A stretch of DNA of 28,002 bases from IMG/VR virus record IMGVR_UViG_3300020416_000588, positions 1 to 28,002 of that record; one strand, given 5' to 3'. This document shows, piece after piece, positions 1 through 28,002 of the stretch (the first letter of the stretch is position 1; each line of letters opens with the position of its first letter). Under the pieces are notes generated by a model. The model made no database searches. It was given only the letters and a program-made list of their open reading frames with translations, and was not told where the DNA came from. A program made the position numbers and the translations under genes. The DNA is from a virus.

Positions 1-1
1 T

Positions 2-178
2 GTGGTCACCCGAGTAGGTAAGGTAAATGTAAATAGTGGTGGTGATTATAACTTGAAGGTGGGTGGTAATTACACATTAACCGTAGATGGTTCGCATAGT
101 GAGACCATAGCAGGCACACGAACAGAAACGGTAACAGGCGACAACACGAAGACAGGTAAGACAATAAACCTAAACTAA
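2..178 (+). CDS. 5: Baseplate hub / tail lysozyme gp5, C-terminal beta-helix (5' truncated)
   Basis: The reading frame is open from base 2 to the TAA at 176-178 and gives the last 58 residues of a protein that begins outside the window. The residues fall into octads with a Gly near the start and a Val or Ile at the end: GGDYNLKV, GGNYTLTV, DGSHSETI, AGTRTETV, then TGDNTKTG. This is the VxGxxxxx repeat of the triple-stranded beta-helix that forms the T4 gp5 needle below the tail tube. The catalytic lysozyme and OB domains would lie upstream and cannot be seen. A PAAR tip protein and gp25/gp6 downstream support a baseplate setting. A VgrG-type spike is the alternative reading and has the same fold and role. 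Confidence 0.8.
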   Translation: MVTRVGKVNVNSGGDYNLKVGGNYTLTVDGSHSETIAGTRTETVTGDNTKTGKTINLN

Positions 179-337
179 TTCTGAAATCCTGGACAGGAAA
201 GGGCCTTTTAAAACTAGAAGTGCCAGGGTAATCTATAAATGCAATAGACGATACTAGACATTTACCCATTACTGGAGACTGGCGCAAGCCATAACTTTTG
301 GGTGCGGAAATTTCCTGGGATATTTTTTATGTTCCTA

Positions 338-457
338 TTAAGGGCACTCTTCTAAACACTTATGAGCATATGCCTCAGCCTCAGCTTCTGACATACCTTG
401 CTCTAAGCCTTCTTCATACTTATCCTCTAGGAATCTTTGTGTATGTTCACAACTCAT
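338..457 (-). CDS. Small acidic protein on the minus strand, unknown function
   Basis: A 39-residue ORF starting MSCEHTQRFLEDKYEEG and ending CLEECP. It is acidic (many Glu), contains three Cys, and has a helical middle with alternating Glu and Ala. No family is recognised. It is called real because, reading the minus strand, the ATG is preceded by AAAGGA at good Shine-Dalgarno distance, and further upstream by a consensus sigma70 promoter (TTGACA, 17 nt, TAGTAT at 495-523). It runs against the surrounding late genes, so it is probably transcribed separately, perhaps early by host polymerase. The leader element GAAAGGACTA recurs in front of the other promoter-driven minus-strand gene, which starts at 4069. 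Confidence 0.75.
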   Translation of the reverse strand: MSCEHTQRFLEDKYEEGLEQGMSEAEAEAYAHKCLEECP

Positions 458-494
458 AGTATAGTCCTTTCTTGTTTAATTTTTATCATACTTC

Positions 495-523
495 ATACTA
501 ACACATAGTCGCTACCTTGTCAA
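495..523 (-). promoter_or_regulatory. Sigma70-type promoter for the minus-strand gene at 338-457
   Basis: Read on the minus strand, TTGACA (518-523) and TAGTAT (495-500) are separated by exactly 17 nt. The -35 box is perfect and the -10 box matches TATAAT at four of six positions. The start codon at 457 lies about 38 nt downstream of the -10 box with a Shine-Dalgarno sequence between them. Confidence 0.75.
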
Positions 524-589
524 GCGATTTTTCTGTATTAATAAATAATAGTATAACAAGTAATATTAACCTTTACATAGGAGTTCATT

Positions 590-667
590 ATGCAATGGTC
601 AGTACCTGTTATTGATATTGTGTGTGTTGGTTTAGAGATTAACTCATACTCAACGGCGTTAAGATAA
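590..667 (+). CDS. Tiny ORF (25 aa), unknown
   Basis: ATG at 590 is preceded by AGGAG (578-582) at normal spacing and opens a 25-residue frame starting MQWSVPVIDIVCVGLE. There is no recognisable family. The good ribosome-binding site and the stop-start overlap (TAATG) with the next tiny ORF are the only arguments that it is translated. It could instead be a leader peptide whose job is to deliver ribosomes to the downstream frame. An AATAAATA element at 540-547, one base from the T4 late-promoter consensus, lies 42 nt upstream. Confidence 0.45.
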   Translation: MQWSVPVIDIVCVGLEINSYSTALR

Positions 668-729
668 TGTTGACAGCACTTACAATATTAGCACTTGCAT
701 TACAATTAATTACAAGTGTTATCAATTAA
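667..729 (+). CDS. Tiny hydrophobic peptide (20 aa), possible membrane peptide
   Basis: This 20-residue frame, MLTALTILALALQLITSVIN, is almost wholly hydrophobic and long enough to cross a membrane once. Its ATG shares one base with the preceding TAA (665-667), the usual coupling arrangement in this genome, and it has no Shine-Dalgarno site of its own. No family is recognised. It may be a small membrane-acting phage peptide or a chance frame. The coupling and composition favour the first only weakly. Confidence 0.4.
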   Translation: MLTALTILALALQLITSVIN

Positions 730-735
730 TCGTAC

Positions 736-783
736 CTCTGGAGTTCTCATTTCTTATACATAGATGTGTAGAGTCCTCCAGAG
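736..783 (+). ncRNA. 48-nt imperfect hairpin (structured RNA candidate)
   Basis: CTCTGGAG (736-743) pairs perfectly with CTCCAGAG (776-783). Past a 2x2 internal loop, CTC (746-748) pairs with GAG (771-773). Inside that, 755-760 and 765-770 form a six-pair stem (one G-U) with a UAGA loop. There is no T-run after it, so it does not look like an intrinsic terminator. It sits in a gap between small genes and could be an RNA processing or stability element, or an attenuator. On the DNA level it could also be a protein-binding inverted repeat. Confidence 0.5.
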
Positions 784-822
784 ATACCATAGAGTACAGC
801 ATAGAGACGGACGCAACAAACA

Positions 823-951
823 ATGATAACTTTCTTCATATTAGGATTCTCGGTCGTCTTCATTATAAGGTGTGTGTTTGCGCCACCATATAAGGATGAG
901 GAGGAACGATTTAAGGATAAATGGAATTGGACTGGCTTCGGCGGGGTATAG
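823..951 (+). CDS. Small single-pass membrane protein, unknown
   Basis: The 42-residue frame starts MITFFILGFSVVFIIRCVFA, a clear N-terminal membrane helix, followed by a charged stretch (KDEEERFKDKW) and an aromatic/Gly end. The Shine-Dalgarno site is weak. It overlaps the next ORF by 31 nt, so one of the two starts may be wrong. A hydrophobic anchor followed by a charged tail is common among small accessory phage proteins. No function can be assigned. Confidence 0.5.
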   Translation: MITFFILGFSVVFIIRCVFAPPYKDEEERFKDKWNWTGFGGV

Positions 952-1205
952 GGCGTCTTTTTCTCGGAGTTTATTCTCTAATAAAAATCGGGGCGAAACT
1001 CGTAGGGTTATCTTATCTCTTTGCGTTTATGTATGTTGCGATTATCGGTACCATCACCGAGTATTCTGAACAACAACGAATTATAGGCAACAATATAATA
1101 GACGAGTTCCTGTACGCTATACCACTATCTATTCTTACTCTTCTTTTATTCAACCGTAAAGTTATAAATAGTTTTATTCGTTCAACCATTTATGGTCGGA
1201 AGTAG
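921..1205 (+). CDS. Small membrane protein with two predicted helices, unknown
   Basis: The 94-residue product begins MELDWLRRGIGRLFLGVYSL. It has one long hydrophobic stretch at about residues 20-45 and a second at about 65-80, ending in basic residues. The start chosen follows AAGGATAA very closely, so the spacing is short and a different start is possible. It is unrecognised. Its position among other tiny genes marks this as accessory rather than core phage DNA. Confidence 0.55.
   Translation: MELDWLRRGIGRLFLGVYSLIKIGAKLVGLSYLFAFMYVAIIGTITEYSEQQRIIGNNIIDEFLYAIPLSILTLLLFNRKVINSFIRSTIYGRK
1163..1170 (+). promoter_or_regulatory. Possible T4-type late promoter (TATAAATA)
   Basis: An exact TATAAATA lies inside the 3' end of the preceding small gene, about 83 nt before the gene at 1254. 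The same octamer precedes gp25, the gp10-like gene and gp8 in this window. Here the distance is longer and chance is a real alternative in such AT-rich DNA. Confidence 0.35.
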
Positions 1206-1253
1206 GGCACTCGCCTGAAGGAACGCACCTAACTTGAAACATAGGAGGGTGTT

Positions 1254-1448
1254 ATGAATAGACATACTTATTTACTCTCCACTTATAGAAAGAAGAAGAT
1301 GATTGAGCGAAAAGAAAAGGCTCTCGCTTCCTCTCGTACAGAAGTGGATATAAATGGCAATGGTACATCTGGTTATACCTTAAAAGAAGGTGAGAATAAA
1401 GGATTGGTACTAGGTCATAGAGTTGTCAAGTCAACCGATAATTGGTAA
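1254..1448 (+). CDS. Small basic protein, unknown
   Basis: The 64-residue frame starts MNRHTYLLSTYRKKK, is rich in Lys and Arg in its first half, and has no membrane segment. A strong AGGAGG ribosome-binding site lies just upstream of the ATG, which is good support for translation. The second half contains a Gly/Asn/Thr-rich turn region (NGNGTSGYTLKEGENKG). No family is recognised. Confidence 0.6.
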   Translation: MNRHTYLLSTYRKKKMIERKEKALASSRTEVDINGNGTSGYTLKEGENKGLVLGHRVVKSTDNW

Positions 1449-1453
1449 TATTT

Positions 1454-1473
1454 GGGGGAGTTAAATCTCCCCT
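1454..1473 (+). terminator. Short G/C-rich hairpin, terminator-like but without T-run
   Basis: GGGGGAG (1454-1460), loop TTAAAT, CTCCCCT (1467-1473): seven pairs including one terminal G-T. It lies directly after the stop of the gene at 1254-1448, where a terminator is expected, but is followed by AAATAATC rather than a T-run. It may act in RNA stability instead. It also overlaps CTAAATA (1472-1478), a weaker late-promoter look-alike. Confidence 0.45.
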
Positions 1474-1483
1474 AAATAATCAT

Positions 1484-1657
1484 ATGAATAAATTAATTCT
1501 AATTCTATGCCTGGTCAATACACTTGCGATAATAGCATTGTGTATCGCCATATTCTTTCAGATGAACGAACAAAGTCATATGTGGGATATGTTTCAGGAC
1601 TTTGAGAAATTATTAATAGACATTTTAATGGGTCGTATGGAGACAAAAGATATATGA
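1484..1657 (+). CDS. Small membrane protein with N-terminal helix, unknown
   Basis: Taking the first ATG after the hairpin gives 57 residues. The N-terminus, MNKLILILCLVNTLAIIALC, runs on into more hydrophobic residues (one long helix), followed by a Met-rich acidic tail ending ETKDI. A longer reading from an upstream TTG at 1442 would run through the hairpin and is rejected. The stop overlaps the next start (ATGA at 1654-1657), suggesting co-translation with the IscA-like gene. No family is recognised. Confidence 0.55.
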   Translation: MNKLILILCLVNTLAIIALCIAIFFQMNEQSHMWDMFQDFEKLLIDILMGRMETKDI

Positions 1658-1977
1658 GTTTAATTAATCTTACAGATACAGCGAAGGAACATTTAATCAA
1701 TCTTGCAAAGGAACATAATAAGAAGTTTGTAAGACTAGAGGTTAAAGGTGGTGGTTGTGCAGGTTTTAAATACGACTGGTCTTTTGATGATAAACAAGGC
1801 GAGGAAGATGAGAAGTTAGATTACGATACTTTCAGTCTATTAGTGGATAAGAATAGTTTATTAATGCTATCAGGTATGACGATAGAATATAAGAAAGAGA
1901 TATTTGGTAGTTTCCTTGAATTAAAGAATCCTAACGCAACAAGTAGTTGTGGTTGTGGAGAAAGTTTTGGAGTATAA
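1654..1977 (+). CDS. A-type iron-sulfur carrier (IscA/ErpA/HesB family)
   Basis: The 107-residue protein has the hallmark three cysteines of A-type Fe-S carriers: Cys35 in VKGGGCAGFKY and Cys99/Cys101 in SSCGCGESFGV. Length and spacing match bacterial IscA closely (its cysteines are also at 35, 99 and 101). These proteins carry [2Fe-2S]/[4Fe-4S] clusters or iron to target enzymes in the cytoplasm. The gene overlaps both neighbours by a base or more and is followed within 1.1 kb by an NFU-domain gene, so the phage encodes two cluster-delivery proteins together. Plausible clients are the three radical SAM/SPASM enzymes at 21-27 kb, which need several [4Fe-4S] clusters each; that link is inference. 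Host client proteins are the alternative. Confidence 0.92.
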   Translation: MSLINLTDTAKEHLINLAKEHNKKFVRLEVKGGGCAGFKYDWSFDDKQGEEDEKLDYDTFSLLVDKNSLLMLSGMTIEYKKEIFGSFLELKNPNATSSCGCGESFGV

Positions 1978-2261
1978 TGAATTACGATAGAAAAAGACAA
2001 GAAGAAGAATTGTACAATAAAGATGTCATAGATTTGCGTATGGCACCTGGTTGTCCTGTTCCTTTAGAGAAAGATTTTAAGTTTCAGATGGATATACTGA
2101 AGAAACAATTACAGATGGTACTTGATGATGAAAGAGGACCTAGTGATTTAGATAAGAAGATTAGTATATTAGAAACTCAAAATAGGATACTTACAGAAGA
2201 GAAGAAGTTCCTTATTCAGACTTTAAAAGAATACGGCATATTGACAAGTGAGATAGAATAG
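1977..2261 (+). CDS. Conserved-looking small protein with C-terminal coiled coil, unknown
   Basis: The start is set at the ATG that overlaps the IscA stop (TAATG), giving 94 residues (MNYDRKRQEEELYNKDVIDL...). A frame open from 1947 inside iscA is disregarded. The protein has an N-terminal charged helix, a short PGCPVPLEKDF segment and a heptad-like C-terminal helix (about residues 60-90). No membrane segment is seen. The position between iscA and an oxygenase suggests the same operon, but no function can be named. Confidence 0.7.
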   Translation: MNYDRKRQEEELYNKDVIDLRMAPGCPVPLEKDFKFQMDILKKQLQMVLDDERGPSDLDKKISILETQNRILTEEKKFLIQTLKEYGILTSEIE

Positions 2262-2276
2262 TATAAGATAATAGTT

Positions 2277-3059
2277 ATGACAAAAATGAGAGATAAGACC
2301 GTCTTACCTCAAATGATTGGTAGAAATAGAGACGGCAAAGAAATCAACGGCGAAGTATTATATCCTTTTGGTCCACCTGTTTATAGAACAGAAATAGACG
2401 ATAACATTTTACAGATGTTAATTGATGAGGGTAAACGAATACGAAAAGAAAAACCTAAAGACAACGACCATAGAAATAATCTAGCAGGTGTTATGGGTTC
2501 TACTGAACAAAGCACTTCTGTTAAATATGATAAAGGCGAAGTTCGTAATCGTGCTGATATGGCGATTGTTCAGAAGGTATTTGAGTTCTTTGATATACTT
2601 TCAGGTAACTATGGTTCAGGTTGGCCTAATATCAATAGAACATTATCGCCTGATAATAAACCTAATGTGTTAAGATTAGACCAGTTATGGATTAACTTTC
2701 AACACAAATACGATTTCAATCCACCACACGACCATAGTGGTGTTTTTAGTTTTGTAATGTTTGGTGATATAGACGAAAAGATATTTACTGAAAATGTACC
2801 ACCTACTAATGCAAAGGTATCAGGTAAATTATGTTTTCAATATGGCGAAAAGATTTCAAATTTACAAGCAAATAACTTTACGGTAGAACCTTATAGAGGT
2901 TTGATGTATGTTTTTCCTGCAACACTTCAACACTATGTAGCACCTTTCTATACTGACTATGAAAGAATAAGTATTAGTGGTAACTATGTTCTACAACAAC
3001 CAGGTCCAGGTATACAACCTATGACTAAAGAACAAGAGGCAAAACTAAATTTAGTGTAA
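2277..3059 (+). CDS. 2OG-Fe(II) oxygenase superfamily protein
   Basis: The 260-residue protein has an oxygenase-like core in its second half. Residues 149-156, PPHDHSGV, give His151-x-His153 at the start of a beta strand, and FPATLQHYVAPF with ERISISGNY gives His219 and Arg230. This is the expected order of metal ligands and 2-oxoglutarate-binding Arg in the double-stranded beta-helix of phage 2OG-Fe(II) oxygenases. The first ligand motif is HxH rather than the classic HxD, a variation I believe occurs in related marine phage proteins. The start could be 2277 or the second Met at 2286. Substrate is unknown; protein or nucleotide hydroxylation are both possible. It sits between the iscA-like and NFU genes. 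Confidence 0.75.
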   Translation: MTKMRDKTVLPQMIGRNRDGKEINGEVLYPFGPPVYRTEIDDNILQMLIDEGKRIRKEKPKDNDHRNNLAGVMGSTEQSTSVKYDKGEVRNRADMAIVQKVFEFFDILSGNYGSGWPNINRTLSPDNKPNVLRLDQLWINFQHKYDFNPPHDHSGVFSFVMFGDIDEKIFTENVPPTNAKVSGKLCFQYGEKISNLQANNFTVEPYRGLMYVFPATLQHYVAPFYTDYERISISGNYVLQQPGPGIQPMTKEQEAKLNLV

Positions 3060-3331
3060 TGGAAGAAACAATAGAAAAGATAAAATTTGTTTTAAAAGAT
3101 AAGATAGCACCATCAGTTGCAATGCACGGTGGTAAGATAGAATTTAAATCTTTTGAAGACGGCAAACTACATCTAGTTATGGCAGGTAGTTGTGCTGGGT
3201 GTGCAATGTCTCAAATGACTTTGAAACAAGGTGTTGAGAGTATGATGAAACACTATGTACCTGAAGTCAATGAGATTATTTCAGAAGACGACCCAACAGC
3301 GAAGGAACAAGGTTATACACCTTGGGCATAA
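3059..3331 (+). CDS. NFU-domain iron-sulfur cluster carrier (NifU C-terminal type)
   Basis: The 90-residue protein consists of a single NFU domain. An N-terminal helix leads to APSVAMHGGKIEF, then the GSCAGCAMSQMTLKQGVE motif with Cys45 and Cys48 (CxxC), and the usual following helix. NFU proteins bind a [4Fe-4S] cluster at the dimer interface through this CxxC and pass it to client enzymes. The stand-alone domain lacks the degenerate A-type domain of E. coli NfuA, but a separate A-type protein is encoded at 1654-1977, so together they cover both modules. The start overlaps the previous stop (TAATG). Confidence 0.92.
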   Translation: MEETIEKIKFVLKDKIAPSVAMHGGKIEFKSFEDGKLHLVMAGSCAGCAMSQMTLKQGVESMMKHYVPEVNEIISEDDPTAKEQGYTPWA

Positions 3332-3334
3332 TCA

Positions 3335-3643
3335 ATGCAATCACAAAAGAAGAGAAGTCTGTTAAAGACATTGACTTGGCGTATTCTTGCCACTAGTGAT
3401 ACATTTCTAATATCTTGGTTAATTACAGGAAGATTTGACTTCGCAGGTGCGATAGCAGGTATAGAAGTTATTACAAAAATGTTTCTATACTATATGCACG
3501 AAAGAGGTTGGGATAAGATTAAGTTTGGGCGTGCTGAAAATGAACAACACACCCTAATCTTTCCAGATTTCAATGAGGTTAAAGTAGAAAAACAAGAAAA
3601 GTGGATGAATATTAAATCAAAAGAATCCAGGAAAACAGACTAG
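3335..3643 (+). CDS. DUF2061 family membrane protein
   Basis: The 102-residue protein opens with a basic stretch (MQSQKKRSLLKTLTWRILAT) followed by hydrophobic helices around residues 17-30 and 36-55, then YYMHERGWDKIKFGR. The R-S-L-x-K-T-x-T-W-R-I start and the Y-x-H-E-R-x-W turn are what I associate with DUF2061, a family of small membrane proteins of unknown function. The C-terminal 40 residues are hydrophilic. It lies three bases after the NFU gene and probably shares its transcript. In bacteria this family is sometimes seen near sulfur metabolism genes, but no role is shown here. Confidence 0.8.
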   Translation: MQSQKKRSLLKTLTWRILATSDTFLISWLITGRFDFAGAIAGIEVITKMFLYYMHERGWDKIKFGRAENEQHTLIFPDFNEVKVEKQEKWMNIKSKESRKTD

Positions 3644-3702
3644 ACTTTCTGACACCATACAACCGACTACAGCGACAGCGTGGTAAACAATTAAAAAAGT
3701 AA

Positions 3703-3897
3703 TCATTTCTTATTGTACCTTTCATAATGGCTTTCACTTACGCAGTAAAAGGCTTTGTGTTGTGGATATTCTTGTTTAGCGATTTGATGTGGTTCCTTAC
3801 AATTGTCAAACTGACCTAGCAGAACCATATCTTTTGATTGAAAATCAAAATAGTTATAACCTGATAACCAGATTATAGCAATATATTTACTGACTAT
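3703..3897 (-). CDS. Small protein with hydrophobic N-terminus; apparent non-ATG start
   Basis: The minus-strand frame ends at TGA (3703-3705). From the only ATG (3826-3828) it would give 41 residues (MVLLGQFDNCKEPHQIAKQE and on to SHYERYNKK). The frame stays open and protein-like upstream: VSKYIAIIWLSGYNYFDFQS precedes the ATG, a hydrophobic signal or anchor segment. No ATG, GTG or TTG lies there. AAGGA is placed seven bases before an ATA codon (3895-3897), and an ATT lies at 3880-3882. The frame overlaps the end of the upstream gene (stop at 3887-3889) by 11 nt, typical of coupled genes. I list the ATA-start version, 64 residues. The alternative is a 41-residue protein from 3828. Family unknown. 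Confidence 0.55.
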   Translation of the reverse strand: MVSKYIAIIWLSGYNYFDFQSKDMVLLGQFDNCKEPHQIAKQEYPQHKAFYCVSESHYERYNKK

Positions 3898-4069
3898 CTT
3901 CTTTTCCTTGAAAATAGAAACACAAAACAGCAGAAATTATAGTTATAACGAACATTACGAAAAACATTGTCCAGTTTTCTTGTCCTAGACAATGACCACC
4001 GCAATCTTCAATAGAACCTACTGCCATTATTGCACTCATAATAGTTGTAAACGCAAAAAATGTACTCAT
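3887..4069 (-). CDS. Small membrane protein on the minus strand, unknown
   Basis: The 60-residue protein has a hydrophobic N-terminus (MSTFFAFTTIMSAIMAVGS), a short loop with two Cys and a His (EDCGGHCLGQENW), then a membrane helix (MFFVMFVITIISAVLCFYF) and a charged tail. The start at 4069 is preferred over an in-frame ATG at 4084 because GAAAGGACTAAAA leads directly into it and would be coding otherwise. The same GAAAGGACTA leader precedes the minus-strand gene starting at 457. A consensus promoter lies upstream (4098-4126). The loop between two helices could bind metal or form a disulfide, but this is guesswork. Confidence 0.7.
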   Translation of the reverse strand: MSTFFAFTTIMSAIMAVGSIEDCGGHCLGQENWTMFFVMFVITIISAVLCFYFQGKEDSQ

Positions 4070-4097
4070 TTTTAGTCCTTTCATAGTTTATACATAC

Positions 4098-4126
4098 ATA
4101 ATAGAACAATTAACGAAAGGTGTCAA
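4098..4126 (-). promoter_or_regulatory. Sigma70-type promoter for the minus-strand genes at 3703-4069
   Basis: Read on the minus strand, a perfect TTGACA (4121-4126) is followed after exactly 17 nt by TATTAT (4098-4103). The -35 box lies in the 5' leader of the divergent lipoprotein gene (ATG at 4134), so transcription in the two directions may interfere. Confidence 0.78.
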
Positions 4127-4133
4127 GCAAAAA

Positions 4134-4334
4134 ATGAGCATTTTTTCAAAAAAATCAATATTTTTTGGGTTATTTGTACTATTTTTGTTCTCTGGATGTT
4201 CTTTTAAGTTTACAGATTGCAAAATTTTCCCAAATATGGAAGATAATCCCATTGACAACAAGTTTCAAAGAGAAAGTATTAAAAAAACTTTAAAACACGG
4301 CGGTGTTTACACACAATTTAAGTGTAATTTCTAA
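4134..4334 (+). CDS. Small putative lipoprotein
   Basis: The 66-residue protein starts MSIFSKKSIFFGLFVLFLFS followed by GC: two Lys, a hydrophobic core and a lipobox with Cys22 (L-F-S-G-C). Signal peptidase II cleavage would leave a mature lipoprotein of about 45 residues with two further Cys. Phage-encoded lipoproteins such as T5 Llp block receptors and prevent superinfection, and that role is a reasonable guess, not shown. GAAAGG lies about 13 nt before the ATG. Its T-rich codons stand out somewhat from the neighbours, which may only reflect the hydrophobic signal sequence. No family recognised for the mature part. Confidence 0.65.
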   Translation: MSIFSKKSIFFGLFVLFLFSGCSFKFTDCKIFPNMEDNPIDNKFQRESIKKTLKHGGVYTQFKCNF

Positions 4335-4341
4335 AAAGTTT

Positions 4342-4349
4342 CATAAATA
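4342..4349 (+). promoter_or_regulatory. Probable late promoter variant (CATAAATA)
   Basis: CATAAATA differs from TATAAATA at the first base only and lies 20 nt before the ATG at 4370, a spacing like that of the element before the gp10-like gene. TGGAGG (4361-4366), the ribosome-binding site, lies between them. Confidence 0.5.
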
Positions 4350-4369
4350 TCCATAACAAATGGAGGTTT

Positions 4370-4519
4370 ATGGCACGAAAAGGATTATTTGGCGTAAATT
4401 TATATACTAGAGGCAAACCAAAGAAGACAAGTCAGGGAAAAAAGAAGAGAATGGTTAAATTTAGTAGTATGAACAAGTCAAAGAAGAGAAGTTGGAAGGC
4501 TTATAGGGGACAAGGTTAA
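4370..4519 (+). CDS. Small very basic protein, unknown
   Basis: A 49-residue frame, MARKGLFGVNLYTRGKPKK onward, with roughly one third Lys/Arg and no acidic residues. TGGAGG precedes the ATG, with a late-promoter-like CATAAATA above that, and the stop abuts the ATG of the next gene. Strong basicity suggests nucleic-acid or acidic-surface binding. In late T4-like operons such proteins can be minor virion components, but no family is recognised. Confidence 0.65.
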   Translation: MARKGLFGVNLYTRGKPKKTSQGKKKRMVKFSSMNKSKKRSWKAYRGQG

Positions 4520-4729
4520 ATGGAAGGTGTATTTAAGATAAAAGTAGGACGAAGTATCTACACTTACACTAACTTTGATGAAATACCACAAGAGATAGGT
4601 GCTGTTATTTCATTTAATCCTAAATATCCCGAAGAACCTCATACAGAAGAAGAACATAAGTTAATAGAAACCTTTAACGACAAATTACAGGAGTTAATGA
4701 AAAGGGAATGCCGGCGGTTACGAGAATAG
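4520..4729 (+). CDS. Small acidic protein upstream of PAAR, unknown
   Basis: This 69-residue protein begins MEGVFKIKVGRSIYTYTNFD, continues with a predicted beta-rich half and ends in an acidic helix (EEEHKLIETFNDKLQELMKRE). The ATG follows the previous TAA immediately with AAGG upstream. It overlaps the PAAR gene by 22 nt. I do not recognise the family. The placement before the PAAR tip and gp25 suggests a late-expressed baseplate-associated or chaperone-like protein. Confidence 0.65.
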   Translation: MEGVFKIKVGRSIYTYTNFDEIPQEIGAVISFNPKYPEEPHTEEEHKLIETFNDKLQELMKRECRRLRE

Positions 4730-4995
4730 GCGATAAAGATGTTACCCATTGTAGCACACCTGCAAGAGCAGTAGGTTCGCCAGATGTATTTTGCAATGGT
4801 ATTGCTATCAGTAGACAAGGTGATAACAATACTACACATCTATTGCCAGGTCTACCTTGTCCTGCACACGCAGCTCCGATTGCTCAAGGTAGTACAACGG
4901 TCTTTATAAATGGTAAAGGTTGTGGTCGTGTTGGTGACGCAATATCGGGTTGTACTAGTGTTGCTGAAGGTTCGCCTAATGTCTTTGCTGGTTAG
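4708..4995 (+). CDS. 5.4: PAAR-motif spike tip protein (gp5.4-like)
   Basis: The 95-residue product starts MPAVTRIGDKDVTHC and carries the PAAR signature: GSPDVFCNGIAISRQGD, then HLLPGLPCPAHAAPIAQGS, TTVFINGKGCGRVGD and a GSPNVFAG end. PAAR proteins fold into a short cone that caps the gp5/VgrG beta-helix needle and binds a metal ion through His/Cys residues. Length is close to T4 gp5.4. Several His and Cys (for example in the THC and PCPAHAAP segments) are in place to act as ligands. It is separated from the gp5 gene here by about 4.5 kb of accessory genes, an unusual gap. Confidence 0.93.
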   Translation: MPAVTRIGDKDVTHCSTPARAVGSPDVFCNGIAISRQGDNNTTHLLPGLPCPAHAAPIAQGSTTVFINGKGCGRVGDAISGCTSVAEGSPNVFAG

Positions 4996-4997
4996 TG

Positions 4998-5005
4998 TAT
5001 AAATA
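4998..5005 (+). promoter_or_regulatory. T4-type late promoter (TATAAATA) before gp25
   Basis: Exact TATAAATA immediately after the PAAR stop. The ATG of gp25 is only 8 nt downstream and no Shine-Dalgarno site is visible, so a transcript starting here would be nearly leaderless for gp25, although it could serve gp6 and later genes normally. Confidence 0.65.
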
Positions 5006-5013
5006 TTAGTGTT

Positions 5014-5439
5014 ATGGCAAACTATGATAGTAAATCTTCAACAAGTAAAGATAGGGTAAACAGGATATATTCTGATTTAGACCTTGACTTTTTGCGTAAT
5101 CAAACAACAAGTGATATTACAAAATTAGAAGATGTTGAAGCTGTCAAAAGAAGTGTAAAGAATTTAATACAAACAAATCATTATGAGAGACCTTTTCATC
5201 CTGAAATAGGTAGTGATGTAAGAGCATTGTTATTTGAAAATATGACACCTCTTACAGCATTGAATTTAGAAAGAAAGGTACAAGAAGTTTTAATTAACTT
5301 TGAACCTAGAGCAAAGATTAGTTCAGTTGTAGCAGAACCTTTAGAAGATAGAAATGCCTATCATTTACAGGTTTCTTTCTATGTTGTAGGTATACAAACA
5401 CCAGTTGTCGTAGAGACATTTTTACAAAGGTTAAGATAA
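5014..5439 (+). CDS. 25: Baseplate wedge subunit gp25
   Basis: The 141-residue protein belongs to the gp25/gpW family of contractile-tail baseplates. The diagnostic region is HPEIGSDVRALLFENMTPLT followed by ALNLERKVQEVLINFEPR and a beta hairpin. gp25 nucleates the sheath polymer and joins the wedge around the tail tube. Length is near that of T4 gp25. The gene follows the PAAR gene and precedes gp6, the order common in T4-like marine phages. The start lacks an obvious Shine-Dalgarno sequence. Confidence 0.95.
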   Translation: MANYDSKSSTSKDRVNRIYSDLDLDFLRNQTTSDITKLEDVEAVKRSVKNLIQTNHYERPFHPEIGSDVRALLFENMTPLTALNLERKVQEVLINFEPRAKISSVVAEPLEDRNAYHLQVSFYVVGIQTPVVVETFLQRLR

Positions 5440-5440
5440 T

Positions 5441-7294
5441 ATGGCAAGCACAAAATTAGAGATTTCAGAATTAGATTTTGACGCAATAAAAGTAAATTTA
5501 AAAAACTTTCTTTCGCAACAAGCAGAATTTTCAGACTATAACTTTGAAGGTAGTGGTTTTGCAATTCTAATAGATTTATTAGCATACAATACACACTATC
5601 TTGGTTTCAATGCTAATATGTTAGCAAATGAAATGTATCTGGACTCAGCAGACATAAGAGCAAATGTAGTTTCACTTGCTAAGATGTTAGGTTATACACC
5701 TTCATCAGCAAAATCACCAGTTGCTTCAGTTGACATTAATGTTAATGACGCAACAGGAACAACATTGACGATGGATAAGAATACAACTTTTACAACATCG
5801 GTTGATGGCACAACTTATAACTATATCACAAACGAAGATATAACAACATCACCTGTTGATGGTGTTTACAAGTTCTCAAATGTTTCTTTATTTGAAGGAA
5901 CACCTACAACTTTTAGATATACGGTTGACGAACAAGACCCAGACCAAAAATTTATTATACCTAGTGTAAACGCTGATACTGCTACATTAAAAGTAAAAGT
6001 ACAAACAAGTTTACAAGATACTTCTTCAAGTGTCTATTCACAGGTTACAGGTTTAACAAAACTATCTGCTGAAAGTAATATCTATTTCTTAAATGAAACA
6101 GATACAGGTAAGTTTCAAGTAACCTTTGGTGATGGTATACTAGGTAGAAAACCTAAACAAGGTAATATTGTAATATTAGAATATGTCGTTTCAAATAAAT
6201 CTCAATCAAACGGTGCAAGTTCTTTTACTCCTGCAGGTTCTATCGGAGGTTTCTCAAACATTACGGTAACAACGAAAAGTGTATCGCAAGGTGGTAGTGA
6301 ACCTGAAAGTAAAGAGAGTATAAGATTTAATGCGCCACTACAATATACAGCACAGGACAGAGCAGTAACCACTTCTGATTATGAAACAAAAGTAAGGTCT
6401 GTTTATCCTAATGCACAATCAGTTAGCGCTTGGGGCGGTGAAGATGATGAGACACCTGTATATGGTGTTGTCAAAATCGCAATCAAGGCGACTAGTGGTT
6501 CTACATTAACTACACAAACAAAATCAGACATAGTTGATAAACTAAAAGAATATAATGTTGGTTCGGTTACACCTCAAATAGTAGACCCAGAAATAACATC
6601 TATTCTATTAACAACAAATGCAAAGTATGACGCTGCCGCTACTACAAAAGATAGTGAGACTTTGAAATCAGATATTATAACAGCGTTAAACACATACAAT
6701 TCAAACACACTACAAAAATTTGATAGTGTATTCAGATATTCAAAAGTAGTAAAACTGATAGATGATAGCGATACAAGTTTATTATCTAATATAACTACTT
6801 TAAAAATTAGAAAGTCTTTTACACCTACATTAAATAGTTCTTTAAAATATAATGTCTATTTCAGAAACGCACTTTACAATCCTCATATGGGACACAACTC
6901 TACTATGGGTGGTATCTTAACATCAACAGGATTTAAAGTTAATGGTTCTGACTTTGAACAATTTTTAGATGATGATGGACAAGGAAATGTAAGAAGATAT
7001 TATCTATCAGGTGCGACTAGAGTTTATACAAATACAACGCAAGGTACTATTGATTATTCTAGTGGTGCCATTACAATCAATTCATTACAGGTAACAAGTA
7101 TATCAAATATTAGAGGGAGTGCTTCAAGTGTAATAGAGTTAACCGTTCAACCATCATCAAACGACATTGTTCCAGTTAGAGACCAGATATTAGAAATAGA
7201 TATTACAAACTCTACAATCAATGTTGTCAAAGATACTTTTGTAGGTGGTGCTTCAGACGCTGGAGTTGGTTACACTACTACATCCGCATATTAA
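5441..7294 (+). CDS. 6: Baseplate wedge subunit gp6 (gpJ-like)
   Basis: The 617-residue protein is close in size to T4 gp6. The N-terminal region has a long helical segment, IDLLAYNTHYLGFNANMLAN, followed by EMYLDSADIRANVVSLAKML, which is the conserved core of gp6/gpJ baseplate proteins. A later motif (about residues 280-330: PLQYTAQDRAVTTSDYE) is the conserved J-like region that dimerises wedges in the inner baseplate. A beta-rich C-terminus follows. The start lies one base after the gp25 stop codon with AAAGG upstream, so it is co-transcribed with gp25. Confidence 0.93.
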   Translation: MASTKLEISELDFDAIKVNLKNFLSQQAEFSDYNFEGSGFAILIDLLAYNTHYLGFNANMLANEMYLDSADIRANVVSLAKMLGYTPSSAKSPVASVDINVNDATGTTLTMDKNTTFTTSVDGTTYNYITNEDITTSPVDGVYKFSNVSLFEGTPTTFRYTVDEQDPDQKFIIPSVNADTATLKVKVQTSLQDTSSSVYSQVTGLTKLSAESNIYFLNETDTGKFQVTFGDGILGRKPKQGNIVILEYVVSNKSQSNGASSFTPAGSIGGFSNITVTTKSVSQGGSEPESKESIRFNAPLQYTAQDRAVTTSDYETKVRSVYPNAQSVSAWGGEDDETPVYGVVKIAIKATSGSTLTTQTKSDIVDKLKEYNVGSVTPQIVDPEITSILLTTNAKYDAAATTKDSETLKSDIITALNTYNSNTLQKFDSVFRYSKVVKLIDDSDTSLLSNITTLKIRKSFTPTLNSSLKYNVYFRNALYNPHMGHNSTMGGILTSTGFKVNGSDFEQFLDDDGQGNVRRYYLSGATRVYTNTTQGTIDYSSGAITINSLQVTSISNIRGSASSVIELTVQPSSNDIVPVRDQILEIDITNSTINVVKDTFVGGASDAGVGYTTTSAY

Positions 7295-7297
7295 TAA

Positions 7298-9859
7298 ATG
7301 GCAAAGTTCAGTAAGAAGATTACTAACCTTTTAGGTAGTCAGGTACCTGAATTTGTACTTGAACAGCATCCTAAATTTGTAGAATTTGTTAGAACATATT
7401 TTACATTTATGGAAAGTGCCGAGTTAAAGATTATTAACTCACAAAGTACAGAAGGTATATTACTTGAAACAGAAACAGGTCAAACTAATAATCTAATTCT
7501 AAACGCAAGTCGTTTAGGTTCAGAAGCAACTCAAATAGACGCAGGTGGTAAGATACTACAAGAGACTTCATCTTTCGGTGCGTTTACTCAAAACGAAGTA
7601 ATCAAAGGTCAAACATCAAACGCTGAAGCAGTAATACTACAAGAAGAGACAGATGGCGATGGTTGTTTTATTATAACCTCGCAAGATAAATTTATTAGAG
7701 GTGAGACTATCGTAGGTCAAACTTCTAAAGCGTCAGGTGTCATAGGTAATTACAAACCTAATCCAGTTCAAAACATACAAGACTTATTAAACTTTAGAGA
7801 CCCAGACAAAGTTATTCAGCATTTCTTAAATCAATTTAGAAATGAGTTTATGAAAACTATACCTGAAGACTTACACGAAGATGTTAATAAAAGAAATTTA
7901 ATTAAAAATATCAAATCACTTTATAGAACAAAAGGTACTGCAAAAGGACACGAAATATTTTTTAGATTATTGTTCGGTATAAAATCAGAAACATTTTATC
8001 CTAGAGAACAAATGTTAAGAGTATCAGATGGAGAGTTTACATTTAATAGAGTATTAAGATGTATCAATCCTGTAGGTAATACTGGTTTATTAATTGGTAG
8101 AAAAATTACAGGTACTACTTCAGGTGCGACTGCAATTGTAGAAAACATATCTCGTTTTCAAATAGGTGCTGATTTTATTTCTGAATTTTTATTGAACGAA
8201 GAAAGTATCACAGGTACTTTTGCTGTAGGTGAAACTATACAAGGTACTGCTACAGATACAGATGACTTGTTTATTAAATCAACTATCACAGGTATACCTG
8301 GTTCATTTACAATATCTAATCCTGGTTCACTAATGAAAAACGGAGACAATGTTTCTCTAGTTGGTGGCGGTGGTGGTTCACAATGTCAAGTATCAGATAT
8401 AGGACAAGGTCCTGTAAATAGTTTCTTTATCAATGCGGCTGGTAACAATTATCAAATAGGTGACCAATTAAAATTTACAAATGATAATACAGATGGCGCT
8501 GGTGCGATAGCAGAAGTTGCTGTTGTTAATGGTGCGATTGCAGGAGAAACAGGAAGTGGTTATGACCATATTGTTTATGAAACTGCAACAAGTAAAAATG
8601 ATATTAACCCAGGCGATAAAATAGTTTTAGAAGATGGTATCGGAGATATAACTGATATCAGATTAATTAATGGTGGTTCTGGTTATAGTACAACACCTAC
8701 GGTAACGGTTACAAGTTCAACTGGTGTTAACGCTGAGATATTTGCATACGGAGATGAGATAGGAAAACTACTCGGTATAAAAGTAATTGAGGCAGGTTCT
8801 AAACACGAACAAGCACCATCACCTCCTACGGTTTCAATACCACAATCAATAATAATATTACTTGCGAATGGTAACTATGCAACAGGCGAAACGGTTACTG
8901 GTGGTACTTCAGGTAATTCAGGTGTTGTTTTAAGTTGGGATAGTGCTAGAGGTATATTAAGATTAAAAGATGTAACCGGTGATTTTATAGGACACGAAGT
9001 AATGTCAGGTAATTTATCATCAACAACTGGTCTTATGGCAAAAACAAATAAATCAGTTTCAACGGTTGATGTTGTTGCTGTTTCTGCGTCTGAAGGTAGA
9101 TATATTTCAGAAGACGGACATTTATCAGAAACAACAATGAAGATACAAGATAGTTTATACTATCAGGACTTTTCTTATGTAATTAAAGTAGGTCGTACAA
9201 TTGATGAGTGGAGAGATAGTTTTAAAAAGACTATGCACCCTGCTGGTTTCTACTTTACAGGACAAGTTAATATTGAAAGTAGATTAGATAATAGAATTAA
9301 AGTACCTGTTGTTGGTAGGGTTACTGGTATTGAGGCAAGTCCATTTATCTCTATCTTAAATACACTATTCGCTACGGTGTTTGGTAGAAGACTAGGTACG
9401 ATAGATGATGGTACTTCATTAAGACCAAACGCAGGATTAGGAATAACTGAAGGTTCACAAGCAGGTCAAGGTGGTTCGCCTTTTGCTAGTAATACTAGAG
9501 ACTTGACTTTGAGAAGAACAAACATAGCATTTAGTTTTCAGTTCAAACCTTTTTACAACTTTAGAACATTTAATACAAACTTCGGTTCTGTATATGCAGG
9601 ACCTAGATTAAGAAGTTTTGACAAGTACTTTCAAAGGTCAATGTCTGCTTCAAGTATGGTATGGGGTAGAGTAGCAGAATTAAGAGCGATAGGTACGAAT
9701 ACTAACGCTGATGGTTCACTATTACAATATGGCGATTTATCAACAATTGCGAAGACATTTATTACATATCCTGCTGAGGTATTAGTGCCTCAAGGTAGAT
9801 TTAGTAATACACAAAAGAAATTTAGTAGTGGTACAGCAACTTTTGATAGTACCGTTTAA
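7298..9859 (+). CDS. 7: Baseplate wedge protein, gp7-like
   Basis: The 853-residue protein follows gp6 where T4 has gene 7. Segments resemble the C-terminal third of T4 gp7: PKFVEFVRTYFTFMESAELK near the N-terminus; LHEDVNKRNLIKNIKSLYRT plus KGTAKGHEIFFRLLFG (about 195-230), like the T4 segment ending in ST-KG-IE-x-x-YKFLF; and KKTMHPAGFYF (about 645), like the T4 HPVGFGF segment. Between them lie beta repeats of type GETI-x-G-x-TSGA-x-G (about residues 135, 267 and 529). If this alignment holds, the protein lacks the long N-terminal part of T4 gp7 (1032 residues). There is no clear ribosome-binding site. Likely role: bridging the inner baseplate to peripheral proteins. Confidence 0.75.
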   Translation: MAKFSKKITNLLGSQVPEFVLEQHPKFVEFVRTYFTFMESAELKIINSQSTEGILLETETGQTNNLILNASRLGSEATQIDAGGKILQETSSFGAFTQNEVIKGQTSNAEAVILQEETDGDGCFIITSQDKFIRGETIVGQTSKASGVIGNYKPNPVQNIQDLLNFRDPDKVIQHFLNQFRNEFMKTIPEDLHEDVNKRNLIKNIKSLYRTKGTAKGHEIFFRLLFGIKSETFYPREQMLRVSDGEFTFNRVLRCINPVGNTGLLIGRKITGTTSGATAIVENISRFQIGADFISEFLLNEESITGTFAVGETIQGTATDTDDLFIKSTITGIPGSFTISNPGSLMKNGDNVSLVGGGGGSQCQVSDIGQGPVNSFFINAAGNNYQIGDQLKFTNDNTDGAGAIAEVAVVNGAIAGETGSGYDHIVYETATSKNDINPGDKIVLEDGIGDITDIRLINGGSGYSTTPTVTVTSSTGVNAEIFAYGDEIGKLLGIKVIEAGSKHEQAPSPPTVSIPQSIIILLANGNYATGETVTGGTSGNSGVVLSWDSARGILRLKDVTGDFIGHEVMSGNLSSTTGLMAKTNKSVSTVDVVAVSASEGRYISEDGHLSETTMKIQDSLYYQDFSYVIKVGRTIDEWRDSFKKTMHPAGFYFTGQVNIESRLDNRIKVPVVGRVTGIEASPFISILNTLFATVFGRRLGTIDDGTSLRPNAGLGITEGSQAGQGGSPFASNTRDLTLRRTNIAFSFQFKPFYNFRTFNTNFGSVYAGPRLRSFDKYFQRSMSASSMVWGRVAELRAIGTNTNADGSLLQYGDLSTIAKTFITYPAEVLVPQGRFSNTQKKFSSGTATFDSTV

Positions 9860-9866
9860 AATCGGT

Positions 9867-9874
9867 TATAAATA
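9867..9874 (+). promoter_or_regulatory. T4-type late promoter (TATAAATA) before the gp10-like gene
   Basis: Exact TATAAATA in the short gap after the gp7-like gene, 19 nt before the ATG at 9894, with AGGA/GGAAG ribosome-binding sequence between. This is the clearest late promoter in the window. Confidence 0.78.
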
Positions 9875-9893
9875 TTAGGACAGGAAGAAAAAT

Positions 9894-11531
9894 ATGGCAA
9901 AACAAAGTATAGGATTAGGAAGTTCTCCCAATGACGGAACAGGTGATAACCTGCGTGTCGGTGGTGATAAGGTCAATGACAACTTCAACGAAATCTACAC
10001 AGCACTAGGCGATGGTAATGATTTACAGATAACAACTGCTGGTGCTTCATCAAACCAAGTATTACAATGGAACACTTCTAATAATAGATTTGAACCAACT
10101 GCGTCTGCGGCCGCAGGAGATATATCCGTTGACTTAACACCTCAACTAGGTGGCGATTTAGATGTTAACGGAAATAAGATAGTTTCTGTCGCAAATGGTG
10201 ATATTGAAATTCTTCCTAATGGTTCTGGTAAAGTAAAACTAGACCAGTTATTCTTTCCTGATACGGTAGGTACTTCAACTTATGTACTTGCAACTGATGG
10301 CGCAAGTCAGATGTATTGGAAACAAGTAGGTTCTAATATAACTTTATCTGATGGTACAACAACTGATAGTTATACCGTAGGTAATACATTATTGTTTTCT
10401 GCAACAGCAGGATTAACTTCAACTATTTTAGATGATACCGTTAGATATGGTATTGATAATACGGTTGTCGCTACTCTTTCTGATACACAAACTTTTAATA
10501 ATAAAACTTACAATGACCCAATCATTACAGGTAACGGTACAGGTACTGGTGCTTTAGTTCTTACAGGTAATAGTTATATAAGACAAGGTGGTGGTCAATT
10601 AGCAGGTTTCTCTAGTGCTTCACAGATGGACGGTGCCTTTGCTGTTGATACAAACGCATACAAAGCTTATTATGCTGCCAACGGACAATGGAATGAAATG
10701 CTATCAGGTACTTCATCTATTGACGCATTATCAGATGTAGACACAACTACTCAAGCACCTTCAAGTGGACAAGCACTTGTATGGAATGCTGGTGCTTCTG
10801 CATTTAGACCAACAACGATTTTAAATAATCTATCAGATGATACTACACCTAGTTTAGGTGGTAATCTAGCAACTGGTTCTAATAATATATCAGGTGCTGG
10901 TAATATAGATTTACAAGGTAGTGGAAGTAAACTTAAATTTAACTTTAGTACTTCAGGTGCCTTTCCTAATTCAACAACTTACTCTGGTGCTATCGCAATG
11001 GCAGAAAACACTAACAATTTGTTTTTTGCAACGAGTTCAGGTTGGATTACTTTATTAACAGAAAACGATGGTATCAATGTTTTATCAGATGTTGATACAA
11101 CAACTAATCCTCCGTCTTATGGACAAGTATTAGTTTATGAAAATGTAGGAGGTATTGGTCGTTGGAGACCTAATGATTATACTCCTGCAAGTAGAATATC
11201 AGCACAATTCACGGTTACAAATAATGGTTCAAGTGATTTCGTATTTAACGGAGATGGTTTCATAGGTGCTAATGGAGCTGCAAATCCACAAAACGACCCA
11301 ATCTTATATTTGAAGAGAGGACATACTTATGAGTTCGTTTTGAACCAAGGTGGTTCACATCCATTCCAGATAAGAGTATCTAATGGTGGTTCTGCATATA
11401 ACTTTGGAATTACAAACAATGGTGGTAGTTCAGGTTCATTAATCTTTAATGTTCCTATGAACGCACCAACAACTTTATATTACCAATGTACCTCGCATAG
11501 CGGTATGGGTAATGTTATAAATATAGCGTAA
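9894..11531 (+). CDS. gp10-like structural/fibre protein with C-terminal cupredoxin domain
   Basis: The 545-residue protein starts with SPNDGTGDNLRVGGDKVNDN followed by FNEIYTALGDG, the N-terminal attachment motif also found in T4 gp9/gp10. The middle (about 40-430) is repetitive and Thr/Ser/Asn-rich, with twice-repeated LSDVDTTT segments, as in fibres. The last 110 residues look like a cupredoxin: RGHTYEFVLNQGGSHPFQI carries His489, and YYQCTSHSGMGN carries Cys532, His535 and Met538. This is a complete set of type-1 copper ligands, with C-x2-H-x2-M spacing as in amicyanin. In a virion protein this may be a copper-binding or merely structural receptor-binding domain. A late promoter precedes the gene. 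Confidence 0.82.
   Translation: MAKQSIGLGSSPNDGTGDNLRVGGDKVNDNFNEIYTALGDGNDLQITTAGASSNQVLQWNTSNNRFEPTASAAAGDISVDLTPQLGGDLDVNGNKIVSVANGDIEILPNGSGKVKLDQLFFPDTVGTSTYVLATDGASQMYWKQVGSNITLSDGTTTDSYTVGNTLLFSATAGLTSTILDDTVRYGIDNTVVATLSDTQTFNNKTYNDPIITGNGTGTGALVLTGNSYIRQGGGQLAGFSSASQMDGAFAVDTNAYKAYYAANGQWNEMLSGTSSIDALSDVDTTTQAPSSGQALVWNAGASAFRPTTILNNLSDDTTPSLGGNLATGSNNISGAGNIDLQGSGSKLKFNFSTSGAFPNSTTYSGAIAMAENTNNLFFATSSGWITLLTENDGINVLSDVDTTTNPPSYGQVLVYENVGGIGRWRPNDYTPASRISAQFTVTNNGSSDFVFNGDGFIGANGAANPQNDPILYLKRGHTYEFVLNQGGSHPFQIRVSNGGSAYNFGITNNGGSSGSLIFNVPMNAPTTLYYQCTSHSGMGNVINIA
11516..11523 (+). promoter_or_regulatory. T4-type late promoter (TATAAATA) before gp8
   Basis: Exact TATAAATA within the last codons of the preceding gene, 24 nt before the gp8 ATG (11548) and followed by AGAGGA. 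Its position is like that of the element at 9867. Confidence 0.65.
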
Positions 11532-11547
11532 AAGATAGAGGAAAACA

Positions 11548-13008
11548 ATGCCAGCAATTATAACAAGTAAATTCAGAAGGAACAATGCACAAGCATTTCA
11601 AACTTCTTTCGGTGCTTCAGGTAATGTATATTATCTAGGAATCGGAAAACCTTCTGCGTTTGGTACTAAAACTAGACCAGACGGAAGAACAGAAAATTTA
11701 GGTACTGATAGTACCCCAATTACACCTGCCGATAGTGTACAACAAGAGTATGATACTTTTGATGATTTATTGGCTGTAAAAAGAATAAACAGCTCAGATG
11801 TAAGTTTCGCAGCTCCTAGAATTAACTGGACTAGTGGAACAACATATGACTATTACAGACACGATTATGGTAATAGAATTACAGGTGGTACCTCTATCCA
11901 ATCTGCTAATTCTGGCGCTACTAATCTATTTGACGCAAACTTCTATGTAATGAACAGCAACTTTCAAGTATACAAATGTTTAGATAATAATAACGATAGT
12001 CCTTCAACGGTAGAACCTACTGGTGAGAACGCAACACTTATCTTACAAACTTCAGATGATTACAAATGGAAGTATATGTTCACTCTATCTGCGTCTGCAC
12101 AAGCAAACTTTTTATCAACTGACTTTATGGGAGTTTCATCAAACTCAAATGTAACCAATGGTGCTGTTGATGGTGCTGTAAACATAGTAAAAATTAAAAC
12201 TGCTGGTACAGGTGGTACTGCTGGAACATACACAAACATTCCTATGAGAGGTGATGGTTCTGGTGGTGAAGTATCAATCACTATTACAAGTGGTTCGGTA
12301 ACTGCTGTATCGGTTACAAATAAAGGTTCAGGATATTCTTATGCAAATATTAGAGTATCAGATATTAATACTGCTGGTGGTGGTTCACTAACAGGTGCTG
12401 AATTAGATTGTATAATTGAACCAAAAGGTGGTCACGGTTTTGACCCATTTGAAGAATTAGGTGCTTTCTTTGTAATTCTTAATACTTCTTTTGAAGGTGC
12501 TGAAACTGCAAACTCTGGTGACTTTACAACTGCAAACGACTTTAGAAGAGTTGCATTAATTAGAGACCCGAAATCAAGTGGTTCTGCTGCTACGGTTACA
12601 ACATTAAGAGCAACAAGAGCAGTTAGATTTTCAGGTACACCTGGTTCATTCCAAGTAGACGAAAAGATTACACAAACAAATACAGGTGCTGTAGGTAAAG
12701 TAGTACAATTTGATAGTGCTAATAAAATTTTATTTTACACGCAAACGAGATATAGTGATGAAGGTGTTGACGCAAACGGAAACAGAATATTGTTTAGTGG
12801 CACAGATGTAATAACAGGTGCTACTTCTTCTGCAACAGGAACACCAACAGGAGTAACCGAAACAATAGGTAATGTTTCATTAATTAGTGGTCACTCACTA
12901 CCAGAGATAGACGAAGATAGTGGAGATGTAATGTACATTGAAAACAGAGCGCCTGTCGCAAGAAGTGCTGACCAGACTGAAAATGTTAAATTGATTATTG
13001 AATTTTAA
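11548..13008 (+). CDS. 8: Baseplate wedge subunit gp8
   Basis: The 486-residue protein is longer than T4 gp8 (334). The N-terminus, PAIITSKFRRNNAQAF, recalls the IVTSKFR start region of T4 gp8. A YKCLDNN...EPTG...DDYKWKYMF segment (about 148-180) matches the T4 YRCLD...EPGDGYVWEYLF segment, and the end, SGDVMYIENRAPVARSADQT followed by ENVKLIIEF, matches the T4 MENRPPI...DQTEEINILFTF end. The extra length is beta-rich insert, including two GETITG-like repeats near residues 369 and 417. gp8 dimers hold gp7 and gp10 in the wedge. AGAGGA precedes the ATG. Confidence 0.93.
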   Translation: MPAIITSKFRRNNAQAFQTSFGASGNVYYLGIGKPSAFGTKTRPDGRTENLGTDSTPITPADSVQQEYDTFDDLLAVKRINSSDVSFAAPRINWTSGTTYDYYRHDYGNRITGGTSIQSANSGATNLFDANFYVMNSNFQVYKCLDNNNDSPSTVEPTGENATLILQTSDDYKWKYMFTLSASAQANFLSTDFMGVSSNSNVTNGAVDGAVNIVKIKTAGTGGTAGTYTNIPMRGDGSGGEVSITITSGSVTAVSVTNKGSGYSYANIRVSDINTAGGGSLTGAELDCIIEPKGGHGFDPFEELGAFFVILNTSFEGAETANSGDFTTANDFRRVALIRDPKSSGSAATVTTLRATRAVRFSGTPGSFQVDEKITQTNTGAVGKVVQFDSANKILFYTQTRYSDEGVDANGNRILFSGTDVITGATSSATGTPTGVTETIGNVSLISGHSLPEIDEDSGDVMYIENRAPVARSADQTENVKLIIEF

Positions 13009-13019
13009 GAGGAAAATAA

Positions 13020-16000
13020 ATGCCAGCAAAAACTGACTTTAACCTCTCGCCTTACTTTGATGATTTTTCAGAAAGTAAGAAGTTTCATAGAATACTTTTT
13101 AGACCAGCATTTGCTGTTCAAGCGAGAGAATTAACACAATCACAATCTATTCTACAAAACCAAGTAGAGAAAATGGGTAACCATATATTTGAAGATGGTG
13201 CTCAAATGATACCTGGTGAGGTAACTTATGATTTGAGATACTACTCAATTAAGTTAACTTCTTTTGCCGGCACAACTAACTTATCAGATTTCATAGGATT
13301 AGAGTTAACAGGACAAACTTCACAGGTTGTCGCAAAAGTAATTAAAGTAGATGTCGCAACTTCAACTGACCCAAATACTTTATATGTTAAGTATACAAAG
13401 ACTGGTGTAGGTAACGCAACAACTGACTTTGTTGCTACTGAAACTTTAGCTGCAACACACCCAACTTTAGGAATTATAACTGCTGTTTGTGAAAACTCAT
13501 TTACAGGTTCGGCTGCAAGTATCGTTGCTGGTACATATTACATAAATGGTTTCGCTGTTAATGTTGCTGAACAATCAATCGTATTAGATAAGTACGAAAA
13601 CACACCTTCTTATAGAGTAGGTTTATTGGTTACTGAAAGTTTTGTAACCCCTAACCAAGACCCATCGCTAGTTGACAATGCGGCTGGTTCATCAAACGCA
13701 AATGCTCCTGGTGCTCATAGATTTAAAATAGATTTAACTTTAACTAAACTTGCTTTGACTTCAGTTGAAGATGATAACTTTATTGAATTATTAAGATTGA
13801 GTAAAGGTAATCTACAAAGTAGAGTTAGAACAACTGAATACGCAATATTAGAAGATACACTTGCTCGTAGAACCTTTGACGAAAGTGGTAACTATGCAAT
13901 CAGACAATTTGATTTAGATGTTAGAGAACATTTAATTAACGGAGATAATAGAGGTATCTTTACTGCTGCCGAAGGTGGTTTAGAAAGTAAACTTGCATTA
14001 GGACTATCTCCTGGTAAAGCATATGTTAGAGGTTATGAAGTAGATAAGATAGGAACAGAATTTGTTGCTGTTGATAAACCTAGAACATTTGGAACAGAAA
14101 ACGGTTTCAATACTTTATTTGATGTAGGTAACTTTGTCAATGTATCAAATGTTTACGGTTCGCCAGATGTAAACTTTGTAACCGGTAAAGTAGAAACATT
14201 TAAAAAAGTAGAATTAAGAATTGCAAGTCCTTCATATGTTCCAGGAAATATAAATGCAAATGTTCAAAACTGCATTTACGAAATAGGTAGAGCAAAAACA
14301 AAAGGTTTTGAATTTAACAATACAATCGGTATACCAATTACAAGTGCTGGTCACATAGCGCCTAGTGCTAGTCAGGTAATGAAACACTTTTTATTTGATG
14401 TTGAAATGTTTAGTCATATCGGTATTACAGACGCTGTATCATTTACGACAGGTGAGACAATTACAGGTTCAACTTCAGGTGCAACTGGTATCGTAGAAAG
14501 TATTTCATCATCAACATCTTCTTATGCAATCACTTCATCTACAGCTGCAAATCCTGTTGTTATCACAACTGCTGCTGATACAGATATAAAAGATGGTGAC
14601 GCAATTAAGATAACAGGTGTCGCAACTCAAACAGAATTAAATGATAATGTATTCTATGTAAAAGCAGATACTAGTGGTACTGCAAAAAGAGATTTCATAT
14701 TAGTAAATGCTGACGGAACAGAAGTTGATGGTTCTGCACACACAGGTGCTGGTTCTGGTGGTGCTTTATCTATGGGTAAAGTCGTAGTATCTTCTGTTAA
14801 CGGAGAGTTTCAAGCAGGAGAAACAATCACAGGTTCTAGTTCATCAAATACTGCAACTATTAAAGCAAATGTATTTGGTAATAAAGGATTTACTTCTCAC
14901 TCAATCAATGATACTAAAGAAATTACAATGGCAGGTTCACCTACTTATACTGCCCAAACAGATTTAACAAGTTCTTTCGGTGAAAATGTACAACTCTCTG
15001 GTAATATTTCAATATCAGGTGGTTCAGCATTAGTTGTCGGTTTCAATACTAAATTCAATGAAGAATTAAAAATTGGTGATAGTGTTGAATTTGCTGATAC
15101 AGGTGGTACAATTATCACTAAAACGGTTCTTCAAATACATACAAGTTCATCAATAACACTTGATAGTGCTATCGGTGCAACTGCTGTTTCAAACTCAATC
15201 ATAATCAGAAGAAGAGCAAAACTACAAGAGCCAAACAAAAATATTTCTATATTCAGTTTGCCTTATGATACAATTAAAACATTAAAGACAAATGCAAACT
15301 CTGGTATAAGTGATACTTCTTATACGGTTAGAAAAACTTTTGTTGGTACTCTATCTTCAACTGGAGACATTACAATTACTGCAAACACAGGTGAGACTTT
15401 TGTTGCACAATCAGAAAGAGATTACTCGGTAACTATTATGACAGCAGGTGGTGCTTCTAGTTCAGGTGCCGTTGGTAATAAATTATCAACGACAGGTAAT
15501 CAACACGAAGGTGACGCTTGTTTCACTCTAGGTGGTTCGCCAGTAGGTCGTTCACTAACTTTAGACTTTGGTGCTAATCATCAAGGACACGAAGTAAAGA
15601 TTATTGCAACTTTAACTAAATCTGCACAAAACGAAAAATCAAAAACATTACAATCTAACGAAACGGTTACTATTGCTACACAATCAGACGCCGAGAGTAA
15701 AGTTATTGGTTTAGGTAAAGCAGATGTATACCAATTAGTTTCAGTTAAGATGTCTGCTGATTTCAGTACAGCACCTACTTCTGGTGATACAGACATTACA
15801 GAAAGATTTAATTTAGATACAGGTCAAAGAGATAACTTCTATGACATAGGTAGACTTGTAAGAAAACAAGGTGAGTTAGCACCTACAGGACAATTACTAA
15901 TTACATTTAATTATTTCACACACGGTAATGGTGACTTCTTTAGTGTAGATAGTTATGTCTCAATCAATTACGAAGATATTCCAACTTATACTTCTGATAC

Positions 16001-19000
16001 TTCAGGAGATACTTTTGAGTTAAGAGATACTTTAGACTTTAGACCTAGAGTAGATGACGCAAGTACGATTAACGCTGGTCAACAAAACAGAAGTTATGAT
16101 GGTACTGGTGCTTCTGCTGTTGATGTTGTCAAGTTTGGTACAAATGTACTTACAGACCACGAATATTATCTAGGTAGAATAGACAAACTTTACATTACAA
16201 AAGAAGGTGAATTTAAAACACTACAAGGTGCGCCAGATACAAGACCACAAGAACCTGGTCAATTAGAAAATGCAATGCACTTATACACAATTAATTTTCC
16301 TGCATATGTTCTAAATCCTGAAGATGTAAATTTTGAAACGGTTGATAATAGAAGATATACAATGAGAGATATCGGAGAGATTAACAAAAAGATTGATAGA
16401 GTAGAATACTATACTCAATTATCATTATTAGAAACTGCTGCTCAAGCATTACAGATACAAGATAGTAATGGTTTTGACAGATTTAAAAACGGATTTATTG
16501 TAGATAACTTTGACGGTCACGGTATCGGTGAGGTTACAAATGGTTCTCATAGATGTTCTATTGATTATAGAAAGAAAATAATGAGACCTCTATTTAAACA
16601 AGACGCTGTTGAATTAGAAGAGATAGACGAAGATGGTACAACACTTCTTGCCGCTGATAGAACAGCTGCAAACTATCAAAGAACAGGTGAAGTATTAACT
16701 TTACCTTACACTAATGTTGATTTAATTAATCAACCTTTTGCTTCAAAAGCAATCAATGTAAACCCATTTGCTATATTCAGTTGGGTAGGTACAATAGAAT
16801 TAACTCCTTCAAGTGATGAGTGGAGAGAAACAGAAAGAGCACCAGATTTAGTTGTAAATTCTGATACAGGTGCTTGGGACCAATTATTAAGAGAAGGTAG
16901 AGTACCTAATCAAAATGAGATTGCACTAGGTACCGTATGGAATGATTGGCAAACAAACTGGACAGGTGCTCCGTTAACTTCAGCGGTTACTGCTACAGGT
17001 GGTAGATTTATGAGAGGTCGTGCAATTATGCAAAGAACGACTATTACTTCTATCAACCAAGTTAACCAAAGTAGAACAGGAATTACAACAACTGCCGTAC
17101 CTCAAACTATTAGAACAAGTATGGGAGATAGAGTAGTTGATACTGCCTTTGTTCCATTTATCAGAAGTAGAAATGTTGACTTTGTTGCAACAAGATTAAA
17201 ACCTAATACAAGAGTTTATCCATTCTTTGACAATGTTGATATTACTGCATACATAACGCCAAGTGGTGGTTCTCTTGGTGGTAATTTGGTTACAGACGCA
17301 AACGGTGCTGTATCTGGTACTTTTGCAATACCTGACCCGAAAGTAAATAGTAATCCTAGATGGAGAACAGGTGAGAGAACATTTAGATTAACTTCATCTT
17401 CAACTAACTCGCAAGACGCTGCCGCTGTTGAAACAGCTGCAAACGCTGAATATGTTGCAAGAGGATTATTAAACACGGTTAGAGATACAATCGTTTCAAC
17501 TAGAGAATTTAGAGGTGTACAAAACACGGTTACAGAAACAAGACAAACACTTGAAACTTCAACAAGAGCAGGTAGTAGAGTTGTGGGTTGGGCAGACCCA
17601 TTAGCACAAACTATAATGGTTGATGACGAAGGTGGTGTATTCTTAACTTCTATTGATTTGTACTTCTCAACAAAAGACGCAAACATACCTATAACGGTTC
17701 AATTAAGAAATACGGTTAATGGTTATCCTGGAAGTAAAATCTTACCTTTCGGTGAAGTATCATTAAACCCTAGTTCAGTAAATACAAGTTCAGACGCTTC
17801 AGTAAAAACTACATTTACTTTTCCTGCGCCTGTGTACATACAAGATAAAACAGAATATTGTTTTGTAATTCTATCAAACTCAAACGAATACAATTGTTAT
17901 GTAGGTAGATTAGGAGAAACAAACATAGGTTCTAATAGAACAATATCACAACAACCATATGCTGGTGTTATGTTTAAATCTCAAAACGGTTCTACTTGGA
18001 CAACTGAACAAAACGAAGATATTAAATTTACAATTAAGAGAGCTGAGTTTGAAGCGGTTACTGGTACCGTTCATTTAGCAAACAAAGAATTACCAGCAAG
18101 AACATTAAAACAAAACCCATTGAGAACAACTAACAACTCTAAAGTAATTAGAGTATTCCATCCTAATCACAATTTACACGATACAAATTCTGTGGTTACG
18201 ATTGCAGGAGTTCCTAATGGTACTCATAATGGTCTTGCACATACAGATATTAATGGAACATATACGCAAATTTCAAATATTACACTAGATAGTTTTGATA
18301 TTACTTCACCTAGTTCAACTAATGCAAACACGACTGGTGATATAGGAGGTACTGCAATTACTTCAACTCAAAACAGACAAATAGATGTATTGAACATTGC
18401 AGGTATTCAAACTCTTGCTGTTCCTGGTTGTAATATAAATGCGTTTGTAAGAACGACAACAAGTAAGTCAGTTCACGGAACGCAAACACCATATTCATTA
18501 ACAACTAATTCAAATAAAATACCTGTATCATTACAAGATGATATTTACTTTACAGCGCCACAGGCAGTTATGTCTCAACCTAATGAAACAACTCGTATGA
18601 ATGGTCAAAAGTCTTTCTTTACGATATTTGAATTATCAAGTACAAATACAAAACTATCTCCTGTTATTGACTTAGCAAGAAATAGTGTATTCTGTATCGC
18701 AAACAGATTGAATAGTCCTGATAGTGGTAACACACCAGACTTTGTTGCTGATACAGCACCTGCTGATAACTCAACTGCTTCAAACTATATTACTAAACCT
18801 GTTGTATTGACAAACAACTCAACAGCGTTAGATATTAGATTGACACAGGTAGTTAGAAGTTCAAGTGAAGTAGAAGTTTATTTTAGAACAACAAGCGCTG
18901 ACGAAGTTAGAGATATACACGAATTAGATTTTGTGCCGTTCAATACAGATGGTAGACCTGACGCAACGGTACCTGCTTCTGAAACAGACGAAGACTTTAG

Positions 19001-19130
19001 AGAATACAAATATAGTGTTGCAGGATTAAATGCTTTTTCTGCATTTCAAATTAAGATTGTGTTGAAAGGAACAAACTCTTCTTATCCACCAATCTTACGA
19101 GATATGAGAGGTATTGCATTGGCGATATAG
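13020..19130 (+). CDS. Very large virion structural protein, DUF4815-like
   Basis: This 2036-residue protein has a DUF4815-type N-terminus: NLSPYFDDFSESKKFHRILF followed by RPAFAVQARELTQSQSILQN, a pattern typical of large baseplate/tail proteins of marine T4-like phages. Two GETITGS-type beta repeats lie at about 478 and 599. The central part is rich in Ser/Thr/Gly beta repeats, and a more globular part (about 1150-1500) contains helical segments such as the run ending in KIDRVEYYTQLSLLETAAQA. The last 500 residues resemble lectin-like or fibre beta-sandwich domains (inference). AGAGGA sits before the ATG, 11 nt after gp8. Likely role: peripheral baseplate or fibre scaffold, perhaps taking the place of part of T4 gp10-gp12. 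Exact role not shown. Confidence 0.8.
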   Translation: MPAKTDFNLSPYFDDFSESKKFHRILFRPAFAVQARELTQSQSILQNQVEKMGNHIFEDGAQMIPGEVTYDLRYYSIKLTSFAGTTNLSDFIGLELTGQTSQVVAKVIKVDVATSTDPNTLYVKYTKTGVGNATTDFVATETLAATHPTLGIITAVCENSFTGSAASIVAGTYYINGFAVNVAEQSIVLDKYENTPSYRVGLLVTESFVTPNQDPSLVDNAAGSSNANAPGAHRFKIDLTLTKLALTSVEDDNFIELLRLSKGNLQSRVRTTEYAILEDTLARRTFDESGNYAIRQFDLDVREHLINGDNRGIFTAAEGGLESKLALGLSPGKAYVRGYEVDKIGTEFVAVDKPRTFGTENGFNTLFDVGNFVNVSNVYGSPDVNFVTGKVETFKKVELRIASPSYVPGNINANVQNCIYEIGRAKTKGFEFNNTIGIPITSAGHIAPSASQVMKHFLFDVEMFSHIGITDAVSFTTGETITGSTSGATGIVESISSSTSSYAITSSTAANPVVITTAADTDIKDGDAIKITGVATQTELNDNVFYVKADTSGTAKRDFILVNADGTEVDGSAHTGAGSGGALSMGKVVVSSVNGEFQAGETITGSSSSNTATIKANVFGNKGFTSHSINDTKEITMAGSPTYTAQTDLTSSFGENVQLSGNISISGGSALVVGFNTKFNEELKIGDSVEFADTGGTIITKTVLQIHTSSSITLDSAIGATAVSNSIIIRRRAKLQEPNKNISIFSLPYDTIKTLKTNANSGISDTSYTVRKTFVGTLSSTGDITITANTGETFVAQSERDYSVTIMTAGGASSSGAVGNKLSTTGNQHEGDACFTLGGSPVGRSLTLDFGANHQGHEVKIIATLTKSAQNEKSKTLQSNETVTIATQSDAESKVIGLGKADVYQLVSVKMSADFSTAPTSGDTDITERFNLDTGQRDNFYDIGRLVRKQGELAPTGQLLITFNYFTHGNGDFFSVDSYVSINYEDIPTYTSDTSGDTFELRDTLDFRPRVDDASTINAGQQNRSYDGTGASAVDVVKFGTNVLTDHEYYLGRIDKLYITKEGEFKTLQGAPDTRPQEPGQLENAMHLYTINFPAYVLNPEDVNFETVDNRRYTMRDIGEINKKIDRVEYYTQLSLLETAAQALQIQDSNGFDRFKNGFIVDNFDGHGIGEVTNGSHRCSIDYRKKIMRPLFKQDAVELEEIDEDGTTLLAADRTAANYQRTGEVLTLPYTNVDLINQPFASKAINVNPFAIFSWVGTIELTPSSDEWRETERAPDLVVNSDTGAWDQLLREGRVPNQNEIALGTVWNDWQTNWTGAPLTSAVTATGGRFMRGRAIMQRTTITSINQVNQSRTGITTTAVPQTIRTSMGDRVVDTAFVPFIRSRNVDFVATRLKPNTRVYPFFDNVDITAYITPSGGSLGGNLVTDANGAVSGTFAIPDPKVNSNPRWRTGERTFRLTSSSTNSQDAAAVETAANAEYVARGLLNTVRDTIVSTREFRGVQNTVTETRQTLETSTRAGSRVVGWADPLAQTIMVDDEGGVFLTSIDLYFSTKDANIPITVQLRNTVNGYPGSKILPFGEVSLNPSSVNTSSDASVKTTFTFPAPVYIQDKTEYCFVILSNSNEYNCYVGRLGETNIGSNRTISQQPYAGVMFKSQNGSTWTTEQNEDIKFTIKRAEFEAVTGTVHLANKELPARTLKQNPLRTTNNSKVIRVFHPNHNLHDTNSVVTIAGVPNGTHNGLAHTDINGTYTQISNITLDSFDITSPSSTNANTTGDIGGTAITSTQNRQIDVLNIAGIQTLAVPGCNINAFVRTTTSKSVHGTQTPYSLTTNSNKIPVSLQDDIYFTAPQAVMSQPNETTRMNGQKSFFTIFELSSTNTKLSPVIDLARNSVFCIANRLNSPDSGNTPDFVADTAPADNSTASNYITKPVVLTNNSTALDIRLTQVVRSSSEVEVYFRTTSADEVRDIHELDFVPFNTDGRPDATVPASETDEDFREYKYSVAGLNAFSAFQIKIVLKGTNSSYPPILRDMRGIALAI

Positions 19131-19134
19131 TATT

Positions 19135-19368
19135 ATGAGTAGATTTATTAAAGTACAACATAATGATTTTTTAGTTAGAGATAACAGAAGTGGTGCTATC
19201 GTTAACAATAATCAAACTGAATATCAAATGTATATGCAAAGAGTAAAGAATAGAGAAAACTCAACTAACGCAATGAAGGATATGTGTAGAGAGATAAATA
19301 ATTTAAAGGCAGAATTGTTTGAGATAAAAGATATATTAAAAACATTATGCGATAAAGGAAACAAATAA
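19135..19368 (+). CDS. Small coiled-coil protein between tail genes, unknown
   Basis: The chosen start (MSRFIKVQHNDFLVRDNRSG) lies five bases after the stop of the giant gene, avoiding an in-frame ATG at 19114 inside that gene. The 77-residue product has a polar N-terminal half and a helical, heptad-like C-terminal half (MKDMCREINNLKAELFEIKD onward), suggesting a trimeric or dimeric coiled coil. Its stop overlaps the next ATG by one base. It may be a fibre-assembly or minor virion protein; no family is recognised. Confidence 0.7.
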   Translation: MSRFIKVQHNDFLVRDNRSGAIVNNNQTEYQMYMQRVKNRENSTNAMKDMCREINNLKAELFEIKDILKTLCDKGNK

Positions 19369-20666
19369 TGGCAGTAAGACAAGTATCAGAAACAGATAGT
19401 TTAGATAAGTTAAGAGTAGAATTTAATGCTCTTGCGGCTAATGACTTTGGTGATATTGCAAACTTATCACCAACTTTATCTGCAACTACCGTTATCGGTG
19501 CTGTAAACGAAATTAACTCAATCGCAATTGCGGCTGCTGGTTTCATATTATCAGATGGCTCAAACACACAGGCGGTTGCTTCTGGTAACACAATGTTAGT
19601 TTCAACAGGTACTGGTTTAACTGCAACGGTATCAGCACCAGATACATTAAACATTTCTTTAAATACAAACTTATCTGGTATATCTACAATAGATGTAGGT
19701 CAATCTGCCGAGATATCAAACATAACGATTTCAAGTGGTTCAATTATTTCTGCAAGTGGAACAATTGACTTTGGTAATGAACAATTAAATACAACAGGTG
19801 GTATTACTTCAGGTGGTACACTAGTCGGTGCAGGATTAACTATTAATGGTTCTTCAATGTTATTTGAAGGTTCTACTGCTGACGACAATGAAACTAGATT
19901 ACAAGTTTCTAATCCTACTGCTGATAGAGTAATTACAATACCTGATATTACAGGTTCATTAATCACAACTGGAGATACAGGTACGGTAACTTCTACAATG
20001 TTAGCAAACAATGCCGTAGGTACTTCACAAATTGCAAATAGTTCAGTAACCATAGATAAATTAAATGTTGCTTCATCAACTTTAACGGTTGATACTTTAG
20101 TTGCAAACACTATCACAGGTACTGCTGATGTTGCTAATCAAGTTGCTTTAACTTCTGATAACTCATCTAACGCAACGAAGTATATAACTTTTTCAGATAG
20201 TCCTACAGGTAATCAAGGACTAAAAACAGATACAGGTTTATTTTATAACCCTGCTTCAAATGTATTAACTACAACTGCTACACAAGCACAATACGCTGAC
20301 TTGGCAGAAAAATATAGTTCAGATAAAGAGTACGAAGAAGGTACTATTATGTGTATAGGCGGACACGCTGAAACAACTCAATGTGTTGAAGACCATTGTC
20401 AAAAAGTTGCAGGTGTCGTATCAGATATGCCTGCTTATTTAATGAACCATAATTTAGAAGGTACAAGTGTTAATATTGCATTAACAGGAAGAGTGCCAGT
20501 AAGAGTATGTGGTCCAGTTAGAAAAGGTGACTTAATTGTAAGTTGCGCTAAACCAGGTTGTGGTAGAAGAGAAGCAGAACCTAGAGTAGGTGCTTTAGTC
20601 GGTAAAGTTCTTATCAATGATGATAGAGAAGAGGAAAGACTTGTTGAGTGCTTAGTTGGTAGATAG
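19368..20666 (+). CDS. Tail-fibre-like protein with Cys-rich C-terminal domain
   Basis: The 432-residue protein opens with SETDSLDKLRVEFNALAAND, a common fibre N-terminus, followed by repetitive Ser/Thr/Asn/Gly beta sequence to about residue 310. The last 120 residues form a domain of the type ADLAEKY...GTIM...KVAGVVSDMPAYLMN...ALTGRVPVRV-x-GPVRKGDLIVS...ALVGKVL, seen at the ends of many marine phage fibre proteins. It resembles domains placed near peptidase G2/chaperone ends, but no autoproteolysis site can be named. Unusually, all seven cysteines of the protein lie here (329, 339, 344, 381, 393, 398, 428), with His333 and His343 close by. AAAGGA precedes the ATG. Confidence 0.8.
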   Translation: MAVRQVSETDSLDKLRVEFNALAANDFGDIANLSPTLSATTVIGAVNEINSIAIAAAGFILSDGSNTQAVASGNTMLVSTGTGLTATVSAPDTLNISLNTNLSGISTIDVGQSAEISNITISSGSIISASGTIDFGNEQLNTTGGITSGGTLVGAGLTINGSSMLFEGSTADDNETRLQVSNPTADRVITIPDITGSLITTGDTGTVTSTMLANNAVGTSQIANSSVTIDKLNVASSTLTVDTLVANTITGTADVANQVALTSDNSSNATKYITFSDSPTGNQGLKTDTGLFYNPASNVLTTTATQAQYADLAEKYSSDKEYEEGTIMCIGGHAETTQCVEDHCQKVAGVVSDMPAYLMNHNLEGTSVNIALTGRVPVRVCGPVRKGDLIVSCAKPGCGRREAEPRVGALVGKVLINDDREEERLVECLVGR

Positions 20667-20677
20667 GAGATTATATT

Positions 20678-21160
20678 ATGGCAGATGAACAAACGCAATT
20701 ATGGGTTTCCCGATTGAAAGAGGAAATTCAATCCCACGATAGATATAACGCAAGACAGATTTTCTACATTGACGAAGAAGGTAGAGATAGAGAGGTCAAA
20801 GAACATATGACCTATGGTGAATGGTTGAGAGAGTATGAGAGATTTAAAACCATTAAGGTGGAAGGTTTAGAAGAAACTAAATGGATAACGGAGTGTGTTG
20901 ACGAAGTTGTACATAATATTACTGGAAAGAAAAGAAGTAATATACATTTATTTGTAAATCAAAAACCAGGTGTTAGTTTTAAATCACATAAAGACGACCT
21001 AGATGTTTACTTGTATGTTGTTAAAGGCAAGAAGAAAGTAAATGTTGAAGGAGAGAATAAGATAGCATACGCTGATGAAGGTGTGTATATCAAGGAAGGT
21101 CAATATCATTATGTAGATAACGAAGCAGATACTTGGGGGTTAAGTATCGGAGTTGTCTAA
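20678..21160 (+). CDS. JmjC/cupin-like Fe(II) oxygenase
   Basis: The 160-residue protein has an N-terminal helical part and a C-terminal cupin. GVSFKSHKDDLDVYLYVVKG followed by KKKV gives His104-x-Asp106 and the DVYLYVVKGKKKV strand. DEGVYIKEGQYHYVDNEADT followed by WGLSIGV gives the second-side His144. This order closely resembles the cupin-4/JmjC ribosomal-oxygenase fold (YcfD type: HxD, DVFL-GRRRW, PPRWxHxG, SIGF). Such enzymes hydroxylate proteins with 2-oxoglutarate and Fe(II). It is much shorter than YcfD (373 residues). Its stop shares one base with the start of the radical SAM gene, so the two are likely made together. A plain sugar-type cupin is the alternative. Confidence 0.68.
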   Translation: MADEQTQLWVSRLKEEIQSHDRYNARQIFYIDEEGRDREVKEHMTYGEWLREYERFKTIKVEGLEETKWITECVDEVVHNITGKKRSNIHLFVNQKPGVSFKSHKDDLDVYLYVVKGKKKVNVEGENKIAYADEGVYIKEGQYHYVDNEADTWGLSIGVV

Positions 21161-22194
21161 TGAATTGGATGTTTTATCTTAAAACAACCGAAACCTGCAA
21201 TCTAAATTGTAAACATTGTTTCACTTCAGGTAAGAACGGTCCTAAAGTATATTGGGATACAAATAAAATCATAAATTGGTTTCACAATTTCAGAAAATTC
21301 AATTATCATAAACACGATATCGCACATTTAGAGTTTCACGGCGGCGAACCTTTTTTAGTTCCTGTATCTGAAATGCAATATGTGTACGATAGAACAAAAG
21401 GTCTATGGGAACATCAATCTTATGGGGTTACTTCTAATCTCGTATTCAAATTAAAACAAGAACATATAGATTTTATGAAAGGTCCACTAGGAAATAGATG
21501 TGGAACTAGTTGGGATCCTAATATTCGTTTCGCAAATGAGAAACAATCTAACTTATGGCGTAAAAATGTTGAAACTTTATTGTCTGAAGGCATAACAATC
21601 AAACTTTTTATATCAGTAACCAAAGATACGGTCAATATTGAACCCATACAACTACTACAATGGGTAAAAGACTTGGGTGTTTCTGAAATGGCACTAGAAA
21701 GATTGACTGGAAACGGCAATGCTAACTTACATCCTGAAATTTTCCCAACAAATATTGAACAAGACAAGTGGTTTTTGAAAATGCACGAACAATCAGAGCA
21801 ATATAATGCAAGAGATTGGTTTGAAAATGAATTTTTAGAAACTATTTACTCAAAATTTAAGTCAGGTAACACAAAACAAGGTACTTTCTGCCGTGATTGC
21901 GAACAAAAACTATTTACACTCAACGCAACAGGCACAATAGGCGGTTGTCCTAACGCAAGTCCCGAGTTTAACTTCGGTTCTCTGGATGACCCTATGATAG
22001 ACCTTATAAATAATCCAAAGAGATTGAATAATATTGCTTGCGAAGTAGCAAGAAACCCAAAATGTTGGGAATGTGATGTATTTAAATATTGTGGTGGCGA
22101 TTGTCACCAACTAGGATGGCAAGGCGATGTATGTGGTGCCCCTAAATCTCTAATGAAACAACTGGCACAAAAGAAAAGTGAGGCGATATGGTAA
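21160..22194 (+). CDS. Radical SAM/SPASM domain protein (peptide-modifying type)
   Basis: The 344-residue product has TETCNLNCKHCF with Cys13, Cys17 and Cys20 (CxxxCxxC), which binds the SAM-cleaving [4Fe-4S] cluster, then HGGEP at about 60-65. The C-terminal SPASM part has Cys302, 305, 311, 315 and 325 (C-x2-C-x5-C-x3-C-x9-C) and upstream cysteines in FCRDC and GGCPN, enough for two auxiliary clusters. SPASM enzymes mature ribosomal peptides and proteins (thioether or C-C bonds) or activate enzymes. The start is placed at the ATG overlapping the cupin stop (GGAG upstream), not at a TTG farther up. The 7-nt overlap with the next gene, which ends in CHxS repeats, makes that protein the likely substrate. 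Confidence 0.9.
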   Translation: MNWMFYLKTTETCNLNCKHCFTSGKNGPKVYWDTNKIINWFHNFRKFNYHKHDIAHLEFHGGEPFLVPVSEMQYVYDRTKGLWEHQSYGVTSNLVFKLKQEHIDFMKGPLGNRCGTSWDPNIRFANEKQSNLWRKNVETLLSEGITIKLFISVTKDTVNIEPIQLLQWVKDLGVSEMALERLTGNGNANLHPEIFPTNIEQDKWFLKMHEQSEQYNARDWFENEFLETIYSKFKSGNTKQGTFCRDCEQKLFTLNATGTIGGCPNASPEFNFGSLDDPMIDLINNPKRLNNIACEVARNPKCWECDVFKYCGGDCHQLGWQGDVCGAPKSLMKQLAQKKSEAIW

Positions 22195-22961
22195 ATTTAA
22201 CGAATCCGATTACTGCTCAAAACATTGTAGATAGATTTAAAGAAGTGGTAACAGATGTGGCTGATAAAGATATTGTTTGGGGTACAGATAACTTACCTGG
22301 ACATAGTGCTTTTTCTGCGTCTGACTTCGGAGGAGTAGTTGATGGTATGCAATTGAACCTAGTAAATGCAACAGGTAATTTTAGTGTTAACGAAACGGTT
22401 ACAGGTTCTATTTCAGGAACCGTAGGTACCGTTGTTAGTTATTCAAACAATGTATTAAAAGTAAGAAATGTAGTACCAGGTTCAGGACAAACTAACTTTG
22501 TTCAAAACGATATATTAACAGGTAGTAATTCAGGTGCGACTGGTTCAGTATCTACAATGACAGAAGTATCAGCGGTTACTATTTCTATTAATGGTAATAA
22601 TCTAGGTAGTTCAGCACAATTAATTCAAGCGAATACAATTTATAGTGTTTTAAAAGCTGAAATGAACAACTATACTAATATTAAGAGTACTAATGCGTTT
22701 GTATCAATGACAGGTGCAGGTACTCAATATAATCAAACAGAAATCGCACACTTAACAACTAGTCAAAGAGTAACCTTAAACCCATCACAACCTAGTAATT
22801 TACAAGCAGGTCAAGTAATTGACGATAGTAATTTAGAAAACTTTTTAAGTTCTCTTGCAAGTGCTTATGGTGTTGAAAGAGGAAATACTTACACACTATC
22901 AAAAACAATTTGTCATAGTTCGTGCCACGGTTCGTGCCACGGATCCAGAGGAAGAAGATAA
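22188..22961 (+). CDS. Virion-like protein with C-terminal CHxS-repeat tail, candidate radical SAM substrate
   Basis: The 257-residue protein starts MVNLTNPITAQNIVDRF. It contains two beta repeats of the kind found in the gp7-like, gp8 and DUF4815-like proteins (NETVTGSISGTVGTV at about 67 and NDILTGSNSGATGSV at about 107). After a Ser/Thr/Asn-rich middle it ends CHSSCHGSCHGSRGRR (242-257). The only cysteines are Cys242, 246 and 250, one per four-residue repeat, each followed by His and, two residues later, Ser. GTGAGG precedes the ATG, which overlaps the SPASM gene. It is probably a virion component whose tail is modified. The tail could instead be an unmodified metal-binding tag. Confidence 0.72.
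   Translation: MVNLTNPITAQNIVDRFKEVVTDVADKDIVWGTDNLPGHSAFSASDFGGVVDGMQLNLVNATGNFSVNETVTGSISGTVGTVVSYSNNVLKVRNVVPGSGQTNFVQNDILTGSNSGATGSVSTMTEVSAVTISINGNNLGSSAQLIQANTIYSVLKAEMNNYTNIKSTNAFVSMTGAGTQYNQTEIAHLTTSQRVTLNPSQPSNLQAGQVIDDSNLENFLSSLASAYGVERGNTYTLSKTICHSSCHGSCHGSRGRR
22920..22943 (+). repeat. Tandem 12-nt repeat coding for S-C-H-G
   Basis: TCGTGCCACGGT followed by TCGTGCCACGGA, 11 of 12 bases identical. The codons TCG, TGC and CAC are rare choices here (neighbouring genes mostly use TCA/TCT, TGT and CAT), so the stretch is GC-rich against its surroundings. The immediately preceding copy (TGT CAT AGT) uses ordinary codons. Confidence 0.85.
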
Positions 22962-23653
22962 TGATTGAAACTATTGTACCTATTGAATTGAAAGATTTAA
23001 AAAAATACTTTGAAGATAAAACACAAAGTTATATGATTGATTACGAAAAGAGTACATTAAAAGGTGCTCAGTTCTTAACATATTTAAGTAATTTAGATAT
23101 ACCTTGCGACCTATCTAATTATGATGATGAATTACTAAAAGAATATTTTGAGAGTTCTATGTTAGTAAACATACCATTACTAGAAAAGGCTGCTATGATT
23201 GTTCTATTTGAACATAAAGGTCTAGTAAAAGAAATTAAGAACGCAAAATTTATATCAGAAAATTTAGAGACTATTGATAAGTGGGCAAGTAAATTAGAAA
23301 GTTTACCACTATACAATATGTCTATCGTAGGAGAAGGTGCATTTAAAGAATATGTTGACCTATATCCTAAAGACGAAACAGAAGATACTAAAGGTATCAA
23401 CTTTGTTAGTCTATTAAAACACAAAGATTTTTATTTCTACTATAATAAACCAGAAGAAAAAATTGTTAAAAACTATACTAAATACTTTAAAGAATATATG
23501 TTTAAAGGCAAATGTCTATTAGACTTTTGGGGTGTTAAAGAAAACCCTATGTTTCTAATGACTTGGGCGATTGCCGAAGGTAAATTTGATAGTAAGAAAT
23601 ACAAAGAAGCAAGAACAAAAGATTTAGAGGTACTAAATGCTACACCTGTTTAA
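22961..23653 (+). CDS. Unknown protein downstream of the CHxS gene
   Basis: The 230-residue protein starts MIETIVPIELKDLKKYFEDK at the ATG overlapping the previous TAA. The longer frame from a GTG at 22922 would read through the CHxS-coding region in another frame and is not supported. It is mostly helical, Lys/Glu-rich, with no signal peptide or metal motif and scattered aromatic residues (KHKDFYFYYNKPEEK). No family recognised. Tight spacing within the modification block suggests a partner, such as a substrate-recognition or assembly protein, but this is inference only. Confidence 0.7.
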   Translation: MIETIVPIELKDLKKYFEDKTQSYMIDYEKSTLKGAQFLTYLSNLDIPCDLSNYDDELLKEYFESSMLVNIPLLEKAAMIVLFEHKGLVKEIKNAKFISENLETIDKWASKLESLPLYNMSIVGEGAFKEYVDLYPKDETEDTKGINFVSLLKHKDFYFYYNKPEEKIVKNYTKYFKEYMFKGKCLLDFWGVKENPMFLMTWAIAEGKFDSKKYKEARTKDLEVLNATPV

Positions 23654-24749
23654 TAAAGTTTATATGACTTTTGACGATAGTATTGATTGTCATACTAACA
23701 GATATGTTATATCTGCTGATAAAGGCAATGCAATGCACCAAGAGCTACAAACAACTTATCGTGGTACATTAATTAATCATACTCATAGCGTTAACGAAAT
23801 GAAAACGAAGTTTAATGGTATGATAGGTTTCTTTAATGATGTAAGATTAAAAAGTAATTCTCTAGGTAAGATTATTATATATTGTGATAGTCAGGCATTT
23901 TTAGAGTTGGTAACTATATGGTTAAAGACTATGTTGCCTTTCGCTGACGAAGACGCAATACAAAAATATGTAGATATCTATTTACACCACGAAAAGATTA
24001 TTGCAAATACACAATTGCAACCTACACATACTTTAGATTTGACACAATTAAATTCTGGTCTAGGAGATGTTAAAGGTTACTTTAGAGTACAAGGTGCTTT
24101 AGATTTAGATACTATCAAAGAGTGGGATTTAAATTTATCAATAGAATTATTATTAGGCGAATACTTTGCAGGTGCCGATACACACGAAGATAAATTATTA
24201 GACACATATTTAAAATTCTTAAAAAGATTTTACAAAGAAGTATTTACAGACGCTAGAGAGGGTGCAGCTCTCAATCTGTTAAATACTAATCAACAAGAAG
24301 CATTAGGTTATACTGCTGATGATGTCAACTTAAATGCTGATAATGTCTTTGAAGGCATTACACCTTTAGCACCTTTCGCTGATAGTGAAGTATTTGTAGA
24401 GAAACCTACTGCAAACAATGGTGCTGTCAACATAATGAATATTGATAATTTGTCAAGTGAAAAACAAACTGCACTAAAAGAATTAGTCAAAGACCTATAC
24501 GACTTTCAAAATTCACCTAGTCCTGATTACTTTATGAACCATTTAGACAAGGCAGTTAAGTCAACTCTTTCTAAATCAGATTTTGACACAATCATAACCG
24601 AGACGGTGAATAGTCCATCTAGTCTATCGTACATACCGAGATTTGATATAGGTAATATTAACTATTCTTTTTTACAATATCTATTCTCATTAAAAAAATC
24701 AGACGATACAGACACTTTAGGAAAGTATAGACTATTCGCAAACTCGTAG
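23637..24749 (+). CDS. Unknown 370-residue protein in the modification block
   Basis: The ATG at 23637 has AGAGGT well placed upstream and overlaps the previous gene by 17 nt; a second ATG at 23664 is possible. The protein begins MLHLFNKVYMTFDDSIDCHT. An N-terminal alpha/beta part contains GKIIIYCDSQAFLELVTIWL, a strand-then-helix pattern, and the rest is helical and acidic, ending GKYRLFANS. No catalytic motif is recognised. The protein just upstream is also unrecognised, and the pair lies between two SPASM genes. Whether they belong to the modification pathway or are virion parts cannot be told from the sequence. Confidence 0.7.
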   Translation: MLHLFNKVYMTFDDSIDCHTNRYVISADKGNAMHQELQTTYRGTLINHTHSVNEMKTKFNGMIGFFNDVRLKSNSLGKIIIYCDSQAFLELVTIWLKTMLPFADEDAIQKYVDIYLHHEKIIANTQLQPTHTLDLTQLNSGLGDVKGYFRVQGALDLDTIKEWDLNLSIELLLGEYFAGADTHEDKLLDTYLKFLKRFYKEVFTDAREGAALNLLNTNQQEALGYTADDVNLNADNVFEGITPLAPFADSEVFVEKPTANNGAVNIMNIDNLSSEKQTALKELVKDLYDFQNSPSPDYFMNHLDKAVKSTLSKSDFDTIITETVNSPSSLSYIPRFDIGNINYSFLQYLFSLKKSDDTDTLGKYRLFANS

Positions 24750-24757
24750 GAGTTTAA

Positions 24758-25810
24758 ATGCGAGAGTTTTTATTAGACCCAAAAAGAGACCCAGAGCAAG
24801 AGTACACTATTCATTTATTTGAATTTTGTAATTTGCGTTGTGCTTTCTGTTGGCAAAACCACGAAGACACTATCGGTACTGAAAATGTATTAGATAAACT
24901 TCCGTCAGTAGAGAAGTTTATATCAAAAGAGTTAATGCAAAAAGTTACCTTTAATGTTATGGGTGGCGAAGTCTTTGCACCTGCAATCTACACAAAGAAA
25001 TTAAATGAAGGTTATAAACTTTTTGTAAAAGGTATACAAAAGATATGTGACCATTACAATAAGAAATGTGTAATTAATTGGGTATCTAATTTAGTAACCA
25101 CACCTCAAGGTAATGAACAGATACTAGATTTAATAACTTGGTCTAGGCAAGAAGGTATTGAAACTAGATTAACAACTAGTTATGACCCACGAGGTAGATT
25201 TAATAAAAAAGATTTTGAGATATTTAAATCAAATGTAGAATATTGGGGTGATGAAGTAACCTGTTTTTCTTGTCTACTTACAAAACCTAATATCACATAT
25301 TATTTAGAACAAGGCGATGAATACTTTGACTATCTCTATAAGAGTGGTAAGTATATCTACTTTGATTATTATATGCCAGATGAACACGCAAAATACAATA
25401 TGCCTAGCGATGAATTACTATTAAAATTTTTCAAACATTGTATAGACAAATATCCTAATGTACATCCTGTTAGAGATTGGATTTTCAATAAGAAAAACTT
25501 TGCAAGTTGTAGAGTATCAAAACTTATATTAGCAGATGGTACTTTATGTCAATGTGGTAATCTAGTACAAGATGAAAAATCATTAAGTCAATATAAGTCG
25601 CCAATAAAAAGAAAAGATAATAGTAGAATAGAAAATAGTTTTTTAGAAAAATATAATTGTGCTAGTTGTGAATTTTTAGATAGATGTACACTAGGTTGTT
25701 TTATGAACCACGATTACAGATATAAGGAGGAACTCAATGAGTGTGTATACAAACTTACGCACAGATATATTGAAGATGTACGAGTACAACGAAATCTTGT
25801 TGCAACCTAA
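24758..25810 (+). CDS. Radical SAM/SPASM domain protein (second copy)
   Basis: This 350-residue enzyme has FEFCNLRCAFCW with Cys24, Cys28 and Cys31 (CxxxCxxC) and a MGGE motif at about 68-71. The C-terminal SPASM domain shows Cys301, 304, 310, 314 and 329 (C-x2-C-x5-C-x3-C-x14-C) plus earlier cysteines in ASCRVSKL and LCQCGN for the other auxiliary cluster. It differs widely in sequence from the enzyme at 21160, so it is not a recent duplicate and probably has its own substrate or reaction. AGGAG overlaps the stop of the preceding gene. The next gene starts 74 nt before this one ends. Confidence 0.9.
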   Translation: MREFLLDPKRDPEQEYTIHLFEFCNLRCAFCWQNHEDTIGTENVLDKLPSVEKFISKELMQKVTFNVMGGEVFAPAIYTKKLNEGYKLFVKGIQKICDHYNKKCVINWVSNLVTTPQGNEQILDLITWSRQEGIETRLTTSYDPRGRFNKKDFEIFKSNVEYWGDEVTCFSCLLTKPNITYYLEQGDEYFDYLYKSGKYIYFDYYMPDEHAKYNMPSDELLLKFFKHCIDKYPNVHPVRDWIFNKKNFASCRVSKLILADGTLCQCGNLVQDEKSLSQYKSPIKRKDNSRIENSFLEKYNCASCEFLDRCTLGCFMNHDYRYKEELNECVYKLTHRYIEDVRVQRNLVAT

Positions 25811-26357
25811 TAATCTCAATTTACCAGAGAATATAGAAGTACAACTAGATAGATTTCCTGTACAGAAACCTTATATGCCTAGATTGTGTGAAAGACAAGC
25901 ACACTTTCTTTTGTGGTTAGGTACGAAAGAAGAAGACATAGAATTATATAATGTTGCACAACAAACAATAGGCGAGAAACAATGGGTACAACCTAAAACG
26001 CCTAATACATTTATTAAAGGTGTAGGTATGTTTCATATTTACAAAGACCATATCATATGTGGGTCTATGAAGTATGCAGGATATATGAAAAGAAAAGACG
26101 CAACATATAGAAGAAGATTATTAAGAACAATGTGGTGTGAAACAATAAACTTATTTAAAGATAAAGATATTATATGTCCTAGTGGAACATATTTTGATTA
26201 TGTACATCTAACAATGAACCAGATGTCTGCACAAAAAGAACCATATCACTATCAAATTATGACACAATTTGGTTTTAAGAAAGATGATAGTGGTGATTAC
26301 TGGATTAGAAACAAAGAAAGTCAAACAGGATTAAACTGGATAGGATTATGGACCTAA
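25737..26357 (+). CDS. Unknown protein between two SPASM genes (possibly acetyltransferase-like)
   Basis: A strong AAGGAGG lies seven bases before the ATG at 25737, which fixes the start inside the preceding gene. The 206-residue product runs MSVYTNLRTDILKMYEYNEI to NWIGLWT. Its middle, GMFHIYKDHIICGSMKYAGY, and the helix MKRKDATYRRRLLRTMWCET followed by INLF resemble a GNAT acetyltransferase layout, and YHYQIMTQFGFKKDDSGDYW would fit the last GNAT strands, but no firm acetyl-CoA loop can be seen. It overlaps the third SPASM gene by 10 nt, so production of all three is probably linked. Confidence 0.65.
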   Translation: MSVYTNLRTDILKMYEYNEILLQPNNLNLPENIEVQLDRFPVQKPYMPRLCERQAHFLLWLGTKEEDIELYNVAQQTIGEKQWVQPKTPNTFIKGVGMFHIYKDHIICGSMKYAGYMKRKDATYRRRLLRTMWCETINLFKDKDIICPSGTYFDYVHLTMNQMSAQKEPYHYQIMTQFGFKKDDSGDYWIRNKESQTGLNWIGLWT

Positions 26358-27454
26358 TAATAAAACCTACTGAATTGTGTAATTTCAAATGTACTTTTTG
26401 TTCAAGTACACAATTGACTAATGAAAAGAAAAACTGGTTAAAACACGACCAGATATTTCGTTTTTTAGAAAGGTTTCCTGAAACAAAAACTATTATCGTA
26501 AATGGTGGTGACCCATTGATGATGGCACCTGATTACTACTGGAAGATTATTGAATGGTTAGATAATAAAGGTTACGATACTTCACTTGCACTTACAACAA
26601 ACTTATGGCCTTTCTATAAGAAACCAGGTCGTTGGGTTGACTTATTTAATAATGATAGAGTAGGTATCACAACTTCTTTTCAATATGGTGGTGGTAGATT
26701 GAAAGGTGACTTTACAGAATTTACAGAAGAAGACTTTTGGAAGTGTTCAGACGCAATGTTAGAATATTGTGGTTATAGACCTGACTTTATATCAGTTATT
26801 ACAGAAGAAAATGTACACAACGCAATCAAAAATGTTAGACTTGCAAAACAGATGTCAAACAATAATGAACCTGAAGGCACTTTACATAACTTCTGGCGTT
26901 ATGAGAAAACAGGTGTTGAGTGTAAACTAAACTATGCAATGGCAAGTGGTGAACAGAAAAATCCATTTTTATTATCAGACATATATAAGATATATGTTGA
27001 TATCTGGCGTATGGGACTTTCACCTTGGGAGTTCAATACAAAACAAATGATGACAACAATTAAGACTGAACATACGAGTTGTCCGTTAAGTAGAAAGTGT
27101 GATGAGGGTATAAGATGTTTACAACCAGATGGCGACTATTATAGTTGTGGTGCTTTCGGTGATGATAAAGATAAAGAGATAGATTTTGAAAGAGAAATGC
27201 AAGGTGAGTTTTTTACACCTTTGCAAGATGATTTAAAATTAACAACTATGAAAAAGAGTTGTTATGGTTGTCCTATGTTTAGTATTTGTAATGGGTGTAG
27301 AAAAACAATAAAAGATTACAAAGAAAAAGGAGTTGTAGAGGCACATTGTCAAAAGATGAAAAGAAATGGTGAAGATATATTAAATGCAAATGGTTTGCAT
27401 TATATCAAAATGACGCCTTATGAAAATGAGATAAAAAATGTTAATCAAGCGTAA
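26348..27454 (+). CDS. Radical SAM/SPASM domain protein (third copy)
   Basis: The 368-residue enzyme starts MDLIIKPTELCNFKCTFC with Cys11, Cys15 and Cys18 (CxxxCxxC), and NGGDP near 52-56 in place of GGE. C-terminally, CPLSRKCDEGIRC and SCGAFG carry auxiliary-cluster cysteines, and a SPASM motif follows with Cys305, 308, 314, 317 and 334 (C-x2-C-x5-C-x2-C-x16-C). The spacing differs by one residue from the other two enzymes. The TTNL and FQYGGGR segments fit the radical SAM barrel. It overlaps the gene before by 10 nt and the 2OG oxygenase after by 17 nt. Substrate unknown; no short precursor peptide gene is seen next to it. Confidence 0.9.
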   Translation: MDLIIKPTELCNFKCTFCSSTQLTNEKKNWLKHDQIFRFLERFPETKTIIVNGGDPLMMAPDYYWKIIEWLDNKGYDTSLALTTNLWPFYKKPGRWVDLFNNDRVGITTSFQYGGGRLKGDFTEFTEEDFWKCSDAMLEYCGYRPDFISVITEENVHNAIKNVRLAKQMSNNNEPEGTLHNFWRYEKTGVECKLNYAMASGEQKNPFLLSDIYKIYVDIWRMGLSPWEFNTKQMMTTIKTEHTSCPLSRKCDEGIRCLQPDGDYYSCGAFGDDKDKEIDFEREMQGEFFTPLQDDLKLTTMKKSCYGCPMFSICNGCRKTIKDYKEKGVVEAHCQKMKRNGEDILNANGLHYIKMTPYENEIKNVNQA

Positions 27455-27884
27455 TGTCTTAACTATGACAGAAGGTAATACTTTATTAAACGCAATTAAT
27501 AAGTTAGACCTGCCGTTATATGAAAAGAATATACACACGAAGTTAGATGATAATTTTGAATGGACAGATACAATATGTCGTTTAAATTATCCTGATTTAG
27601 GTCCTTTGATTGTCAGATATATTATCTCTACAAACACTAAAGACGAGAATAAGAATATAATAGGTTATCATACAGATAGCGATAAGAATAATGAGATTAC
27701 TGCAATACTATATTTAAAAGGTGATAGTACAAAAGGTGGAGAATTACAGATAGAAGGTAAGAAGAAACATAGATTTGAGAAGAACGCATTGTTTATAATG
27801 CCATCACATTTAAGGCATAGAGCAAATCCTTATTATGGTGATGAGACTAGACTTGCAATTAAGTGGAGGTTTGTTAGAAGATGA
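27438..27884 (+). CDS. 2OG-Fe(II) oxygenase (prolyl hydroxylase-like fold)
   Basis: The 148-residue protein contains the minimal double-stranded beta-helix. IGYHTDSD gives His78-x-Asp80, EITAILYLKG and GGELQIEG are the next strands, and FIMPSHLRHRANPYYGDETR followed by LAIKW gives the distal His127 (or His124) and the 2-oxoglutarate-binding Arg138. All expected ligands are present, so an active Fe(II) dioxygenase is likely. Such enzymes hydroxylate protein side chains or nucleic acid. The start at 27438 overlaps the SPASM gene by 17 nt and has a weak ribosome-binding site; Met10 is a possible later start. Its position after three SPASM genes points to protein modification. Confidence 0.85.
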   Translation: MLIKRNVLTMTEGNTLLNAINKLDLPLYEKNIHTKLDDNFEWTDTICRLNYPDLGPLIVRYIISTNTKDENKNIIGYHTDSDKNNEITAILYLKGDSTKGGELQIEGKKKHRFEKNALFIMPSHLRHRANPYYGDETRLAIKWRFVRR

Positions 27885-28002
27885 TACAAGGTATAGAAAA
27901 TGTATTAATTAATGGTGTATATCCTTTTAAGGATCCTGTTGCATTTAGATTTTTTGAAGGTGTTGAGATACCTTTTAAACAACAAGGAGAATATAAAGTT
28001 TG
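27881..28002 (+). CDS. Unknown protein, N-terminal 40 residues only (truncated by window end)
   Basis: ATG at 27881 overlaps the oxygenase TGA (ATGA), and the frame is open to the end of the window. The visible part starts MIQGIENVLINGVYPFKDPV and has no clear motif. GTGGAGG lies about 12 bases before the ATG. It is probably co-translated with the oxygenase. No family can be named from this fragment. Confidence 0.6.
   Translation, partial: MIQGIENVLINGVYPFKDPVAFRFFEGVEIPFKQQGEYKV

Follow-up and report, generated by a model that had tools for sequence, protein, structure and literature searches.

A conserved radical SAM/SPASM gene module that probably matures the Cys-His repeat tail of a virion-type phage protein

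Organisation of the locus

Downstream of a fibre-like gene, the 28,002-nucleotide stretch of viral DNA analysed here (the window) contains a compact run of genes, all on one strand (Table 1), in which a radical SAM/SPASM enzyme designated SPASM1 immediately precedes a virion-type protein with a distinctive C-terminal tail. The initial annotation had placed a radical SAM/SPASM gene at this position and reported that it overlapped the next gene by 7 nt, and both points were confirmed: the TAA of the SPASM1 gene occupies 22192–22194, and the ATG of the tailed-protein gene lies at 22188. The phrog_20767-family gene in turn begins within the tailed-protein stop codon (TAATG, 22959–22963), and the shared TAATG plus the 7-nt overlap indicate that these three genes are tightly coupled. 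Besides SPASM1, the module includes a cupin, a 2OG-Fe oxygenase, two unknown proteins and additional radical SAM genes, making at least three of the latter in all; the initial annotation had overlooked these further members.

Table 1. Features of the module and its upstream flank (window coordinates)
Feature	Position	Strand	Remarks
Fibre-like protein, 432 aa	19368..20666	+	Upstream of the SPASM1 module
Cupin-fold protein	20678..21160	+	Directly 5' of the SPASM1 gene; PF07883 30.3 bits, cut-off 27.2
Radical SAM/SPASM enzyme SPASM1, 344 aa	21160..22194	+	phrog_1802, E 5.6e-63; TIGR04085 above cut-off
CHxS-tailed virion-type protein, 257 aa, probable substrate	22188..22961	+	Overlaps the SPASM1 end by 7 nt
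Tail C-H-S-S-C-H-G-S-C-H-G-S-R-G-R-R	22911..22958	+	Stop codon immediately 3'
phrog_20767-family protein, constant partner of the tail	22961..23653	+	phrog_20767, E 1.9e-56
370-aa protein, frequent module member	23637..24749	+	Within 4 kb downstream of the tail in 65/73 class I loci
Second radical SAM protein, rSAM2	24758..25810	+	phrog_1802, E 3.2e-43; within 4 kb downstream in 72/73 class I loci
Protein of up to 206 aa, start may be further in	25737..26357	+	ORF; in some module copies
Third radical SAM protein, rSAM3	26348..27454	+	PF04055 31 bits, above cut-off
2OG-Fe(II) oxygenase	27438..27884	+	PF13640 30 bits, cut-off 27; in many module copies

The order fibre, cupin, SPASM1, tailed protein, phrog_20767, 370-aa protein, rSAM2, (206-aa protein), and then rSAM3 plus the 2OG-Fe oxygenase, recurs among related loci; in 71 of 73 class I loci, the phrog_20767 gene is found no more than 4 kb 3' of the tail. 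The cupin gene occupies this place in the jumbo phages as well as in the majority of class I loci, and its product may serve as an Fe(II) enzyme or an accessory; the 2OG-Fe(II) oxygenase could be a late-step enzyme. The C-terminal domain of the fibre-like protein likewise recurs upstream of the module, both in the two tail classes and in phage Phosso, and one relative (in L062) gave a sub-threshold Peptidase_G2 match. The phrog_20767 protein yielded a well-folded model for which fold searches returned no PDB look-alike, a result that does not show a new fold, and searches of PDB sequences with alignments of the tailed and phrog_20767 proteins returned no credible match.

The immediate neighbours of the module are baseplate wedge and fibre genes, and the window gp6 is 65% identical to that of Pelagibacter phage Mosig. 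The host-recognition cluster of pelagimyophages has been reported to differ through added radical SAM cassettes (PMC7029224). Elsewhere in the window, a PAAR-motif spike tip protein (4708–4995) adjoins the baseplate genes, a further 2OG-Fe(II) oxygenase lies outside the module (2277–3059; phrog_81, E 8.8e-32), and two Fe-S cluster assembly genes, an A-type carrier (PF01521, 1654–1977) and a NifU-like protein (PF01106, 3059–3331), may supply clusters to the three radical SAM genes.

Properties of SPASM1 and its nearest known relatives

Pfam matches to SPASM1 were weak; its match to phrog_1802 was clear, and its SPASM domain passed the NCBIfam cut-off (TIGR04085, 28.9 bits vs 27). Alignment with 24 relatives, extending down to ~38–40% identity, confirmed as invariant the three cysteines of the CX3CX2C radical SAM motif (Cys13, 17, 20) and seven SPASM cysteines (Cys247, 263, 302, 305, 311, 315, 325) corresponding to two auxiliary clusters. 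The best profile relatives within NCBIfam were peptide and protein maturases (PapB, DynA, anSME) and the related structures were those of CteB and anSME, while all NCBIfam equivalogs, the named maturase families included, fell far below their cut-offs. Judged on these sequence features, SPASM1 is a true radical SAM/SPASM protein outside every named family, and a probable tail-modifying enzyme. A viperin or defence role was considered and rejected, PADLOC having given just weak pVip matches to the common radical SAM core.

One of the closest known parallels is the ranthipeptide system of PapB and PapA, in which a single SPASM enzyme likewise adjoins a substrate whose Cys repeats are evenly spaced; SPASM1 had its top NCBIfam match with the profile of PapB, at 39.2 bits, yet the family cut-off is 340. 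PapB forms six thioethers, in CX3D motifs (PMC9413430). Whereas PapA has Cys-X3-Asp repeats, however, the present tail has CHxS repeats without acidic residues, and its carrier is not a short peptide but a large, folded protein of virion type, accompanied by several extra radical SAM enzymes.

The initial annotation had also related the tail to those of the His-Xaa-Ser (Hxs) systems, which similarly combine several radical SAM proteins with a substrate containing H-x-S units. That relation proved to be one of letters only, arising because the CHxS unit contains H-x-S: the HxsB and HxsC matches (29.7 bits vs 370 and 30.5 vs 267.9) were far below cut-off, the tailed protein matched no NCBIfam profile, HxsA included, at E 0.1, and the constant Cys, the RGRR end and the partner genes all differ from Hxs. 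Membership of the Hxs systems was accordingly rejected.

The enzyme anSME turns one Cys or Ser of sulfatases into formylglycine. Structures of anSME could be aligned with almost the entire SPASM1 profile (4k37, E 1.5e-8), and the alignment to CteB (5wgg) covers the N-terminal part; no sulfatase was found among the module genes. With the defining enzyme features present, the predicted mode of action is radical SAM/SPASM protein maturation, which is of a known kind.

The tail and its carrier proteins

The tailed protein terminates in ICHSSCHGSCHGSRGRR, and its only cysteines (242, 246 and 250) all lie within this tail, as had been noted from the outset. The corresponding consensus, CHxxCHxxCHxxRxRR-stop, recurs in every intact relative. 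It is not a chance occurrence; from composition alone, the probability of its nine fixed residues is ~3e-14 per 16-mer. When, as the converse test, DNA of viral and genome collections was scanned for the pattern CH..CH..CH..R.RR, with neither the stop nor Ser/Asn imposed, the stop nonetheless followed RR immediately in 244 of 246 C-terminal ORF matches, the remaining two being chance matches in unrelated bacterial ORFs. Similarly, Ser or Asn occupied positions −13, −9 and −5 in 158, 162 and 157, respectively, of 165 unique tailed proteins. Variations on this arrangement included a tail of four units, CHxN in form, in place of the usual three (L124, 8105–8878; CHSNCHSNCHSNCHTNRSRR), and two differing tailed proteins in tandem after a single SPASM1 gene in five class I loci (L066, L067, L075, L143, L163).

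By way of contrast with the constancy of the tail, the bodies that carry it (120–360 aa) fall into ~12 families unconnected by BLAST, as would be expected if the enzymes read the tail and not the body. The model of the window protein (mean pLDDT 87.6) comprised a well-folded body and a flexible or disordered tail. Its shared core amounts to ~190 aa, residues ~52–129 being an insert confined to close relatives of the window protein, and it was for this insert alone that fold searches found look-alikes. The greatest resemblance, suggestive only, was to T4-type baseplate protein (VIA-align Z 7.5 over 71 residues with 9f4a, and 6.7 over 68 with 5hx2). Viral models containing the insert domain included many cyanophage structural proteins and, at rank 30, an Atu_ph07 protein of 296 aa, the length of the tailed protein of that phage. 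The 'fibre-like beta repeats' originally ascribed to the protein thus correspond to a domain at ~52–129, but one that is baseplate-like, restricted to close relatives and not part of the shared core.

Evidence bearing on the location of the tailed protein in virions came from phage Atu_ph07, whose virion proteins, as identified by ESI-MS/MS, cluster in CDS 170–215 (PMC6102473). The tailed protein of this phage is gp170, the first of that cluster, with the numbering in agreement with the sequence record, and its C-terminal tryptic peptide would be NMWYQSANVTASIGVDFCHSSCHASCHNSR. From the cluster boundary given in this single paper, we infer that gp170 was itself detected in Atu_ph07 virions. 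The original description of the window protein as virion-like is hence supported indirectly, by the start of the Atu_ph07 cluster at gp170 and by the baseplate-like insert.

Co-occurrence of the tail with radical SAM genes

A forward set of 84 loci, comprising 80 IMG/VR SPASM1 loci and four of seven cultured jumbo-phage records, was assembled without the tail being used in the choice. Where the DNA 3' of the enzyme gene was intact, as in 79 of these loci, a gene immediately or shortly after it ended in the tail consensus without exception; the other five of the 84 contigs stop less than 250 bases past the enzyme gene. A wider profile-based search for SPASM1 found the tail in 75 of 79 cases, the remaining four contigs being cut off, and the tail lay beside all 80 phrog_20767 relatives. 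Most of the 176 tail genes scored begin within 50 bases of the SPASM1 end, often overlapping it, with 17 situated at ~0.8–1.2 kb. The apparent tail-less exceptions (L008, L040, L042, L053, L079, L586, G067, G069) were contigs ending at or before the tail gene.

Of 28 records in which the tail lacks a nearby SPASM gene, 27 contain radical SAM genes at another position, and 18 of 24 such records contain SPASM1 itself; in two larger records without SPASM1 (G007, G016), the contig end falls inside or beside the module. Records selected by rSAM3 alone had the tail in 11 of 16 cases, and of the other five, two were cut off at the tail gene and three were short contigs. As a neutral control, 23 records were selected by the baseplate gene gp6: tail and SPASM1 occurred together in five and were both missing from 17, no record had a tail but no SPASM1, and one was truncated (Fisher p = 1.8e-4).

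The co-occurrence of CHxS tails with this SPASM subfamily that the initial annotation had anticipated was thereby borne out, whether approached from SPASM1 (79/79 intact neighbourhoods) or from the phrog_20767 gene (80/80), and the opposing prospect that it had raised, of CHxS tails widespread in the absence of radical SAM genes, produced no counter-example. That the tail and the SPASM1 subfamily go together is strongly supported. As the loci are related, many being kindred contigs, the counts are not of independent events and overstate independence; the breadth of the association, which spans pelagiphage-like, jumbo and class II phages and the Bdellovibrionota, argues more than do the counts.

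Distribution beyond the pelagiphage-like loci

Tail carriers were found among pelagiphage-like, jumbo and other phages and on Bdellovibrionota chromosomes; neighbouring genes encode two to nine radical SAM proteins, a cupin and, in many cases, a 2OG-Fe oxygenase. The jumbo phages examined had the same gene order, with a single tail per genome in the four that were searched whole. Cultured carriers comprise Atu_ph07, Phosso, SURPRISE13 and pPa_SNUABM_DT01, together with FLC6 and FLC8 by homology. A tblastn search of cultured phages with the tail and the 127-aa class II protein gave no match, probably as a result of the low-complexity filter and the short query length.

In class II loci, a fibre gene is followed by two tandem proteins of 124–140 aa, with no SPASM1 in the first flank examined and SPASM1 far off. 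Class II clusters contain up to ~9 radical-SAM-like genes with CX3CX2C, Pfam support for some of these being marginal. Four such blocks (L159, L161, L178, L507) have radical-SAM-like genes at a density unusual for a virus, several of them too divergent for Pfam.

On Bdellovibrionota chromosomes, the tail was accompanied by SPASM1, phrog_20767, rSAM2 and rSAM3 in a changed order, with no evident prophage. In three of the four loci examined, a Peptidase_S74 fibre-chaperone protein was encoded near the module (L392, 15756–16943; L393, 6055–7092; L395, 108–1121), that of L392 bearing a prepilin methylation motif. A conserved protein of 184–209 aa follows these genes, the L392 and L393 copies being 49% identical; a single hhalign comparison of this partner with the phage fibre C-terminal domain gave E 0.016, which is suggestive only. 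Bdellovibrio recognises prey through S74 fibres, and many of its mosaic adhesive trimers (MATs), which are fibre adhesins, have S74 domains (PMC10769870). The S74 proteins near the Bdellovibrionota module are a point of likeness to the MATs, and support, by analogy, a role for the module at a cell-contact fibre; the difference is that PMC10769870 has no mention of radical SAM enzymes.

A proposed maturation pathway and its alternatives

Taken together, these data make it probable, at roughly four chances in five, that the locus is a maturation module, encoding a conserved pathway of several enzymes that has the tail of a baseplate- or fibre-associated virion protein as its substrate. The window protein would be one such component of the virion; its flexible tail consists of three Cys-His-Xaa-Ser units, after which Arg-Gly-Arg-Arg ends the chain. 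SPASM1 would oxidise this tail repeatedly, most likely at the cysteines, by means of a radical SAM cluster together with two auxiliary Fe-S clusters; the tail would probably be positioned by the phrog_20767-family protein and by the RGRR at its very end. To judge from the constant neighbourhood, further steps would be contributed by the other radical SAM enzymes, the cupin and the 2OG-Fe oxygenase. The single likeliest product, at somewhat short of even odds, would be a Cys thioether to a neighbouring residue, a suggestion based on analogy with PapB, in which Cys is linked in CX3D motifs, and on Cys being the invariant reactive residue; formylglycine formation, histidine or serine chemistry, epimerisation and the building of a metal site are possible alternatives. 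The product would then remain on the particle as a conserved functional tip or a cross-linked end, serving assembly or host contact.

The combination of a SPASM enzyme with neighbouring oxidising enzymes is also typical of RiPP pathways, and the modelled disorder of the tail, together with its constancy on differing bodies, would also suit a true RiPP in which the modified tail is cleaved off as a small peptide or cofactor and the body is a mere carrier. Such a reading is improbable: no protease or exporter was constant among the module profiles compared, which cover the annotated part of the neighbours, the bodies are of 120–360 aa with the one modelled well folded, and they are encoded in the baseplate/fibre region, the Atu_ph07 virion cluster beginning at the tailed gene. 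The regular Cys-His pairs would in addition suit an unmodified metal-binding end, with Cys/His ligands to Fe, Zn or Cu and the radical SAM genes acting elsewhere; HxH iron sites have been described in phage fibres (PMC11705849), and the window contains Fe-S assembly genes. This explanation is nonetheless as unlikely as that of cleavage, since it leaves unaccounted for the exceptionless bond between SPASM gene and tail, the fixed Ser/Asn and C-terminal RGRR, and the fact that two to nine radical SAM genes accompany the tail from one unrelated body to another. A modified tail might still bind metal.

A further explanation, in which the association reflects no more than shared ancestry of a conserved gene block within one phage group, draws on the highly conserved gene order and the many closely related loci. 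It has been largely refuted, and is very improbable, given that the block recurs in unrelated jumbo phages and, in changed order, on Bdellovibrionota chromosomes, that a second arrangement exists with tandem 127-aa proteins and a distant SPASM1, and that the bodies are dissimilar by BLAST.

Significance

Radical SAM genes of phages are commonly recorded as accessory or host-metabolism genes, and the open-licence papers searched list them only as metabolic or accessory; those of the Pseudomonas aeruginosa phage DT01, for example, are tied to DNA repair and metabolism (PMC8541153). None of the open-licence papers searched described a pathway in which several radical SAM enzymes are devoted to a virion protein of a phage, and such a pathway appears to be undescribed in that literature. 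A large family of phage radical SAM genes is now linked to one virion-type protein tail, and thereby to a structural role that is testable, and testable now, because cultured carriers exist.

A more tentative, and on balance doubtful, extension of the maturation proposal is that phages, and predators of the Bdellovibrio group, use a dedicated set of as many as nine radical SAM enzymes, together with iron oxygenases, to construct a conserved tip of complex chemistry on a protein associated with the fibre or baseplate, and that this tip performs host- or prey-contact chemistry beyond the reach of unmodified protein, such as the holding of metal or bonding to the cell surface. If the maturation pathway is as proposed, tailed phages would bear particle chemistry that is built post-translationally, by a pathway that is common among ocean phages and also present in relatives of predatory bacteria.

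Follow-up and report, generated by a model that had tools for sequence, protein, structure and literature searches.

The window analysed here, meaning the whole stretch of 28,002 nt, belongs to a viral genome (IMG/VR record IMGVR_UViG_3300020416_000588). Nine ORFs on a single strand follow a T4-like baseplate block and a tail fibre-like gene, in the order cupin/JmjC-like oxygenase, radical SAM enzyme A, CHxS protein, U4, U5, enzyme B, U7, enzyme C and 2OG oxygenase (Table 1), as the initial annotation had given it. Its description of nearly all ORFs as joined by overlapping starts and stops holds for all joins but two, where the cupin gene is preceded by a 10-nt gap and enzyme B by one of 8 nt. 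According to homologues, enzyme A and U4 start with the ATG codons at 21160 and 22961, not with the TTG/GTG starts listed for them. A further ORF opens at 27881, so that the cluster extends beyond the window end; the cassettes of relatives go on with further 2OG oxygenases and with another radical SAM enzyme, the fourth of its kind. The identical gene order was found again in dozens of contigs, which takes the cluster beyond chance; judged by this recurrence, it is a conserved cassette.

Table 1. Features of the window and the evidence for each (positions count from the first nucleotide of the window).
Feature	Position	Strand	Evidence
T4-like baseplate block	4708..19130	+	Pfam and PHROGs matches
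Tail fibre-like protein, immediately before cassette	19368..20666	+	phrog_19602 tail fibre, E 5e-6
Cupin/JmjC-like Fe(II)/2OG oxygenase (plausible)	20678..21160	+	Cupin_2, E 3.5e-7; H104-x-D106...H144, K119
Radical SAM/SPASM enzyme A	21160..22194	+	phrog_1802, E 6e-63; SPASM over cut-off; closest linkage to CHxS protein
CHxS protein, proposed substrate	22188..22961	+	AF2 mean pLDDT 90; C-terminus common to relatives
Inserted beta domain of CHxS protein, aa 52-129	22341..22574	+	PDB/BFVD structural matches
C-terminal tail CHSSCHGSCHGSRGRR, proposed modified core	22911..22958	+	CHxxCHxxCHxxRxRR ending
U4, conserved partner	22961..23653	+	phrog_20767, E 5e-57
U5, conserved protein	23637..24749	+	Position in cassette kept
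Radical SAM enzyme B, SPASM-like	24758..25810	+	phrog_1802, E 3e-43
U7, in subset of cassettes	25737..26357	+	Gene-order comparison
Radical SAM enzyme C, SPASM-like	26348..27454	+	phrog_1802, E 7e-54
2OG-Fe(II) oxygenase	27438..27884	+	2OG-FeII_Oxy_3, E 1.1e-6
Further cassette gene, start only, cut by window end	27881..28002	+	Apparent L060 homologue, 2OG-oxygenase-like

All three radical SAM enzymes match the same PHROGs family (phrog_1802), and the radical SAM motif CX3CX2C is invariant in the alignments of their relatives (n = 22, 19 and 14 for A, B and C). With PF04055 (cut-off 29.5), enzyme C scores above the cut-off (31.0), A (20.9) and B (20.6) below it. The three had been proposed to be SPASM enzymes, which stands for A (28.9 vs the TIGR04085 cut-off of 27 bits), whose SPASM cysteines are likewise invariant in its 22 relatives; B (21.4) and C (22.6) fall short of the cut-off, with their C-terminal cysteines conserved. 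That they are not simple duplicates is borne out, as they form separate families without recent duplication. Enzyme C is the best conserved (mean column identity 66%), and a search of viral contigs gave no fewer than 370 relatives of enzyme A. The NCBIfam families nearest to A are mostly peptide maturases, at weak scores, and the scores of the known families do not tell the chemistries apart. In the cupin protein, an HxD...H facial triad (H104, D106, H144) and K119 are invariant in 28 of 28 relatives; together with the Cupin_2 match this agrees with the initial JmjC/cupin assignment and makes a JmjC-like Fe(II)/2OG oxygenase plausible. The last ORF, too, was correctly read as a 2OG oxygenase, by its 2OG-FeII_Oxy_3 match. 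For U4 and U5, fold and sequence searches yielded no convincing relative (weak matches and no known fold for U4, no family match in profile searches for U5); this absence does not argue for a new fold.

The CHxS protein combines a variable body with a near-invariant C-terminus, CHxSCHxSCHxSR[G/S/N]RR; in many large phages, the protein beside the radical enzymes has the ending CHxSCHxSCHxSRGRR in common. In the alignment of relatives, the body has a mean column identity of 14%, the tail being nearly invariant while its synonymous codons vary freely. The more general pattern CHxxCHxxCHxxRxRR is the ending of 171 distinct proteins. Relatives have the C-terminus and little other sequence in common, though with structural matches among them, and the tail is carried on seven body groups without blastp links between them. 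Searching phages by tblastn with the whole protein returned nothing because the body evolves too fast, and no NCBIfam model matched up to E 1; relatives are findable only by the tail motif or by enzyme A. A chance origin of the tail is ruled out by 77 contigs recovered with the exact pattern, in almost all of which it forms the exact C-terminus, and recent copying by the 119 different DNA sequences that encode the tails of 135 proteins. In bacterial genomes a looser pattern gave 41 stretches; the 13 that look real are probably phage contigs in metagenome bins, and we take the remaining ones, often in GC-rich DNA, as chance.

The body forms a folded domain, about 110-300 aa long, with a virion-type insert, and in the AF2 model of the protein the tail is a low-confidence, flexible end. 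For the inserted domain, the best of 1000 re-aligned PDB chains came from the baseplates of phages KP1 (Z 7.6) and T4 (Z 7.2), both below the caution level of Z 8, and BFVD matches were to neck, fibre and structural proteins. As modelled, this beta domain appears to resemble a domain of baseplate and other virion proteins. In every tail selected by enzyme A, each chain keeps its three Cys and its three His. The residue at i+2 after each His is S, N, A, Q, K or R only; Gly, Thr or Val occur there in 0 of 210 cases, as against 57 of 210 at i+1.

Tail and enzymes are linked almost without exception. Each linkage search was limited to the 80 closest relatives, so that remote enzyme A relatives without the tail could exist, and the counts given here do not represent independent events. 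Contigs selected by enzyme A alone had the tail downstream in 75 of 75 informative cases, at a distance of one gene (69) or two (6). Among 117 distinct enzyme A proteins, the tail lay within 3 kb downstream for 112 and elsewhere in the locus for two more. Queries with U4 led to enzyme A and the CHxS tail in all 74 loci, those with enzymes B and C to the tail in 65 of 68 and 52 of 55, respectively; A and C match the same seven phage records. In the reverse direction, 22 records with the tail mostly lacked enzyme A in the stretch examined, and 17 of the 22 encode it in the record. Apparent exceptions comprise a type with CHxS genes apart from enzyme A (L346-L348, where L346 is on one contig with L028, which has an enzyme A/CHxS pair), a variant tail, CHSSCHSSHSSRNRR (L422/L423), and a paralogue in another setting (L426). 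In 37 relatives of this phage, chosen by a tail gene, cassette and CHxS tail were both present (6) or both absent (31), with no mixed case (Fisher p 4e-7, phylogeny ignored). Independent scattering of the enzymes, named in the initial annotation as a finding that would speak against its proposal, was thus not seen: A, B, C and U4 are found together, and the tail motif is found with them. Cultured phages with the cassette infect Agrobacterium, Sinorhizobium, Burkholderia and Pseudomonas; by its distribution, the module is widespread.

The genes upstream place the cassette among tail genes. The baseplate block consists of PAAR (start at 4708), gp25 (5014), gp6 (5441), a wedge protein (7298), gp9/10-like (9894) and gp8 (11548) and ends with a 2036-aa protein (13020-19130), probably the counterpart of VrlC. 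A study on pelagimyophages describes the region after VrlC as the host-recognition cluster (PMC7029224). The tail fibre-like protein goes with the cassette in its full-length form, and relatives without the cassette have mainly its N-terminal part in common. Judged by its position behind the baseplate genes, the cassette occupies the fibre slot. For Atu_ph07, a virion-gene cluster defined by mass spectrometry has been published (CDS 170-215; PMC6102473). CDS 215 is the major capsid gene and CDS 170, at the boundary of the cluster, is the CHxS gene; U4, B and C (CDS 169, 168 and 165) lie outside. This boundary suggests that gp170 is present in Atu_ph07 particles. The papers on phages FLC6, S13 and RP31 contained no usable virion-protein list for the CHxS gene.

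From the conserved cassette, the tail at the exact C-terminus, its near-complete linkage to the enzymes and the fibre-slot position, we consider it likely that a RiPP-like cassette modifies the C-terminal tail of the CHxS protein, which would be carried on the virion as a stabilised tip in the host-recognition region. Enzyme A, aided by B and C, would put crosslinks into the repeated tail motif; hydroxylation of the tail or a neighbour would fall to the cupin and 2OG enzymes. The modified tail would not be released from the body, leaving the virion with a chemically stabilised tip that would probably act in adsorption or penetration. The C-terminal tips of phage fibres and adhesins are commonly the part that contacts the receptor. 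The initial proposal had the phage modify either tail proteins of its own or a target in the host, and perhaps more than one substrate. Of these options, linkage genetics strongly favours a protein of its own tail region, whereas host target and multiple substrates found no support; the one substrate named here, the CHxS protein, had been listed before, though not in this role. Other substrates are conceivable for enzymes B and C, U4, U5 and the oxygenases. As to the chemistry on its own, three-residue cyclophanes joining His(i) to C-beta(i+2), similar to triceptides, are a tentative suggestion. Such His-x-Ser Cβ crosslinks are favoured because the i+2 residue is never Gly or β-branched; alone, they do not account for the Cys conservation. 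Whether several deep phage lineages have a common mobile module that places one radical-crosslinked, RiPP-like tip on very different bodies of a virion protein is a question on which we are evenly divided.

A C-terminal repeat motif beside SPASM enzymes is the usual RiPP layout (PMC9062424), and the tail might instead be cleaved after modification to give a small bioactive peptide directed against the host or competing bacteria. We regard such a free peptide as improbable: the cassette-encoded families detected include no peptidase or exporter (U4, U5 and U7 being without assignment), the folded body with its virion-type insert is not a short leader, and the Atu_ph07 virion cluster begins at the CHxS gene. 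A peptidase of the host might still do the cutting. It is similarly improbable that the Cys/His repeats serve to bind metal at the tip of an oligomeric fibre, with the radical enzymes acting elsewhere. The T4 gp37 tip, with its iron-binding HxH motifs, offers a comparable idea, and the retained Cys and His residues as well as the virion-type domain would fit, but a dedicated radical SAM enzyme beside the tail in essentially every contig and the lack of Gly and of beta-branched residues at i+2 would be left unexplained. If a modified tail bound metal, this reading and the favoured one could hold together.

The targets of radical SAM and 2OG enzymes are diverse and several such enzymes are encoded per cassette; they might act on the host, on a protein, tRNA, lipid or sugar, with the CHxS protein as carrier or recognition factor. 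The peptide maturases weakly matched by enzyme A, the invariant repeat encoded beside it and the location in the fibre region make this slightly less probable still. The least probable reading makes the radical SAM genes part of a general programme of Fe-S or other metabolism, which has been suggested for a marine T4-like genome that encodes 12 radical SAM proteins together with an A-type carrier (PMC5332604). The window does encode IscA-like and NifU-like proteins, but these carriers turn up in just 8 and 3 of the 23 records with the cassette, which rules them out as a constant cassette part, whereas the CHxS tail is nearly always there.

Radical SAM genes of marine phages have so far been read as auxiliary metabolism or left without explanation. 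A fixed substrate motif beside the enzymes gives them a testable job and a link to host recognition. Modification of the tail predicts an unusual covalent structure in the particles of phages already in culture. If true, it would carry RiPP-type chemistry beyond small secreted peptides into virus structure, add new peptide-crosslinking enzymes and make radical chemistry part of the infection machinery. In the literature searched, we found no virion protein that is modified by a radical SAM enzyme. The passages found on the radical SAM cassettes that pelagimyophages have in their host-recognition cluster, and on Fe-S gene sets in T4-like marine genomes, mention neither a substrate nor a tail motif nor a role in maturation.

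Three peptide maturation systems invite comparison. The His-Xaa-Ser system (HxsA/HxsB/HxsC/HxsD) also combines a repeated His-x-Ser motif with more than one radical SAM enzyme, and enzymes A and C weakly match HxsB and HxsC, far below the cut-offs (30.4 vs 370 and 30.5 vs 267.9 bits); the CHxS protein matches no HxsA-type NCBIfam model. Ranthipeptides (PapB, CteB/SCIFF) have Cys-rich substrates as well, and PapB is the best weak NCBIfam score of enzyme A (39.1 vs a cut-off of 340 bits), whose PDB matches include 5wgg, which we take to be CteB; unlike in ranthipeptides, there is no evidence for a thioether acceptor, and the body is unrelated. Triceptides (XncB, OscB/GrrM, MscB, HaaB, YhhB) likewise have a SPASM radical SAM enzyme beside a substrate with repeated aromatic/His-x-X3 motifs, and the CHxS tail has the corresponding His at i, followed at i+2 by a residue whose C-beta is unbranched. 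The permitted X3 residues overlap: known triceptides are crosslinked at Ser, Asn, Ala and Arg, and His-Cbeta(Ala/Arg) links are among them (PMC11002830). The cassette enzymes differ in lacking a family-level match to the triceptide (3-CyFE) enzymes in NCBIfam (GrrM/OscB 21.1 vs 310, YhhB 29.0 vs 445, AmcB 24.9 vs 425). Further differences are an extra invariant Cys in each CHxS motif, the addition of oxygenases and two further radical SAM enzymes, and a proposed substrate that is a full-size folded protein encoded in a phage fibre region.

The window covers a 28-kb piece of a T4-like phage genome; the record goes no further than the window. Its first part is a baseplate block (PAAR, gp25, gp6, a wedge protein, a gp9/10-like protein, gp8, a 2036-aa protein and a fibre-like protein), and directly after the fibre gene starts a cassette of nine ORFs: a cupin/JmjC-like oxygenase, enzyme A, the CHxS protein, U4, U5, enzyme B, U7, enzyme C and a 2OG oxygenase, enzyme A being of the radical SAM/SPASM type and enzymes B and C being SPASM-like radical SAM enzymes. 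The initial annotation was right in describing these genes as a cluster; all nine recur in related contigs in unchanged order (U7 and the last 2OG gene in a subset only). With homologue-supported starts, each gene overlaps the next; only between U5 and enzyme B is there a gap, of 8 nt. The cassette extends beyond the window end; in relatives, additional 2OG oxygenases follow, as does a fourth enzyme of the radical SAM type. Near the other end of the window, IscA/HesB-like and NifU-like proteins could provide clusters to the radical SAM enzymes of the cassette. This pair is not constant in cassette phages: of 23 records, 8 have the first and 3 the second.

Coordinates of features in the window and in the compared loci
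Feature	Sequence	Position	Remark
IscA/HesB-like Fe-S carrier	window	1654-1977	
Further 2OG-Fe(II) oxygenase (PF13759, phrog_81)	window	2277-3059	between both Fe-S genes, outside the cassette
NifU-like protein	window	3059-3331	
Cassette	window	20678-27884	
CHxS gene	window	22188-22961	third cassette gene
Two adjacent dihydrofolate reductase-family genes	L080	15421-16598	inside the cassette, Burkholderia jumbo phage
Two adjacent dihydrofolate reductase-family genes	L082	15319-16532	inside the cassette, Burkholderia jumbo phage
Six annotated radical SAM genes plus 2OG oxygenases	L083 (phage DT01)	8983-18811	one run around the CHxS gene
Gly-rich adhesin-like protein	L104, L105, L106, L108	7043-7969	between enzyme A and CHxS gene
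Variant CHxS protein	L422	3645-4298	three His-x-Ser motifs kept

The key part of the cassette is the CHxS protein, whose C-terminus reads ICHSSCHGSCHGSRGRR. A section of the tail, searched as an exact DNA pattern, matched 77 viral contigs, in almost all of which the motif is the exact protein C-terminus; in total, we collected 171 distinct proteins ending in CHxxCHxxCHxxRxRR. The bodies differ greatly (in a set of 30, columns are on average 14% identical) and, with tails removed, fall into seven groups unconnected by blastp. Codon choice in the tail is free (135 proteins use 119 different 48-base sequences) while the peptide is kept, so selection acts on the peptide. Where a phage encodes two CHxS proteins, as some do, these are either similar and in tandem or have unlike bodies (L017). 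Tandem pairs of short proteins (~125 aa) occur in L015, L016, L022, L028, L048, L051, L052, L070, L072 and L076; where this type was looked at (e.g. L016, L346), the gene for enzyme A is not adjacent but several kb distant. The Gly-rich adhesin-like protein of four loci starts like CHxS proteins and lacks the tail.

To avoid circularity, enzyme A was used as the sole query, yielding at least 370 relatives. Of the best 80, 75 loci are intact downstream, and all of these encode the tail, by the next gene in 69 and by the one after in 6. Enough sequence follows the gene for 117 distinct enzyme A proteins; the tail was found within 3 kb downstream in 112 and elsewhere in the locus in 2. Among the matches listed for other queries, it is present in 74/74 (U4), 65/68 (enzyme B) and 52/55 (enzyme C) loci, the exceptions for B and C being mostly explained by genes lying apart on the contig, the variant tail CHSSCHSSHSSRNRR and one paralogue. 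Conversely, 17 of 22 tail-bearing records, chosen mostly without enzyme A near the tail, encode enzyme A; the others are fragments or partial bins. As an independent test, we queried with the 2036-aa phage tail protein: among the 37 relatives for which 6 kb or more follow, 6 have both enzyme A and the CHxS tail, 31 neither and none only one (p-value 4e-7, only a guide since the counts are not independent evolutionary events).

Among annotated phages, enzymes A and C match the same seven records, namely Agrobacterium phage Atu_ph07 (two), Sinorhizobium phage Phosso, Burkholderia phages FLC6, FLC8 and SURPRISE13, and Pseudomonas phage DT01. The gene that follows enzyme A codes for a C-terminus of CHTSCHASCHSSRSRR in Phosso, CHSSCHASCHNSRSRR in Atu_ph07, CHSSCHTSCHGSRGRR in SURPRISE13 and FLC6, and CHTSCHTSCHSARGRR in DT01, the five genomes read. 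Together with the L009 and L057 genomes, which we take to be Ralstonia phages RSF1 and RSL2, these records place the module in both T4-like and phiKZ-like jumbo phages. Several bacterial-contig matches with real CHxS proteins (L177, L192, L195, L201, L204) were binned with Bdellovibrionota-type bacteria and are perhaps phages of predatory bacteria.

We infer that enzyme A acts on the CHxS tail. In 70 distinct tails, the residue two after each His is Ser (170), Asn (26), Ala (8), Gln (3), Arg (2) or Lys (1), all with an unbranched beta carbon; Gly, Thr and Val never occur there, and occupy the position one after His in 57/210 cases. Triceptide enzymes form bonds between the beta carbon of residue i+2, which can be Ser, Asn, Ala or Arg among others, and a carbon of an aromatic residue or His; for His, bonds to the Cbeta of Ala and Arg have been described (PMC11002830). 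The residue pattern suggests His-Cbeta chemistry, and the variant tail, which lost the third Cys and kept His-x-Ser, fits it; we give such His to Cbeta(i+2) crosslinks less than an even chance. The invariant cysteines may serve in thioethers, disulfides or metal binding. The cupin, with invariant HxD...H and Lys, and the 2OG enzymes would contribute hydroxylations. A reductive step via the dihydrofolate reductase-family genes of two Burkholderia jumbo phages is conceivable. As no peptidase or exporter was recognised among the cassette proteins scanned, the tail probably remains attached to its body.

Position, structure and proteomics point to the CHxS protein being in the particle. Cassette-less relatives carry fibre, adhesin or other variable genes in the same slot. 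For pelagimyophages, one study names the region after VrlC a host-recognition cluster and notes radical SAM cassettes as additions to it (PMC7029224). The AlphaFold model has a confident body (mean pLDDT 90) and the tail as a low-confidence end; the top PDB alignments of an inserted domain (aa 52-129) are baseplate chains of phages KP1 (Z 7.6) and T4 (Z 7.2), both scores being under 8, the level below which the tool advises caution. Neck, fibre and structural proteins are among the BFVD matches, as is a 296-aa Atu_ph07 protein equal in length to the CHxS protein of that phage. Most Atu_ph07 virion proteins detected by mass spectrometry stem from CDS 31-76, 170-215 and 284-329 (PMC6102473). In the annotation, CDS 170 is the CHxS gene, with 165, 168 and 169 (enzymes C and B, U4) outside the cluster 170-215, and the numbering of paper and record agrees for gp181 (baseplate) and gp198 (head/portal). 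This boundary suggests that gp170 itself was detected; it is uninformative on enzyme A (171) and the cupin (172), which lie within the numerical range.

The earlier guess that the phage modifies its own tail proteins is well supported genetically by the conserved cassette and the near-complete linkage of CHxS tail and enzymes. To this we add a named proposed substrate, the breadth across phages and a testable chemistry. Neither the tail motif nor a system of this kind is named in any paper found, in a search whose coverage excluded most subscription papers and bioRxiv preprints. By curated cut-offs, the cassette enzymes fall outside the Hxs, GrrM/OscB, YhhB, AmcB and PapB families; we therefore classify the system as RiPP/triceptide-like, a likeness in function rather than membership.
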